Of a stretch of DNA of 64,000 bases, positions 1 through 64,000 are shown one piece after another. The DNA is from Stieleria varia (lineage in GTDB: Bacteria > Planctomycetota > Planctomycetia > Pirellulales > Pirellulaceae), in the NCBI RefSeq assembly GCF_038443385.1, contig NZ_CP151726.1, positions 7,440,001 through 7,504,000 on the forward strand. Reading direction: 5' to 3'. A model generated the notes under the pieces. It saw only the letters and a list, made by a program, of their open reading frames with translations, was not told where the DNA came from and made no database searches. Made by a program: the position numbers and the translations under genes. Every line of letters begins with the position of its first letter. Position 1 is the stretch's first letter.

Positions 1-1
1 T

Positions 2-283
2 GGATACTTGAGAGTCTATGATGTCACTTCGCTGGTGGAGAAACTCAACGCGGCAACCAAGACTCCCGTTTTGACGCTGGATGGTTTCGTTCCCAATGAT
101 TCCAATGGCTGGCAGCTCACCGAATCGCTCCAGCAGATGGTCGAATCGGATTGCTGGGTCAACATGGGTGGAGCTTCAGATTGCAGAATGCATTGCCTTG
201 GCACGCGGCGATACTTGGTGGTGCGGACTCGACTGATCACCCATTGCCAAGTGCAAGCGTACTTGGATTCCTTGGCACGCTAG
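2..283 (+). CDS. C-terminal fragment of an unknown protein (5' end outside window)
   Basis: The reading frame is already open at the left edge and reads GYLRVYDVTSLVEKLN before continuing to a stop at 283, so only about 93 C-terminal residues are present and the true start lies upstream of the window. The phrase 'RVYDVTSLV' resembles a short motif that recurs in planctomycete secreted proteins of unknown function and in secretin-related proteins; that comparison is from memory. A TTG at 8 could act as a start, but the frame is open before it. The fragment contains three cysteines and no membrane segment. The next gene (bioD) is convergent. Function is not assignable. Confidence 0.55.
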   Translation, partial: GYLRVYDVTSLVEKLNAATKTPVLTLDGFVPNDSNGWQLTESLQQMVESDCWVNMGGASDCRMHCLGTRRYLVVRTRLITHCQVQAYLDSLAR

Positions 284-372
284 CCTTGATCATTCACGCG
301 GCTCGCTGCAGTCTTCGCAACACGTTTGCACAAAACGGTTTGCGCGGATTAGCACGAAAACAGTGTGCGCAT

Positions 373-446
373 ATCAGCCGCCACGCGATAGCGTCCGGTT
401 CTCACGCCTATAGTTAGGAACCGGACGCTATCGCGTTGCGGCTGAT
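373..446. repeat. 29-bp inverted repeat (hairpin element)
   Basis: Arms 373-401 and 418-446 pair over 29 bp with one mismatch around a 16-nt loop; each arm holds the core GCGATAGCGTCCGGTTC or its complement. It lies in the 395-bp spacer between two convergent genes, which holds no credible gene. A REP-like element or bidirectional terminator is the likely reading. Confidence 0.8.
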
Positions 447-483
447 GAATAATCCGGACTAGAGACTAGAGAGGCAAAGTCGA

Positions 484-665
484 GTGAATGTCGCTCGATT
501 TTCCAAATCGATAGCGTGCTTCATCATACGGTCGGGCAAGTGGCAACCGCTGACCCACGGGCTCGCGGCGTGAATGCGTTTAGTGGATGGTTGATTTTAA
601 GGGGCCGCACGCTAACGACTCGGAGAGTCGAGCGACAATTGCGACTCGGAGAGTCGAGCGACGAT
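484..665. repeat. Copies of the GACTTGGAAAGTC-type palindromic repeat family
   Basis: A diverged copy (TCGATTTTCCAAATCGATAG) lies near 497, and two copies of CGACTCGGAGAGTCGAGCGA lie in direct orientation between about 616 and 663, separated by a few bases. The same family appears near 9435, 33447, 48838, 49121 and 58346. Together with the hairpin at 373-446 it fills the spacer 284-678. Confidence 0.7.
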
Positions 666-678
666 GGCGACACATCGT

Positions 679-1425
679 TCAGGCAAACCACTTCTCGATG
701 GCACCGATGATATTGTCGGGCAAGGTCGTTTGTTGGTAATCAACCGTGCCGAGGAACTCGACGTTACTGTATCGTCGGATTTGCTCTGCGTTGCCTGTGC
801 ATGACGAGTCGGTGGTTGATTGCACGGCATTGAGCAGTAACCCTGACACCTCGCAGCCCAGCTGCTGTGCTGCCAGACAGGTGGCGAGGGATTGATGAAT
901 GGTTCCCAGGCGGTTGGCCGCAACGACCAGGAGTTTCGGTTGGCCCAGCTGACGATAGAGATCGATATTCAGCAGCCCGTCTGCCAGAGGGCTCATGAAT
1001 CCACCGGCTCCTTCGACGATCAACCAGTCGTACCCGGAACGCCATTTGGCTGCACCATCGACCAACAACTTGGCGTCAACCTCGCGGTTTTCGGCTGCCG
1101 CTGCGGCGGGTGGGGCGACCGGCAGGGCAAACCGTTGAGGGCAAACGTCGTCCAATCGCCTGGGCATGCCAGCCGCTCGCCACAATTCAAAGGCATCGGT
1201 GGCAACCATTCCCCCAGAATCCCCGGACTGACCTGGATTCAGTTCCGGTTGACCGTCCACCATCATGATCGTAGCCGGGATACAACCGCTGGCTACTGGC
1301 TTGTACACTCCTACTCGCTGGCATTTTCCGACGAGCGTGCGAGCTAGCAGGGAAGCCACGTAGGTTTTGCCGACGTCGGTGTCCGTGCCCGTTACAAAAA
1401 CGGTTTTTGTCGGATGCGTCTCCAT
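679..1425 (-). CDS. bioD: Dethiobiotin synthetase
   Basis: BioD makes dethiobiotin from 7,8-diaminopelargonate, CO2 and ATP, the step before biotin synthase, in the cytoplasm. The 248-residue protein has the expected size. Its N-terminus carries a P-loop, FVTGTDTDVGKTYVASLLA (residues 10-28), and the KPVASGC segment (residues 42-48) that follows it in BioD. 'VEGAGGFMSPL' in the middle matches the second conserved BioD block. An insertion-like stretch (roughly residues 52-75) lies between the two. The ATG at 1425 is directly upstream of the P-loop. No other biotin gene is in the window. The gene is divergent from the amidase at 1458, so the short gap of about 30 bases must hold both promoters. 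Confidence 0.93.
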   Translation of the reverse strand: METHPTKTVFVTGTDTDVGKTYVASLLARTLVGKCQRVGVYKPVASGCIPATIMMVDGQPELNPGQSGDSGGMVATDAFELWRAAGMPRRLDDVCPQRFALPVAPPAAAAAENREVDAKLLVDGAAKWRSGYDWLIVEGAGGFMSPLADGLLNIDLYRQLGQPKLLVVAANRLGTIHQSLATCLAAQQLGCEVSGLLLNAVQSTTDSSCTGNAEQIRRYSNVEFLGTVDYQQTTLPDNIIGAIEKWFA

Positions 1426-1457
1426 TGTTTTATTGATTGCTCAAAAGGGAAAGAAAA

Positions 1458-2330
1458 GTGACAAGAACGGTTCGCTTGGCATTGCTACAGATGCGGTACG
1501 CAGGATCGCGAGACAAGACATTGGAAGCGACCGAGCGGCTGATTCGCGAGGCGACCCAGGGAGACTCTGGCGCACAAGTCATTTGTTTGCAAGAACTCTT
1601 TTGCGACGCTTATCCTTGCCAAACGGAGGACCACTGTCGATTTGACGATGCGATGCCGTTGGACGGCCCCGTGATCCAGATGATGGCTGGACTGGCTCGC
1701 GAATTGGCCATCGTGATTGTTGTTCCGATCTTCGAAAAGAGGGCGGCTGGCGTGTACCACAACACGGTCGTCGTCGTGGACGCCGATGGCAGCGTTGCGG
1801 GGACATACCGCAAGATGCACATCCCGGACGACCCGCTGTACTACGAAAAATTTTATTTCGCCCCCGGCGATCTCGGTTTCAAACCGATCCAAACGCGATA
1901 CGCAAAACTGGGTGTAGGCATTTGCTGGGACCAATGGTTTCCCGAAACCGCGCGGCTGCTGTCGCTGGCCGGTGCGGAGATCCTATTGTTTCCCACGGCG
2001 ATCGGTTGGATCGATGGTGAGAAAGAAGAGTACGGTGCCGGGCAACATGACGCTTGGCAAACGGCGATGCGAGCCCACGCGATCGCCAACGGTTTGTGGT
2101 TGGGGGCTCCCAACCGCGTCGGCAAAGAAGGCAAGGTTGAGTTTTGGGGAGGATCGTTCATCACCTCTCCGCGTGGCGAGGTCGTCGCCAAGGCCGATCA
2201 TGAAAGTGAAACCTTCCTGGCGTTTGAATGTGAACTCGATGAAATCGATGTCGTTCGCACCCACTGGCCTTTCTTGCGAGATCGACGCGTGGACGCTTAC
2301 CAGGATCTGACCAAGCGTTACTTGGACTGA
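1458..2330 (+). CDS. aguB: N-carbamoylputrescine amidase-type nitrilase-superfamily hydrolase
   Basis: A carbon-nitrogen hydrolase of the nitrilase superfamily, most like N-carbamoylputrescine amidase, which yields putrescine, CO2 and ammonia at the end of the arginine-agmatine route. I chose the GTG at 1458 because AAAGGGA at 1444-1450 is well placed as a ribosome-binding site; the frame extends upstream to a TTG at 1437. With this start the protein has 290 residues and the catalytic triad reads Glu46 (CLQELFC), Lys119 (YRKMHIPD) and Cys156 (GICWDQWFPE). 'DPLYYEKFYF' and 'FPTAIGW' are typical of the AguB branch. Agmatine deiminase (AguA), its usual partner, is not nearby. It converges with the CXXC membrane protein; the two 3' ends overlap by about 13 bp. 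Confidence 0.9.
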   Translation: MTRTVRLALLQMRYAGSRDKTLEATERLIREATQGDSGAQVICLQELFCDAYPCQTEDHCRFDDAMPLDGPVIQMMAGLARELAIVIVVPIFEKRAAGVYHNTVVVVDADGSVAGTYRKMHIPDDPLYYEKFYFAPGDLGFKPIQTRYAKLGVGICWDQWFPETARLLSLAGAEILLFPTAIGWIDGEKEEYGAGQHDAWQTAMRAHAIANGLWLGAPNRVGKEGKVEFWGGSFITSPRGEVVAKADHESETFLAFECELDEIDVVRTHWPFLRDRRVDAYQDLTKRYLD

Positions 2331-4507
2331 GCAACACCGTCGCTCGGCTTTGCGAGGATCTTTGGCAATTGGCGGACCATGAATCGTGGCAACACCATTA
2401 GCGCACGTTCGGTCGTGGCATCGACCGCGATGTCAAAACGGATGGCGGCGTTGACTTCCGTCGCGACGCTGCTGGCCGCATCGCTGGCGAGTGCTGCACG
2501 CATGCGGGCAACAAAGTCATCCTTGTCGGCCAGTGGCTGGGTCCACAGGACCACGGGCAATCGATCATAAGTCGCTTCGCTGCCGACCCACCAGTAGTCC
2601 GAGTCCACGACTCGGACTTGCAATTCGAATGGCGACAAAGTATCGGCCAATGCCTCACCCGCACTGACGTCGTCACCCATGAAGGGCATCACGCGTTGGA
2701 TGGGCGAAAACCGTCGGCGAATGCCGTCGTCCCAATTCACAAAGCAGTCTGCGTTGTTTCGCGCGGCGACCGAATGGAGCAAATCGATCGCGGTGATAGG
2801 CATCAACAACGTCGGGCCAGATCGTTGATCGGCCAAGACGGGCCAGTCGGCTTGCGCGGACTCGACGGGCTGAGCCCACTTGGCGAAAACGCCGTCCTTG
2901 ATCCGAGGCGTCACGCCACGTATTCGCCGCATCGCGTCAGCGGCTAACGCACCGAGTTGCTTCTGAGTCAGAGTTTCGGGCGGCAGCACGCGATCCGGAT
3001 TTGCTTGATTGGATTTGCCAAAGATCAGTTGATTGACGCAGTCGACACCGGCCGCGGTATCATTGCCGAGGTCCGCCAGATCCAACAAGGCATTCGTCGC
3101 GGCATCCAAGTTTGCTTGCGTGGGGCCGATTCGGATCACATAGTCTTCGATCGTCACTTCGGCTCCCGCTTGCTCGGCGATGTGGTTGAGCAAATCCTCG
3201 GATGTCTTCCATCCTTTGGGTACCGTGATGGGTTGCGAGATCCCTGATCCGATCAAATCAAAAGACACCCATTGCAGTTGAATCGGTGCGCCTGTCGTTT
3301 GGCTGATCAGGGTTACCAAGTCCATCAGGGGCATGGTGTCGCCGTCCGTGCTGAGCGCGTAACGCATCGCTAAGGCGCGACGAACGTTGATCGGGCTGGG
3401 AGGACTGGCGATCAACATCGGGTCCAAGCTTTCCTGAGCCGGTCGATCCACGATGACTTCATCCAAAGTCGGCGGAGCAGGTTCAGTGGGCGGTGCTTGG
3501 GGCCGATCCATCTCAAGATCAAAAAAATCTTTCCGCAAACCCTTCGGCAACGCCATCATTTCAGTCGCAGGGCCGGCATCCTTGGGATCATCGGTCAGTG
3601 GAGACTTCAATGGCGAAGGCCCCAACAGATCATCCAAGGGCGACTGTGGAAACAAGTCATTGGGGATCGCCGAAGTGTTCGCTGGCGGGCTGTTGTTGGG
3701 AGACGCGGCCATTTGCTCAGGCTCTGCCGCATCTGCCGCATCGTGGGGAGCGGAGGGATCGGATTCGTTGGCTGCGTCCCCAGTGTTGACGTCCGTCGCA
3801 TCACCGGGCGGCATCGACTCGTCATCGGTTGCTACGTGCGAATCATCCGTCGGCGTCGCATCATCTGGTGGGTTGGGAGCATCGTTGATCGGTGATGGAC
3901 TGGGATCGACCGAGCCGTCATCGACGACTCCAGTTGCGTCTGCCGTTGTTTCCGTTTTCCACGTGCGAACGAAGTAAACAAAGACAAAGACGGTGGTGAT
4001 CAGCACGGAGGCCATCAATGCGACCAGCATCGCGATTTGTCGTGACCGCTGCGTCCGCTCGCTTTGCCAATCCGGCCGCAACGGATCACCAAACTCTGAG
4101 TAGTCTTGGCCTTCGCCCGTTCCTGCCAATGTTGAATCCGCGAGCGACGCGGTGTCCGCAGGCGCGGAATGAAAGCCGCTGACGGGAGGAGCCTGTCCGT
4201 GACCAGCAGTCTGCGAAGCGTTGGCATCTCCGACCGCGGACCCGCCATCGACGGAGTCTTGCGTCAGCGCTCCGCTGTCGACGGGGTGATCGCCGACAGC
4301 GATCTGTGGACCGCCGACAGGTGAGTATCCCGCAGGCACAGATCCCTCTGGCATAATTTGCTCTGGCGCAATTTGCTCTGGCGCAGCGATCTGCACCATC
4401 GATTGACAGCGTGGGCACGCCACGATCGTATCCACCAGATGCGGGTCGGTGACTCGCAGCCGGCTGGAGCATGTCGGGCACTGAACGGAAAAGGGCTTGA
4501 AGTTCAA
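2318..4507 (-). CDS. CXXC zinc-ribbon single-pass membrane protein, unknown function
   Basis: A 729-residue protein starting at a TTG. The N-terminus has two CXXC pairs (Cys10/Cys13 and Cys31/Cys34), the layout of the MJ0042-type zinc ribbon common in planctomycetes. A Gln/Pro/Ser-rich linker follows, then one membrane helix (about 158-180, IAMLVALMASVLITTVFVF), a long acidic Asp/Pro/Ser-rich stretch (about 185-330), and a folded C-terminal half. That places the ribbon in the cytoplasm and the large C-terminal part outside the membrane, if the helix is single. The C-terminal half has repeated 'LLNHIAEQAGAEV'-like segments that may be small alpha/beta domains as in secretin N-domains; this is tentative. 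Its 3' end overlaps the end of the convergent amidase gene. Confidence 0.75.
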   Translation of the reverse strand: MNFKPFSVQCPTCSSRLRVTDPHLVDTIVACPRCQSMVQIAAPEQIAPEQIMPEGSVPAGYSPVGGPQIAVGDHPVDSGALTQDSVDGGSAVGDANASQTAGHGQAPPVSGFHSAPADTASLADSTLAGTGEGQDYSEFGDPLRPDWQSERTQRSRQIAMLVALMASVLITTVFVFVYFVRTWKTETTADATGVVDDGSVDPSPSPINDAPNPPDDATPTDDSHVATDDESMPPGDATDVNTGDAANESDPSAPHDAADAAEPEQMAASPNNSPPANTSAIPNDLFPQSPLDDLLGPSPLKSPLTDDPKDAGPATEMMALPKGLRKDFFDLEMDRPQAPPTEPAPPTLDEVIVDRPAQESLDPMLIASPPSPINVRRALAMRYALSTDGDTMPLMDLVTLISQTTGAPIQLQWVSFDLIGSGISQPITVPKGWKTSEDLLNHIAEQAGAEVTIEDYVIRIGPTQANLDAATNALLDLADLGNDTAAGVDCVNQLIFGKSNQANPDRVLPPETLTQKQLGALAADAMRRIRGVTPRIKDGVFAKWAQPVESAQADWPVLADQRSGPTLLMPITAIDLLHSVAARNNADCFVNWDDGIRRRFSPIQRVMPFMGDDVSAGEALADTLSPFELQVRVVDSDYWWVGSEATYDRLPVVLWTQPLADKDDFVARMRAALASDAASSVATEVNAAIRFDIAVDATTERALMVLPRFMVRQLPKILAKPSDGVAQSK

Positions 4508-4654
4508 GCTAGCGTTCTCTCGATGGGACTCGAATGATTCGTGGCTGGTTACAATCTATCATGCTTCAGTCGTCTGCCGCACGTCATAAAAGATGGCCAG
4601 GCCGGTCAGAAATCCACCACAATCCATCCCGCCGCCCTCACGACCTGTTCTCAA

Positions 4655-5608
4655 ATGCGTTTTTTCCCCATCGCAGCGACTTTGTTGCTGGTAAGTGCCG
4701 GATTCCACCACTCCCCATTGCGGGCAGATTCTCCCTGGATCATCGACACCCACACGCATTTCAAGGGTACCGAGCAAGTCCTTGCTGAGCACGCCGCCCG
4801 ATCGTTTGACCCACGAAACACACTGGGCCAAGTTTTTGTGCCCAATGACTACGCGCCGATCGCCGAGCGTCTGGGCATCCGTGCCACCGTCGTGGTCGAG
4901 GCGGTCGATCAAGATCTGTTGCGATTCAACGACTGGGTGATCGATCAAGCGGATTCGGATTTGATTTGTGGCTACGTGGCTCATGGCGATTTAACAGCAG
5001 ACGACTTCGCCAGCCATCATCAGCGTTACATGGAAAGCGGTCACCTGAAAGGATATCGAATTCGAATGGGGGAACTGGCGTCCTGTCTGGAAAGCGAACA
5101 AGGACGCAAGCATCTCGCCATGCTGGAACAACAGGGCCTGGTTGCGGATTTGTTGATCGATGCCAAGCAGATCGATGACGTCATCACACTCTCCAACGAT
5201 TTCCCCAAGTTATCGGTCGTCATCAATCATGGTTTTCGTGCACGCATGGTCGACGGCAAGCCAACCGAGCAGTGGCTCGCCGCCGTGCGCCGCGCGGGAA
5301 CGCTGCCCAATGTGCATTGCAAGTTCAGCAGCCTGATCGATTTCTCTGGCGTCAAACCTTTCTCCGGCGAGGCGCCGAGCGATCTGAAGGCTTACCTGCC
5401 CGTGTTCCAACCGCTGATGGAAAGCTTTGGGGAAGACAGGCTGATCTTCGGCACCAACTGGGGCGTCTGCACTCACTACGGTTCGGTGGACGCTGTTGTC
5501 AGTTTGGCTTTGGATTATTTGAATCAACACGGTAAAGCGGCGGTGCAGAAAGTGATGCGAGACAACGCGGTTCGCGTCTATCATTTATCCGCCGCAGACG
5601 TTGAATAA
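4655..5608 (+). CDS. Exported amidohydrolase-family (TIM-barrel) protein
   Basis: A metal-dependent hydrolase of the amidohydrolase 2 type, which includes 2-pyrone-4,6-dicarboxylate lactonase and fucono-lactonase relatives. I start at the ATG at 4655 because it gives a clean signal peptide (MRFFPIAATLLLVSAGFHHS) ahead of the mature domain; the frame is open upstream to 4541. Mature sequence begins near 'PWIIDTHTHF', the first metal-binding motif. 'VVINHGFRA' and 'RLIFGTNWGVCTHYG' fit the later barrel strands, with Asn where many relatives have the final catalytic Asp (GTNWG rather than GSDWP), so catalysis or substrate may differ. The protein has about 317 residues. A short palindrome (ATTGATGA/TCATCAAT) lies just after the stop and could be a terminator. 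Confidence 0.8.
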   Translation: MRFFPIAATLLLVSAGFHHSPLRADSPWIIDTHTHFKGTEQVLAEHAARSFDPRNTLGQVFVPNDYAPIAERLGIRATVVVEAVDQDLLRFNDWVIDQADSDLICGYVAHGDLTADDFASHHQRYMESGHLKGYRIRMGELASCLESEQGRKHLAMLEQQGLVADLLIDAKQIDDVITLSNDFPKLSVVINHGFRARMVDGKPTEQWLAAVRRAGTLPNVHCKFSSLIDFSGVKPFSGEAPSDLKAYLPVFQPLMESFGEDRLIFGTNWGVCTHYGSVDAVVSLALDYLNQHGKAAVQKVMRDNAVRVYHLSAADVE

Positions 5609-5654
5609 CGGATAAACTGCGTTCGGCATTGATGACACATCATCAATCGTTGGC

Positions 5655-5735
5655 GTCGTGGTTTTGGCAGAAAATCATTTGTGCAAGGAATTCTGGCGAA
5701 TCCCATTACCTGATGCGTCAGTGAATGTATTGTTC
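5655..5735. repeat. Diverged hairpin repeat upstream of the multihaem cytochrome gene
   Basis: This stretch is related to 7244-7317 on the other side of the cytochrome gene. Both contain a GGCAGAAA or GCCAGAAA block, then GGAATTCTGGCGAATC or GGAAATCTGGCAAATC, then a TTACC or CTACC block and TGCGTCAGT or TGCGCCAGT. This copy is the more decayed. Confidence 0.55.
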
Positions 5736-5781
5736 TACTTAGCACATCCACCAACACCAATCGTTTGGAACTCGGCCACTC

Positions 5782-7239
5782 ATGCGATCACCTTGGATCA
5801 TCGGATTGTTTGTCATTGCGTTCGCGGTGGTTGTCTATTATTTCACGACCACCGGCAGTGACGGCCAACAAGACGATGTCGCAGAACGTCTTCGGCAGCG
5901 TCAGATGCGAGAGTCCGTCGGGTCAGCGGTTGTTGAGAACGACGTGGTCGCTGACGAGCCCGACTGGGCCGCGTTGGAAGCGGCGGGGAAAGGCGTGCCG
6001 GTTCCCAAAGTCTTGGATGTCAGGCCGGGCGAAGGTGGCATGTTTTGGTTCGTCGGATATCCAGGTGAGCCGTTTGGAATCGAGATCCCGTTCGGCGCAG
6101 GCCGCTTCAGAACGCCGCCAGCCGAGCAAGAACCGGTCCATGAAAACCCGGGATTCCTCGGCGCCAATGTCTGCGCGGAGTGCCACCAGGAAAAACACGA
6201 TTCGTTCATTCACACCGCTCACCATCGCACAAGCCGATTACCTGAAACCGAAGCGTTTGGAGGCTCATTTGAAGAAGGAAAGAACGTCTTGTCGACAAAG
6301 TCACCTCAAGTCGCGTTCAAAATGGTGGAGCGCGACGGCAAGTTCTATCAGCGGGTGTCCTATTACGGCTGGCAATTCGAAGTCCCGATGGACATCATCG
6401 TCGGCTCCGGAAAACTCGGCGAAAGCTATTTGTACTGGCACGAGGATGGACTTTATCAAGCCAACGTCAGCTACGCCGAGACGGCAGACGGCTGGATCAA
6501 CAGCCCTGGTTACCTTGATGGCGATGCAAACTATTCACGCAGCATCGGAAGCCGCTGCGTCGAATGCCATTTCACCTACGCGGACTCGCGTGGCGAGGGA
6601 AACCAGTTCACCGAAAGCAGTTTTATTCTGGGGGTCTCATGCGAGCGTTGTCATGGAACGGGCGAGAAGCACGTCGAATTTCATCGCCAAAACAAGGATG
6701 AGAAAAAAGGGCAACACATATCCGTCCCCACACAGCTTTCGCGTCAAGGGCAATTGGATCTGTGCGGACAATGCCACTCGACGGTCACGCCTGCCAAGGG
6801 AGAACCCTTCGCCTTTCAACCGGGCGATCGCTTTGAGGACCGATTCGAAGCCCCCGATCCCAACGAAGCCGGCAATAGCGTCCATACCAGCAATCAAGTC
6901 GCACGCTTATCGCTGAGCAAGTGTTTTCAGGAGACGGAGATGGCGTGTGCCGACTGCCATGATCCACACAAACATGAACGTGGAAACAAACGGCTGTTTT
7001 CCGAGCGTTGCATGAAATGCCATGAAGTGTCCGAGTGCGGGATGAACGATCAGCCCGTTGATGGATTGGACTTGGCCGCCAACTGCGTTGATTGCCATGT
7101 CCCCGTAAAGGAATCCGAACGGATGCGGATGGAACTCGGCAGCGAAAGCGTTTTTCCACCGCTGCGTGACCACTTCATCCGAGTCGACCGAGCGGCCACG
7201 AAGGAGTACCTGCAGTCGCTGAAAACGGTTCCTCAATAA
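5782..7239 (+). CDS. Seven-haem c-type cytochrome, membrane-anchored
   Basis: A 485-residue multihaem cytochrome c. The N-terminus (WIIGLFVIAFAVVVYYF, residues 5-21) is an uncleaved-looking membrane anchor. Seven CXXCH haem-binding motifs are visible: CAECH (about 131), CVECH (258), CERCH (286), CGQCH (328), CADCH (389), CMKCH (410) and CVDCH (435). Spacing is uneven: one motif stands alone, then the rest cluster in the C-terminal half, as in cytochrome c554/NrfA-like and doubled-CXXCH proteins. Many extra His residues (HTAHHR near 144-149, HKH near 393) could supply distal haem ligands. No reductase or maturation gene is adjacent, so the electron partner is unknown. The gene is flanked on both sides by related hairpin repeats. 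Confidence 0.88.
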   Translation: MRSPWIIGLFVIAFAVVVYYFTTTGSDGQQDDVAERLRQRQMRESVGSAVVENDVVADEPDWAALEAAGKGVPVPKVLDVRPGEGGMFWFVGYPGEPFGIEIPFGAGRFRTPPAEQEPVHENPGFLGANVCAECHQEKHDSFIHTAHHRTSRLPETEAFGGSFEEGKNVLSTKSPQVAFKMVERDGKFYQRVSYYGWQFEVPMDIIVGSGKLGESYLYWHEDGLYQANVSYAETADGWINSPGYLDGDANYSRSIGSRCVECHFTYADSRGEGNQFTESSFILGVSCERCHGTGEKHVEFHRQNKDEKKGQHISVPTQLSRQGQLDLCGQCHSTVTPAKGEPFAFQPGDRFEDRFEAPDPNEAGNSVHTSNQVARLSLSKCFQETEMACADCHDPHKHERGNKRLFSERCMKCHEVSECGMNDQPVDGLDLAANCVDCHVPVKESERMRMELGSESVFPPLRDHFIRVDRAATKEYLQSLKTVPQ

Positions 7240-7244
7240 ATGAC

Positions 7245-7317
7245 GTAGTGGACTTCGCCAGAAATCCCAAGCGAAAGGAAATCTGGCAAATCTCACTACC
7301 AAGTGCGCCAGTAGATG
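7245..7317. repeat. Imperfect hairpin repeat downstream of the cytochrome gene
   Basis: Arms 7245-7267 and 7277-7299 pair at 17 of 23 positions; the ends are GTAGTGGACTTCGCCAGA and its partner. It is related to the repeat at 5655-5735. It may act as a terminator between this gene and the convergent isomerase-like gene. Confidence 0.6.
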
Positions 7318-7369
7318 AATCGTTTTTCCTAGGATTCCCAACCATCGCTTAGTGAGCCGTTTCGCGGTT

Positions 7370-8191
7370 CTACTCAGGACGTCCTGTCCAGTAACGAAAC
7401 GCTCGGATCGTTTGCCGCGCGGCTTCGTGTGGATCGGGCCAAGGAAACGCTTCGGCGCACAAGTATCCCTGGTACTGGATGCTTCGCAACGCATCAATGA
7501 TCGGACCGTATTGCATGTGACCGCAGCCGACGGGCCGGCGATTGCTGTCGACGAAATGGATGTGCCCGACCCACTGTCCGCCCGTGATCAGGGCCGCAGC
7601 GATGTCTTCTTCTTCGATGTTCATGTGAAACAAGTCGCACAGCAAACGAACATTGTCGGTCGACAGCGACTCCAGAATCTGAACGCCGTCAGCGACGGTA
7701 CAGCACTGGTTGGTTTCGTATCGATTGAGCGGTTCGTAGATCAAGGGCACGCCATACTTTGCGGCAGCGTCTCCACCGTCCTCCAGCGCTTCGCACAAAT
7801 ACGCCAGCGCGGTCTGCTTGTCCACCGCTCCTTCGCTACGGCCCTGCATCGAACCGATGATGGCTGCCGCCCCGAAACCGCCTGCCAGGTCGATGATGGA
7901 TCGAACAAACGCCTTTGCCTGTTCTCGCTTTCCCGCGTCTGCGTCGGCGAGTTGCAAACGATGCTTGACCCAACCGGCACCGGTTCCCAACGCGGCAAGC
8001 TGCAACCCTGCGGAATCCAACATTCGCCCCAAATCATCTGCATCGATCGACTCAGGTCCGGGAGCAAAGATTTCTACCGCGTCGTAACCCAACTCGGCGG
8101 CAAAGGCGATGGACTTGTCCAGGCCGTCCCAAAGAACAAAGGGGCCGCCTCGCGATTCTTCGACAAGACTGATGGTGATGCAGGATTTCAT
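7370..8191 (-). CDS. Sugar phosphate isomerase/epimerase-like TIM-barrel protein
   Basis: A 273-residue protein of the xylose-isomerase-like TIM-barrel (AP endonuclease 2) superfamily. I start at the ATG at 8191 (MKSCITISLVEE), since upstream sequence in the frame looks like the overlapping reductase gene read out of phase. Family features are 'GYDAVEIFAPG' after the first strand, 'IYEPLNRYETNQ' with the metal-binding Glu and Asn-Arg pair, 'LLCDLFHMNIEE' with Asp and His, 'HIHFVDSNRRPVG' and a final 'YLCAEAFPWPDP'. These match hydroxypyruvate isomerase and 3-dehydroshikimate dehydratase-like proteins, but substrate cannot be read. It follows the aldo/keto reductase in the same direction with a gap of about 56 bases; the two are probably co-transcribed and may act on the same sugar. 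Confidence 0.82.
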   Translation of the reverse strand: MKSCITISLVEESRGGPFVLWDGLDKSIAFAAELGYDAVEIFAPGPESIDADDLGRMLDSAGLQLAALGTGAGWVKHRLQLADADAGKREQAKAFVRSIIDLAGGFGAAAIIGSMQGRSEGAVDKQTALAYLCEALEDGGDAAAKYGVPLIYEPLNRYETNQCCTVADGVQILESLSTDNVRLLCDLFHMNIEEEDIAAALITGGQWVGHIHFVDSNRRPVGCGHMQYGPIIDALRSIQYQGYLCAEAFPWPDPHEAARQTIRAFRYWTGRPE

Positions 8192-8247
8192 GGAGCAGGA
8201 AGGTGTTTGATGGAGAGGAAAGTTGTGATCGTGGGTGGTGTTCCAGA

Positions 8248-9183
8248 TCAACCGTCGTTGTTTTCTGGGCGTCCTTCGACGTAGACCCAATTGTGGATCG
8301 GAGCCAGGATTTCTTTGACCTCCGCGACCAGTTTTTCGTCCAAAGGTTCGTCCAGCCAATCGCACCACTGGCTGACCCGTTCTGGACTTGCCGACCCGGT
8401 CACACAACTGGCGAAGCTGGGGTGGGCGACCGAGTACTGCAACGCTAATTTCGCGATGTCGGTTCCGGCGTCCTCGCAGTGCTTGGCCGCTTTGGCAGCC
8501 ACGGCACGAACCTCGTCCGTGGTTTTGTGCCACACGGGCAGTGGTGCGTTGGTCAGCAGTCTTGCGGAAAACGGCGCGGCGTTGATCAATCCGACACCGC
8601 GTTGCGAACAGGGCTCGATCAGATCCAACGCCATGTCGTTTTGCAGCGTGTAGTGGTTGTACGTCAACACAACATCCAAGTCCGCGCGAGACATCATTTC
8701 GTGAAAGATCTTCATCGGGTAGCCGCTGACGCCGATGAAACGCACTTTTCCCTTCTCGACTTCCTTTCGCAGCGCCGGGATGGTTTCATCAACAATTTGA
8801 TTCAGGTCCACAAACTCGATGTCGTGGCAAAACACAATGTCGATGTGCTCGACTTGCATCCGCTCCAGCGAGATATCAATGCTTTCGGCGACGCGACGAG
8901 CGCTAAAATCAAAGTGGGCTGGGGCGTAGCGTCCTAGCTTGGTGCTCAGGACGTAAGAGTCGCGAGGAATCTCGGGCAACACCCGCCCCAGCATCACTTC
9001 GCTCATCCCGCGCCCGTAGTACGCCGCCGTGTCGATGTAGTTCATGCCCCGCTCCATCGCCACGTTGACACATCGAAGTGCCTCAGCGACATCGATCGGC
9101 CTGAATTCCGCACCGATGGACGATGCACCAAAGCCGAGTACAGAGAGTTCCAGACCGGTGTTTCCGAGTTTTCGTTTTTCCAT
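8248..9183 (-). CDS. Aldo/keto reductase (sugar dehydrogenase-like)
   Basis: A NAD(P)-dependent oxidoreductase of the aldo/keto reductase superfamily, closest in feel to L-fucose/L-galactose dehydrogenases. From the ATG at 9183 (MEKRKLGNTGLELSVLGFG) it has 311 residues; the frame extends 13 codons upstream without family resemblance. The catalytic set is visible: Asp51 and the Tyr55-56 pair in IDTAAYYG, Lys82 in LSTKLGRY, and His120 in VFCHDIEF. 'GVSGYP' and 'YNHYTLQN' are the next conserved strands. The short tail lacks the long C-terminal loop of mammalian enzymes. Being first in an apparent two-gene unit with the TIM-barrel isomerase, it may feed that enzyme a sugar lactone or keto-sugar (inference). 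Confidence 0.86.
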   Translation of the reverse strand: MEKRKLGNTGLELSVLGFGASSIGAEFRPIDVAEALRCVNVAMERGMNYIDTAAYYGRGMSEVMLGRVLPEIPRDSYVLSTKLGRYAPAHFDFSARRVAESIDISLERMQVEHIDIVFCHDIEFVDLNQIVDETIPALRKEVEKGKVRFIGVSGYPMKIFHEMMSRADLDVVLTYNHYTLQNDMALDLIEPCSQRGVGLINAAPFSARLLTNAPLPVWHKTTDEVRAVAAKAAKHCEDAGTDIAKLALQYSVAHPSFASCVTGSASPERVSQWCDWLDEPLDEKLVAEVKEILAPIHNWVYVEGRPENNDG

Positions 9184-9434
9184 TGCCGCGAGCGAAAGGA
9201 GTGAAGGAAAGAAGGAATTCAATATCGAGACTAGCGTACCAGATTCATTTCTCGTGACAGCCGGCAGAGGCGTCTGAAACGATCGGAACGAGCGGCAAAG
9301 CGATTCGGTACCGCAGGTTTATTGCCTTTGAGACACTTTTTGGGAGCAGTGCCGTTAAGGCGATCGCGTGGGAGGGGGCCGGTATGCGCAAGTTAACGAT
9401 TGGCAATGGCAAGACGTTTGGCGGGGCACGCTAT

Positions 9435-9480
9435 CGACTTGGAAAGTCGAGCGACAATTGTCGTTCGACTTTCCAAGTCG
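9435..9480. repeat. 46-bp near-perfect palindrome of the GACTTGGAAAGTC family
   Basis: Each half is 23 bp and contains CGACTTGGAAAGTCG; the halves meet at CAATTG and differ at one paired position. It sits in a 401-bp spacer (9184-9584) between two same-strand genes; the rest of that spacer shows no gene. Confidence 0.85.
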
Positions 9481-9584
9481 AAAACGAACACCACCATACG
9501 CCCCGAGATGTAACAGTGGACAAGAAACGGCTCAATGAATAACGCCGAAACATCAAGTCAACGACAACGTTTTGACAGACGAGC

Positions 9585-10589
9585 CTATCGCCCTAACTGA
9601 CGCATCACTTTTTGGACGATTTGTTCGATCGTTTGTGTGGGCATGGTCAGGGTGTCGCCCGAGGCGTTGCTACTGGCGTCGGTCAGATGTGCGGCTTCAT
9701 TGACCAACGCGTCGATCTCGCGTTGGGCTGCGGCGACCATGTCACGTTGGCGATCCGACAGCGGTGCGCGTCCTGCGCCAAGGTTCCATCCCCGTGATCT
9801 TGCTCCGGCCCGGAAACCTTCGGGGAACTCGCCTACTGAAATCAGTGCGTCAAACAGCGGCAGCAACTGAAACTGCAGCCGCATGGCTTCATCGATATTC
9901 CCCGACTGAACATTGCGATGGATCGCGCGGGTCAATTCGGGAACCACGCCGCTGGTCGCATTCGTGCCTCCGTCGGCGCCGATGATCAACATCGGTGCCA
10001 GCGAAGCGTCCCATCCGGTGAGGAAACTGAACTCGGGACGCATCGGGCGGATTTGTGAAATCATCCGCATCATGTTTGGCAAATCGCCACTGCTATCTTT
10101 GATGCCGATCACGCGTGGGCACTCCGACGCCAATCGCACCACCGTGCCGACTTCGATCGGTGAAGCGAACAGGGGGATGTTGTAGAGCGTGACGTCGACC
10201 GAGACGGCGTCGGCGATTTCGCGAAAGTAAGCGTAGACGCCTTGTTCGCTGAGTCGGTAATAGAACGGTGCGACGATCGCGACGGCGCGGACCCCCATTT
10301 CGCCGTAAGCATCACAGGCGGCAATCGTTTCTTTGGCATTGGCTTCGGCTGCCCCAGCCAGAATCGGAACACGCCCACGCGTTTGATCGACGACGATCTG
10401 GACGATGCGTCGGCGTTCGTCGGCGGTGAAGCGTACGAACTCGCCGGTGCTGCCGTTGGGATACAGCCCGTCGACGCCCCTTTCGATCAACCAGTCGACA
10501 TAGCCCCTCAAGGTGTCTTCGTCGACTCGCCCCAGTGCATCGACCGGCGTGATGTTGGGCGTCAGGATTCCGGAGATTCGTTCGGACAT
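9585..10589 (-). CDS. Dihydrodipicolinate synthase/N-acetylneuraminate lyase family aldolase
   Basis: A class I aldolase of the DapA/NanA family. The 334 residues include GSTGEF (46-51), the pyruvate-carboxylate binding motif, the catalytic Tyr136 (LYNIP) and the Schiff-base Lys164 (IGIKDSSGD). It is about 40 residues longer than DapA because of a C-terminal tail (about 290-334) rich in Ala, Thr and Gln that ends in an amphipathic helix. The lack of lysine-pathway neighbours and the sequence '[13 protein letters not shown]' point to a sugar-acid or sialic-acid type lyase rather than DapA itself. The ATG at 10589 fits the family N-terminus ([13 protein letters not shown]). AcpS lies upstream in the same direction with a gap of about 90 bases. 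Confidence 0.86.
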
Positions 10590-10682
10590 GTGGGGCAGGC
10601 TGGGTCTAGTCGGTCGTGATTTGTTAGTGAATCGGGAATCAGTGAATTGGGAGAAGGCGACACCGAGAACGCATCGCCGAAA

Positions 10683-11072
10683 CTACATCACTTCGTCGTC
10701 GGTTGCGATCACGTAAGCGGTCGCGTGAGTGCGGCAACCGCCCAAGCTGACGTGCAGTTTCTCGACGTCGTTTCGCATCGCGACTTCGGCCGCCGTTCCG
10801 TGCAACACGATCACGGGGCCTTCGGCCGGACGCACTTCCAACTCGATTTCGTTCCAGCGAACACCTTGGCGGCGACATCTCAGTGCCTTCATCGCCGCTT
10901 CCTTGGCCGCCCAGCGGGTGGCAAAATTCAGCGATGCGTTTCCCGAGCCCACACAATAGTCCACTTCATCGGCCGTGTAGACGCGTTCCAAAAATTGTTC
11001 ACCGTGCGTTTCGATCATCGTTGCGATCCGCACAATCTCGACAATTTCGGTACCGATTCCCAGGATTGCCAT
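10683..11072 (-). CDS. acpS: Holo-[acyl-carrier-protein] synthase
   Basis: AcpS moves the 4'-phosphopantetheine group from CoA to a serine of acyl carrier protein, switching on fatty-acid synthesis. The 129-residue size fits. The N-terminal motif reads ILGIGTEIVEIVRI where most AcpS enzymes have GTDIVEI, so the first magnesium ligand is Glu instead of Asp. The second motif, FATRWAAKEAAMKAL, keeps the metal-binding Glu. 'LHVSLGGCRTHATAYVIA' is the usual last strand (commonly SISH). The gene lies between trpS and the DapA-like gene, all on the minus strand, with a gap of 43 bases after trpS; joint transcription is plausible. Confidence 0.92.
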   Translation of the reverse strand: MAILGIGTEIVEIVRIATMIETHGEQFLERVYTADEVDYCVGSGNASLNFATRWAAKEAAMKALRCRRQGVRWNEIELEVRPAEGPVIVLHGTAAEVAMRNDVEKLHVSLGGCRTHATAYVIATDDEVM

Positions 11073-11115
11073 ATGTTGCGTTCCAGCCGTTTGCGTTTTG
11101 AGCTCTCGTGAGCCT

Positions 11116-12141
11116 TTATCTTAGCCCGCAAGCCGATTGGGCGCGGCCCAAGACTTTTGCGGCGACATTGCGAGCCTTTTCCGCTCCCTCTGCAAGCACT
11201 TGGTGGACGTAATCCACATTCTGTTCCAATTCTGCACGTTTTTCTCGGGCGTCGGCAAAGTAGGCTTCACTGGATTGGGCGATCGCCTTCTTGACGTCCC
11301 CGTAGCCGAAGCCTCCACGTCGGTACATCGCGGCCATCGCATCGATCTCGTCCGGGTTGCCGAATAATCGGAACAGTTGGAACAAGTGGTCGTCCTCGGG
11401 TTCTTTGGGATCCTCCATCGGCCGACTGTCCGTCGTGATCCTCATGATCTGTTTGCTGATTTTTTTCACTTCGCCGAACAGCGGCAGCGTGTTGTCGTAG
11501 CTCTTGCTCATCTTTTCGCCGTCGGTGCCCGGTACTTTGGCGCTGGCGTCCAACACATTGGCTTTCGGCAAGACAAAGGTGTCGCCGAACTGATGGTTGA
11601 AACGACTAGCGATGTCGCGGCATACCTCGATGTGCTGAACTTGATCGGCACCCACCGGCACCAGTTGGCTGTCATAGGCAAGGATGTCTGCGGCTTGCAA
11701 AACCGGATAAGTAAACAACCCCACGTCGGCCGGCAATCCTTTCTCAACCTTTTCTTTGTACGCCACGCAGCGTTGCAGCAATCCCATCGGCGTGCCGCTG
11801 AGCAGCAGCCAGCACAATTCGCTGACCTCGGGGATGTGCGACTGAACGAACAAGGTTGCTTTGGTCGGGTCCAGTCCCAACGCCAGCAGATCCATCGCGG
11901 TGTCGAGCACATTCTGACGCAGCACGGCGGCGTCTCGAACGGTGGTCAATGCGTGCAGGTCGGCGATGAAGTAGTAGCCTTCATTGGCCTCTTGCAGATC
12001 GATGTACTGACGGATCGCGCCGAAGTAGTTGCCCCAGTGCGGTCGTCCGGTCGGCTGGATCCCTGAGAGAACGCGTAAGGGACCCTTGGCGGATTTCTCG
12101 GTTGGCTCGGATGGGGACACGGGACGATCAGCGGACGACAT
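11116..12141 (-). CDS. trpS: Tryptophanyl-tRNA synthetase
   Basis: Class I aminoacyl-tRNA synthetase charging tRNA-Trp. I start at the ATG at 12141 (MSSADRPVSPSEPTEKSAKG), which has GAGG about ten bases upstream; the frame is open to 12324 but the extra residues look unlike TrpRS. The 341-residue protein shows the HIGH-type motif as PTGRPHWGNYFGA, the tryptophan-pocket region 'VGADQVQHIEVCRDIASRFN' and the KMSKS loop in GEKMSKSYDN. A 20-residue Ser/Pro-rich leader precedes the catalytic domain. No leader peptide or T-box was recognised upstream (12142-12431). Confidence 0.94.
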   Translation of the reverse strand: MSSADRPVSPSEPTEKSAKGPLRVLSGIQPTGRPHWGNYFGAIRQYIDLQEANEGYYFIADLHALTTVRDAAVLRQNVLDTAMDLLALGLDPTKATLFVQSHIPEVSELCWLLLSGTPMGLLQRCVAYKEKVEKGLPADVGLFTYPVLQAADILAYDSQLVPVGADQVQHIEVCRDIASRFNHQFGDTFVLPKANVLDASAKVPGTDGEKMSKSYDNTLPLFGEVKKISKQIMRITTDSRPMEDPKEPEDDHLFQLFRLFGNPDEIDAMAAMYRRGGFGYGDVKKAIAQSSEAYFADAREKRAELEQNVDYVHQVLAEGAEKARNVAAKVLGRAQSACGLR

Positions 12142-12431
12142 GAAAGAATCCTCAAACGGATCTTCCGAGCATTGCTGTCGTCGTAACGATTCGACAGGAC
12201 GCTCGGAATGGGGCAGCAATTTAGGACCGAGAATTGTGGTCGATTCGACGCAGAAAACAACGCCGGGAGCGGCAAGCGACTGATTTGCGTGCATTTCCTG
12301 GGAATTACACCTTGGGGAATCCACGCCAACGGTGCGAAAACCCGGCCGGGGTACGTAGAATCAACGAATGCCATCCGTGGCGAAACGCTTTGCTGCTGTC
12401 TTATCTAATCCAACCTCCCTGAGAGCTTGTC

Positions 12432-14213
12432 ATGCTGATTCGTTGCCTATTGATTGCCATCGTTGTCGTCGCGACCTGGAGCGGAGCGGCCCGCACCGGT
12501 TCGGCGCAGAACGGCCAATTGATCGAAGGACTCTTTCGGACGTTGGCGGAAAGTCAACTCGAACGCGAGCGACAGAAACGTGCCGAAGCCGAAGAGCGGG
12601 CGCGACGCGAAGCAATCCAACGCGAACAAGAATCCAGGCGGGATCCGTACGAAGTGCGTTTGCCCAGTGGATTCGGTGTCCCGCAACCGAACTTGCCCGC
12701 ACGTCCGCCAGTTGGCACGCCTCCTGGGGCTCCCATCAGGCCGGATCGCGGGCCGGAATTAGGCTCGATCAATGTGCGGAGTGAAAAGGCGGCCCAGTAC
12801 GCGCAGAACCTGGTTGCGTTCAATCAATCGTATTCGCAATTGGTCGCCGAGTTGCGTTCTGCCGCGACGCGAAACGCTGAACTGCGTACGTTGATGCCAC
12901 AAGTCTATGAGGTTTCCGCATCGGGACGAACGTTGCTCAGGCAGTGCGATGGACTGAGCGTTCTCTCGCCAATCATTCCCAGCCATCAGGAATGGGACAG
13001 TCGCTGGCGTAACATTTCGTTTCAACTGCGCAGGGTCGGTGGGCTGAGCGACAGTTGCAACGATGCCATTCGCACGTGTGATCAACTTTGCACTGCCATG
13101 AGCAGACAACTGAACATCCAACCACAGTTCGATCGGATCGCGTTACGAGATCAAATGACGACCGCTGCGGCGCACATGCAAACTTTGATGGACGATTTGG
13201 AACTGTCTTCGATTCCGCGGGACCAGTGCCATCGGCTGGAGCATGACTGTCGATTGTTGAGGCAGCAACTGCTGGCCGATGCACAACGGATCGACCGCTA
13301 CGGGTACAACGAATGCGTTTCCAAGTTCAGTGACTTTGCCTCCCGTTGGCGAGCGTTCGGCGCGCAGGCCTACGCGTTGGGCGACGCGCACATCGCTCGA
13401 CGTTTGGATCGGATCAGCGAGTGTGGCGAAGCGACTTATGAATTGTTGTGGATCCCGCCGCCGTCGTCGGTGACCGAAATCGGTCCAATCGCGACACGGC
13501 TGAAACAGAAGTTGGATTTGGTGACGGAAAAGATGACGCTGCGGGCGCTGACCAGCCTGCCGCCGGGTGATCAAGTCCGAGTGTTGGAATCGGTGCGCCA
13601 GTTGACCCAGCAGTCCGTACGCTTCACCAACCTCGCCACTTCGTCGCGTCCTCAACGAGCAGAATTGCAGTCGGCCTTCCGATCACTCGATGAAACCTGG
13701 TGTGCCGGGCAGCCTTTGTTCGTCAGGATTCCCACGGTCAACTTGGGGCACGTGGCCGAGATCAACCGAAGCTGCGAGCAACTGCGCGAAGCGTTGAACT
13801 TGCGTGCCGACTATGCGTCGCCGGTACGGTTGGCGGATTTGGTGCACTCGGCTGCGGCGTTGGAGGGGACCGCAGAGGTATTGCGTGACCATGTGTTGCG
13901 AAATCAGCGATACTTTCAGCCGAACGAGTTTCGGGCTGGGATCACCGAAAACGTGCAGAGTTTTTATCGCCATGCAAAAGAAGTCCACGAGTTGCTCAGC
14001 CGCGGTGACCGTATGAACGACCGCCGGCACATGGCGGAACTGCAGGAGGAGACTGGTCACCTGCTGGAGGATTGGAACCAATTGGCGCCGCAGCTCAGTC
14101 AGATTCAGAATCATGGGTTGTCGGGGCCGCGTGCCACCCAGATCCAGCAAACCGGGCAGGAGGCCGTCCCACCGATCGCTCAGCTCGCAGCCGCGTTGCT
14201 GGACCAAAGCTGA
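12432..14213 (+). CDS. Secreted alpha-helical protein of unknown function
   Basis: A 593-residue protein with a signal peptide (MLIRCLLIAIVVVATWSGAA, cleavage likely after 'GSAQ'). A charged coiled coil follows (about 40-75, rich in Glu, Arg and Ala), then a Pro-rich linker (about 78-112) and a long helical region to the end, with frequent Leu/Arg/Gln and several Cys residues (for example in 'LRQCDGLSVL' and 'SDSCNDAIRTCDQLC') that could form disulphides outside the membrane. I recognise no enzyme motif or family. Downstream, ispG lies in the same direction after a 240-bp spacer with a strong hairpin, so it is probably a separate transcript. Confidence 0.75.
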   Translation: MLIRCLLIAIVVVATWSGAARTGSAQNGQLIEGLFRTLAESQLERERQKRAEAEERARREAIQREQESRRDPYEVRLPSGFGVPQPNLPARPPVGTPPGAPIRPDRGPELGSINVRSEKAAQYAQNLVAFNQSYSQLVAELRSAATRNAELRTLMPQVYEVSASGRTLLRQCDGLSVLSPIIPSHQEWDSRWRNISFQLRRVGGLSDSCNDAIRTCDQLCTAMSRQLNIQPQFDRIALRDQMTTAAAHMQTLMDDLELSSIPRDQCHRLEHDCRLLRQQLLADAQRIDRYGYNECVSKFSDFASRWRAFGAQAYALGDAHIARRLDRISECGEATYELLWIPPPSSVTEIGPIATRLKQKLDLVTEKMTLRALTSLPPGDQVRVLESVRQLTQQSVRFTNLATSSRPQRAELQSAFRSLDETWCAGQPLFVRIPTVNLGHVAEINRSCEQLREALNLRADYASPVRLADLVHSAAALEGTAEVLRDHVLRNQRYFQPNEFRAGITENVQSFYRHAKEVHELLSRGDRMNDRRHMAELQEETGHLLEDWNQLAPQLSQIQNHGLSGPRATQIQQTGQEAVPPIAQLAAALLDQS

Positions 14214-14299
14214 GGGCGGGCGTGCCGAAACGAAATCGGATCTCGGCTGGTTGAAACCTTGGCGTTGCCGTATCGTTTGATGGTGGCCGGGGCGACAGC

Positions 14300-14326
14300 T
14301 GAGCCGTGACGCGTAAGCGGCCGGGC
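14300..14326. repeat. Copy of the GACGCGTAAGCGGCCGGGC repeat
   Basis: This stretch (TGAGCCGTGACGCGTAAGCG then GCCGGGC) recurs at 37765-37792, where it sits inside a nested insertion. Only one arm is seen here. Confidence 0.55.
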
Positions 14327-14362
14327 CAAAGACCAAGCAGAAAACAAGCGTCCGATCAAAAG

Positions 14363-14417
14363 GTAGTGGACGAGGTAACGAGTCCTACAAGCTGGGAATC
14401 GTTACCTCGTCCACTAC
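14363..14417. terminator. Perfect 19-bp inverted repeat before ispG
   Basis: Arms 14363-14381 (GTAGTGGACGAGGTAACGA) and 14399-14417 are exact complements with a 17-nt loop. No T-run follows, so it is either a REP-type hairpin or a Rho-independent stop lacking the U tract. A related, longer-loop hairpin lies at 30784-30858. Confidence 0.55.
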
Positions 14418-14453
14418 GACAGTCATTTCCAGTTCCCACTCACGTTTCATCCT

Positions 14454-15587
14454 ATGACCATCGAGCGTAACACGACACGCGAAGTCAAGATCGGTTCCAT
14501 CTGCGTCGGCAACCACAACCCGATTGCCGTTCAGAGCATGACGGCGACGAAGACACAGAATATCGATGCCACTGTCCAGCAGGCCGAAGCGTTGCGGGCG
14601 GCCGGTGCAGGTGTTGTCCGAATCGCCGTTGACAGCGACAAAGATGCCGCAGCCTTGGCTGAGATTCGCAGACAAACCACGGCGAACTTGGCCGTCGATC
14701 TGCAGGAGAACTTTCGTCTCGCCCAAATCGTCGCACCAAACGTGGACAAGATCCGGTACAACCCCGGACACTTGTACCATCATCAACGCGACAAGCCGTG
14801 GCAGGACAAAGTTCGGTTCATCATCGACCAAGCCGTCGAGCACGACTGTGCCATCCGCATTGGTGTCAATTGCGGCAGCGTCGATCCGGACAAGAAAGAA
14901 AAGTATGATCCGGAGGACTCGATCACCCCGATGCTCGAAAGTGCGTTGGAGCATTGCGACTTCGTCGATTCGCTCGGATTTCATCGCTACGTCGTTTCAC
15001 TCAAAGACAGTGATCCGCAGAAAGTGATTGAAGTCAATCGTCGGTTTGCCGAGCGGCGTCCCGATGTGCCTTTGCATTTGGGGGTCACCGAAGCAGGCAT
15101 GCCTCCGGATGGGATCATCAAGACTCGGATCGCCTTTGAACAGTTGATCGGCCACGGCATCGGCGACACCGTGCGTGTCTCGCTGACCGTGCCCAATCCA
15201 CGCAAACCGGAAGAAATTCAGGCGGGATTGCAGATCATTGAAGACATCCATGCCGGTCGCGTGCGCACGGTGGTGAAGCTGAATGACCATTCGCTGAACA
15301 TCATCAGTTGTCCGAGTTGCTCACGCGTGGAGAACGAGGCGTTCATCGATTTGGCGCAAAGCGTGAAAGAAATGTCCGCGTATGCCAAGGATTACGACAT
15401 CACGATCGCCGTCATGGGCTGTCGGGTGAACGGTCCCGGCGAAACCGACGACGCAGACCTGGGGCTTTGGTGTGGTCCTGCGAAAGTCAATCTGAAACGT
15501 GGAACGGAAGCCTTGGGGGCGTTCGGCTACGACGAAATCCTGCCACGTCTGAAGCAAGAACTCGATCAACTGATCGCGTCCAAGTGA
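14454..15587 (+). CDS. ispG: 4-hydroxy-3-methylbut-2-enyl diphosphate synthase
   Basis: IspG (GcpE) reduces 2-C-methylerythritol-2,4-cyclodiphosphate to HMBPP in the MEP isoprenoid pathway, using a [4Fe-4S] cluster. The 377 residues match the short bacterial form with one TIM barrel plus reductase domain. Cluster ligands are visible as Cys286 and Cys289 (IISCPSCSR) and Cys323 ([11 protein letters not shown]). N-terminal '[18 protein letters not shown]' and '[14 protein letters not shown]' fit the barrel start. The ATG at 14454 directly begins the family homology. surE follows in the same direction after 30 bases. Confidence 0.95.
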
Positions 15588-15617
15588 ACCTGAGAAACCA
15601 GTCGGATTTCAGTTGTT

Positions 15618-16394
15618 TTGAATGTTCTGCTCACCAATGACGACGGGATCGACGCGCCGGGTTTGACGACGCTGCATCGATGCGTTACCGAAACCTTGGG
15701 GGACCAAGTTTCTCAGCTCGTTGTCGTCGCGCCCGACCGCGGACGGAGCGAGTGTTCGCACAGTGTGACGACGGGTGAGGACCTGTACATCGAAGAGATC
15801 CGACCGGGTTGGTTTGCGCTCAATGGGACGCCGGTGGACTGTTTGCGAGCCGCACTGTTCGGTTTGAAGTTCGAGCCTGACTTTGTTTTGTCGGGCGTCA
15901 ACGCCGGTGCCAACTTGGGTGTCAATCTGATGGTCAGCGGTACGTTTGCCGCAGCCAGGGAGTCGGCAACGTTGGGCGTACCGGCGATGGCGGTTTCGCA
16001 CTACCGACGACACGATGTCGCCAAGACTTGGGACCACGTGCCACGTTGGGTAGAGCAGACATTAAAGGAGTTCGCCGAAGTCGCACTTCGGTACCGGCAG
16101 GCCAAGAACGTGACCGACGAAGCGAAGACGCCGCCTCTGTGGAACGTCAACTTGCCCGCCGTGGATCCGTCGACACCGAGCGTTCCCCGGGAAAGATGCC
16201 CGGTGGACTGCAACCCGATCACACGGACGGCGACTATCGATGAAGGTCGCGTCGTGTACGAATTGGATTTCCACGGTCGACCGAGAAGTCGTGGAAGCGA
16301 TGTGGAGCGTTGCTTCGCAGGCTCACTGACCATCAGCGATCTGTCCCCGTTCTTTCGTACGTTAGCCTCTCGTACGTCAGGCTTTCTAGCCTGA
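15618..16394 (+). CDS. surE: 5'/3'-nucleotidase (stationary-phase survival protein)
   Basis: SurE removes phosphate from nucleoside monophosphates. The TTG at 15618 starts the sequence at the family N-terminus MNVLLTNDDGIDAPGL, which carries the two metal-binding Asp residues. 'APDRGRSECSHSVTTG' (the Ser loop) and 'VLSGVNAGANLGVNLMVSGT' (Asn ligand) complete the active site. Length is 258 residues, in the normal range. The last residues (RTSGFLA) and the TGA stop are encoded by a palindromic repeat (16376-16395), so the natural C-terminus was probably altered by that element's arrival. It is downstream of ispG and convergent with the PQQ/EF-hand gene. Confidence 0.93.
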   Translation: MNVLLTNDDGIDAPGLTTLHRCVTETLGDQVSQLVVVAPDRGRSECSHSVTTGEDLYIEEIRPGWFALNGTPVDCLRAALFGLKFEPDFVLSGVNAGANLGVNLMVSGTFAAARESATLGVPAMAVSHYRRHDVAKTWDHVPRWVEQTLKEFAEVALRYRQAKNVTDEAKTPPLWNVNLPAVDPSTPSVPRERCPVDCNPITRTATIDEGRVVYELDFHGRPRSRGSDVERCFAGSLTISDLSPFFRTLASRTSGFLA

Positions 16395-16458
16395 CTTACT
16401 GCCGGCTCATGTCAGGCTAGAAAGCCTGACGTACGTAAGTCAGGCTAGAAAGCCTGAC
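16376..16458. repeat. Three palindromes of the GTCAGGCT(TTCT)AGCCTGAC family
   Basis: Copies at 16376-16395, 16411-16430 and 16439-16458 are 20-bp hairpins with a four-base loop; most are bordered by GTAC. The first overlaps the 3' end of surE. They fill the gap between two convergent genes and could stop transcription from both sides. Confidence 0.85.
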
Positions 16459-16483
16459 GTACATAGAAACCCTGACGTACTTT

Positions 16484-18295
16484 TTACGAAGCCATTTCTG
16501 GGCGTTGCGGGCGATCCGGGCGGTTGCCTTGTCCGCCACCGGGGCCACCTCGCCCGCCACGGTTTCCGCCGCGTCCGCCACCGAACATCGCGGCCATTCC
16601 GGCGCGGTACTCCTCTTGCGAGACCGCTTTGTCGCCGTCTTTGTCCATCTGATCCATGCGATCGGCCATCGGGCTGCCCGCCAGTTCATCGGCCGTCAGC
16701 TTGCCGTCTTTGTTGGCGTCACGCTCGTTGAAAATCGCCATCGGATCGAAACGGCCACCGCCACCCGCACCCCCAGGGCCGCGTCCGCCGCCCGGTCCGC
16801 CGCCCGGTCCGCCGCCCGGTCCGCCGCCCGGTCCGCCGCCCGGTCCGCCGCCTGGTCCACCTCGGCCACCACCAAATCCTCCGCGCTGCGGCGATTCTTC
16901 TGCTTGTGGCTCATCGGCCTTGGTGACGGAGTCCGCCGGGGCAACCTTTTCGTTCTTGTTCGTCACGCAGTACAGATGCTTGGAGCTACGCAAGACCATG
17001 CGTCCGTCGCTGATCGCCGGAGTTCCGCCAAAGGATTCGCTTTCTGTGGTGACGCGGTTGACCGCGATCTGTTTGGTCTGGTCGCCCAACTGAAACACAA
17101 ACATTTGTCCGCTGCCGTTGAGATAGAACAATCGATCACCGACCGCGACGGGTGAGGGATAGTCCAACGAGCCGAAGCGGCCGCCGCCGCGTTGAGCGCC
17201 CTCCAAGCGGACTTGATCAAGTTTGTCTCCGCTGGCTGCATCGACCACGGTGACGACACCGTTGGAAACGACGTAAATCTTGGAGTCGTGTTTGACCGGT
17301 GTTGCAAAGCTGCCCGTGTCGTTGCCCGTCCAGACGGTTCTGTCGTCACTGATGTCTCCTTTGCCGCCGACATCCACGGCAACGCTGCCGCCGCCGCGTC
17401 CGGAGAAGACAAACGCGCGTTGACCGTCCAGGATCACGCTGGAGTGTGCTTGGTCAGCACCGGTCGCATCGGCATACCAACGCAGTTTGCCGGTCTCGGG
17501 ATCCAGGCCCCAAAGTTCTTTGGCGACACTCATGACAAGGTCCGTTCGTCCATCGTCGACTTGGACCAGGGCCGGTGTGCCCCACATGTTGTCCAGTCCT
17601 TGGGCTTCCTGACGCCAGAGTTCTTTGCCGGTCGTTTTGTCCAGGCCCACGATCGCTTGGCTTTCGGCTGCTGCGGTCACGATGACGGTGTCTTTGTGGA
17701 CGATCGGGCTGGAGGACGAGCCCCATTTCGGCGGATCGGACTCCTTGCCCACATCGGCTTGCCACAACGCGTTGCCGTCAAGATCGAACGCGTGGACGCC
17801 GCTCTTGCCAAAGAACGCGTAGACGTTCTTGCCGTCCGACACCGGTGTGTGCGACGCGTAGCCGTGGGCGGTCACGCCGATCCCGGAATAGGGATCCTCC
17901 GGCAGTGCTGCGGGGACGTCTTTCTGCCATAGTTTTTCGCCCGTTTGCAAGTCGACACAGACGAGGTGACGAACCAGGTTGTTCATGTCACCTGGGTTTT
18001 GCTGGTCCAGTCCGTAGCCCGAGTAGCAGGTCACAAAGACTTTCGAGCCGACGATGATCGGGCTGGAAACGCCCGGGCCGGGCATTTCCGTTTTCCAGGC
18101 GAGATTTGCCTCGGGCGACCATTGCGTGGGAATCGAGTCGGTCGAATCCACGACGCCGGCGCCTCCCGGTCCCCGGAACCGGGCCCAATCTTCGGCGTGC
18201 AGCAGGTCGGAGGAAACCAAAGCGGCGGTGACCAGAACGGCCAGAAATGAAGCGATCGGCTTGTTGGCCAATCCGCTGGAGAACAGGCGACTCAT
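16484..18295 (-). CDS. Exported PQQ-type beta-propeller protein with C-terminal EF-hands
   Basis: A 603-residue exported protein. The ATG at 18295 gives a signal peptide (about residues 1-30, ending near 'SDLLHAEDW'); the frame runs on upstream without sense. The mature part opens with 'ARFRGPGGAGV' and has repeated blades (for example 'VCVDLQTGEKLWQKDV', 'VGLDKTTGKELWRQEA', 'WGLDPETGKLRW'), typical of the BamB/PQQ propeller family seen widely in planctomycetes. A Gly/Pro/Arg-rich linker follows, encoded partly by a 12-bp tandem repeat. Two EF-hand loops come next: DANKDGKLTADE and DKDGDKAVSQEE. The tail is Gly/Arg-rich. Calcium binding is expected from the loops; the propeller's ligand is unknown. 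Confidence 0.85.
   Translation of the reverse strand: MSRLFSSGLANKPIASFLAVLVTAALVSSDLLHAEDWARFRGPGGAGVVDSTDSIPTQWSPEANLAWKTEMPGPGVSSPIIVGSKVFVTCYSGYGLDQQNPGDMNNLVRHLVCVDLQTGEKLWQKDVPAALPEDPYSGIGVTAHGYASHTPVSDGKNVYAFFGKSGVHAFDLDGNALWQADVGKESDPPKWGSSSSPIVHKDTVIVTAAAESQAIVGLDKTTGKELWRQEAQGLDNMWGTPALVQVDDGRTDLVMSVAKELWGLDPETGKLRWYADATGADQAHSSVILDGQRAFVFSGRGGGSVAVDVGGKGDISDDRTVWTGNDTGSFATPVKHDSKIYVVSNGVVTVVDAASGDKLDQVRLEGAQRGGGRFGSLDYPSPVAVGDRLFYLNGSGQMFVFQLGDQTKQIAVNRVTTESESFGGTPAISDGRMVLRSSKHLYCVTNKNEKVAPADSVTKADEPQAEESPQRGGFGGGRGGPGGGPGGGPGGGPGGGPGGGPGGGRGPGGAGGGGRFDPMAIFNERDANKDGKLTADELAGSPMADRMDQMDKDGDKAVSQEEYRAGMAAMFGGGRGGNRGGRGGPGGGQGNRPDRPQRPEMAS
16785..16856. repeat. 12-bp coding tandem repeat (Gly-Pro-Gly-Gly linker)
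   Basis: Five exact head-to-tail copies of CCGCCGCCCGGT (16785-16844) and one variant (16845-16856) lie inside the PQQ/EF-hand gene, encoding GPGG units on the minus strand. Copy number may vary between strains. Confidence 0.9.
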
Positions 18296-18417
18296 GACGG
18301 AACTCGCATGGAAAAAGAGAGAATGACGGGAGAAGCGATAGACTACCACAACCATTAAACGCCAGTTCGCCGATCGGGTTCCTGTGGTTTGGTGTACTTC
18401 GCCAGTGCGGTAGGCAG

Positions 18418-18724
18418 GGGTGTTCAAAATTTGGCGTTGACATTGTTTTTTCAGTCCATGTTTTTTTCCATGCATCGGAATCAAAGTGAGCCTCAGGCGC
18501 TAGCCGTGGGCCGGCACCGCAATCCGCCTCAGGCGCTAGCCGTGGGCCGGCACCGCAATCCGCCTCAGGCCCACGGCTAGCGCCTGAGGCTCACTGGGGG
18601 CCACCAGCTGCGCCGGCAGTAGCAACAACGAAGGTAGCCGTCATTAGTTTCCTCCGTTGAGACAAGCTCGGCGGAAGGAGCTTCGCGGAACAAAACATGC
18701 AAAACCAAAGTTTTCCTGCTGTCC
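18418..18724. mobile_element. Decayed copy of the 37.6-kb MITE-like element
   Basis: The left end GGGTGTTCAAAATTTGG (18418-18434) matches the 17-bp terminal repeat of the element at 37611-37990 with one change. Shared inner parts follow in reverse order relative to that copy: a TTTTTTCAGTCCATG arm, then a palindromic core with GTGAGCCTCAGGCGCTAGCC at 18486 and its complement at 18575, then TGGGGGCCACCAGCTGCGCC. The right end (about 18705-18724) is degenerate. It fills most of the 517-bp spacer between the divergent PQQ gene and the MoxR gene; nothing else is seen there. Confidence 0.72.
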
Positions 18725-18812
18725 CGGCTACGCGCGCCGGCGTTGGGCATCTGGTACAGTGGTAGCCTGCCGAGATCCCCTGAAAAGAATACGTCCACGA
18801 GATCCATTGAAC

Positions 18813-19817
18813 ATGAGCACTACCGTCGAAGCGATGCAAGCCGAAGCCGAAGCGTTTCGCAGTCGTTACACCGAAGTTCGCGAGATGATCGGCCGAGTCA
18901 TTGTGGGCCACGATGACATCGTCCATGGCGTCCTGACGGCGATGTTGTGCGGCGGCCACTGCTTGCTCGAGGGCGTCCCAGGGCTGGGGAAGACGATGCT
19001 GGTGCGGACGTTGGCCGAAGTCATGCATTTGAACTTCAACCGCATTCAATTCACGCCCGACCTGATGCCCGCGGACATTTTGGGCACCAACATGATTGTC
19101 GAAGACGACGCGGGGCGGCGGAAGTTTGAGTTTCAAAAGGGGCCTGTTTTCACACAGATCTTGCTTGCCGACGAAATCAACCGCGCCACCCCCAAGACCC
19201 AGTCGGCGATGCTGGAGACCATGCAGGAAGGCACGGTGACCGCGGGCGGGCATCGATACACCCTGGACAAGCCATTCTTTGTGCTGGCGACCCAGAACCC
19301 GATTGAGCAAGAAGGCACCTACCCGCTGCCCGAAGCCCAGTTGGACCGGTTCCTGTTCAAGCTGGTGGTCGGCTACAGCAACCGAGAAGATTTGAACATC
19401 ATCGTCGATCGGACCACGCGTGGCGAAAAGGCCGACTTGCATCGGGTGATGGACGGCGAAGAAGTCATCAAGTGGCAGCAATTGGTTCGCGGAGTCATCT
19501 TGGCACCGCACGTCCAGGATTATTTGGTGCGTTTGACCATGGCGACGCACCCCGACGGACCTCAATCGGTCGACGCGACCAACAACTACGTCCGCTGGGG
19601 CAGCAGCCCACGGGGGGCTCAAACCCTCGCCCTAGCCTCCAAAGTGCGTGCGTTGCTGGAAGGCCGTTACAACGTCAGTTTCGAAGACGTCCGACGGGTC
19701 TACTTGCCCGCCATGCGACACCGTGTCCTGCTCAATTTTGAAGCTCAGGCGGAGGGCATCGAAGCCGACAAGGTTTTGCTGGATATCTTGGAAAAAGTGC
19801 CGGAAAAAGCGGACTGA
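18813..19817 (+). CDS. MoxR-family AAA+ ATPase
   Basis: A cytoplasmic AAA+ chaperone-like ATPase of the MoxR group, which usually helps assemble metalloenzymes or cell-envelope complexes. From the ATG at 18813 the protein has 334 residues. Walker A is EGVPGLGKT (53-61), Walker B is ILLADEINRA with Asp120/Glu121, and 'FVLATQNPIEQEGTYPLPEAQLDRF' contains sensor 1 and the arginine-finger region. The lid domain ends with 'VYLPAMRHRVLLNFEAQAEG'. MoxR genes are usually followed by DUF58 and von Willebrand domain genes; here the next gene is pstS, so the client is not indicated by context. Confidence 0.93.
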   Translation: MSTTVEAMQAEAEAFRSRYTEVREMIGRVIVGHDDIVHGVLTAMLCGGHCLLEGVPGLGKTMLVRTLAEVMHLNFNRIQFTPDLMPADILGTNMIVEDDAGRRKFEFQKGPVFTQILLADEINRATPKTQSAMLETMQEGTVTAGGHRYTLDKPFFVLATQNPIEQEGTYPLPEAQLDRFLFKLVVGYSNREDLNIIVDRTTRGEKADLHRVMDGEEVIKWQQLVRGVILAPHVQDYLVRLTMATHPDGPQSVDATNNYVRWGSSPRGAQTLALASKVRALLEGRYNVSFEDVRRVYLPAMRHRVLLNFEAQAEGIEADKVLLDILEKVPEKAD

Positions 19818-20023
19818 ACGCAACCGGCAGGGGCGAAGCGAGACGTCAACCCCGGGAGCGATGGGGGATCCGGCTCGTCAATCCTCATTGAATCTTAACC
19901 GAATTCGAGGCCCTCTGACGGTCGTCAAAATTGGTGCGTGCTGGTATTTTGCCGGCTTGCTAGCGGTGGGCACCCCAGCCACCGAATAATCGCACCTTCC
20001 CCTCGACGACTGAAAGTTTTCGG
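19818..20023 (+). promoter_or_regulatory. Upstream region of the pst operon
   Basis: The 206 bases ahead of pstS should hold the promoter of the phosphate operon. I looked for a Pho box (two TGTCA-type half sites 11 bases apart) and found only weak candidates such as CTGACGGTCGTCAAAA near 19915; none is good enough to call. Boundaries are simply those of the spacer. Confidence 0.3.
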
Positions 20024-21130
20024 ATGAAACGTTTTCTTGGAAATGGCTTCTTGGCCTGCCTCGTTTGCCTTGTCGCCGTCACAGGCTGTGGGCCAAAGAC
20101 CACCACCGCGACAACCGATTCGACCACGGCTGAAGCCACGTCCAGTGACCCAGCCGGCAGTGATTCAGCAGGCAGCGGCACGGCAGAAGTGTCGAACATG
20201 AGTGGCACGATCAAGATCAACGGCAGCTCGACCGTCGCGCCCATTAGCGATGCTGTTCGGGAGAAATTCATCAAGCAATACCCCAACGTCACAGTCAACG
20301 TCGACGGTGCTGGCACGGGCAACGGATTCAAGGACTTTCAAAAGAAAGCCACCGACATCTCCGACGCCTCACGTCCGATCAAACCGGGCGAATTGGACGC
20401 ATGCCGCGAAAATGGCGTGCAGTTCATCGAGATCCCCGTCGCGTATGACGGACTGACCATCGTCGTGCACCCCGACAACGACTGGGTCAAGACGATGACG
20501 ATCGAGCAACTCAAGAAGATCTTTGTCGCCGGTTCAGAAGCCAAGAAATGGAGCGATGTCGATGCAGCTTGGCCCGCCGAAGAAATCAACATCTTCGCCC
20601 CGGGAACCGGATCGGGAACCTACGACTATTTCCGTGAAGTGGTTGCCGATGGCGAGGGTGAGTCGCTTCGCAACGACATGAACCTGAATGAAGACGACAA
20701 TATCTTGGTCCAAGGCGTTGCGGGCAACAAATACTCCATCGGTTTCTTTGGCGTCGCCTATTACGAAGAAAGCAAGGACAAGCTCAAGGCGGTTGAAATC
20801 GTCAACCCTGAGGACGGGACCGCGTATCTGCCGACCACCGAAAACATCGCCAGCAACAAGTACGCTCCGTTCAGCCGCCCGCTGTTCATCTACGTCAGCA
20901 CGGCATCGCTGCCTCGCGCCGAAGTGGCGACCTTCGTCGACTTTTACCTGGAGAACGTCTCGGAGTTGTGCGAAAAAGTCGGCTACGTGCGTTTGCCCGA
21001 GGAAATTATCGCCAAAGGCCGGGAAAACCTGGACAACGAGGCGATCGGCACCCATTTCGTCGATGCCGAAGGCAACAAGCGAAGTGGCCCCCTGGCAGCC
21101 AATTTCAAAGCAGAAAACCTGACCAAGTAG
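20024..21130 (+). CDS. pstS: Phosphate ABC transporter substrate-binding lipoprotein
   Basis: PstS captures inorganic phosphate outside the membrane and hands it to PstCA. The signal peptide ends in a lipobox (VAVTGC), so it is lipid-anchored. A Thr/Ser/Ala-rich linker (about 25-58) precedes the binding domain, which begins 'GTIKINGSSTVAPISDAVRE'; the phosphate-binding Ser/Thr of that loop and 'APGTGSGTYDYF' are visible. Length is 368 residues, normal for bacterial PstS. It is the first gene of pstSCAB-phoU and is followed by an intrinsic terminator, so it is probably made in excess of the membrane proteins. Confidence 0.96.
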   Translation: MKRFLGNGFLACLVCLVAVTGCGPKTTTATTDSTTAEATSSDPAGSDSAGSGTAEVSNMSGTIKINGSSTVAPISDAVREKFIKQYPNVTVNVDGAGTGNGFKDFQKKATDISDASRPIKPGELDACRENGVQFIEIPVAYDGLTIVVHPDNDWVKTMTIEQLKKIFVAGSEAKKWSDVDAAWPAEEINIFAPGTGSGTYDYFREVVADGEGESLRNDMNLNEDDNILVQGVAGNKYSIGFFGVAYYEESKDKLKAVEIVNPEDGTAYLPTTENIASNKYAPFSRPLFIYVSTASLPRAEVATFVDFYLENVSELCEKVGYVRLPEEIIAKGRENLDNEAIGTHFVDAEGNKRSGPLAANFKAENLTK

Positions 21131-21159
21131 GGGTTTGGCCTTCTGGTCGTTGACAGTCT

Positions 21160-21201
21160 AATGGCGTGGTGAGATGCCGCTTCCCACGCCATTGTTTTTT
21201 T
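21160..21201 (+). terminator. Intrinsic terminator/attenuator between pstS and pstC
   Basis: A perfect 10-bp stem, AATGGCGTGG (21160-21169) with CCACGCCATT (21184-21193), is followed by G and seven Ts (21195-21201). It lies 29 bases after the pstS stop and ahead of the pstC start at 21216. Partial read-through would give high PstS and lower PstC/A/B. Confidence 0.88.
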
Positions 21202-21215
21202 GAGAATCCTGACGC

Positions 21216-22163
21216 ATGTCCGTGCCCAAAGCGCTCCAAAAACGCGAGTTTCGATCGACGGATCTCAGCGTCCTGGTGGAACGCGTGATCGTTTTTATGC
21301 TGGCCGCCTGTGCGCTGACGACGGTGCTGATCACCGTGGGCATCATTTACATGCTCGTCAGCGAAAGTGCGGGCTTTTTCAGTAGCGAAGAAGTCACGGT
21401 CAAAGGCTTTTTGACCGACACCGAGTGGACGGCATTGCAATCCAGCGAACTGGAGAATGCCAAATTCGGGATCCTGCCGCTGCTCAGCGGAACGCTCCGA
21501 GTGACATTCATCGCGATGATCATCGCCCTGCCGCTGGGGTTGATCACCGCAATCTACCTGAGCGAGTTTGCGTCCAAGCGGATTCGGTCGTGGCTCAAGC
21601 CGACCTTGGAAATCATCGCGGGGGTCCCCACCGTCGTGCTGGGTTACTTTGCCATCCTGGTCATCAGCCCGTCGCTGCAACTGATCAGCGGCGGCGCGTT
21701 CGCCACGTTCAACGCGACCAGCGCGGGAATCGCCGTCGGTATCCTTTGCCTGCCGATGGTCTGCAGCCTTTCCGAGGACGCGATGCGAGCCGTCCCTCGT
21801 TCGCTGCGAGAGGGCGCCTACGGTTTGGGGTGCACTTCGTTTGAGACCGCCGTCAAAGTCGTCGTGCCGGCGGCGCTCAGTGGAATCATCTCCGCGTTCC
21901 TGTTGGCCTTCAGTCGTGCCATCGGCGAGACGATGGTCGTTGCCTTGGCTGCGGGCACGTTGCCCACGTTGACGGCAGACCCGACGCGTCAAGCACAAAC
22001 GATGACGGGTTTCATCGTTGAGATGATCAAGAGCGAGAGCGAATACGGCACGGTCCAGTATTACAGTCTGTACGCGGTCGCGATCACCTTGTTCCTGATC
22101 ACGTTCCTAATGACTTTGGTGGGCCAAATCATTCGACGCCGTTATCAGGAGTCGTATCAGTGA
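21216..22163 (+). CDS. pstC: Phosphate ABC transporter permease
   Basis: One of the two membrane subunits of the Pst importer. The 315 residues contain six predicted helices, the first at about 25-50 (VIVFMLAACALTTVLITVGIIYML), and an extracytoplasmic segment between helices 1 and 2 with 'VTVKGFLTDTEW'. The permease coupling region reads 'EDAMRAVPRSLREGAYGLGCTSFETAVKVVVPAALSG' (the EAA-type loop contacting PstB). The C-terminal helix ends in a basic tail. It overlaps pstA by four bases, so the two are translationally coupled. Confidence 0.95.
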   Translation: MSVPKALQKREFRSTDLSVLVERVIVFMLAACALTTVLITVGIIYMLVSESAGFFSSEEVTVKGFLTDTEWTALQSSELENAKFGILPLLSGTLRVTFIAMIIALPLGLITAIYLSEFASKRIRSWLKPTLEIIAGVPTVVLGYFAILVISPSLQLISGGAFATFNATSAGIAVGILCLPMVCSLSEDAMRAVPRSLREGAYGLGCTSFETAVKVVVPAALSGIISAFLLAFSRAIGETMVVALAAGTLPTLTADPTRQAQTMTGFIVEMIKSESEYGTVQYYSLYAVAITLFLITFLMTLVGQIIRRRYQESYQ

Positions 22164-23413
22164 GTAAGGTCAAAGCAAGAGCGGCCGCCAAAGCGAGTAC
22201 CCCCAAAGCCTTGGCCGAGCCGGATCTGGAGTACCAAGCACGCAACAGCAAGCGACGTGAGGCGACCAGTCGCTGGTTTTACGTGCTGTGTGTCGGCATC
22301 GCATTGTTGAGCGTGCTGATTCTGGTCGTTTTGTTGGTCTCGATCGGCTATCAAGGACAATCGCGGTTGCGGCCCAGTTTGCTGACCAACGCACACAGCG
22401 AATTGGAAATCGAACAGAGTGGAATGTGGCCTGCGATCCTCGGCTCCCTCGCGGTATGCGGCGTGTGTGCTTTGGCCGCCATGCCGCTGGGAATCGGCAC
22501 GGCGATCTTCTTGGAAGAGTTCAAACCGACCAACAAGATCGCCCGAATGATTCACGGGTTCGTGCAACTGAATATTTCAAATCTCGCCGGTGTCCCATCG
22601 ATCGTTTACGGGCTGCTGGGACTGACGGTGTTTGTCTACATGTTCAACGTGTTCGGGCAAATCAAAGTGAACGAGTCCAACGGTTGGGAAATCGTGGGCG
22701 CCGAGCATTACTATCAAGTCCTGTCGCTCGAGAGAGGCCAGGTGGTGATGATTCCACAAGCCGATCCCGAGCAGCGGCAGTTGACCGTCACGGAGCCCAC
22801 CGTCGGTGTCGATGCCGACGGAAACGAAGTATCCATCGCCATATGGGAACCGGGCACGCCCAAACCGACCGATCCGGAAGTTCGCAAACGAACCGTCCGA
22901 AAGGGCGCGATCGGCGGGACGATCACGGAGCGCGCCTGGTACTATTTTCGCCTGCCCTTTGACAAAAGCTTCCTGGCTGCGGGGCTCACGCTTGCCCTGG
23001 TGATTTTGCCGATCATCATCATCTCCTCCCAAGAAGCATTGCGGAGTGTGTCGCCGTCGCTGCGTGAAGCCTCCTCCGGTTTGGGCGCCACCACATGGCA
23101 AACCGTCCGCAACGTTTGTTTGCCCGCGGCCTTGCCCGGCGTGATGACCGGCGCGATCTTGGCCATGGGCCGTGCCATTGGCGAAGCCGCCCCGATCCTG
23201 GTGGTCTTGGGAGCTGCGGTTGCCAAAGGAACCGGTCCTCAGAACATGATGGATACGGCCGTGACGATGCCGGTTTTGATTTTCAACTGGTCGGGACGTC
23301 AGCAAGACGAATTCAGGGAGCTTGCGGCTGCCGCCATCATCGTGTTGCTGATCATTCTGCTGATCCTAAATTCGGCTGCGATCTACATCCGCCATAAAAT
23401 GCAACAACATTGA
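22160..23413 (+). CDS. pstA: Phosphate ABC transporter permease with an enlarged external loop
   Basis: Second Pst permease, starting at a GTG that overlaps the pstC stop. At 417 residues it is much longer than the usual 280-300. A Lys/Ala-rich N-terminus (1-35) precedes helix 1 (about 40-60). The EAA loop reads '[36 protein letters not shown]'. The extra length lies mainly at about residues 165-262 between two membrane segments: a polar stretch with '[15 protein letters not shown]' that should face the periplasm and may contact PstS. pstB follows after 19 bases. Confidence 0.94.
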
Positions 23414-23432
23414 TCCTGCCCCTGAGAATCAA

Positions 23433-24362
23433 ATGATGACGAACGATTCAAAACAATCCGACGACACGATACTGGATTCGGGCCGGTCCGCGTCGACTTC
23501 GGAAGGCTCCAGCGTCTCCCCGGTGCTGTCCGACGCCGGAAAACAGCCTAAAGATCAGACTGCGGATTCGCGACCGGGCAGCGGCGCCGCTCAGACCCTG
23601 ATCGAGATTCGAGATTTCAACTCGTGGTATGGTGACTTTCAAGCGATTCATTCGTTGTCGCTGGAGATCCCACGACACCAGGTCACGGCGTTTATCGGCC
23701 CCAGCGGTTGCGGCAAGAGCACGCTGCTCAAGTGGATCAATCGGATGAACGACATTGTCCCTGGCGCCACCGCCAAGGGGCACATGCAGATTCGCCAAGA
23801 CGAGGGACGAGCTGACTTGAACATCTTGGACCCATCGCTTGATGTGGTCTCACTGCGACGGCGGATCGGGATCGTTTTCCAAAAACCCAACCCGTTTCCC
23901 AAGAGCATCTACGACAACGTCGCGTTCGGCCCTCGGCTGCACATGAGACTGACGAAGTCTGAGATGGACGAACTGGTCCAATGGTCACTGCAGAAAGCTG
24001 CGGTCTGGGAAGAAGTCAAGGATCGGCTGCATGCACCAGCGCTTGGACTCTCCGGCGGTCAGCAGCAACGGCTCTGCATTGCACGTGCCATCGCCGTCGG
24101 ACCAGAAGTCTTGTTGATGGATGAGCCCTGTAGCGCACTGGACCCCGCCAGTACACTGGCCATCGAAGACTTGATCTTTGAATTGCGTTCACAGTATACC
24201 ATTGTGATCGTGACGCATAACATGCAACAAGCATCACGTTGCAGCGACAAGACCGCGTTCTTCTTTGAAGGTCGATTGATCGAGTCCGGTGACACGGAAA
24301 AGATCTTTACCAAGCCAGAGAACAAACAGACCGACGACTACGTGCGTGGAAAGTTCGGTTAA
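23433..24362 (+). CDS. pstB: Phosphate ABC transporter ATP-binding protein
   Basis: ATPase that drives phosphate import through PstCA. Motifs are Walker [12 protein letters not shown] (87-97), the Q-loop in '[17 protein letters not shown]', the signature [14 protein letters not shown] and Walker [15 protein letters not shown]; all are intact. Compared with standard PstB (about 250-260 residues) it has an extra 55-residue Ser/Asp-rich, probably disordered N-terminal tail. The ATG at 23433 starts with a second ATG codon; either may be used. phoU follows after 34 bases. Confidence 0.96.
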
Positions 24363-24396
24363 TCAGCCTCGGATAACAACACTCGGACGATACTAG

Positions 24397-25089
24397 ATGT
24401 CAAAACATCTTCAGCGCGAATTGGACTTGCTACGTGATCGGCTGTTGCAGCAATTCACGGGCGTCGAACAGATGATCCAGCTCGCGGTCCGGTCTCTGGT
24501 CGAACGTAGCATCACGCTCGCCGATCGAGTGATCGAAAGCGATGCCGCGATCGATGCCACGGATATCGAGATCGAAGAAGAATGTTTGAAGCTGTTGGCG
24601 CTGCACCAACCGGTTTCCGGAGACATGCGCTGGCTGATCACGGTCGTCAAAGTCAACGCGGAGCTGGAGCGGATGGCCGACATTTCGTGCAACATCGCAG
24701 AGCGTGCCAAGGCGTTGGCTTTGTTTCCGCTGTTTCCCGTTCCCGATGAAATGAACGAGATGGTCAACGCCGCCGTCTCGATGGTTCGCAAAGCACTTGA
24801 TTCATTTGTCGTCGGTGATGCCGATTTGGCGGCCCAAGTGATCGTGATGGACGATCGAGTGGACGCGCTCAACCGCGTGGTGATCGACAAACTGCAAGAA
24901 ATAATGAAGGACGATCCCGAGCAGATCGAACCCGCCGTCCACTGCTTCAGTGCGTCTCGACACCTGGAACGGATCGCCGACTACGCAGAAAACTTGAGCG
25001 AAGAAGTGATCTACTTGGTCGACGGCGAAATCGTCCGACATCAACACGGCGTTCGCCGCGAGCCCAAGTCCAACGGCAACCACGCCTGA
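24397..25089 (+). CDS. phoU: Phosphate signalling/transport regulator PhoU
   Basis: PhoU links the Pst transporter to the PhoR/PhoB two-component system and represses the regulon when phosphate is plentiful. The 230 residues form two three-helix PhoU repeats; each has the E(x)3D-type metal-binding pattern ('VNAELERMADISCNIAERA' and 'SRHLERIADYAENLSEEV'). The ATG at 24397 opens MSKHLQRELDLLRDRLLQ, as in other PhoU proteins. It ends the operon; no phoB or phoR gene is nearby in this window. Confidence 0.95.
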   Translation: MSKHLQRELDLLRDRLLQQFTGVEQMIQLAVRSLVERSITLADRVIESDAAIDATDIEIEEECLKLLALHQPVSGDMRWLITVVKVNAELERMADISCNIAERAKALALFPLFPVPDEMNEMVNAAVSMVRKALDSFVVGDADLAAQVIVMDDRVDALNRVVIDKLQEIMKDDPEQIEPAVHCFSASRHLERIADYAENLSEEVIYLVDGEIVRHQHGVRREPKSNGNHA

Positions 25090-25779
25090 CGGTTCGCGTT
25101 TGAGCGGTTGATGGTGTTCGTTTTCGAATCGGAGACCGTGCGGAAAATTAGTGTCGCGAAATCCACGTAGCAATCATCGCTTCGCGTGATTTTGGCAACG
25201 AGAGTGGACACTTATTCTCCAACCCGACCACGAAGTGGTTAAACAACATAGCCTGGGGTCGCAGCGAAGCCAGCGCACCCCGGGTTAGCTCCGATAGCTG
25301 CGGAGCAGCGACAGCATACAGCATGGGGTGCCAACCCCATGTTTCTGCAAGCGAGTCCGCCCAGAAGCTGCGGAGCAGCGACAGCATAAAACGTTTGGTG
25401 TAGCCCACAGCACGCGGTGGTCCGGATGCAATCTGTCGCCGCTCCGCGGCTTGTTGGCGGCGTCGGGCGGTGTTCACCTGGGGCTCGCGCCCCAGGCTGT
25501 ATGCTGTCGTCGCATCCGCGACTGAGGGGATTGCTGGGAACGTGAAGAACCGGCGATGATCGCTGCGCTCTATCGCCGGCTACCGTCTGTGACCGCTTCA
25601 CGGTCATATGCAGATAACCCAGGGCGTCGCTTCGCTTTGCCCTGGGCTTTCTTGTCCATGCCCTTTCAGGGCATACGCGATCAGCTCCTTTTCATCATCT
25701 CCCCCAGCTTCATCGGCAGATGACGACAGAAACCTGCGGCACACGGCTCTACCACGTCCCCTGATTTTGCAGCAACACG
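25090..25779. repeat. Cluster of short palindromes and direct repeats between phoU and the Rieske gene
   Basis: No credible gene lies in this 690-bp gap. A 23-bp direct repeat whose core is GCTGCGGAGCAGCGACAGC occurs exactly at 25295-25317 and 25366-25388, with a diverged inverted copy near 25498-25520. Short palindromes include CATGGGGTGCCAACCCCATG (25322-25341), CCTGGGGCTCGCGCCCCAGG (25479-25498) and TGACCGCTTCACGGTCA (about 25590-25606). The layout looks like a graveyard of REP-type elements. Confidence 0.7.
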
Positions 25780-26100
25780 CTACGCCTCGACCTCCAGCTT
25801 CACTTCGATGCATCCGTCGTCGGATTCTCGGACCTCGAACGTCTGCTGCAGTGGTTGCCGATTGACGCATTGAATTCCGGTGGCCAATTCGTATTGCCAG
25901 CCGTGCCACGGGCATGTCACACAGCCGTGCGCGACGACGCCTTTGGCCAACGGACCGCCTTGATGGGCACACATCCCGTCGATCGCATGCAACGCCCCGT
26001 CGCTGCGAAAAACTGCGATGATGCGGCCTTCCAGGACGATTTCAATCGCCCCGCCCTCGGACAGCTCATCCGATCTTGCGATGTTTCTCCACTCTGACAT
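25780..26100 (-). CDS. Rieske [2Fe-2S] ferredoxin-like protein
   Basis: A 106-residue stand-alone Rieske protein, similar to NirD and the ferredoxin components of ring-hydroxylating dioxygenases. The cluster-binding motifs are MCAHQGGPL and CPWHGWQY with Cys-x-His and Cys-x-x-His pairs. It probably carries single electrons in the cytoplasm; there is no signal or membrane segment. No partner oxygenase or reductase is adjacent. The ATG at 26100 is 95 bases from the divergent M16 peptidase start. Confidence 0.9.
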   Translation of the reverse strand: MSEWRNIARSDELSEGGAIEIVLEGRIIAVFRSDGALHAIDGMCAHQGGPLAKGVVAHGCVTCPWHGWQYELATGIQCVNRQPLQQTFEVRESDDGCIEVKLEVEA

Positions 26101-26195
26101 TGCGATGGTCTCCTCTAGGCCCGTTATCGGTGATTGCCCACTGCGTTACAATCCGTCATACGAATCCAGATTCACTCTCCGCAGGAGCTTTCCCC

Positions 26196-28991
26196 GTGAA
26201 TACCCCTTCCCTTTGGTGCGATCGAGCCCCTTGGTGCTATCGAGTCGGAGCGTTCTTGCTTGCGATTTGCTGCACGGCAACGTTCGCCCTCTCATCCGCC
26301 GACGCGCAAGAAAAATCCTCCGAAGACCAATCGATCATGAAAGTCACCGAAGTCGAAGGCATCTCAGAATACAAACTGGACAACGGAGTACGCGTCCTGC
26401 TCTTTCCCGATGACAGCAAAGACGTCGTGACGGTCAACATGACCGTTTTCGTCGGTTCTCGACACGAGGGCTACGGCGAAGCCGGTATGGCGCACTTGCT
26501 GGAGCACATGCTGTTCAAAGGCACGCCGGAGCATCCTGAGGTTCCCAAAGTCTTGCAAGAACGTGGTGCACGATTCAACGGCACGACGTGGGTCGACCGA
26601 ACCAATTACTACGAAACACTGCCGGCGACCGAAGACAATCTCCGCTTCGCGCTGGAGTTGGAAGCGGACCGACTGATCAATAGCTTCATCAAAGGCGAAG
26701 ATCTCGAGAGTGAGATGACGGTCGTTCGCAATGAGTTCGAACGAGGCGAAAACTCGCCGTTCCGCATTTTGATGCAACGTATGCAGTCCGCAGCCTATGA
26801 CTGGCACAACTACGGCCAAAGCACGATCGGAAACCGCAGCGACATCGAGCGAGTGCCCGTGGTCAGCCTGCGACAGTTCTACCGCAAGTACTATCGCTGC
26901 GACAACGTGATGCTGATCGTCGCGGGCAAATTCGATCCCGAGAATGCACTGTCGCTCATCCAAGACACCTTCGGAAAACTCACCGCTCCTGATACCCCGA
27001 TCGACCCGACCTACACCGTCGAACCGCCTCAAGACGGCGAACGTACAGTCGTTCTCCGTCGCGTCGGTGATGTTCAGTTGGCAGGTGCCACATATCACAT
27101 CCCATCTGGCAGCCATCCCGAATACGCGGCCGCCAAAGTGCTCACGTACGCGTTGGGCGACGAACCGAGCGGACGTCTGTATCAACAGATGGTCGAGACG
27201 GAATTGGCCAGCAATGTCTTTGCCTTTGCGTTCGCCTTTGCCGAACCAGGTGTGTTGATGGCGATTGCGGAAATTCCCGAAGAGAAATCGCTGGAGGAAG
27301 CTCGTCAGACGCTGATCGATACGATCGAAAAATCCTTCTTGGAGAAACCCGTCACGGATCAAGAAGTCGACCGGGCCGTTCAACAGTTGCTCAAACAACG
27401 TGAGTCCGAAGCCGCCGACACCGATCGCTTGGCCGTTTCGCTCAGCGAATGGGCTGCCCAAGGCGATTGGCGTTTGTACTTCTTGTTTCGCGACACGCTG
27501 GAAGCTTTGACCGCGGAGGATGTTCAAGCCGTGGCGACGAAATACCTGGTGCGAAACAACCGCACCGTCGGCTTGTTCATTCCCAGCGAAGAAGCACAGC
27601 GGGTGTCGATCCCGCCATCGCCTGATTTGGCAGCCAAGCTAAAGGATTACAAGGGACGCGAAGTGGTCCAAGCAGGCGAGATCTTCGACCCCGAGCCCTT
27701 GGCGATCGAAGAACGCACTCAGCGAGGCGATTTGGTGGAGGGAGTCCGATACGCACTGCTGCCTAAGAAAACGCGGGGCGAAGTCGTCTCGTTGATGTTG
27801 ACGCTCAGGTACGGAACCCCGGAAACTCTCCACGGTCGCATGGGCGCGGTCGAATTGATGGGCATGTTGATGTCTCGCGGTACCACGGACCTGAACTACC
27901 AGCAACTGCAAGATGAACTGACACGACTGCGTGCGGAACTGTCGATGAACAGCACCAGCGGCCTGCTGCAAGTCACCGTGAAAACCAAACGCGAGTTCTT
28001 GCCCGAAGTCATCACGCTCTTGAAGGACCTGTTGCGTCAGCCCCGATTGGATGCCAATGAGCTGGAAATCATCCGTCGCCAGATCGTGACCCAGTTGCAA
28101 CAGAGCAGCAACGATCCGACCGCCAAGGCCGCACTTCGCGTTCGTCGAGAATTGTCACCCTACGAAAAAGGTGACATTCGTTACGTCCCGACCAACGAAG
28201 AAGAGATTGAGATGTACCAAAAAGTCTCGATCGACGAGATTCGCGAGTTGCATCGAGACTTTTTGAGCAGCCAAGCAGGCGAGCTGTCCGTTGTCGGTGA
28301 TTTCGATGCCGACGACGTCAAACAGAGATTCTCTGACGCGTTGAAGGGCTGGACGACCGAGAATGAGTACGTGCGTGCCGGGCAACCAGCAAACACGGAC
28401 GTCCCCGGCTCGCTGGAAATGATTGAGACACCCGACAAAGCCAACGCGTTTTTCTACTCGTCCAACCAACTCGATTTGGAGGACACGTCGGATGACTATG
28501 CGTCACTCGTGCTTGGCAACTTCATCCTCGGCGGCGGAACACTCAGCAGCCGGCTGGGCGATCGCGTCCGGCAACAAGAAGGCCTTTCCTACGGTGTCCG
28601 GAGTGGCGTGACGGCACGTACGAAGGACGGACGCGTGGACTTTACCTTGTACGCCATCACCAATCCGGCCAACATTCAACGGCTGATGACCGTGATCGAA
28701 GAAGAGATTTTCAAGCTACGGGAGAGTGGAGTGACCCAGGAGGAACTCGATCGAGCCAAGGGCGCGTACTTGCAAGCCCAACGTGTTTCGAGAACCGACG
28801 ATGCAACGCTGGTCGCACAATTGCTGGGGACGATCTTCAATGATCGCACCATGCAGTACCGACACGACTTCGAAGAACGCGTCTCGTCGGCGACCGTCGA
28901 GTCGGTCAATGAAGCGATCCGCAAGTACATCGATTACAAGAAACTGGTCCAAGCCGCCGCCGGCGACTTCGCGGCCGCCAAAGAAGAGTAA
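26196..28991 (+). CDS. Exported M16-family zinc peptidase (double-domain)
   Basis: An insulinase/pitrilysin-type metallopeptidase. I use the GTG at 26196, preceded at seven bases by CAGGAGC, which gives a signal peptide (hydrophobic VGAFLLAICCTATFALSSADA); upstream codons in the frame lack meaning. The 931-residue protein has two M16 halves. The first carries the inverted zinc motif HLLEH (residues 100-104) and the downstream Glu in 'ESEMTVVRNEFERGENSP'. The second half, from about 520 onward, lacks HXXEH, as is normal for the inactive partner domain, and ends with the 'GLSYGVRSGV' pocket motif. It probably degrades peptides outside the cytoplasm. Confidence 0.92.
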   Translation: MNTPSLWCDRAPWCYRVGAFLLAICCTATFALSSADAQEKSSEDQSIMKVTEVEGISEYKLDNGVRVLLFPDDSKDVVTVNMTVFVGSRHEGYGEAGMAHLLEHMLFKGTPEHPEVPKVLQERGARFNGTTWVDRTNYYETLPATEDNLRFALELEADRLINSFIKGEDLESEMTVVRNEFERGENSPFRILMQRMQSAAYDWHNYGQSTIGNRSDIERVPVVSLRQFYRKYYRCDNVMLIVAGKFDPENALSLIQDTFGKLTAPDTPIDPTYTVEPPQDGERTVVLRRVGDVQLAGATYHIPSGSHPEYAAAKVLTYALGDEPSGRLYQQMVETELASNVFAFAFAFAEPGVLMAIAEIPEEKSLEEARQTLIDTIEKSFLEKPVTDQEVDRAVQQLLKQRESEAADTDRLAVSLSEWAAQGDWRLYFLFRDTLEALTAEDVQAVATKYLVRNNRTVGLFIPSEEAQRVSIPPSPDLAAKLKDYKGREVVQAGEIFDPEPLAIEERTQRGDLVEGVRYALLPKKTRGEVVSLMLTLRYGTPETLHGRMGAVELMGMLMSRGTTDLNYQQLQDELTRLRAELSMNSTSGLLQVTVKTKREFLPEVITLLKDLLRQPRLDANELEIIRRQIVTQLQQSSNDPTAKAALRVRRELSPYEKGDIRYVPTNEEEIEMYQKVSIDEIRELHRDFLSSQAGELSVVGDFDADDVKQRFSDALKGWTTENEYVRAGQPANTDVPGSLEMIETPDKANAFFYSSNQLDLEDTSDDYASLVLGNFILGGGTLSSRLGDRVRQQEGLSYGVRSGVTARTKDGRVDFTLYAITNPANIQRLMTVIEEEIFKLRESGVTQEELDRAKGAYLQAQRVSRTDDATLVAQLLGTIFNDRTMQYRHDFEERVSSATVESVNEAIRKYIDYKKLVQAAAGDFAAAKEE

Positions 28992-28994
28992 CCC

Positions 28995-29142
28995 GTACGT
29001 CAGGCTTTGTACGTCAGGCTTTGTACGTCAGGCTTTGTACGTCAGGCTTTGTACGTCAGGCTTTCTAGCCTGACCTACAGCAATCCGTACGTCAGCCTTT
29101 CCAGGCTGACACACAGCGCAATGTCAGGCTAGAAAGCCTGAC
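28995..29142. repeat. Tandem and palindromic copies of the GTACGTCAGGCTTT family
   Basis: Five head-to-tail copies of the 14-bp unit GTACGTCAGGCTTT run from 28995 to 29064; the last continues into the 20-bp hairpin GTCAGGCTTTCTAGCCTGAC (29055-29074). Two more hairpins follow at 29091-29110 and 29123-29142. The array fills the gap between the convergent M16 peptidase and TolC-like genes. Confidence 0.9.
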
Positions 29143-29161
29143 GTACATTCCCAAACCTACA

Positions 29162-30625
29162 CTAAAGCGAGTTTTCGTAGAAAACGGCGTGGGCGAATTT
29201 GTCTTGATAACATTGGCCGCCCACGGCGTTGAACAAGTCGATTGCGATCCGCGCCAGCGAGTACTCCGATTCCACGATGGCTGACTCTGCTTGCTGCAGT
29301 TGCGTGTACGCATTGATCACGGTCGTGGCGTCCGTGCGATCGGAATCGAACTGTTGCAGCGTCAACCGCAGCGATTCCGCAGCCTGCTGTTGAGTCTTTC
29401 GTAGCTGCGAAAGTTGATCCTGCGTTCGAAAGTACTCCGTCAGTCTCGCTTGCACTTCATCGGCAGCGTAAACCACAGCTTGCTGATAGCCGCCCATCGA
29501 TTGTTGCAGTGGGGTGCGGAACTGGGAGGCGACTCCCAATTTGCTGTAGGGAGTCACGAATTGCCATGACTGTTGATTGCCCAAATCGATGCTCAAGGCG
29601 TTTTCGTCGATTTGACGAAACGCGTCGTCCATCGGCGATTGGCTTGCCGTCGGCGGCGTTGGGGTTGCTCGGATTTCGCCAGTCAACCCGAGGTGTGGAT
29701 ACAGTTCGGCTTCCGGGATTCCCGCTCGCATTCCCAACTGGGTCACCTGCTGCTCGGCGGCGCGGACATCGCAGCGTTGTCGCAAGATTTCGGCCGGCAG
29801 ACGGTTTTGCAAATCATTCAAGGCGAGTTGCGGTTGGTCAGCCAAACTTTGCACCAACGCGGCCGTCATCGGTTGACCGACCAAATCACGCAGTCGACGA
29901 ACGGCGGCATCCAACGCTTGGTGGTGCGTGGACGCGTTGGCTGCGCTGGTAGAGAGCAGCACGTTGAATTGATCGACATCCAATCGCCCCACCGAGCCCA
30001 CTTGCATCCGCACATTGGCGCGTTGCAAGCCTTCGGACTGTCGTTGCTGATTGTCGGAGGTCACGACGAGCATGCGTTGGTGACGGTGTATCTCGGCGGC
30101 CAGGATCGCGATTTCAGTCAACAGATCACGGCGTAGCTGAGAAACCTCGTTGGACATCGGCAACGAAACATTGCGTCCCTGACGTGCCTGCGTCAATCGA
30201 GCTTGCAAGACACTCGCATTGCCCGCATTGCGAAGCCCCATTTCTTGCAGGACTTGCAAGCTCGGGTTTTGAAACCGCTCCCACGGATGCAGCAGTTGCT
30301 GATCGCTGGGCGGCTGAACGGGATGGTAAGCGACTGCGGCAGCATGAAAATGAGATGCTGTGACCGGTGTCGATTGGGCACTCGATGGGGCGGGAACGTA
30401 CGAAGCGATTCGTTGATTGTGCAACGACGGTGGGCCGGACGAGAACATGTCCGTCGGCGTGGTCGAACATCCAGAGAATGAGAGCGTCGCAAGTGTCAGC
30501 GTGGTCGTGGCCAATCGTGCAATGGTTTTGGCGGCACTGGTTTTGGAGGCAAAGTGCGAGGGCAGCCTGCGGCCACGCGTCGATCGCACCCTTGGGTGAG
30601 CGTGAGTGTCAGGGTTCAGCGGCAT
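29162..30625 (-). CDS. TolC-like outer-membrane efflux lipoprotein
   Basis: A 487-residue member of the outer-membrane efflux protein family, which forms the exit duct of type I secretion and RND pumps. A hydrophobic leader ends in a lipobox at Cys53 (TLATLSFSGCST), so it is lipid-anchored like OprM. The ~50-residue leader is long; a downstream start is possible. The body has the helical repeat pattern of the family: 'LRRDLLTEIAILAAEIHRHQRML', 'LDAAVRRLRDLVGQPM', 'ILRQRCDVRAAEQQVTQLGMRAGIPEAELYPHLGLTGEI' and 'LSQLRKTQQQAAESLRLTLQQFDSDRTDATTVINAYTQLQ'. A HlyD-like protein gene lies divergently upstream, but no ABC or RND pump gene is present. Confidence 0.86.
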   Translation of the reverse strand: MPLNPDTHAHPRVRSTRGRRLPSHFASKTSAAKTIARLATTTLTLATLSFSGCSTTPTDMFSSGPPSLHNQRIASYVPAPSSAQSTPVTASHFHAAAVAYHPVQPPSDQQLLHPWERFQNPSLQVLQEMGLRNAGNASVLQARLTQARQGRNVSLPMSNEVSQLRRDLLTEIAILAAEIHRHQRMLVVTSDNQQRQSEGLQRANVRMQVGSVGRLDVDQFNVLLSTSAANASTHHQALDAAVRRLRDLVGQPMTAALVQSLADQPQLALNDLQNRLPAEILRQRCDVRAAEQQVTQLGMRAGIPEAELYPHLGLTGEIRATPTPPTASQSPMDDAFRQIDENALSIDLGNQQSWQFVTPYSKLGVASQFRTPLQQSMGGYQQAVVYAADEVQARLTEYFRTQDQLSQLRKTQQQAAESLRLTLQQFDSDRTDATTVINAYTQLQQAESAIVESEYSLARIAIDLFNAVGGQCYQDKFAHAVFYENSL

Positions 30626-31187
30626 GGTTGAAACTCGGCGAACACGTTGGGGGAACGACGTCTATTCGTTGTTTTCGTCTATCGAGCCCCCTCACAATGC
30701 TCATTGCTGTTGCCGCGGTCAGAATCGGCACAGACGTTAAAGTTGACACAGGTCGAGCGGCGGTTCAGTCAGTACCCTCCGCAGTGGACGAGGTCACGAG
30801 TCCCGGTAGCGAAAAACCAGTTCGAAAAACCAGTACGGGGACTCGTGACCTCGCCCACTACCGGTGAACTTTTCATCTGCCTCTCGCCCAACGATGCGTT
30901 CGCCCGCTTTCACAGCGGCGGTGAGACGCAAGTTGTTGCGGCAAAACGACTTAGGAAGGGCCAGTTGCGGTCTCAAAAGAATGTTTTGGGAAAGTCAAGC
31001 GAATCCCGCCCGCAATCACTCGCTTTTGGGCGTGTTTTTCCCCGACAAGCCCCCGACAATCGCTACATCTTGGCGAAATCCCCCGGCTTCAAGCCCTGCC
31101 AAGGCCACGAGCCATTGAAACAACGATGGGAGTGGATACCGTGAACAAAACGGTTTTCAGCATCTTGATGTAAACGGCAACGATACC
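30626..31187. other. Divergent spacer between TolC-like and HlyD-like genes
   Basis: These 562 bases should hold promoters for both transport genes. Open frames across it look random. The only clear structure is the inverted repeat at 30784-30858 (listed separately). No operator or riboswitch was recognised. Confidence 0.5.
30784..30858. repeat. 21-bp inverted repeat related to the hairpin before ispG
   Basis: Arms 30784-30804 (core GACGAGGTCACGAGTCCC) and 30838-30858 pair with one mismatch around a 33-nt loop. The sequence GTGGACGAGGT is shared with the hairpin at 14363-14417. Being in a divergent spacer, it is unlikely to be only a terminator. Confidence 0.75.
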
Positions 31188-32894
31188 ATGCCCGCCAACG
31201 ATCCTAGTCTGCCCAGCAAGTCCCCTTCGCAGCATTCCGCCGGCAGTCATGCCGCTGAGGAAACCACCGACAATCGCTCCGATGTCGCCCCGAGTTCTGA
31301 GCGGCCCCGCGTCGCTCCAATGGACAATTTGGACGTCTTGGTGCTGAACTGGCAGTCAGAGTCGTTCGCCGTGATGGCGATCGATGAACAATTCTTTGTG
31401 GTCGAAAGCCGAGAATTGGCCAGTGGATTCAAGGCAAGCGAGCCTGCCAAGCTATATGCAGGGGCGATCATTTCATGCAACGAAGCGTCCGTGCGGGTAC
31501 GTGATCTACAAGAGCACCACATCCCGGTTCGCTTTTACATCGCCGAAACACACGACGACTTGGTGCGATGTCGATTCGCACCCCAGAGCGATGCCGTCAA
31601 GTCCGAGTTGCTGGAACTGCGTCAATCGTTGCATCGACTTGCGATCGACCCCACCGGCGCGGACACCGATTCGACTGAACTCGATGAGGTTTCCGCGACG
31701 CCTCTTGTTGCGACAAAGAAAGTCTCAGCAAAGGGCTCCAGCAACCATCCACAGCCGGAACGTATTGTTTCGGTTGGCAAGAAGCATCGTGGAGTGAAAC
31801 CTGCTTTGGTCGGTGGTGCGTTGTGTGCCACGTGTTTCGCAATTTTTGCCACGGCCAAACCTGCGCCGCAAACCATTTCGTTTCGCGACGTCTCGCTGAC
31901 ATCCCAACACGTCACGGTCAAGTCCACCGCAGGTGGTCGTGTCACCGAGTTGTTGATCCGCCCCGGCGACCACGTCGAACAGGGACAAACGATCGCCAAG
32001 GTGCAGTATGCCGTCCATGACGAAGCCTCCGAGACGCTGGCACAACAGATCGCGGATGGCAATCGAGACTTGATCACGATGCAGCAACGATTGGCACGAT
32101 TGCAAGACGCCTCGCGTGTCGCTCGGCAGAAAGCGATCACGGATCAACGCATCGCCGCCGCCGAATTGGCGAAACTCAATGCGATCGTGGACGAGGGCGA
32201 AGCCAAGTTGCGACGGATCGCACCGCTGATTTTCGACGGCAATATCGGCAAAGCCGAGGTGGACGAAATCAAAGCCTCCGTCGCGAAGGCGCGGGCCGAA
32301 GCCGAATTGCAACGCGCCGTGGTCGACCAGACGCAGTTGATCGCCCAGGCCGCAGACGACGAGATCTTGGTCACTCCCGAAGGCATCACACCGCTCCGCG
32401 AACTGCAAGCCCAGATCGCTCAAACGCGTGCCGACGTGCAACGGATGACGGTCCAGAGAACTCGATCGATCAATCAACCGCTCAACAGCATCGTGGTCGC
32501 GACAGCCAGCGGCACGGTCAAATCGGTTGATGTCGCCGTGGGGGAAACGATTGGATTGAACGAGTCCGTCGTAGTGATCGATCAATTGAACACGAGCTGG
32601 GCGACTGCCAAGCTGGCTCCCGAGTCAATCGACGCGATCAAAATCGGTCAAGCTGTCTCGGTTCGCGTCGCTGACAGCGATGTCGTCATGGCCGGAACGA
32701 TCAAGTCATTGGGCGAATCGGTCGATGGTGAAGCGGTACCGGTGACGGTTGCGTTGGAAGAAATCGAATCTGTTCTGGCGGGACGACAACTGTCGGCCGA
32801 TACTGAGTTGAAAATCACCGTTCCGGTCGAGCAGCCCAGTCGATGGAGCCAGTGGATGCAAAGTCTGAAGTCGCAACCAGAGCAAACCAGTTAG
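31188..32894 (+). CDS. HlyD-like membrane fusion protein with an N-terminal PilZ-like domain
   Basis: A 568-residue protein. Residues 1-45 are Ser/Pro-rich. A small beta domain (about 48-150, 'LDVLVLNWQSESFAVMAIDE' onward) looks PilZ-like in size and placement, but I do not see the c-di-GMP RxxxR and DxSxxG motifs. One membrane helix follows (about 205-225). The rest is a periplasmic adaptor: lipoyl half (GGRVTELLIRPGDHVEQGQ, about 245-263), a long coiled-coil hairpin (about 280-430), second lipoyl half (ASGTVKSVDVAVGETIGLNE) and a beta-barrel. The order cytoplasmic domain-TM-HlyD recalls Alg44 of alginate export. It probably pairs with the divergent TolC-like protein; a pump partner is missing. 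The VOC gene follows after 13 bases. Confidence 0.8.
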   Translation: MPANDPSLPSKSPSQHSAGSHAAEETTDNRSDVAPSSERPRVAPMDNLDVLVLNWQSESFAVMAIDEQFFVVESRELASGFKASEPAKLYAGAIISCNEASVRVRDLQEHHIPVRFYIAETHDDLVRCRFAPQSDAVKSELLELRQSLHRLAIDPTGADTDSTELDEVSATPLVATKKVSAKGSSNHPQPERIVSVGKKHRGVKPALVGGALCATCFAIFATAKPAPQTISFRDVSLTSQHVTVKSTAGGRVTELLIRPGDHVEQGQTIAKVQYAVHDEASETLAQQIADGNRDLITMQQRLARLQDASRVARQKAITDQRIAAAELAKLNAIVDEGEAKLRRIAPLIFDGNIGKAEVDEIKASVAKARAEAELQRAVVDQTQLIAQAADDEILVTPEGITPLRELQAQIAQTRADVQRMTVQRTRSINQPLNSIVVATASGTVKSVDVAVGETIGLNESVVVIDQLNTSWATAKLAPESIDAIKIGQAVSVRVADSDVVMAGTIKSLGESVDGEAVPVTVALEEIESVLAGRQLSADTELKITVPVEQPSRWSQWMQSLKSQPEQTS

Positions 32895-32907
32895 GGAGAA
32901 CGAGGAA

Positions 32908-33282
32908 ATGAAAGTCCACCAACTGAATCATGTCGCGATTCACGTGGCCGACGTGGCCAAGAGTGTTGAGTTTTATCGGGATGTGTTGAAGTTGCCGCAG
33001 ATGGATCGCCCCGCCTTCGATTTTCCAGGTGCTTGGTTTCGACTGGGAGTCGATCAAGAATTGCACTTGATCGGAGACCGCGAACTCCCCGTCCATTCAC
33101 ACCATCGCGGCGGCCATTTCGCATTGATCGTGAGCGACCTGGATGCGTGGGAGTCGCATCTGGATGCAATGAACGCAACTCGCTTGGCCCGCAAAACACG
33201 CCCCGATGGTGCCCTGCAAACGTTCGTCAGCGACCCCGACGGCCACTGGATCGAACTGTGCGTCCCGCCGGACGATCAATAG
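32908..33282 (+). CDS. VOC-superfamily (glyoxalase/dioxygenase-fold) protein
   Basis: A 124-residue protein of the vicinal oxygen chelate superfamily. 'LNHVAIHVADVAKSVEFYRDVLKLP' is the first beta-alpha-beta-beta-beta unit with a metal-binding His, and 'HFALIVSDLDAWESHL' plus 'TFVSDPDGHWIELCVPP' form the second, with a His and Glu. Glyoxalase I, fosfomycin-resistance and dioxygenase relatives share this layout, so substrate is not assigned. GGGAGAACGAGG just upstream of the ATG gives a good ribosome site, and the 13-base gap after the HlyD-like gene suggests one transcript. Confidence 0.85.
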   Translation: MKVHQLNHVAIHVADVAKSVEFYRDVLKLPQMDRPAFDFPGAWFRLGVDQELHLIGDRELPVHSHHRGGHFALIVSDLDAWESHLDAMNATRLARKTRPDGALQTFVSDPDGHWIELCVPPDDQ

Positions 33283-33446
33283 CTTGCCCGCCGCTGATCG
33301 ATAGCGTGTTTGTGTGACACGTGACAGACACCTCCACCAAGGAACTTGGGGGAGGTCGAGCAGAGCCGTTTAGGCGAATGCGAGGGAGGGGGCGGTCTGC
33401 GCAAGTCACCGATTGAGATTGATCTACGTTCTGCAGGGCACGCTAT

Positions 33447-33489
33447 CGACTTGGAAAGTCGAGCGACAATGATTCGACTTTCCAAGTCG
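33447..33489. repeat. Palindrome of the GACTTGGAAAGTC family
   Basis: CGACTTGGAAAGTCGAGCGA at 33447 meets its inverted partner ending at 33489. It is close kin to the 46-bp palindrome at 9435-9480, including the flanking CACGCTAT on the left and AAAACGAA on the right. It lies between the convergent VOC and sucD genes. Confidence 0.85.
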
Positions 33490-33557
33490 AAAACGAATCC
33501 CTCAAGGAACAGCTCTGCAACACAAGCCTTAACAGACGCAGTTGGCGATTGAAGTTC

Positions 33558-34433
<876 letters not shown>

Positions 34434-34509
34434 GATCGATTCGCGATTTATTGAGGGAGCAGCGAGGCTGTGATTGGTTGAGTGAAAGCGATGACAGAAA
34501 AACAGTCGC

Positions 34510-35703
34510 TCAGGCGACTTCGGCAGCAGCGGCGACGATCTTTTTCGCCGCGTCGGTGATGTCGACGGCGGAGATGATGTCGACGTCGCTCTCGGCCAAC
34601 ATCTTGCGTCCTTCCTCCACTTCGGTGCCTTCCAAGCGAACGACCAGAGGCACGGTGAATCCGACGGTCTTGCTGGCTTCGATCAACGCGCCGGCGATCG
34701 TGGTGCAGCGAGCGATGCCGCCGAAGATGTTCACCAAGACACCCTTGACGTTGGGGTCCGAAAGCAAGATCCGGAACGCCTCGGTGACTTGCTCTGCATT
34801 GGCACCGCCGCCGACGTCGAGGAAGTTGGCCGGTTGTCCGCCGCAGTACTTGATGATGTCCATCGTGGACATGGCCAAGCCGGCACCGTTGACGAGGCAG
34901 CCGATGTTGCCTTCGAGTTTGACGTAGCTCAGTCCCGCGTTGCTCGCACGAACTTCGCTCGGCTCTTCTTCGCCCAGGTCACGCAGTTCCAGCAGTTCCT
35001 TGTGCCGGAACAGGGCGTTGTTGTCAAAAGTGATCTTGGCGTCCAAGGCGATCATTTGGTCGTCGCCGGTGATGACCAGCGGGTTGATCTCGGCAAGTTC
35101 GCAGTCGTAGTCGACGTAGAACCGGCACATGGCGGGCATGAACCGCATCGCCGCTTTGGCTGCATTGCCCGTGATACCGAGTTTCTTGCAAAGCTTGCGG
35201 ACCTGGAACGCTTCCAGTCCGACCGCGGGGTCAAAGTGTGCTTTGTGAATCAGTTCGGGGGTTTCTTCGGCGACCTTCTCGATCTCCATTCCGCCTTCGG
35301 TGCTGACCATCAGCACAGGTTTGGCCGCGGCGCGGTCCAAGACGATGCCGAGGTACAGTTCGCGAGCGATATCACAGCCGGCTTCGACAAAGACTTGGTT
35401 GACCGTTTGGCCTTCGGGACCGGTCTGGATTGTGACCAATTTTTTACCCAGCAAGCCTTCCGCCGCCGCGCGAGCTTCGTCGGCTGATTTGGCGAGCACG
35501 ACGCCCTTTTGGTTGGGGTTGTCGATCACGTTGCCTTTGCCGCGTCCACCCGCGTGGATCTGGGCTTTGACCACCGCGATGGCACCGCCCAGTTTTTCAT
35601 AAGCCGCTGCGGCTTCGTCGCCCGATCGGGCCACAATGCCTTCAAGAACCGGCACACCGGCTTGGCGAAAGAGCTCTTTGCCTTGATATTCGTGAATCTT
35701 CAT
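34510..35703 (-). CDS. sucC: Succinyl-CoA synthetase beta subunit
   Basis: The beta subunit holds the ATP-grasp domain and nucleotide site. The 397-residue protein begins [19 protein letters not shown], the family signature, and contains '[13 protein letters not shown]', '[26 protein letters not shown]' (metal-binding) and the Gly-rich '[28 protein letters not shown]' CoA-ligase region. It is first in the sucCD operon. The upstream gene is divergent (UxaA-like), with a 225-base spacer. Confidence 0.96.
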
Positions 35704-35928
35704 CGATGATCTGGGACGCTGCGAAGGGTCGGCGATAGAACAGGGGAAAACAGAACGCTTTCCCGAACGCTGCGAATATAAGCCTCGACCGGTAACCTCG
35801 GAACCCGTGGATCAACACAATCCTGAGGAGGGCCAAACAGTCCTGAGGATAGATTCATGGAGCCGATTCGGACTTCGGTTCTGCTCGCTGTTACTTTCAA
35901 CCATCATTCCTGTCTTTCTCACAACGCC

Positions 35929-37473
35929 ATGACTCGCCTGATTCACTTGGACCCCATCGACAATGTGGCGATCGCAACCGAGGGAATCGGTTTGGGCATT
36001 ACGGCGGTCGTCCGTGACCGAGAGGTGACCAGTCGGACGGCGATCCCGCGAGGGCACAAGATCGCGGTCTGTCGCGTGGAGAAGGGGCAGCCGCTGGTGA
36101 AATACGGCCAGCCGATCGGTGTGGCAACCGTTGATATCGAAATCGGCGACCATGTCCATACCCACAACGTTCGCGATCAACACGACGTCAGTAGCGACCT
36201 CAGCAGCGTGTCGCCTCCGCCCTTTCCTGAAAGTCAGCGACGTACGTTTCAGGGTTTCAATCGACCGGACGGCCGCGTCGGAACTCGCAACTACGTCGCC
36301 GTCATGTCGACGGTCAACTGCAGCGCCACGGTCTGCCATCAAGTCGTTGCCCGGTTCGATGCTCAGCGAATGCAGCGATGGCCGAACGTCGACGGCGTCT
36401 TCGCCGCCACGCACACCACCGGCTGCGCGATGCAGTATCACGGCATCAAGCATCAGATGCTCGGTCGCACGATGGCCGGGTACGCCAACCATCCCAACGT
36501 CGGCGGTTGCCTGATGATCGGATTGGGATGTGAACAAAACACTGCGGGCTACTTGGCTGAACACCACAACGTGGTCGCATTGTACGCCCCGAGCGGCGAA
36601 AAACTGACGCGCGATGACGGCATCGCCATGCTGACGATGCAAACCGAAGGCGGCACGCGGGCGACGATCGACAAAGCAGAGAAGTTGCTGGAGCAGGTGC
36701 TGGACCAAGCCGATCGATTTCAACGCAGCGAGACCGATGCCCGGCACCTGATGCTGGCAGTCGAGTGCGGCGGCAGCGATGGTTATTCCGGCTTGACCGC
36801 CAATCCCGCCGTCGGCGTCGTTTCGGATCACTTGGTCGCGTGTGGCGGCACGGTCGTGCTCTCGGAGACCACCGAGCTTTATGGTGCCGAGCACTTGTTG
36901 GTGCGACGCAGTCGTAACCAAGCGGTCGCGCAGAAACTGCTTGATCGCATCGAGTGGTGGAAAGAATACGTGGCACACTACGGCGGAGAGATCAACAACA
37001 ACCCTTCGGTGGGCAATAAAGCCGGAGGGTTGACGACGATCACGGAAAAGTCACTCGGTGCGGTTTCCAAGAGTGGCTCCACTGCATTGGAAGCCGTCTA
37101 CGACTACGCCGAGCGGGTGAACACGTCCGGCTTGGTCGTCATGGACTCGCCGGGTTTTGATCCCGCCAGCGTGACGGGCAAGGTCGCTGGCGGTGCAAAT
37201 CTGGTGATGTTCACGACCGGTCGCGGCAGTTGCTTTGGCTGCAAGCCGTCACCGGTGATCAAGATCGCGTCCAACTCGATGCTATTTGACGCGATGCGTG
37301 AAGACATGGACCTCAACGCGGGCAGCTTGCTCGAGGGCGGCGACTTGCAGTCGCTCGGGGCGGAGTTCTTTGACTACGCGTTGCGAGTCGCCAGTGGGGA
37401 GCAAACCGCAAGCGAACGTCAGGGTTTCGGCGACCACGAGTTTGTGCCGTGGACGGTCGGCCCCACCGTCTGA
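35929..37473 (+). CDS. uxaA: UxaA-family altronate/galactarate dehydratase
   Basis: A sugar-acid dehydratase of the altronate hydrolase/D-galactarate dehydratase family. From the ATG at 35929 (MTRLIHLDPIDNVAIA) it has 514 residues. The N-terminal SAF domain (about 1-90) includes 'IPRGHKIAV' and ends 'GDHVHTHNV'. The catalytic part begins 'FQGFNRPDGRVGTRNYVAV' and shows 'HTTGCAMQ', 'GLGCEQN', 'ECGGSDGYSGLTANPAVG' and 'GRGSCFGCKPSPVIKIASN', the Cys-containing segments thought to bind iron. I cannot tell altronate from galactarate specificity. No uronate-pathway partner is adjacent. Confidence 0.88.
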   Translation: MTRLIHLDPIDNVAIATEGIGLGITAVVRDREVTSRTAIPRGHKIAVCRVEKGQPLVKYGQPIGVATVDIEIGDHVHTHNVRDQHDVSSDLSSVSPPPFPESQRRTFQGFNRPDGRVGTRNYVAVMSTVNCSATVCHQVVARFDAQRMQRWPNVDGVFAATHTTGCAMQYHGIKHQMLGRTMAGYANHPNVGGCLMIGLGCEQNTAGYLAEHHNVVALYAPSGEKLTRDDGIAMLTMQTEGGTRATIDKAEKLLEQVLDQADRFQRSETDARHLMLAVECGGSDGYSGLTANPAVGVVSDHLVACGGTVVLSETTELYGAEHLLVRRSRNQAVAQKLLDRIEWWKEYVAHYGGEINNNPSVGNKAGGLTTITEKSLGAVSKSGSTALEAVYDYAERVNTSGLVVMDSPGFDPASVTGKVAGGANLVMFTTGRGSCFGCKPSPVIKIASNSMLFDAMREDMDLNAGSLLEGGDLQSLGAEFFDYALRVASGEQTASERQGFGDHEFVPWTVGPTV

Positions 37474-37487
37474 GATGGCAAATGTAC

Positions 37488-37507
37488 GTCAGCCTTTCCA
37501 GGCTGAC
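37488..37507. repeat. Hairpin of the GTCAGCCT(TTCC)AGGCTGAC family
   Basis: A 20-bp palindrome 15 bases after the uxaA stop, preceded by GTAC. It is the same type as those at 16376-16458, 29055-29142 and 38195-38214. Confidence 0.8.
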
Positions 37508-37610
37508 CTACCTCCTAACACGCATTAGACGACGTAGGTCATGCTGTGCATGACGCCATGCGTAAAACGCAATCGAGCCAAGCCGGATGTTACCAAGAGG
37601 GGTAGTTCTG

Positions 37611-37990
37611 GGCTGTTCAAAATTTGGGGTTGTGGCACTATGGCGCTCCGCAAGTTTCTGTCACCTCTCCCGGCGCAGGTGGTGGCCCCCAGTGAGCCTC
37701 AGGCGCTAGCCGTGGGCCTGAGGCGGATTGTGGTGCCGGCCCACGGCTAGCGGGCCGTTGATTTAGTGAGTCGCGACGCGTAAGCGGCCGGGCCTACCGC
37801 ATTGCCCGGTGCCTTACGGCCCACGGCTCACCCTTGCGTTCCCAATTTCGATTAAATCAACAGGCCACTAGCGCCTGAGGCGGATTGTGGTGCCGGCCCA
37901 CGGCTAGCGCCTGAGGCTCACTCTGATTGCGATGCATGGGGCAAAAACATGGACTGAAAAAACAATGCCAACACCAAATTTTGAACAGCC
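37611..37990. mobile_element. 380-bp MITE-like element with perfect 17-bp terminal inverted repeats
   Basis: The ends GGCTGTTCAAAATTTGG (37611-37627) and its exact complement (37974-37990) frame a palindromic core with GTGAGCCTCAGGCGCTAGCC at 37692 and its complement at 37902. Flanking GGGTAGTTCTGG (37600-37611) and GGGTAGTCCTGG (37993-38004) differ by one base and may be a target duplication. There is no transposase gene, so a helper elsewhere would be needed. A second element is nested inside (37753-37867), and a decayed relative lies at 18418-18724. It occupies the gap between convergent uxaA and rpoC. Confidence 0.82.
37753..37867. mobile_element. 115-bp insertion nested in the MITE-like element
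   Basis: It interrupts the palindromic core of the 37611-37990 element and is bordered by CTAGCG on both sides (37747-37752 and 37868-37873), consistent with a 6-bp target duplication. Its ends GGCCGTTGATTTA and TAAATCAACAGGCCA are near-inverted repeats. Inside are GACGCGTAAGCGGCCGGGC and an imperfect inverted partner near 37804-37831; a copy of the first arm occurs at 14300-14326. Confidence 0.78.
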
Positions 37991-38063
37991 CCGGGTAGTC
38001 CTGGCCACTTACGAGAGCGTACCGTTAGCATGGTCCAGTCTTAGAACGTGAGTTCGGTAGATG

Positions 38064-38123
38064 AGCCGTTTTGGCGTTAGCCACGGTTTTCGTGACACAA
38101 CCGTGGCTAACGCCAAAACGGCT
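38064..38123. repeat. Perfect 25-bp inverted repeat downstream of rpoC
   Basis: Arms 38064-38088 (starting AGCCGTTTTGGCGTTAGCCA) and 38099-38123 are exact complements with a 10-nt loop. There is no clear T-run. It lies about 110 bases beyond the rpoC stop and could be a terminator or a REP-type element. Confidence 0.85.
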
Positions 38124-38190
38124 AACCCCAAAATCAAGACCGGACGATGCACTAGTCATGCAGAGCATGACCTACGAATCTACTTGGTTG

Positions 38191-38218
38191 GTACGTCAGC
38201 CTGGAAAGGCTGACGTAC
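38191..38218 (-). terminator. Hairpin 15 bases after the rpoC stop
   Basis: GTACGTCAGCCT (38191-38202) pairs with AGGCTGACGTAC (38207-38218) around a GGAA loop. It belongs to the GTCAGGCT family and is well placed to end rpoBC transcription, although no long U tract follows. Confidence 0.6.
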
Positions 38219-38233
38219 TTGGCAGGCTAACGA

Positions 38234-41200
38234 TTACTCTTGGTCGCTCTGCTCTGGTTCGCCGCCGCCGCCGAGGAGTGATCCCAAGCTGGGCTCCGAT
38301 TCCATCTCGGTGGATGCCGATTGGCTCATCGGATGATCCACGGGCGTCGCTGCCCCGAGGAAATCATCTCCGGCTTCGAGCAACGGGAAGCTTTCTTCCA
38401 AGCTCTGAACTGGTGCGGTGGCAAGTTCCTCGAGTGCTTCGCGGCGGTAGTTGACCTCCGATTCTTGGAAGATTCGGAATCCGGTACCGGCGGGGATCAA
38501 GTGTCCCAGGATCACGTTCTCCTTCAAGCCGACCAAGCGGTCGACCTTGCCGGCCAAGGCGGCTTCCGTCAACACCTTGGTCGTTTCTTGGAACGACGCG
38601 GCGCTGATGAAACTGTTGGACTGAACGGCGGCCTTGGTGATCCCCAGCAGCTGAGTACTGGCGGTCGCCGACTTGGGCTTTTTGCCCTTGGCCGGCGTGC
38701 CACCTTCGGCTTCGATCTGGGCGTTGATCTGTTCGAACAACTCTTTTGGAATGATCGTGCCTTCGCTGTAATCGCTATCGCCGGGGTTGGCGATCTTGAT
38801 GCACTTGGCCAACTCCTGGTTGGCACGACGGAACTGGAATCGGTCCATCACCAAACCGGGCAACAGATTGGTGTCACCGGCGTTCTCGATCTTCACCTTG
38901 CGAAGCATGCGGGCGATGATGATTTCACAGTGCTTGTCGTTGATCTCAACCTTTTGCGATTGATAAACCTGTTGAATTTCGTGCAGCAAGTACTGCTGAA
39001 CGGCTTCTTCGCCCGAAACGCGGAGGATGTCGTGGGGGACCAGCGGACCGTCGACGAGCGACTGGCCTGCTTTGACCACGTCTCCGGTGTGCACCAGGAA
39101 TCGCTTGCCGGTGGGCACCATGTGCTCGCGTTCGATACCCGATTCACTGCGAACCACGATCGTCGTCTTACCGCGTTTTTTCTCGGCCAAGATTTCAACT
39201 TCCCCGTCCACCTCTGAGATGATCGCGGGATCCTTGGGCTTTCGAGCTTCAAAGATCTCGGTAACCCGAGGCAGACCGCCGGTGATGTCCGAAACACCAC
39301 CGCTGTCACGCGGCATTTCGGCCAGCGTCATCCCCGGCTCAACGGTCATTCCGTCGGTACAGGAGATAACGGCCCGTTCGGGCAGGAACTGAACGTCCAG
39401 AGCTTTACCGGTGTTGTCTTCAACGACGATCTGCGGGTGCAGGTCACCCTTGTGATCGATGACCAACAATCGGCTCTTGCCGCTGGCATCCCGTTCGGTA
39501 CGGACGGTTTCGCCTTCGACGACGTCTTCGAATCGAACTTTACCGGCGACCTCCGACAGAATCGGAACCGAGTAAGGATTCCATTGGCAGAGTGTTTCGC
39601 CATTGACGACCTTTTGACCGTCTTCGACCAACAGAACCGAACCGCTGGGGATCGGATAGCTTTCGAATTCGCGACCTCGATCGTCGACCAAGGAGATTTC
39701 ACCGTTACGGGTGAGCACCACCATACGGCCTTCGCTATTCTTGACGGCGCGGATGCGGGTCAAGCGAACTTCACCGGACTTCTTGCTCTTGATGTCTGAC
39801 TCTTCCATCGTCTTGCTCACGCTACCACCGATGTGGAACGTACGCATGGTCAACTGGGTACCGGGTTCACCAATACTTTGGGCAGCGATGATTCCGACGG
39901 CCATGCCTTCTTCCACCATGGCACCGGTGGACATGTCCATTCCGTAGCAGCGGCGGCAAACGCCCAGCGGAGCATCGCAGGTCATGGGCGTACGAACTTG
40001 GATCTTTTCCAAGCCCATCAGTTCGATCTTACGAGCGATTTCGGGGGTGATCATTTCGTTTTCGGCCACGACGACTTCGTCGGTCACCGGGTTGACGATC
40101 GACTTGCGGCTGACACGACCGTTGATCGAGTCGGCCAAACGGACTTCGACCTTTTCCCCACGATAGACGACACCCTTGGTGATGCCCTGAGTGGTCCCGC
40201 AGTTGTCCATCGTGATCACAACGTTCTGTGCCACGTCGGCCAACTTTCGAGTCAGGTAACCGCTGTCGGCGGTCTTCAACGCCGTATCGGCCAAGCCCTT
40301 GCGAGCACCGTGCGTGGAGCTGAAGTACTCCAACACCGAGAGGCCTTCGCGGAAGTTTGCCTTGATGGGCGTCTCGATGATCTCCCCGGTCGGCTTGGCC
40401 ATCAGACCCCGCATACCGGCGAGCTGGCGAATCTGAGCGATACCACCCCGTGCACCGGAGTGACTCATCAAGAACACGGGGTTGATGTACCAGCCGCCTT
40501 CGCGGACATCGCTTTCCATCGCCGCCATCATGTCGGTGGTGATCAATTCGCGAGCCTTGGTCCATTCGTCCAGGACCAACTGATAGCGTTCGTCGTCTGC
40601 GACTTGACCGCGATCGTACGCCTTCTTCAGTCGCATGACTTCCTTTTCGGCTTCCTTGATGTACTCGGTCTTGGAGTCCGGCGTGACCAAGTCGTCGGTT
40701 GCGAAGGACAGACCGCTACGAGTGGATTCGCGGAAACCCATCTGCATCATGTCGTCCAGCAGGTGAATCGTCGCCTTTCGGCCCAGACGCTGATAGCAAT
40801 CGCTAATCGCACTGGCCAAGTCACCGCTGCGCATCGCGCGGTTATAGAAATCCATCCCGTCGGGCAGCATGTCGTTGAACAACACGCGACCCGGGGTGGT
40901 TTCGATGATCGCACCGTACTTCGAATCTTCTTCCTCGGTTTTCAGGCGTTGGTGACGCGGCAGACGCATTTTGATCTTGGCGTGCAAGTCGACGGCTTTT
41001 TGCGCGAACGCAAATTCGACTTCTTGGTAGCCGGAGAAGATCATGCCCTCGCCCTTGCGACCGGGCAGCTGGGCCGTCATGTAGTAGCAACCCATCACGA
41101 TGTCCTGTGAGGGGCTCATGATCGGCTTGCCGTTGGATGGTGCGAACACGTTGTTCGTGCTCATCATCAACGTGTGGGCCTCCACCTGAGCTTCGATCGA

Positions 41201-42613
41201 CAGTGGCAAGTGGACTGCCATCTGGTCACCGTCGAAGTCAGCGTTGAAACCTTTGCAGACCAGCGGGTGCAGGTTGATCGCGTTGCCTTCGACCAGTGTC
41301 GGTTCGAACGCTTGGATCCCCATGCGGTGCAGCGTGGGGGCACGGTTGAGCAACACCGGGTGATTGGTGATCACTTGCTCCAGGATATCCCAAACCTCTT
41401 CGTCCTTACGCTCCAGCATCTTCTTGGCGGACTTGATCGTGTCGGCGTGGCCGAGTTCCTTCAAGCGGCGGATGATGAACGGTTGGTAGAGTTCCAACGC
41501 GATCTTCTTGGGCAGACCGCACTGGTGCAGTTTCAGTCGGGGGCCGACCACAATCACGCTTCGGGCGGAATAGTCGACGCGTTTACCGAGCAGGTTTTCG
41601 CGGAAACGTCCCTGCTTGCCCTTGATCATATCGGTCAAGGATTTCAGGGGACGGTTGGACGAGCCGAGCACGGGACGTTTGCAGCGGTTGTTGTCGAACA
41701 ACGCGTCGACGGACTGCTGCAGCATCCGCTTTTCATTGCGAATGATGACTTCCGGCGCGTTCAAATCGACGAGCTTGCGCAAGCGGTTGTTGCGGTTGAT
41801 GATCCGGCGATACAGGTCATTCAAATCGCTGGTGGCAAAGTTGCCGCTGTCGAGCAAAACGAGAGGACGCAAGTCGGGTGGAATGACGGGGATGACGTCG
41901 AGCACCATCCACTCGGGGCGGTTGTCGCTGTCGCGGATCGCTTCCACGATTTTCAGCCGGTTGATCAAGTCCTTCTTCTTTTGCTTGCTGCCGGTCTCGG
42001 CCAAGTCGATACGCAGTTGCTCGGACAATTGAACCAAGTCCAACTGGTTGAGCAGCTTGCGGACCGCTTCGGCACCCATGTCGGCTTCGAAAGACCCCGG
42101 GCCGTACTGAGTACGGGCGGCGCGGAACTCTTCTTCGGTCAGCAGTTGTTGGTGCTCCAAGTCGGTCGTGCCTGGATCGACGACGACGTAGTCTTGGAAA
42201 TAGATGACCTTTTCCAGCGAGCTGGTTTTCATCGCCAACAGGTTGCCCAAGCGTGAGGGCATGGCTTTGAAGAACCAGATGTGTACGACGGGGGCGGCCA
42301 GTTCGATGTGGCCCATGCGTTTACGACGTACGCGGCTGTGGGTGACCTTGACGCCGCAGCGGTCGCAGATCATCCCCTTGTACTTCATTCCGCGATACTT
42401 GCCGCAGGCGCATTCCCAGTCCTTTTCAGGGCCGAAGATTCGTTCGCAGAACAAGCCGTCTTTTTCGGGGCGGTAGGTTCGGTAGTTGATCGTTTCCGGC
42501 TTCTTGACTTCGCCAAACGACCAACTCTTGATGTCCTGGGGACGTGCCAGGGAGATGCGAACGGATGCGTAGTCGTTAATGCGATCGTAGTTGCTGGTTT
42601 CGCCAATCGACAT
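38234..42613 (-). CDS. rpoC: RNA polymerase beta' subunit
   Basis: Catalytic beta' subunit of RNA polymerase. The 1459-residue protein contains the N-terminal zinc site (CACGKY...CDRCGV), the rudder and clamp region, the magnesium-binding NADFDGDQM motif, the bridge helix and the second zinc cluster ([13 protein letters not shown]). The tail from about 1420 is acidic and Ser/Gly-rich. The ATG at 42613 begins [20 protein letters not shown]. It is 158 bases downstream of rpoB on the same strand, an unusually wide gap for this operon but with no terminator that I can see. Confidence 0.98.
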
Positions 42614-42771
42614 ATGTGGGCTCCTAGCTATTAGCGGTGAGCAATTAGCTGTGATGGATGACTGTGTGAGAGGGAAGGTGCGGCCAAAGCGTGATCAGGT
42701 TCGGCCGCTGATTGAAATCAAGCGGATTGGCGGCGGTCACGTGTGCGTGACGGCCGCCGGGCTGTGGAGCG

Positions 42772-46494
<3,723 letters not shown>

Positions 46495-47241
46495 CGGATG
46501 AGAGGCTCCTGAGGGGTTCACGCAGGACCGACATGGATCGGTGCCGTACGAAAAACCTGGGTCAAAATGAATCGCTAGTGGGTGTGTTTGGTGTGTGTAA
46601 CCAAGTCGCAAATGCGTTTCTTGTGTCGTTTTCGGACCAGTTGGTCCGCCGCAATCGGCAAGCTCTTTGCCGACCGGGCGAGATCAGCGATGAGAGCTTG
46701 GACCCTCAGCGCAAACCTTCAGCGGATCATGTCAATTCACTGGCAACCAACTCGCTGGCAACCAAGCGTGAAACACGCATTGAACTCGCATCAAACTCTG
46801 GGGCAACTCGTACGGAGTCATGCAATTCCGCACCAGTTCGGGCATGGCTGGGCGGCATGGGAAAGCGACGGGACAGCGGGAACGCAAAGATTTGGCCTGG
46901 GTACACTCACGGAGAGTATCACATTGAGCCAAATCACGAAAGCCCAACCGGGCAAACTGGCCCGAATTGTGCTGCTAAACCCGACTGTCAATCGCAAGTT
47001 GTTTTCCGGCAATGGTTTAAGGTGCAGGATTGCCACCGCCGATCGTGCTCGATGGGATCGAATCCCACGTAGGAGAAGGATTTTTTTTCGAGAAGTCTTG
47101 ATGGCTTTTGACCGTGGCGAACAATCCGACCACAATCACTGCTGCCCTAACAGCCGATTTCAACACCGCGAGTTCACGACTCGTCACCCGATCAAACCAA
47201 CCGATCGCCAACCGATTCCTCTTCCCTCCAGGACTACCCGC
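46495..47241. other. 747-bp spacer between rpoB and the divergent sulfatase gene
   Basis: The region should include the rpoB promoter and the sulfatase promoter. Several frames are open but encode low-complexity or shadow-like peptides. A short direct repeat (CTGGCAACCAA) occurs twice near 46740-46771. A tRNA-like T-arm sequence near 47059-47077 was considered and rejected. The T-run near 47083-47090 follows no strong stem. Confidence 0.45.
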
Positions 47242-48834
47242 ATGTCGCGTTTTCGTACCGTCCCTGCCCTCTGTGTCCCTGCCCTCTGTGTCCCTGCCCT
47301 CTGCGTCGCCGCCCTGCTTGCCTGTTGCCAAGCACGACTTGCCAGCCAAGCCCAGGCCGCAGAAACCCGCGCCGCCGAAACACCCAATGTGATTGTCATC
47401 ATGGCGGATGACTTGGGCTACGGAGACCTCAGTTGCTACGGAGCAACCGAGTTGTCGACTCCGAACATCGATGCGTTGGCGGAGAACGGACTGCGATTCA
47501 CCCAAGGCTACTGCAGCGCGTCGACTTGCACGCCCACTCGCTTTTCCTTCCTGACCGGCATGTACGCGTTTCGTCAGCCCGGTGCCGGCATCGCGCCGCC
47601 CAACGCGACTGCCCTGGTCAAGCCGGGAACCGAAACGATCGCTTCGATCATGAAGCGTGCGGGCTACGCAACCGGCGTGGTGGGCAAGTGGCATCTCGGG
47701 CTGGGCGAAGGTGACGCGCCGGACTGGAACGGCGAGCTGAAACCCGGGCCGTTGGAGATCGGTTTCGACTACTGCTACTTGCTGCCCACGACCAACGACC
47801 GCGTGCCCAGTGTTTATGTGGAAAACCATCGAGTCGACGGCCTTGATCCGGCCGACCCACTCTGGGTCGGCAATAAACGCCCCAGCCCCGATCATCCCGT
47901 TGGCTCGGATCCCGAAGTTCGCAAGACGCTGAAGATGGACTGGAGTCACGGGCACAACAACACCGTCCACAACGGAATCGGACGTATCGGTTTCTACACC
48001 GGTGGCAACGCGGCGCGGTGGCGCGATGAGGACTTGGCGGACAAGTGGGTGGAAAAATCGGTCCAGTGGATCGAGCAAAACCAGTCCAAACCCTTCTTTC
48101 TGTTCTTCGCCTCGCATGACTTGCACGTGCCTCGAATGCCGCACGAGCGATTCCAGGGCAAGACCAAACTGGGCTATCGCGGCGATTCGATCATCCAGTT
48201 GGATTGGTGCGTGGGCGAATTGACGAAAACGCTCGACCGACTGGGGATTCGCGACAACACCATGATCTTGTTTTGCAGCGACAACGGTCCCGTGTTGGAT
48301 GATGGATACGAAGACGGCGCGATTACGAAACTCGGCAGCCACCAGCCCTCTGGAATCTACCGGGGCGGCAAGTACAGCATTTACGAAGGCGGCACCCGCA
48401 CGCCGCTGATCGCTCACTGGCCCGGCACGATCAAGCCTAGCACCTCGGACAAGATCGTTTGCACGGTCGATTTCGCAGCCAGCATGGCGGCATTGACCGG
48501 TCAAGAATTGGCCGATTCGGCGTGCCCGGATAGCTTCAACGTGTTGCCCGCGCTGCTCGGTCAAGACGACGCAAAGGGACGCGACCACTTGCTGCAACAA
48601 CCCAACAAAGGACCGACGTTGGCACTGAGAATCGGCGACTGGAAAGTGCTCTCTTACGAAAACGCCAAGCCGATGAAGCACCTGACGTACGAGAAAGGGC
48701 CGGGCAAGTACGAGCTGTACCACTTGGCCGACGATCCGTCGGAGACAAAGAATCTCGCCGATCAAGAACCCGAGCGGCTGAAGGAGATGCTGGCCGCCTT
48801 GGAGAAGATCAAAGCCGACGGCCGTTCACGTTGA
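47242..48834 (+). CDS. Exported sulfatase (CxPxR formylglycine type)
   Basis: A 530-residue type I sulfatase that should cleave sulfate esters from polysaccharides outside the cytoplasm. The ATG at 47242 gives a signal peptide (about 1-40); the frame extends upstream without meaning. The catalytic Cys96 in CTPTR (96-100) must be oxidised to formylglycine by a maturase, which is not in the window. Metal ligands are in 'IVIMADDLGYGDLSCYG' (Asp56, Asp57) and 'FCSDNGPVLDDG'. 'GVVGKWHLG' holds the conserved Lys/His pair. The signal peptide contains a repeated ALCVP unit made by a 15-bp tandem repeat at 47261-47305. Confidence 0.92.
   Translation: MSRFRTVPALCVPALCVPALCVAALLACCQARLASQAQAAETRAAETPNVIVIMADDLGYGDLSCYGATELSTPNIDALAENGLRFTQGYCSASTCTPTRFSFLTGMYAFRQPGAGIAPPNATALVKPGTETIASIMKRAGYATGVVGKWHLGLGEGDAPDWNGELKPGPLEIGFDYCYLLPTTNDRVPSVYVENHRVDGLDPADPLWVGNKRPSPDHPVGSDPEVRKTLKMDWSHGHNNTVHNGIGRIGFYTGGNAARWRDEDLADKWVEKSVQWIEQNQSKPFFLFFASHDLHVPRMPHERFQGKTKLGYRGDSIIQLDWCVGELTKTLDRLGIRDNTMILFCSDNGPVLDDGYEDGAITKLGSHQPSGIYRGGKYSIYEGGTRTPLIAHWPGTIKPSTSDKIVCTVDFAASMAALTGQELADSACPDSFNVLPALLGQDDAKGRDHLLQQPNKGPTLALRIGDWKVLSYENAKPMKHLTYEKGPGKYELYHLADDPSETKNLADQEPERLKEMLAALEKIKADGRSR
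47261..47305 (+). repeat. Three 15-bp tandem repeats in a signal-peptide coding region
   Basis: The unit TCCCTGCCCTCTGTG occurs at 47261-47275 and 47276-47290, with a one-base variant at 47291-47305. It encodes repeated (V)PALC in the hydrophobic core of the sulfatase signal peptide, so copy-number change would alter export-signal length in frame. Confidence 0.88.
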
Positions 48835-48900
48835 TAGTCGTTCGACTTTCCAAGTCGAAAACGCGAATCAAATAGTTGAACGCTCCTGCGATTAACGCCA

Positions 48901-49042
48901 ATACCGTTCAATGTTCGTAGGAGACACGTGGGGCAGGTTTGCAACCTGCCGACGCTCCAGGAACGAATGCCCGCATTTTCATAGTTTCTGCTGCGCCTTC
49001 GGCAGGTTACAAACCTGCCCCACTTGGAAAAGTGAACGGTAT
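48901..49042. mobile_element. 142-bp MITE-like palindromic element flanked by 14-bp direct repeats
   Basis: The ends ATACCGTTCA (48901-48910) and TGAACGGTAT (49033-49042) are inverted repeats. Inside are GTGGGGCAGGTTTGCAACCT at 48928 and its near-complement ending at 49022. On both sides, directly touching the ends, lies TGCGATTAACGCCA (48887-48900 and 49043-49056), the look of a target-site duplication. No gene is inside. It lies in the 323-bp gap between the convergent sulfatase and recG genes. Confidence 0.8.
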
Positions 49043-49120
49043 TGCGATTAACGCCAGGCCAACGTCGTACGGTTCACAGGTCCGTCGCGACACCGTCGAG
49101 CGTATGGCGACGCACGCTAT

Positions 49121-49142
49121 CGACTTGGAAAGTCGAGCGACG
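49121..49142. repeat. GACTTGGAAAGTC-family half element
   Basis: CGACTTGGAAAGTCGAGCGA lies here, 15 bases beyond the recG stop region; a half element in the opposite orientation is at about 48838-48862. Both are kin to the palindromes at 9435 and 33447. Confidence 0.75.
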
Positions 49143-49157
49143 TTAAGCAAGCGACGA

Positions 49158-51341
49158 TCACGCGGTGTCGCCCATGCTCAGTCTTGCTTCGTAGCGTTTC
49201 ATCATTTGCTGCTTCAAATCCGCCAGAGACGGATCGTCCATTTCCGGGTCATCGTCGATCATTTCCTGGGCGACCGCCCGGGCAACGGCCAGGATCTCCT
49301 GATCTTCGACCAGGCTCGCGATGCGCAGCGGCGGCAAACCGCTTTGGCGTTGCCCCAGCATGTCTCCCGGACCACGCATCCGAAAATCGGCTTCGGCGAT
49401 CTCAAAACCGTCGTCCGTTTTTTCTAAGACTTGCAGTCGTTCGTTGTCACTCGCAGCTTGTGCACCATCGGTGAACAAGGCAACGTGCCCGGCGTGAGTC
49501 CCGCGAGAAACGCGACCACGCAACTGGTGCAATTGGGCCAATCCGAATCGCTCGGCACCCAAGATCGCCATCACGGTCGCATTGGGTACATCAATCCCGA
49601 CTTCGATCACCGTCGTGCTGACCAGCACATCAATTTCTCCTGCGGCAAACGCGTCCATCACGGATTGCTTTTCCTCGTTGGACAATCGGCCGTGCAATAA
49701 CGCCACGCGATGATCGGCAAAGACTGTGCTTCGCAAGTTCTCAAAGACGGTCAGCACAGACGAAACGTCTTCTTTGCCATCCTCACTATCGGCTTCAGCG
49801 TCCTGGTCGGTGTTCCTTTCAGTGTTTCGTTCGTCGGGCGAGACTCGCGGGGCGACCACGTACGCTTGGCGGCCTTCCGCGAGGCGTTCTTTGACGAACT
49901 GCCACCAGCGTTCTTTCCAACCGTCGTGGGCAAGGTACGTGTTGACCTCGCATCTGCCGGGCGGCTTCTCATTCAGCGTACTGAGTTCGACGTCGCCGAA
50001 CATCGTCATCGCGACCGAGCGGGGAATCGGCGTGGCGGACATGACCAAGTAGTGCGGATCGATTCCGCCGCCACGCAACTGTACGCGTTGTCGGACTCCG
50101 AATTTGTGCTGCTCGTCGATCACGCAAAGTCCGAGCTTGGCGAACTCGATCGAAAACAACAGGGCTTGAGTGCCGACGAGCAAATCAATTTCGCCCGCCG
50201 CGGTTCCCGCCAGCACATCGCGTCGCTCAGCGGCGGTCAGGGACCCGCACAGCAAACCGACCCGTACACGGCTGCCATCGAGCATTTTCTGTAGCGTGCG
50301 AAAGTGCTGTCGCGCGAGGACTTCGGTCGGAGCCATCAGCACCGCTTGGTATCCGTTGGCCACCGCCAGCATCATGGCGTAAACCGCAACGACGGTCTTG
50401 CCGCTGCCCACGTCACCCTGCAGCATTCGGTTCATGGGGAATTGACGCGACATGTCCACACAGACTTCGTCGATCACCCTTTGCTGATCGCCGGTCAACT
50501 CAAACGGAAATCGATTCTTGATTCGGGCGTCCCACAGTCCGGTGCGTGAGATCACCGGCGCCTGCAGTGCGCTGGTCAGTCGTCGGCGTCGGATGGCGAG
50601 CGCCAACTGCATGACCAGCAGTTCTTGAAAGATAAATCGTGTCCGCGCGGCAACGATGGCTTCTTTGGAATCGGGTCGGTGAATCGCCCGCAGAGCCGTA
50701 GCGATATCAGGTAAATCGCCCACGACATTGATGCCGGCATGTCGAAGCCGAATGGCTGATTGTCGACGAAGCGATTCCGGCATGACTTCGCGAATGGCGT
50801 GCGCGGCGGACGCGGTTGCCAGATCGGTCAGCTTGCGCAAGTCGGCTTGTTTGATGCCGTCGGTCAACGCGTAGATCGGCAAGATCTGAGGTTTCGGGAC
50901 GGCTTCGTCACCATCCAGAATGGTGACCTTGGGGTGCACGAATTCCCAACGCAGTCCGGTGAGTTTCGGCGCTCCGCTGATCATGACCTTGCGATCAAAG
51001 GTCAGTGTCTCGGCGCGAAAGGGCTGATTAAAAAACAAGATCCGGACGCTGCCGGTGGAGGTTTCGACGATCGCGCCGAATACAGATTTTCCGGGCGTGC
51101 GGGACACGATTTCGGCATCCGTGATCACGCCGACCAAAGCCGCCTCGACGCCTTCTCGCAATCGGTCCACGGGGACCGAAGGTGCGGGGAATTCGTAGTC
51201 GCGGGGGAAAAAGAACAGCAGATCACGGACGTTTCGCAAGCCGAGTTTGGCGAGCTTTTGGGCGCGGTCGCCGCCCACACCGGGCAAGAATTGCAGCGAT
51301 GCGGTCAGCTCCAGTTCGGTGGCATTGTCCTCGCCTTGCAT
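49158..51341 (-). CDS. recG: ATP-dependent DNA helicase RecG
   Basis: RecG remodels stalled forks and Holliday junctions. From the ATG at 51341 (MQGEDNATELELTASLQFLPGVG), with GAGGTG a dozen bases upstream, the protein has 727 residues. The N-terminal wedge/OB domain includes 'LPGVGGDRAQKLAKLGLRNVRDLLFFFPRDYEF'. Helicase motifs are Walker A QGDVGSGKTVVA, DEQH (VIDEQHKFGVRQR), TAT-like 'MSATPIPRS' and 'VIEVGIDVPNATVMAI...QLRGRVSRG'. An acidic insert rich in Glu, Asp and Asn ('NTERNTDQDAEADSEDGKED') between motifs IV and V is not in standard RecG. Confidence 0.95.
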   Translation of the reverse strand: MQGEDNATELELTASLQFLPGVGGDRAQKLAKLGLRNVRDLLFFFPRDYEFPAPSVPVDRLREGVEAALVGVITDAEIVSRTPGKSVFGAIVETSTGSVRILFFNQPFRAETLTFDRKVMISGAPKLTGLRWEFVHPKVTILDGDEAVPKPQILPIYALTDGIKQADLRKLTDLATASAAHAIREVMPESLRRQSAIRLRHAGINVVGDLPDIATALRAIHRPDSKEAIVAARTRFIFQELLVMQLALAIRRRRLTSALQAPVISRTGLWDARIKNRFPFELTGDQQRVIDEVCVDMSRQFPMNRMLQGDVGSGKTVVAVYAMMLAVANGYQAVLMAPTEVLARQHFRTLQKMLDGSRVRVGLLCGSLTAAERRDVLAGTAAGEIDLLVGTQALLFSIEFAKLGLCVIDEQHKFGVRQRVQLRGGGIDPHYLVMSATPIPRSVAMTMFGDVELSTLNEKPPGRCEVNTYLAHDGWKERWWQFVKERLAEGRQAYVVAPRVSPDERNTERNTDQDAEADSEDGKEDVSSVLTVFENLRSTVFADHRVALLHGRLSNEEKQSVMDAFAAGEIDVLVSTTVIEVGIDVPNATVMAILGAERFGLAQLHQLRGRVSRGTHAGHVALFTDGAQAASDNERLQVLEKTDDGFEIAEADFRMRGPGDMLGQRQSGLPPLRIASLVEDQEILAVARAVAQEMIDDDPEMDDPSLADLKQQMMKRYEARLSMGDTA

Positions 51342-51604
51342 ATCAACCGTCACCTCGTAAGTCGCATTGGCTCGCAAAAAAGCCGCCCCATAAAAAACTT
51401 GCTTCCCCTCCCCCGGGGCGTCACAATATCGCCTTTCCGAGAGACGATGTCGAGCGTATCGAATTCCGGTTGCTGCGTAGCCGATTCAACACGATTCACT
51501 CGATTGACCCGGGGCACCCAGTGGCGGACTGTCAGGCTTTTGTTGACGTGCTTCATTGCGGGGCAACAACGCTAGTTTACCGATGACCAGCAACAAAGCA
51601 TGCG

Positions 51605-54600
51605 ATGAAAGAAATCAATAGCGACGATGCTCCGATGGATGAGGGATTTCCTGGTGAATTTCTGGGGGAATCGCAGGAGGATTTCCAAGAGAAATCGCCG
51701 GAGAGTTCGCCTGAGGCACACGGCAGCGATCATTCGTCCAGCGAAGTAGTGTCCGGCGAAGTAGTGTCCGGCGAAGTAGTGTCCGGCGAAGTAGTGTCCG
51801 GCGAAGTAGTGTCCGGCGAAGTAGTGTCCGGCGAAGTAGTGTCCGGCGAAGTAGTGTCCGGCGAAGTAGTGTCCGGCGAAGTAGTGTCCGGCGAAGTAGT
51901 GTCCGGCGAAGTAGTGTCCGGCGAAGTAGTGTCCGGCGAAGTAGTGTCGATCGAGGCTGTTTCCAATGATTCACCGAACGATGATTCACCGAACGATGAT
52001 GTGACGTCCCAACAAGACGACTCCGCAACTCCTGCGACATCACACCGCGCCGCTCGGCAGTCCGCGATCGCGATTGCCGTTTTGCTTTCCGTTCTCACCG
52101 TGGCTCTGAATTGGCCGTTGCGATATGCGGAGATCGGATCATTGGGGGGCATGGATGCGGTGGTTGATTTTGATTCATCGGGCTTTTACGTCATGCCCAG
52201 GATGGCGGGCTGGCCTTGTCATTACTGGATCCACTACGACGAACAGGGCAACGTTCCCGCAGTCAATGTTTTTTCAGGGATCGGATTGCTAATCAATGTC
52301 GTGTCAGGCGCGTTGGTCATCGGATTGATCTGCTGGTACCTGTACCGTCGCGGACTTCGTCAAGTCGGCGGCCGCAAATCCAATATCCGGATTGCGGACC
52401 TGTTGCTGATCACACTCCTGCTGGCTGCCCCGTTTGGTTGGTGGCAATATCAAAAGACACAGCAGCAAGCCGTGGTTGAGATCGTGCAGCGATATGCTAA
52501 GGATGGTGACTCGGTTCATGTCTCGGCATGGGTGCCTGCTCTGCTACGAGATCGGCTTCCGCAATGGCTGTCCAGCAATTTGCAGCGAGTACGTGGTGTT
52601 CGATTGGAGCATCCCAGTGATGCGAAGGTCGCCGAGGCAGTTGCGATCCCCACCCTGACGCACTTCCGCGTCGGTGGTGGAGAGTACGACTTGTCGTTGC
52701 TCGATGATTTGGGGCGTCGCATTCATTTGATCGATGTCAGGATATCAGGACGCCAGTTGGACACGCCGACGGTCGAGATGCTGGCGTCGAATCCACGAGT
52801 ACACTCGTTGAACCTGATGCGGACCAACGTGGATGCTGGTGTGTTGAACGCAATGGGCCAGTTGCCCGCTCTACGACGCCTGAATCTGATGCACTCCGAT
52901 GTGCATTTGGCCGATCTTGGTCGCCCGCCCTGGGCAGACTGGATCGAGATCATGATCTTGCCTCATCCGGAGTCTGGAGGCGCCGATGAATTGATCCTTG
53001 ATCAATGGCCGGAGCTACAAGAATTGAACATCAACGAATTGGATGTTCCACTGAACGCCACGGCGATGAAGGTTCAGTTGTCCGGGCTGCCGAAGCTCAC
53101 GACGTTGCGATTGGATCGCTTTCAAGCGTTTGATTTGACGCTCACCGATTTGCCCAAGCTGACCGTAGTGAGCAGTCAGAAGGACAACTGGACCTCCAGG
53201 ATCGCACGCGGTGGCAAGATGCCAGGGTTGAACTGGCTGAAGCGATTTCACGGTCGCAAGCTTCCCGAGTTGGAAACTTTGGAGGCGTTCGTCTGTGATC
53301 TGGAATCGCTTTCGATCAACGAAGTCCCCATGCTCAGGGATCTAGGGCTCGGGGTTTATCAGATCCATGCCGAGCAGGGATGGAATGAGCGGGGCGGGCC
53401 ACAGGAAGCCTCGACTTATCCGGAACAACTCGACCCAGAGGTTGCCAAGGCGATCATCCAGGGAGTTGGCAGCAGCGATGGACCGGCAACGATTGACTTA
53501 GATGCCGTTCCGCTTTCCGGAGTCGACCTGACGCCACTGGCTGGCAATCAACAGATTCAGAATCTGTACCTGGGATACACCAACACGAATCTGAAACAAT
53601 GGAAACAGCTCGCGGGACTGAAAAGGCTCAAGCAACTGCGACTCGATGGAAACATGGTTGCGATGGACGACGTCGAGATTCTGTTGGATCAGTTTCCTGA
53701 GCTTGAGTCTTTGGAGTTTGCCAACGACGGGCGGCGAGGCTCTGGTATGTTCATGTCCTACCGCAGTGGAGGCGATTTGGAATTGATCGGTCGCCCGAAT
53801 TTGAAATCGATCACGATGGACCATTCGACGGGCGGAATGTTTGAGACGGTCCGCGTCGTCGACATGCCGATGCTGCAAGCCGACTTGGATTTTCAGTGGA
53901 TTTCTCAAGAGCTGGAGATTCGCAATTCACCTTCCCTGACGGGACTTTCGATCGCAACGCCGCTGCCAGAGAAGATCACGCTCCGCGATCTGAGGGACCT
54001 CAATCATTTTGCCGTGGGTGGACAAGCCGTCGACGATGCGTTTCTGTCTCAAATCGCTGGCTGTGACAAGCTGTCAAAACTGACGCTGGCCTACGTCAGC
54101 GCCTCCGAAGATGCGTTGTCGAAATTGCCACTGCAATCCATCACCCATTTGTACCTGCCAGGTTGCAATGTCGACGATGCGGTGGTCGAAAAATGGCCGG
54201 AGATGACTTCACTGACCTCGGTGGACTTGAGTGAAACCAAGATCACTAACGCATCGCTGAATCGATTGCTTCATTCTAAACTGCTAACCAACGTCAATTT
54301 GAATCACTGCCCCATTGATCCCGCCGCTCTCAATATCTTGGCAACCAAAGACAGTCTCACCTCCCTTTCGCTCGCCGGCATCGGATTGGATGCCAGCACA
54401 TTGGAATCGCTGCTGCAAGTGAGCCTGCTGGAGTATATTAATGTTTCGGGAACCACAGTGCCGGATGATGTATTGGATGCTTTAGCGAATGTGCAGTTTT
54501 CTCCGAAGCTACTGGTGCTGCGTGATTGCAAGTTGGACTCTCAGCGATTGCTGGCGTTGATGCAAAAACAACGAGGATTGTTGATTGACCCGACGGGCAG

Positions 54601-55063
54601 CAATTTAGCCACCGAGGTTTACACTCGTCTGCTATCACAACAACGCATCGTCGATGAAGACGAGTTCAATCAACGTAGGGCAATGGAGGCAGCGCTGGCT
54701 GCCGCTCAACCAGGGATTCGAGTGGGATTTCCAGCGACAGGGACACATGATTCCATCATCGACACGGACAGCTTTTCACCGGACGGCCAGTTCGGAGAGC
54801 GGGCGATGGCCGCCAGACAAAAAGCGATACAACGACGACAAAGTGAATTTGGGAGGCCGTCGACGACTGCACCATCGACCGGCGTGAGCGGTTGGCTTCA
54901 GCGTATGCTGCTGGGCAGTTCAACAGACGAATTACCAAGCGATTTTGACGAAGATGCGACCCCGCCAGGCGAATTGAGCGAAACCGAATCAGTGGATGCC
55001 AATTACAGCGAAACTGAATCAGTCGACACCGATCCAACCGTAGAGAGAGAGGCAGCGGAATGA
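51605..55063 (+). CDS. Large membrane protein with a VVSGE repeat tail and LRR-like domain
   Basis: A 1152-residue protein not recognised as a known family. The N-terminal part (1-45) is acidic, then a VVSGE repeat (about 49-115), a Ser/Asp-rich linker, and three hydrophobic helices: about 153-172 (IAIAVLLSVLTVALNW), 225-246 and 262-280. From about 340 to 1010 it shows irregular leucine-rich repeats, for example 'LPALRRLNLMHSDV', 'LKRLKQLRLDGNM' and 'LTNVNLNHCPIDPAALNIL', so a horseshoe-like binding surface outside or at the membrane is likely. The end is acidic. Base composition is AT-richer than neighbours (29 of 60 GC at 54481-54540). The stop overlaps the next gene's ATG by four bases, so both are coupled. 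Confidence 0.78.
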   Translation: MKEINSDDAPMDEGFPGEFLGESQEDFQEKSPESSPEAHGSDHSSSEVVSGEVVSGEVVSGEVVSGEVVSGEVVSGEVVSGEVVSGEVVSGEVVSGEVVSGEVVSGEVVSGEVVSIEAVSNDSPNDDSPNDDVTSQQDDSATPATSHRAARQSAIAIAVLLSVLTVALNWPLRYAEIGSLGGMDAVVDFDSSGFYVMPRMAGWPCHYWIHYDEQGNVPAVNVFSGIGLLINVVSGALVIGLICWYLYRRGLRQVGGRKSNIRIADLLLITLLLAAPFGWWQYQKTQQQAVVEIVQRYAKDGDSVHVSAWVPALLRDRLPQWLSSNLQRVRGVRLEHPSDAKVAEAVAIPTLTHFRVGGGEYDLSLLDDLGRRIHLIDVRISGRQLDTPTVEMLASNPRVHSLNLMRTNVDAGVLNAMGQLPALRRLNLMHSDVHLADLGRPPWADWIEIMILPHPESGGADELILDQWPELQELNINELDVPLNATAMKVQLSGLPKLTTLRLDRFQAFDLTLTDLPKLTVVSSQKDNWTSRIARGGKMPGLNWLKRFHGRKLPELETLEAFVCDLESLSINEVPMLRDLGLGVYQIHAEQGWNERGGPQEASTYPEQLDPEVAKAIIQGVGSSDGPATIDLDAVPLSGVDLTPLAGNQQIQNLYLGYTNTNLKQWKQLAGLKRLKQLRLDGNMVAMDDVEILLDQFPELESLEFANDGRRGSGMFMSYRSGGDLELIGRPNLKSITMDHSTGGMFETVRVVDMPMLQADLDFQWISQELEIRNSPSLTGLSIATPLPEKITLRDLRDLNHFAVGGQAVDDAFLSQIAGCDKLSKLTLAYVSASEDALSKLPLQSITHLYLPGCNVDDAVVEKWPEMTSLTSVDLSETKITNASLNRLLHSKLLTNVNLNHCPIDPAALNILATKDSLTSLSLAGIGLDASTLESLLQVSLLEYINVSGTTVPDDVLDALANVQFSPKLLVLRDCKLDSQRLLALMQKQRGLLIDPTGSNLATEVYTRLLSQQRIVDEDEFNQRRAMEAALAAAQPGIRVGFPATGTHDSIIDTDSFSPDGQFGERAMAARQKAIQRRQSEFGRPSTTAPSTGVSGWLQRMLLGSSTDELPSDFDEDATPPGELSETESVDANYSETESVDTDPTVEREAAE
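51736..51960 (+). repeat. 15-bp coding tandem repeat (VVSGE units)
   Basis: Thirteen exact copies of GTCCGGCGAAGTAGT run from 51751 to 51945, bordered by a one-mismatch copy (51736-51750) and a decayed copy (51946-51960). Near-identity points to recent expansion. Copy changes keep the frame; the repeat is also open in antisense frames. Confidence 0.95.
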
Positions 55064-57336
55064 AGATTCCTTCGTCCCACCGATCCGTTTGTTCGTTACT
55101 GATCTCCGGGTTCTTGGCTGTCTGTGTCGGCTGTGGTGAGCCGATCTATCATGCGGTCGACTATCAGCGTCCCAGCTTGGACATCAAATGGAGTGAACCG
55201 TCTGACAGTTCACGCTACGAATGGCCGCTGAAGAGGCAGAATTACATTGTCACCAAGCCGCCACCGATGGCCTATTTGACATCGTTTTCCGAGAAGTTCT
55301 CGTTCGACAATGTGTATGAGGAGCCGTTGGTTCCTTGGGACGATCTCCCGTTGGGGGACGAGGCCAAAGCGTTCTTGGCCGAGATTTACGATCCGTTGCC
55401 AACACAATTGGAAACCTCTCTAACGATCGATCCCAACGAGATGACGGGCGATCAGGCGTTCGATCTCTCACTCGACGGCAAGCGATTGGTGTTGCTGCGC
55501 AATACACAATTGGTGCTCTACAACACGGAGACGAACAAGCGAATCGGCAGCATGCCATTGCCTGGCGACTGGTCCAGTGCTCCACCTCATGCTGTCCGCT
55601 TTTGTGGCCGCAGCAAAGATTTTCTCGTTGCATCCACGAAGCAAATTTGTCGTATAAGCGGCAAGGACGGTCAGATCAGCAGCCAAGTCGATGGCTGCAA
55701 CGCGTCAATCGTTCGATGGGACATCACACCCAATGATGATGCGATGGTGTTGCTAAGCGACGAAGGCAAGATCTACTTGGGGCATCCAGATTTGACGTAT
55801 TTCTCTCCCGCCAATGTGGAGGATCGCACTTACACCGACGTCGCAATCACAGAGGATGCCAGTCACGCAATTGCGGTTTCGGAGTCCAGTGGTGCTTATT
55901 TTTCGCACATTCTGAATACTAAAGACCATCGAGTCACTGAATTTCACACGATCGATGCGGAAGTTGTGCATAAAGCAATTCGAGTCGTGGGTGGCTTGAA
56001 CGCTGATGCCTGGCTGGACCAGGCTACATGGGTCGTGGCGCTAGAACGCAACAAAGAAGGGTCCGATGAAAAAGAAAACTATCTGGATCTGCGTTGGGGA
56101 TACTGGCGTCCTCACTTAGCCGTCAGTTGCACTCGCGACGAAAAGACGAACTGGTTCTTGACCGTCGGTATGCGGATCATCAATGATCAAGCCCAGTGGA
56201 TCCTGTTTGATTTTGGTCCCAAGAGCAGAAACCACTCTGTCGCGATACCGCTGCAGGAAAAGCCCCGTCGGATGGTTGCCAGTCGCAATGGTGGACTGGT
56301 GGTGCTGCTTGACTCCGCAGGGTTGCATCTCCATCCACGTCGTGCTTGGCGATCCCCAAGGAGAATCGATATACCGGAACTTGGCTACGCCGTCGTCAGA
56401 ACGGCCGATGTCAAGCAAATCGAGTTGCTCTACGAAGCACTCGGACGCCAGAAACGTTGGTCCGCTGGCAAATGCCCCAGTGAGCTACAGGACTACCTCC
56501 TCAGTTTTGCATCAGAATTATGGAGATCGTTGGATCGAAAAGGAGATGAGATCTCGGAGCAGGACAAGCGAGTGTTGCAAAGCCTGGTTCAGTGGCGAGA
56601 GGAAGGCAGCGTATTGTCAAAGACCGTTTCGGGGTACCGACATGCGATGGATGCTTGGGAAGCACGCGGCAATGGGATGAGCGATTCCGTTTCACAGGGA
56701 GGCTGGAAAACGTTTGAGGAATCCAATCGCAAAGCGCAAGCAGATCTCAAGGCGGCTGTGGAGTCAGACAATCCGCCATCACTCGCACTGCTGCAGTTGA
56801 CGCAAGTCAGCTTGGATCTGGACGGCGATCTGACGGCTGTTGATCCCCTGGCCAGACGATTTGTCGAACTGTACCCAGACAACTTGCGGATCGCGGGTTG
56901 CCTTGGCATCAAGCTGTTGCCCCAGTGGCATGGCGCTCCAGGTGACGTTGTCAGCTTCTTTACCGCACATTCGAAACTCTACGAAGGCAAGCACTCCGAC
57001 ATCGTCTATGCATTGATGGCCGGCCGATTGTCTCGACACCTCTACAATGACTCAGCACTGGATTGGAAAAGTTTTGATATCTCGCGCATGATGTCGGGCA
57101 TCACCGAATACGATCGGCAGAATTGGCCGGTGGAATACGACATGTGGTACGCCAAGGAATGCTTGAGCCGATTGGCGACAAGGGAACAAAACGAACAGAT
57201 GCTACGTTACCTGATGAAATCGGTCGCCGTTTTCCCCGTCGTCGACAAGAACACATTCTGGTACACCAGAGACACGGTGAGTGTTCCCAAACAAATCTTT
57301 GATGATGTGCTGGCTCGTGAAAACAAGTCGCCGTGA
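55060..57336 (+). CDS. Propeller-like lipoprotein coupled to the LRR-like gene
   Basis: A 758-residue lipoprotein of unknown function. The signal peptide ends in a lipobox (FLAVCVGCGEP). The N-terminal half has repeated beta-rich segments such as 'DLSLDGKRLVLLRNTQLVLYNTETNKRIGS' and 'WDITPNDDAMVLLSDEGKIYLGHPD', consistent with a WD40/beta-propeller. The C-terminal half (from about 500) is helical and TPR-like ('LALLQLTQVSLDLDGDLTAVDPLARRFVELYPDN'). Its ATG lies in the overlap ATGA with the preceding stop, so the two proteins are made together and may form one envelope complex. The GC content is near 50% in the line I counted (56521-56580). Confidence 0.78.
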   Translation: MKIPSSHRSVCSLLISGFLAVCVGCGEPIYHAVDYQRPSLDIKWSEPSDSSRYEWPLKRQNYIVTKPPPMAYLTSFSEKFSFDNVYEEPLVPWDDLPLGDEAKAFLAEIYDPLPTQLETSLTIDPNEMTGDQAFDLSLDGKRLVLLRNTQLVLYNTETNKRIGSMPLPGDWSSAPPHAVRFCGRSKDFLVASTKQICRISGKDGQISSQVDGCNASIVRWDITPNDDAMVLLSDEGKIYLGHPDLTYFSPANVEDRTYTDVAITEDASHAIAVSESSGAYFSHILNTKDHRVTEFHTIDAEVVHKAIRVVGGLNADAWLDQATWVVALERNKEGSDEKENYLDLRWGYWRPHLAVSCTRDEKTNWFLTVGMRIINDQAQWILFDFGPKSRNHSVAIPLQEKPRRMVASRNGGLVVLLDSAGLHLHPRRAWRSPRRIDIPELGYAVVRTADVKQIELLYEALGRQKRWSAGKCPSELQDYLLSFASELWRSLDRKGDEISEQDKRVLQSLVQWREEGSVLSKTVSGYRHAMDAWEARGNGMSDSVSQGGWKTFEESNRKAQADLKAAVESDNPPSLALLQLTQVSLDLDGDLTAVDPLARRFVELYPDNLRIAGCLGIKLLPQWHGAPGDVVSFFTAHSKLYEGKHSDIVYALMAGRLSRHLYNDSALDWKSFDISRMMSGITEYDRQNWPVEYDMWYAKECLSRLATREQNEQMLRYLMKSVAVFPVVDKNTFWYTRDTVSVPKQIFDDVLARENKSP

Positions 57337-57347
57337 GTTTGCATTAG

Positions 57348-58247
57348 CTAAGCGATCGTCAGTAACGCAACGCCTGCCAGGATCATGGCCACGCAGACGG
57401 CTTTGGCCCGGAAGTTCACTTCACGCAGTGCTCTGGCCCCGAACGCCAGGGCGATCACGACGCTGCTGCGACGCAGGGTTGAGACGATCGCGATCATCGC
57501 ATCGGGATCCGACAAGGCAGTGAAATACGCGAAGTCAGCGGCCAGTAGCAGCGGGCTGATCCAAAGGATCGTGCGACGCCACTGAAAGGGATGCTTCGGG
57601 CGGTCGCGGAAGTACCATCGCACCGCCATCGGCAGCATCACGGGGACAAGGTAGACCGTGAACCATGCTTGAACGGTCGCCGGGCGAATCATCGCACTCT
57701 GCAGCAGCCACTTGTCGTAGATCGAACTGATTGCACCGAGCAACGTGGCAATCACCATGCACGCCACCCAACGGTCCCGAGTGAATCGGATGCCTTCGCG
57801 ATTGCCGACCAGCGAAAATCGCCAGAAACCCGCCATGACGATTGCGATGCCCAACCACTGCATCGGCGTGGGACGTTCCCCCATCGCGATCGTCGCGATC
57901 AGGATGGTCCAAAGCGGACTGGTCGCACGGATGGGAGCGCCGATGGAGAGCGGCAGATGCTTCAAGGCAGTGAACGCAAACGTCCACGACGCGCCGACCA
58001 GTATGCTCTTGGTGAGCAACAGGCCATGCTGCGCCCAACTCAGTGCGTCCACACGGAGCGATTCCACGGGCACGCTACTGGGAAAACCATGTGACCACAC
58101 GATCATCGGCAACCAAATCACCGCCCCCACCGTGACGCTGATCAACAACACGATCGGCACCGCGTTGCCGCGCACGGACAGCTTTTTGGAGACGTCGTAA
58201 ACGCCCAGCAATACTGCAGAAATCAAGCTCAGGAAAATCCAGTTCAT
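57348..58247 (-). CDS. EamA/DMT-superfamily transporter
   Basis: A 299-residue inner-membrane protein with about ten predicted helices in two five-helix EamA repeats. The first repeat ends with 'APIRATSPLWTILIATIAMGERPTPMQWLGIAIVMAG', the classic EamA block; the second ends 'TLRRSSVVIALAFGARALREVNFRAKAVCVAMILAGVAL'. Drug/metabolite transporters of this kind export amino acids, sugars or other metabolites; substrate is unknown. It is convergent with the lipoprotein gene, with 11 bases between the ends. Confidence 0.88.
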   Translation of the reverse strand: MNWIFLSLISAVLLGVYDVSKKLSVRGNAVPIVLLISVTVGAVIWLPMIVWSHGFPSSVPVESLRVDALSWAQHGLLLTKSILVGASWTFAFTALKHLPLSIGAPIRATSPLWTILIATIAMGERPTPMQWLGIAIVMAGFWRFSLVGNREGIRFTRDRWVACMVIATLLGAISSIYDKWLLQSAMIRPATVQAWFTVYLVPVMLPMAVRWYFRDRPKHPFQWRRTILWISPLLLAADFAYFTALSDPDAMIAIVSTLRRSSVVIALAFGARALREVNFRAKAVCVAMILAGVALLTIA

Positions 58248-58345
58248 CCCTGCAGCATCACGCGGGCAGACCGCTTTGGGAAGCCGTCAAGCAGCGATCA
58301 TGAAAAACACGTCGTCGAGCCTCTCGGGACGTGCGATAAATCATT

Positions 58346-58481
58346 GTCGCTCGACTTTCCAAGTCGATAGCGTTCTCCGCTGTACGTTGTCGACTCGGAG
58401 AGTCGAACGACAATCCGCAAGCGGCAACTTATTAATCGCACGTCCCCCGAGGCTCGAAGATTCGCGTCTCGGAGAGACGCG
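58346..58481. repeat. Palindromic repeats between the DMT and HExxH genes
   Basis: A CTCGACTTTCCAAGTCGATA copy lies at 58349-58368, a GACTCGGAGAGTCGA variant near 58391, and a hairpin (GCGTCTC 58464-58470 with GAGACGC 58474-58480) follows just beyond the stop of the HExxH gene at 58491. The spacer of 243 bases has no other feature. Confidence 0.7.
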
Positions 58482-58490
58482 TCTACGTGT

Positions 58491-58889
58491 TCACCACTTC
58501 GCTGGTCTTGGAAAGCCCCAGCTGGCGGCCAGGGCGTCGGCGGCTTCTTCGCGGTCGGTGATTTCGCCCCAGCCGCCGTTTCGCAAATAAGCATGAGCGA
58601 ACTCGTGGGCGATCACATACCAGGCAAACGCTTCCTCGGCCTGGGCGAGCTTTCGTCTCAGCACGACGCATCGGCTGCCGCTGCCCGTCGGACTGGGCAT
58701 GTCCATCATCAGACTCCAGCCCTTGCCCGGCTCGTAGTTGTCCACCGTGACGCGAAATCGGGGATCCTCCAGGAAATCACGTTGGACCTCCAGCGGTAAT
58801 GAATGCAACACGTGGTTCACACGCTGAGGCAGCGGCTCGTGGCCGACAAACGATTCCAAGTAGATCTGAAAGATGTTGAAGCTCCCCAT
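58491..58889 (-). CDS. Small HExxH zincin-like protein, unknown function
   Basis: A 132-residue protein with no signal or membrane segment. It carries HEFAH (95-99), the HExxH zinc-metallopeptidase motif, followed 15-20 residues later by 'DREEAADALAASWGF', where Glu115 or Asp118 could be the third zinc ligand; the spacing and the 'EAADALA' wording recall the ImmA/IrrE and related minimal peptidases. The short N-terminal part has no known fold that I recognise. It follows the YebC gene in the same direction with a gap of 27 bases and is probably co-transcribed. Confidence 0.72.
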   Translation of the reverse strand: MGSFNIFQIYLESFVGHEPLPQRVNHVLHSLPLEVQRDFLEDPRFRVTVDNYEPGKGWSLMMDMPSPTGSGSRCVVLRRKLAQAEEAFAWYVIAHEFAHAYLRNGGWGEITDREEAADALAASWGFPRPAKW

Positions 58890-58916
58890 GACCGAGCCGT
58901 TGCAAAAACGAAGGGA

Positions 58917-59639
58917 TCAGCGAGGCAGGATCGCGTTGTGATAGATGTCTTGGACGTCGTCGCAATCGTTCAACATGTCGATGAACTTCTCGAACATCGG
59001 AACGTCATCCGGGTCGATCTCGGTGGTGGTTTGTGGGATGAAGCTGATTTCATCGGCATCGAAGTGGACACCGGGATACGCAGCGAGCAATGCCTGCTTG
59101 GTCTTGTGGTGCTCGGTCGACGGAGCATAAACGATCAGTTGCCCGTCTTCGTTTTCAACGTCCACCACGTCGACTTCGGCCTCCAGCAATGCCTCCAAGA
59201 CTTCTTCGGCATTGTCACCTTTGAAGGAAAGGATGGCAAAGTGATCAAAGCCGTGAGCAACCGAACCCGGTGCACCGAACTTTGATCCGGTCTTGCTAAA
59301 ACAATTGCGGACGTCGGTGATGGTTCGGTTGTTGTTGTCCGTCAAGCAATCGATGATCACGCTGCAGCCGCCGGGGCCGAAACCTTCGTAGCGAGCCGGC
59401 ACGTAATCCTCGCCGCCGACACCCTTGGCTTTTTCCAAGGCCTTCTCGATCACGTGCGCGGGCACTTGGTCTCGTTTGGCTTTATCGATCAAAGCCCGCA
59501 GAGAGGGATTGCAGTCCGGATCGGCACCGGAGTTCTTTGCCATGACGTAGAGCTGTTTGCCATATTTTGAATACACCTTCGTCTTCTGTGCCGCCGTCTT
59601 GGCCATCGACACCTTACGGACTTCAAACCCTCTACCCAT
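58917..59639 (-). CDS. YebC/PmpR-family protein
   Basis: A 240-residue YebC/TACO1-type protein. The family has been described both as a transcription regulator and as a factor for translating proline-rich stretches; which applies here is not shown by the sequence. The N-terminus [29 protein letters not shown] resembles the YeeN branch rather than classical YebC. '[36 protein letters not shown]' and '[29 protein letters not shown]' are the conserved blocks. It lies 95 bases downstream of the TIR pair, all on the minus strand. Confidence 0.9.
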
Positions 59640-59734
59640 GACTGGTTCTCACTGCTGGTTGTTTTGATCCTACGCATCAAGGATGCAATCTTACCGCGAT
59701 ACAGGGATGAGAATCCAGCGGGCAGGTTTACGAT

Positions 59735-60355
59735 TCACGGCTCAGGTCTTTGCCGTTTGGGGCTCAGACGCGGGAGCTTTGATTGTTTTCGCATCCGCAA
59801 AAGTTCAGACAGTAGACGCGTCCCAGAGAGTTGCTTGTTCGTCTTTCTGTTGAACATTTCGACGAGGTGCTGAAGTTCTCGAGGCGACTGACTGAGGCGA
59901 TCTACCGGTATGCAAAGGTCACGATAAATCTCCCTTAGCACCTGACGTTCATCGTCCGCAATTGGTTCTAAGTTTCGGCGGATTTGGGTCAGAACCTCGT
60001 CGATTCGATTGCGAGGATAGACTTGATAACTTCCGAGTGCCTCGGGGACATGTGTAGAGGCCGGCCCGTTCAGCAGCACAAAGATTGGTTTATTCCAAGC
60101 CGTTGCGGCCCCCAATTCAACCATGCCCATTGCATCAGGCGTAGAGTCTGATGATACAATGACAATGAATGCATGGCACTCTGCAAGTGCGTCCCAAATC
60201 GCCTTGCTGATTTCTTGTCCGACCGGGACGCTTGCGTCGTGAAACGGCTGCAGACCCTCTGCCTTCAACCGATCTGCGATATCTGCAGCAAAATCGCGAT
60301 CACGAGAGCTGTGAGAAACGAATACGTCAAAGGTTGGAGTTGCTGTAGCCGTCAT
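59735..60355 (-). CDS. TIR-domain protein with a helical C-terminal tail (TIR gene 1)
   Basis: A 206-residue protein. Residues 8-130 form a TIR domain: 'FDVFVSHSSRDRDFAADIADRLKAEG' (box 1), 'AFIVIVSSDS' and 'MVELGAATAWNKPIFVLL', where Glu80 aligns with the catalytic Glu of TIR NADases. A second part (about 135-200) is helical, with 'LREIYRDLCIPVDRL' and ends 'LLSELLRMRKQSKLPRL', a basic tail that could bind DNA, RNA or a partner; I do not recognise it. It overlaps TIR gene 2 by four bases (ATGA), so translation is coupled. GC is lower than in neighbours: 28 of 60 bases at 60121-60180 against 36 of 60 at 59401-59460. Likely a defence or signalling enzyme. Confidence 0.85.
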   Translation of the reverse strand: MTATATPTFDVFVSHSSRDRDFAADIADRLKAEGLQPFHDASVPVGQEISKAIWDALAECHAFIVIVSSDSTPDAMGMVELGAATAWNKPIFVLLNGPASTHVPEALGSYQVYPRNRIDEVLTQIRRNLEPIADDERQVLREIYRDLCIPVDRLSQSPRELQHLVEMFNRKTNKQLSGTRLLSELLRMRKQSKLPRLSPKRQRPEP

Positions 60356-60789
60356 TTTTTTACCCGACGCTTCAATTCGGCTAGGTACGTGTCAAAGTCG
60401 TTGATGTGAAACGCCTTCTTGCCCTCAATTATATCAGGAATCGCGTCAAACGTGACATGGCAAAGCACCGGAACAATTCGGTAGTCCTTCCGTCGGCCCC
60501 ACGCAGCTCCAACTTCGAGCAAGACCCACGGTCGTTCGATCGATTCTGGTGTGAGCAAGACCACCAATTCGCGTGACACCTGTATTTCGGTGCGTATCGA
60601 CTGCGGAATGCTATCGCCACCGTTAATGTCCCGGTCGTCGCGGAAAGAGGTTGCCCCAGTTGCGTCAATCTTTTCACAGAAGGTAGTTGCGATCCACTTG
60701 TCGGCCGTAGCATGGCTAACGAAGACCTGATACTCCGGCTTAGCTCGAGTCCTCTTGGTCGTTTTCTTCGTCGATTTTCGCTTCACCAT
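60352..60789 (-). CDS. Small TIR-domain protein (TIR gene 2)
   Basis: A 145-residue protein that is almost all TIR domain, with a Lys/Arg/Thr-rich N-terminus (1-18). It shows 'YQVFVSHATADKWIATTFCEKI' (box 1), 'FRDDRDINGGDSIPQSIRTEI' (BB-loop region with Asp-Ile) and 'ERPWVLLEVGAAWG', in which Trp88 and Glu92 match the WxxxE pattern of NAD-cleaving TIR domains. It is upstream of TIR gene 1 and overlaps it by four bases. GC is low (29 of 60 at 60421-60480). The ATG at 60789 has no clear Shine-Dalgarno site. It could be the regulator, the second half of a heteromeric enzyme or an effector on its own. Confidence 0.85.
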   Translation of the reverse strand: MVKRKSTKKTTKRTRAKPEYQVFVSHATADKWIATTFCEKIDATGATSFRDDRDINGGDSIPQSIRTEIQVSRELVVLLTPESIERPWVLLEVGAAWGRRKDYRIVPVLCHVTFDAIPDIIEGKKAFHINDFDTYLAELKRRVKK

Positions 60790-61118
60790 CGATCAGTGTC
60801 TTGAGCACGTACGAGCGTAGACGAGTCGTAAGGCATGGTTTTGGCTCTTTTGGGGGCTCGGACTCAGCATCGCGATGCTCGTGTTTGTCACCACACACCA
60901 GTTCATAGTCTATTGGCGACTTCTTGACACTGTCAAACCTTCATTGCCATTCAAGTCAGCGTGGATTTCGAATTGCGTAATCAATGGTGCATAAGACTAG
61001 GCACTGTTGCCCGTCCGAGCGTGATGATGTCGCGGGCAAGAATGCCCAAGCTACGGATGGGACTTCACGCCCGGAACAAACTCAAACAACCAGAGCCAAT
61101 CAAGTCGATCGCTCACGA
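60790..61118. other. Spacer upstream of the TIR pair, downstream of the sulfatase
   Basis: These 329 bases probably contain the TIR-pair promoter. A 12-bp palindrome, GCATCGCGATGC, lies near 60868. No inverted repeats, tRNA or integrase gene that would mark an island border were found here. Confidence 0.45.
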
Positions 61119-62498
61119 TCAACGATTGGGGGCCGTGCGGAATTCGGTGAGCCATTGCTCACGTTGTTCTTGCAGACGCTGGACAACATCCGGATGTTGT
61201 TTGGCTAGATTGGTCGTTTCGCTGGGATCGTTTTTGAGATTCACTAGAAAGAATTCCTCTGGCAGCCTGCCCCCGTTGACGCGGCCTTCTTGTGGCGCCG
61301 TGGTGTCGAGGGGATTTCCGATCAGTTTCCATTCACTGTCGCGGACCGCCCACTGAGGATTGTTTCCGCCGCCGGTGTGCCAGTAAAACGTTTCACGCGG
61401 TGCGGGGGCATTTTCCGCAAGCACTTGTTTCATCGAAACGCCGTCGAGATGCACATCAGGTGTCGCGACGCCGCAGACATCACAAAGCGTTGGGAGCCAA
61501 TCGCACGCCGTCATGAATTGGTCACGGGTTTGTCCGGCCTTCCATGACTTGGGATAACGCACGACCGCGGGCACTCGAATGCCGCCTTCGAACAACGAGA
61601 ACTTTGCGCCGCGATAGGGGCCAGCGTTTCCTCCGCCGCCGAAGGCACGTGTTTCGGTGCTGTGTCCGTGATCGGGTTGATAGATGACGATCGTATTGTC
61701 CGCTTGTCCCGACGCATCGAGGTGCTCGATGACTTTGCCGATCCGTTCATCCATCGTCGACAGGAACGCGCAGTACTCACGGCGTGGAGAGGGCAGATCG
61801 CGGTACTCGTTGAGCCAGAACTCGGTGCCCTGGTAAGGATAGTGGGGTGCGTTGAACGCCCAGTACAACAACCACGGTTTATCGTCCGATTGATCGATGA
61901 ACTCGTTGCATTTGTTCACCATCATGTCGGGAAAAAACTCACCGCCGCGATGGATTTCACGACCGTTGTCCCACAGGTCGTGCCGATTGGGACCGCTCCA
62001 GAAAAAGAAGTGCGAGTAGTTGTCGATGCATCCCTGCAAGTGTCCGAACCAATTCTGGAATCCTTGCCCGGAGGGAATCTGCTCAGGTGTCGTGCCGAGG
62101 TGCCACTTGCCGACCTGTCCGGTGCGATAACCGGCCTGCTGAAAGACCTCCGCGATCGTGATCTCGTCGGCGTCGAGCGGACCGTTGCTCGGTTGGCCCG
62201 CTCGAATCGGGAAACGACCGGTCAGCAGGCCGACACGACTGGCCGAACACACCGGTGCGGGTGCGTACATGTTGGTCAAGCGAATCCCTTGGGCGGCAAG
62301 CCGGTCCATGTTGGGCGTTCGCAGGTCCGCGACACCGAAACAGCTCATGTCGATCGAGCCTTGATCGTCCCCGTAAATGATCAATACATTGGGCCGGTCC
62401 GCGGCCCCCAAGTCAGAAACGTTCAAAATGATGGCCAAGGTGATGACCAGGGCGACCGACAAAACTTGGCCGAGGAAATAAAAAGTGCTGTGTTTCAC
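61119..62498 (-). CDS. Exported sulfatase (CxAxR formylglycine type)
   Basis: A 459-residue type I sulfatase, second in the window. I take the GTG at 62498 because it starts a signal peptide (MKHSTFYFLGQVLSVALVIT, cleavage near 'LGAADRP'); the frame extends further upstream. The formylglycine site is CSASR (Cys84-Arg88), with Ala in place of the usual Pro. Metal-binding 'VLIIYGDDQGSIDMSCFG' and 'IYQPDHGHSTE' are visible, as is 'GQVGKWHLG'. The C-terminal part ends with 'EFFLVNLKNDPSETTNLAKQHPDVV', a typical tail. It is divergent from the DUF1501 gene at 62641. Confidence 0.9.
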   Translation of the reverse strand: MKHSTFYFLGQVLSVALVITLAIILNVSDLGAADRPNVLIIYGDDQGSIDMSCFGVADLRTPNMDRLAAQGIRLTNMYAPAPVCSASRVGLLTGRFPIRAGQPSNGPLDADEITIAEVFQQAGYRTGQVGKWHLGTTPEQIPSGQGFQNWFGHLQGCIDNYSHFFFWSGPNRHDLWDNGREIHRGGEFFPDMMVNKCNEFIDQSDDKPWLLYWAFNAPHYPYQGTEFWLNEYRDLPSPRREYCAFLSTMDERIGKVIEHLDASGQADNTIVIYQPDHGHSTETRAFGGGGNAGPYRGAKFSLFEGGIRVPAVVRYPKSWKAGQTRDQFMTACDWLPTLCDVCGVATPDVHLDGVSMKQVLAENAPAPRETFYWHTGGGNNPQWAVRDSEWKLIGNPLDTTAPQEGRVNGGRLPEEFFLVNLKNDPSETTNLAKQHPDVVQRLQEQREQWLTEFRTAPNR

Positions 62499-62640
62499 GG
62501 GGTGGCTTCGTTGGCGAGGTGGGAGTCGGGCGAGTAGTCTACGGTGATCAGAAAGCGAGGCGATCGGGTATATTGTACGAGATGCCGTTCTTCGAATTGA
62601 CGAAACGTGATCGAAACTTTTGCGAATACGAAGCCATTCC

Positions 62641-64000
62641 ATGTCCATTGATCTGACCAACCTGACCCGCCGCTCGTTCTTTGGTCAAAGCGCCGACCGA
62701 TTGGCAGCGGTCGGTCTGGGAGCCGCCGCGCTGGCCGCATTGGACCAGCAAACCGGGTACGCTGCGCCCGCCGATGGGGCAACACTCGCGCAACGCAGCG
62801 GCGGTTTGCCGGCACTGCCTCATCACGAGCCCAAAGCGAAACGCGCGATCTATCTGTTCATGTCCGGCGCCCCGAGCCAGATCGACATGTGGGATCACAA
62901 ACCGCAGATGGGCGAGTGGTTCGACAAGGACTTGCCGGACTCGATCCGACAAGGTCAACGGTTGACGACGATGACCAGTGGACAAGCTCGCTTTCCCATC
63001 GCGCCGAGCATCTACAAATTCGCGCCGCAGGGAGCTGCCGGAACGATGGTCAGCGAACTGCTGCCTCACACGGCAACCAAGGTCGATGAGATCGCGTTGG
63101 TCAAATCGATGTACACCGAAGCGATCAATCATGATCCGGCGATCACCTACATCTGCACCGGGAATCAACTGCCCGGAAAAGCGAGTTTGGGATCTTGGCT
63201 GAGCTACGGGCTGGGCACCGAGAACGAGAACCTGCCGGCTTTCCTGGTCATGACCGCGTCCTGGACCGGACGTAAGGAGGCGCAAGCGTTGTACAACAGG
63301 TTGTGGGGCAGCGGATTCTTGCCGAGCAAGTACCAAGGGGTGGCGCTGCGAAGTAGCGGTGATCCGGTGCTGTATCTTTCCAATCCCGATGGTTTGGACG
63401 CCAAAGTCCGGCGTCGGATGCTCGACTCGCTTTCTCGTCTGAATCGTCAGACGGCACAGACTGTCGGTGATCCGGAAACGGTGGCCAGGATCGCGCAGTA
63501 CGAGATGGCGTTTCGCATGCAGACCAGCGTGCCGGATTTGACGGACATCAGTGACGAACCGCAATACATCTTGGACATGTATGGCCCCGATGTGACCAAG
63601 CCCGGGACGTTTGCAAATTGTTGCCTGCTGTCTCGGCGAATGGCCGAACGTGGCGTCCGCTTCACACAGATCTTTCACCGGGGTTGGGACCAACATGCCA
63701 ACTTGCCCGGTGATTTGCCCAATCAGTGTCGCGATGTCGATCAACCATGTGCCGCACTGCTGACCGATTTGCGTCAGCGGGGAATGTTCGACGACACGCT
63801 CGTTGTTTGGGGAGGCGAATTTGGCCGGACGATTTACTGCCAGGGCAAATTGACCAAGGAAACCTACGGCCGAGACCATCACCCCAAATGCTTTTCGATC
63901 TGGCTGGCCGGTGCCGGAATTCAAGGCGGCGCGGTCCACGGCGAGACCGACGATTTTAGTTACAACGTGACGAAAGATCCTGTGCACATCCGCGATCTCA
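62641..64000 (+). CDS. DUF1501 protein, 3' end outside window
   Basis: A DUF1501 family member, cut by the right edge after about 453 residues. The ATG at 62641 gives [20 protein letters not shown], a twin-arginine type signal (RRSFF then a hydrophobic stretch [11 protein letters not shown]). '[21 protein letters not shown]' is the family's metal-site start (GxPSQxDxWDxKP), and '[16 protein letters not shown]', '[21 protein letters not shown]' are the closing blocks; the domain is related to alkaline phosphatase/sulfatase folds. In planctomycetes it is often paired with a DUF1549/DUF1553 gene; here its 5' neighbour is a divergent sulfatase. Confidence 0.92.

What the first reader, a model, noticed from the sequence alone, without database searches (positions are those of the whole stretch)
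59735..60789. Two overlapping TIR-domain genes as a candidate compact defence module
Two separate TIR proteins are encoded back to back with a 4-bp overlap, so they are made in linked amounts. Both retain a Glu at the position used by NAD-cleaving TIR domains (Glu80 and Glu92; the second also has the WxxxE Trp). Neither has the usual partners of described TIR systems nearby: no Thoeris SIR2-like ThsA, no CBASS cyclase, no prokaryotic Argonaute. The pair is AT-richer than its flanks, in keeping with horizontal gain. A two-TIR arrangement without a third gene would be a less studied design.
Basis: partly seen in the sequence, partly recalled or inferred. Interest (0 to 1): 0.75.

Follow-up and report, generated by a model that had tools for sequence, protein, structure and literature searches.

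The report
Two-TIR operon of planctomycete bacteria
Two small overlapping bacterial genes, each encoding a TIR domain of the kind that destroys or converts the vital molecule NAD, travel together as a unit in many planctomycete bacteria and are probably a compact self-sacrifice defence against viruses that has yet to be tested.

Summary
TIR_up (145 aa) and TIR_dn (206 aa) overlap in ATGA, both match Pfam TIR_2, and the pair is AT-rich. It is a real unit: among 396 genomes of the order, TIR_dn's tail occurs in 12 and strong TIR_up hits in 11 of those same 12, the twelfth being cut at a contig edge. In 33 loci from a scan of all species held, TIR_up lies directly upstream, whole or in part, in 31. 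No third gene is conserved, and the host genome shows no SIR2_2 (ThsA-type) protein. Three clues go further: TIR_up is disrupted in 7 of 29 evaluable loci while TIR_dn stays open (some may be sequencing errors); one locus has a ThsA-like SIR2 gene in TIR_up's place; in three loci the adjacent DNA methyltransferase carries TIR_dn's tail domain. Best reading: TIR_up is an NAD-consuming effector, TIR_dn its sensor/regulator. Defence is inferred, not shown; identified neighbours are mostly housekeeping genes. New variant of a known kind.

The parts
60352..60789 (-). TIR_up: 145-aa TIR-only protein, first gene of the pair; likely NAD-consuming effector
   Evidence: ORF; TIR_2 61.0 bits, ThsB_TIR 26.9 bits (cut-off 21.2); Foldseek best hits PdTIR, RUN1 TIR, BtpA, SPARTA TIR; 23-sequence alignment A6
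60733..60789 (-). basic, low-confidence N-terminal extension of TIR_up (residues 1-19; K+R 9, D+E 1)
   Evidence: K+R outnumber D+E in all 23 members of A6; residues 1-15 pLDDT below 50
60514..60528 (-). W88xxxE92 motif of TIR_up (Trp codon 60526-60528, Glu codon 60514-60516)
   Evidence: W88 and E92 invariant in 23 of 23; aligned with the W and E of AbTIR
60352..60355 (-). ATGA overlap of TIR_up stop and TIR_dn start
   Evidence: 4-nt overlap in 13 of 25 pairs with both ends visible, 14 nt in 7, 1 nt in 2, short gaps in 3
59735..60355 (-). TIR_dn: 206-aa TIR protein with C-terminal helical tail; likely sensor/regulator, possibly also an enzyme
   Evidence: ORF; TIR_2 57.1 bits, Nuc_deoxyrib_tr 26.1 bits (below cut-off 28.8); AF2 pLDDT 85.8; Foldseek TIR-1, SARM1, TIR-STING, MAL, DNPH1, query TM-scores about 0.4-0.5
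60116..60118 (-). Glu80 codon of TIR_dn
   Evidence: invariant in the 12 sequences of A1 found by the tail, a search that does not use this motif; also 33 of 33 in A5, but there the search pattern required it
59765..59962 (-). tail domain of TIR_dn (residues 132-197; helices 134-147, 151-154, 158-172, 178-190)
   Evidence: apart from TIR_dn copies (its own training family) the tail HMM finds only three neighbouring DNA methyltransferases in 13,908 ORFs of the fetched loci and window
60907..60936 (-). promoter-like site upstream of TIR_up (TTGACA-18-TAGACT), weak
   Evidence: 4 sites in the region against 1.5 expected; not evidence of function

Best explanation
The pair is a two-gene NAD-dependent abortive-defence module. 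TIR_up is the toxic effector, a TIR NADase (inferred from fold, WxxxE and Phe23). TIR_dn holds TIR_up in check or switches it on, through TIR-TIR contact or through a small molecule made at its own Glu80 site, and its helical tail is the input end that senses infection or docks to another protein or to DNA (inferred). Translational coupling at ATGA keeps the two in fixed ratio (inferred from the overlap). Shown here: pairing and order across the phylum, purifying selection on both, conserved active-site residues, no third conserved gene near the pair, no SIR2_2 match in the host genome, repeated disruption of TIR_up with TIR_dn kept open, one replacement of TIR_up by a ThsA-like SIR2 gene, and sharing of the tail with adjacent DNA methyltransferases in three loci. 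Not shown: catalysis, toxicity, phage protection, complex formation.
For: Pairing: tail in 12 of 396 order genomes, strong TIR_up hits (149 bits or more) in 11, each of the 11 with TIR_up directly before TIR_dn; the twelfth, G044, starts at a contig end. 33 loci: TIR_up upstream in 31 (22 intact, 2 cut by a contig edge but open, 7 disrupted), replaced in 1 (L115), not visible in 1 (L117). Co-inheritance: distance correlation 0.69 over 22 pairs, 0 of 2000 permutations as high. TIR_up: F23, S25, H26, D30, W32, D51, D52, R53, D54, W88, E92 invariant in 23 of 23; nearest solved folds include NADase TIRs. TIR_dn: E80 12 of 12 in the tail-found set. Asymmetry: TIR_up disrupted in 7 of 29 evaluable loci, TIR_dn in 0 of 32 (Fisher one-sided p = 0.0036); without the three frameshift loci 4 of 26 against 0 of 32, p = 0.035. 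A further case is a stop inside TIR_up in G768, a single-contig genome. Partner swap: L115 has a 378-aa SIR2_2 protein (8e-10) directly before TIR_dn, best PADLOC match ThsA (3.5e-6), and no TIR_up elsewhere in that genome at 1e-10 (the single hit is TIR_dn itself). No SIR2_2 in the window's genome, control rings. Patchy gain and loss: partial or damaged pieces in G001, G003, G005, G022.
Against: Identified neighbours are mostly housekeeping genes (sulfatase and YebC here; menaquinone genes, a tRNA synthetase, transporters elsewhere), not defence islands. No match in 50,697 phage and 72,556 plasmid records (TIR_dn at 1e-3; TIR_up at 1e-15) or in viral contigs (A5, A6), so no sign of mobility beyond low GC and patchiness. 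The SIR2 swap is a single locus; the one relative of that SIR2 found (1 of 265 genomes) has no TIR_dn beside it. Some TIR_up frameshifts come from metagenome assemblies and may be sequencing errors; in L093 and L114 the frame stays open from the first part of TIR_up into TIR_dn, so a fused product is possible there and, in L093, it would still hold E92. The loci were found through TIR_dn, which biases against damaged TIR_dn; pieces of TIR_dn do exist in G022, G001, G005. In staphylococcal Thoeris the two TIR genes without thsA are called incomplete (figure legend, PMC12578639). The role split effector/regulator is inferred.
Confidence: 0.45

Rival explanations
1. Thoeris-like two-TIR signal generator (as ThsB1/ThsB2 of Staphylococcus): one TIR senses, the other makes a cyclic ADP-ribose signal, and the effector is coded elsewhere in the genome and is not of the SIR2 type.
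For: Sau-Thoeris uses two TIR proteins, ThsB1 sensor and ThsB2 catalyst (PMC11312562 passages). TIR_up scores over the Pfam ThsB_TIR cut-off (26.9 vs 21.2 bits). In L115 a ThsA-like SIR2 gene stands before TIR_dn.
Against: No SIR2_2 match in the host genome (control rings). No third gene kept near the pair in the 34 loci clustered. STALD also without a match, but its control did not ring. Effectors of other kinds were not sought.
Confidence: 0.17
2. Toxin-antitoxin pair: TIR_up is a toxin and TIR_dn a dedicated antitoxin-like partner; defence is secondary.
For: Two small coupled genes; TIR_up absent or disrupted in 8 of 30 loci while TIR_dn is open; no intact TIR_up without TIR_dn among the strong TIR_up hits of 396 order genomes.
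Against: TIR_dn keeps its Glu80 in all 12 tail-found members, unexpected for a pure neutraliser. No plasmid or phage copies found. Toxin-first order is less usual (recalled).
Confidence: 0.18
3. TIR_dn is a nucleotide-processing enzyme (deoxyribosyltransferase or DNPH1-like) and the pair is a nucleotide-metabolism or signalling unit, not immunity.
For: TIR_dn weakly matches Nuc_deoxyrib_tr (26.1 bits, below the 28.8 cut-off); Foldseek lists DNPH1 among the hits with E below 0.001. Identified flanking genes are mostly housekeeping.
Against: The TIR_2 match is far stronger (57.1 bits). Patchy distribution (intact in the own genome only, pieces in three others, of 14 in the genus) does not fit a metabolic core role.
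Confidence: 0.1

Closest known systems
Staphylococcal Thoeris (ThsA/ThsB1/ThsB2), PMC11312562 and PMC12578639
   Same: Two separate TIR proteins in one operon; TIR catalytic Glu with a facing Phe is kept; division of labour between the two TIRs is plausible.
   Different: No ThsA gene beside the pair and no SIR2_2 match in the genome. TIR_up is TIR-only with a basic N-terminus and TIR_dn has a C-terminal helical tail.
SPARTA (short Argonaute with TIR-APAZ)
   Same: TIR NADase fold; TIR_up's fold hits include SPARTA TIRs; PADLOC TIR-Argonaute-partner models match the TIR part of both proteins.
   Different: No Argonaute gene among the neighbours scanned with Pfam; neither protein has the length or a Pfam match for an APAZ part.
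Single-gene TIR defence proteins (SpbK, PDC-S66 of PADLOC, retron-TIR)
   Same: Best PADLOC model for both proteins is PDC-S66; NCBIfam Retron_TIR_antiphage matches far below its cut-off.
   Different: Two genes, no fused sensor or reverse transcriptase domain.
Effector-associated domains (EADs) of conflict systems in multicellular prokaryotes, PMC7159879
   Same: Small all-helical domain; copies on products of adjacent genes (tail on TIR_dn and on the neighbouring methyltransferase in L105, L106, L112).
   Different: No Pfam EAD model matched TIR_dn at E 0.01; the shared copy is on a DNA methyltransferase; the window's own locus has no such neighbour.

Membership tests
TIR_2 domain family (PF13676) | profile match above the curated cut-off | tested here: met
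   61.0 and 57.1 bits, cut-off 28
NAD-cleaving TIR domains | catalytic Glu in the helix after strand C, facing Phe or Tyr on strand A | tested here: met
   by sequence: TIR_up E92 and F23 23 of 23; TIR_dn E80 12 of 12 in the unbiased set A1, F12 or Y12 33 of 33 in A5. The pocket geometry was not measured
NAD-cleaving TIR domains | NAD hydrolysis or cyclisation | not testable with these tools
   needs an enzyme assay
Thoeris | ThsB TIR protein | tested here: inconclusive
   TIR_up passes Pfam ThsB_TIR (26.9 vs 21.2) but TIR_2 fits far better (61.0); TIR_dn does not match it at 0.01; best PADLOC ThsB E = 3.8e-8 for TIR_up and 4.5e-6 for TIR_dn
Thoeris | ThsA effector in the operon | tested here: not met
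   none among the seven neighbours scanned and no SIR2_2 match in the genome with a control that rings; STALD none, control silent; L115 is the one related locus with a ThsA-like gene
CBASS | CD-NTase gene in the operon | tested here: not met
   no such match among the seven neighbours scanned, 51.6-64 kb
SPARTA | short Argonaute with APAZ | tested here: not met
   no such match in the pair or the seven neighbours scanned
EAD-type adaptor domain (for the tail) | small helical domain with a second copy on an adjacent gene product | tested here: met
   met in three loci (two lineages), not in the window
EAD-type adaptor domain (for the tail) | homology to a described EAD family | tested here: not met
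   no EAD model among Pfam matches of TIR_dn at E 0.01; other EAD alignments were not at hand
Type II toxin-antitoxin | neutralisation of one product by the other | not testable with these tools
   loss pattern only

The most novel reading that the evidence does not exclude
A methylation-linked TIR immune system: the tail domain is a common recognition or docking module of a solitary N6/N4 DNA methyltransferase and of TIR_dn. The methyltransferase would mark self DNA, or bind TIR_dn through its own tail copy, and TIR_dn would release or activate the NADase TIR_up when unmarked (phage) DNA or a displaced methyltransferase is met, turning DNA self/non-self status into NAD loss instead of DNA cleavage. 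Evidence: the methyltransferase is the nearest upstream neighbour in four loci, L105, L106, L112 and L116. The TIR_dn tail profile finds, besides TIR_dn itself, only the methyltransferases of L106, L112 and L105 (2.8e-5, 5.1e-5, 4.3e-4) among 13,908 ORFs, and in the 30 rows shown the reverse profile finds only these and TIR_dn. The extra C-terminus has no match in plasmid or phage records at E 1, where the best-listed homologues cover the catalytic part only (rows end at 243-267 of 346; six plasmid records and one phage record cover 80% or more and were not opened). Against: L116's tail is not detected by the profile, L105 and L112 are sisters, the window has no such neighbour, and a tail-bearing methyltransferase elsewhere in its genome could not be sought.
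Probability: 0.15. Interest if true: 0.9.

Novelty: new variant of a known kind. Interest (0 to 1): 0.64.

Why it matters
In the two-TIR Thoeris system seen, a third gene (ThsA) does the killing. A two-TIR unit that stands alone would show that a TIR-TIR pair can itself be a complete switch, a bacterial counterpart of paired plant TIRs (the RPS4/RRS1 TIR heterodimer is among the fold hits), and the tail shared with DNA methyltransferases gives a directly testable guess at the trigger. It also adds a candidate system in Planctomycetota.

Tried and rejected
Third conserved gene: clustering of 438 neighbour ORFs (TIRs included) in 34 loci gave no family in more than 4 loci besides the TIRs; rejected. 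Defence-island context: PADLOC tallies of 240 of the 241 ORFs of 110 aa or more within 5.5 kb (L114:2-2467 was left out) print only the first 25 of 140 and of 101 families. Shown are, in A3, single ORFs matching GajB/RT-helicase (the UvrD helicase of L087; UvrD is also a housekeeping family), a cytosine-type methylase (MTase_II, DruM, DrmMII), PD-T4-6 and mad6 models, two pVip matches (radical-SAM type), and in A4 the four methylases; scattered, not a general island. Single Pfam scans of 30 neighbours: 23 matched a family (4 DNA methylases, 1 UvrD helicase, the rest metabolic, transport, signalling or other), 7 matched none. Mobile carriage: phages, plasmids and viral contigs negative. SIR2 as a regular partner: one locus only (L115); the relative in G508 is not beside TIR_dn. 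Empty-site comparison in the genus through YebC: no other genus member had a match at the strict limit used (1e-60), so the site was not compared. Structural identity of the tail: profile search of solved structures gave nothing below E 0.08 (BCL10 at 0.12 is treated as chance). TIR_up-TIR_dn fusion: no designed-looking fusion seen, but in L093 and L114 a frameshift in TIR_up leaves one open frame from its first part into TIR_dn. Other two-TIR neighbours (L072 after a patatin gene, L073, L131) are more distant TIRs without the tail.

Conditioned result: the E80-G82-A83-A86-W87-K89 invariance in the 33 loci of A5 is built in by the search pattern; only the 12 tail-found sequences are a fair count, and there W87 is not invariant. 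That scan used this one pattern, so relatives without it would be missed.

Papers: PMC11312562, PMC12578639, PMC7159879 and PMC13142454 seen as passages; PMC13174449 as abstract and outline; all others as search listings only. In the listings I saw no paper on a two-TIR operon without a third gene; the lists are capped and the library lacks most subscription journals.

Full report
What is there. On the - strand of the window, TIR_up (60352-60789, 145 aa) is followed by TIR_dn (59735-60355, 206 aa) with an ATGA overlap. Upstream on the same strand lies a sulfatase gene (61119-62660), downstream YebC (58917-59639), a 132-aa ORF and an EamA transporter. The genome is one contig of 9.72 Mb with 14 TIR_2 matches, two of them this pair. 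The pair has 52.0% GC against 57.2% for the window; 1.2% of windows of that size are as low.

The two proteins. Both match TIR_2 well above the cut-off and each other at 23% identity. TIR_up is a bare TIR domain with a K/R-rich N-terminus (K+R outnumber D+E in 23 of 23). Its invariant positions include F23, S25, H26, D30, W32, D51-D54 (DDRD), W88 and E92 in 23 of 23 sequences. Its model (pLDDT 76.4) is nearest to PdTIR, the RUN1 TIR, BtpA and SPARTA TIRs; E92 and W88 align with the Glu and Trp of AbTIR. TIR_dn is a TIR domain plus a four-helix tail (pLDDT 85.8), nearest to C. elegans TIR-1, SARM1, TRR-2, TIR-STING and MAL, with DNPH1 also listed; query TM-scores are modest, about 0.4-0.5. Its Glu80 aligns with Glu92. 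In the 12 sequences that the tail brought in, E80, G82, A83, K89 and P90 are invariant. In the larger set A5 E80 is 33 of 33, but the search pattern demanded it, so that count proves nothing.

Conservation as a unit. A search of 396 genomes of the order with the tail alone gave 12 genomes. The TIR_up profile gave 16, of which 11 score 149 bits or more; the other five (64-105 bits) I take for other TIR subfamilies. The 11 are the 12 minus G044, whose TIR_dn lies at a contig start. TIR_up is directly upstream of TIR_dn in each of these 11. I take the two 396-genome draws to be the same set because size and handles agree; they were not compared genome by genome. One scan of the 84,980-species collection, with a single peptide pattern, gave 33 loci, all with planctomycete names except one bin named Nealsonbacteria. 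TIR_up is intact upstream in 22, open but cut by a contig edge in 2 (L089, L104), disrupted in 7 (L090, L091, L093, L094, L098, L102, L114), replaced in 1 (L115) and not visible in 1 (L117). Of 25 pairs with both ends visible (the window and 24 loci), 22 overlap: 13 by 4 nt, 7 by 14 nt, 2 by 1 nt. Distances between TIR_up proteins and between TIR_dn proteins correlate (r = 0.69, 22 pairs, 0 of 2000 permutations as high). dN/dS against L087 is about 0.06 for TIR_up and 0.08 for TIR_dn. In the three comparisons with the window TIR_up has a two- to five-fold lower dN; in L105-L112 the two are equal (0.27, 0.26), and synonymous sites are saturated in several comparisons.

Distribution. In a phylum-wide draw of 392 genomes, 7 have TIR_up-profile hits and 6 TIR_dn-profile hits at 1e-15; in four of them (own, G492, G716, G768) both are adjacent. 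G493 has other TIR genes in a row; the hits in G508, G709 and G445 are weak. In the genus (14 genomes) the own genome alone has the intact pair; G001, G003 and G005 hold partial or damaged pieces, and so does G022 of the same family. No match in plasmids or phages (TIR_dn; TIR_up at 1e-15), nor for A5 or A6 in viral contigs.

No third gene. Clustering of neighbours in 34 loci found no family in more than four loci besides the TIRs. Family scans of the neighbours (tallies capped at 25 families) show mostly housekeeping functions: of 30 neighbours scanned one by one, 23 matched a Pfam family, among them 4 DNA methylases and 1 UvrD helicase, and 7 matched none. So this is not a defence-island gene set. 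A ThsA-type effector of the SIR2 kind elsewhere is unlikely: the genome has no SIR2_2 match, in a search whose control rings. The STALD search was also negative, but its control was silent. Effectors of other kinds were not sought.

Asymmetry of loss. Among evaluable loci TIR_up is disrupted in 7 of 29 and TIR_dn in 0 of 32 (p = 0.0036). The damage is frameshifts (L093, L094, L114) or internal or N-terminal losses (L090, L091, L098, L102). Without the frameshift loci it is 4 of 26 against 0 of 32 (p = 0.035). In L093 and L114 the frame stays open from the first part of TIR_up into TIR_dn, so a fused product cannot be excluded; in L093 that part includes W88 and E92. G768, a single-contig genome, has a stop inside TIR_up and an open TIR_dn. 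Cautions: the 33 loci were found through TIR_dn, some frameshifts may be sequencing errors, and related loci do not count as independent. No locus with intact TIR_up and damaged TIR_dn was seen. This is what one expects if TIR_up is the costly effector.

Partner swap. In L115 the gene directly before TIR_dn is a 378-aa SIR2_2 protein (8e-10), whose best PADLOC model is ThsA (3.5e-6). No TIR_up is found elsewhere in that genome at 1e-10 (the single hit is the TIR_dn ORF, cf. L160). SIR2 of ThsA is an NAD-consuming effector (PMC11312562), so the swap suggests that TIR_up fills the same post. It is one locus; in 265 phylum genomes one relative of this SIR2 was found, not beside TIR_dn.

The tail. 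A profile of the TIR_dn tail run over 13,908 ORFs of the fetched loci and the window finds TIR_dn copies and then only three proteins up to E 10: the N6/N4 DNA methyltransferases of L106, L112 and L105 (2.8e-5, 5.1e-5, 4.3e-4), the nearest upstream neighbours of the pair. Five shuffled sets gave a best score of 12.0 bits against 19.7-23.5 for the three. The reverse profile finds, in the 30 rows shown, only these methyltransferases and TIR_dn, and profile-profile comparison gives a probability of 96.7 on a three-sequence profile. The methyltransferase C-terminus alone has no match in plasmids or phages at E 1; the best-listed homologues of the whole protein cover the catalytic part and end at 243-267, though six plasmid records and one phage record, not opened, cover 80% or more. 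The methyltransferase beside the pair in L116 is related (42-51%); the profile does not detect its tail, although its BLAST alignment to L112 runs on into that part. L105 and L112 are sister loci, so the independent cases are two or three. The tail thus resembles in its behaviour the effector-associated domains described in PMC7159879 (passages), small modules with copies on adjacent genes, or it is a DNA-recognition module. The data do not decide.

How it most likely works. TIR_up consumes NAD when released or assembled; TIR_dn, made in fixed proportion, controls it and receives the trigger through its tail. Known two-TIR logic exists in staphylococcal Thoeris, where ThsB1 binds the capsid protein and recruits the catalytic ThsB2, and ThsA is the effector (PMC11312562 passages). 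Here the ThsA post seems to be filled by a TIR. Every biochemical step is inference.

Verdict. Observation confirmed; the interpretation as a defence module is plausible but untested; new variant of a known kind.

Noticed in passing
L105:6272-7327, L106:6322-7419, L112:6402-7442, L116:5829-7544: N6/N4 DNA methyltransferase is the nearest upstream neighbour of the TIR pair in four loci; three carry the TIR_dn tail domain.
   Followed up: partly
L115:6802-7938: ThsA-like SIR2_2 gene stands in place of TIR_up directly before TIR_dn.
   Followed up: partly
L093:7062-8606 and L114:7575-8630: A frameshift inside TIR_up leaves one open frame running from its first part into TIR_dn.
   Followed up: partly
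L131 (G493) 3925-9530: Cluster of a GmrSD-type restriction gene, two TIR genes (one ThsB_TIR type), an unknown 157-aa protein and two overlapping TIR genes.
   Followed up: partly
L072 (G026) 9354-13026: A second kind of two-TIR pair follows a patatin-like gene; the patatin protein's N-terminus looks by eye like the 157-aa protein of L131.
   Followed up: no
window 58491-58889 (-): 132-aa ORF with a HEFAH motif, perhaps a small zinc peptidase; only a weak PADLOC peptidase_U41 match (0.0021).
   Followed up: no
window 51605-57336 (+): 1152-aa leucine-rich-repeat protein overlapping by 4 bp a 758-aa protein with no Pfam match.
   Followed up: no
window 25477-25523 (+): Rfam match to Acido-Lenti-1 RNA (38.9 bits, gathering 37).
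   Followed up: no
G000 (whole genome): 14 TIR_2 matches in the host genome, two of them in open frames of more than 1000 aa.
   Followed up: no
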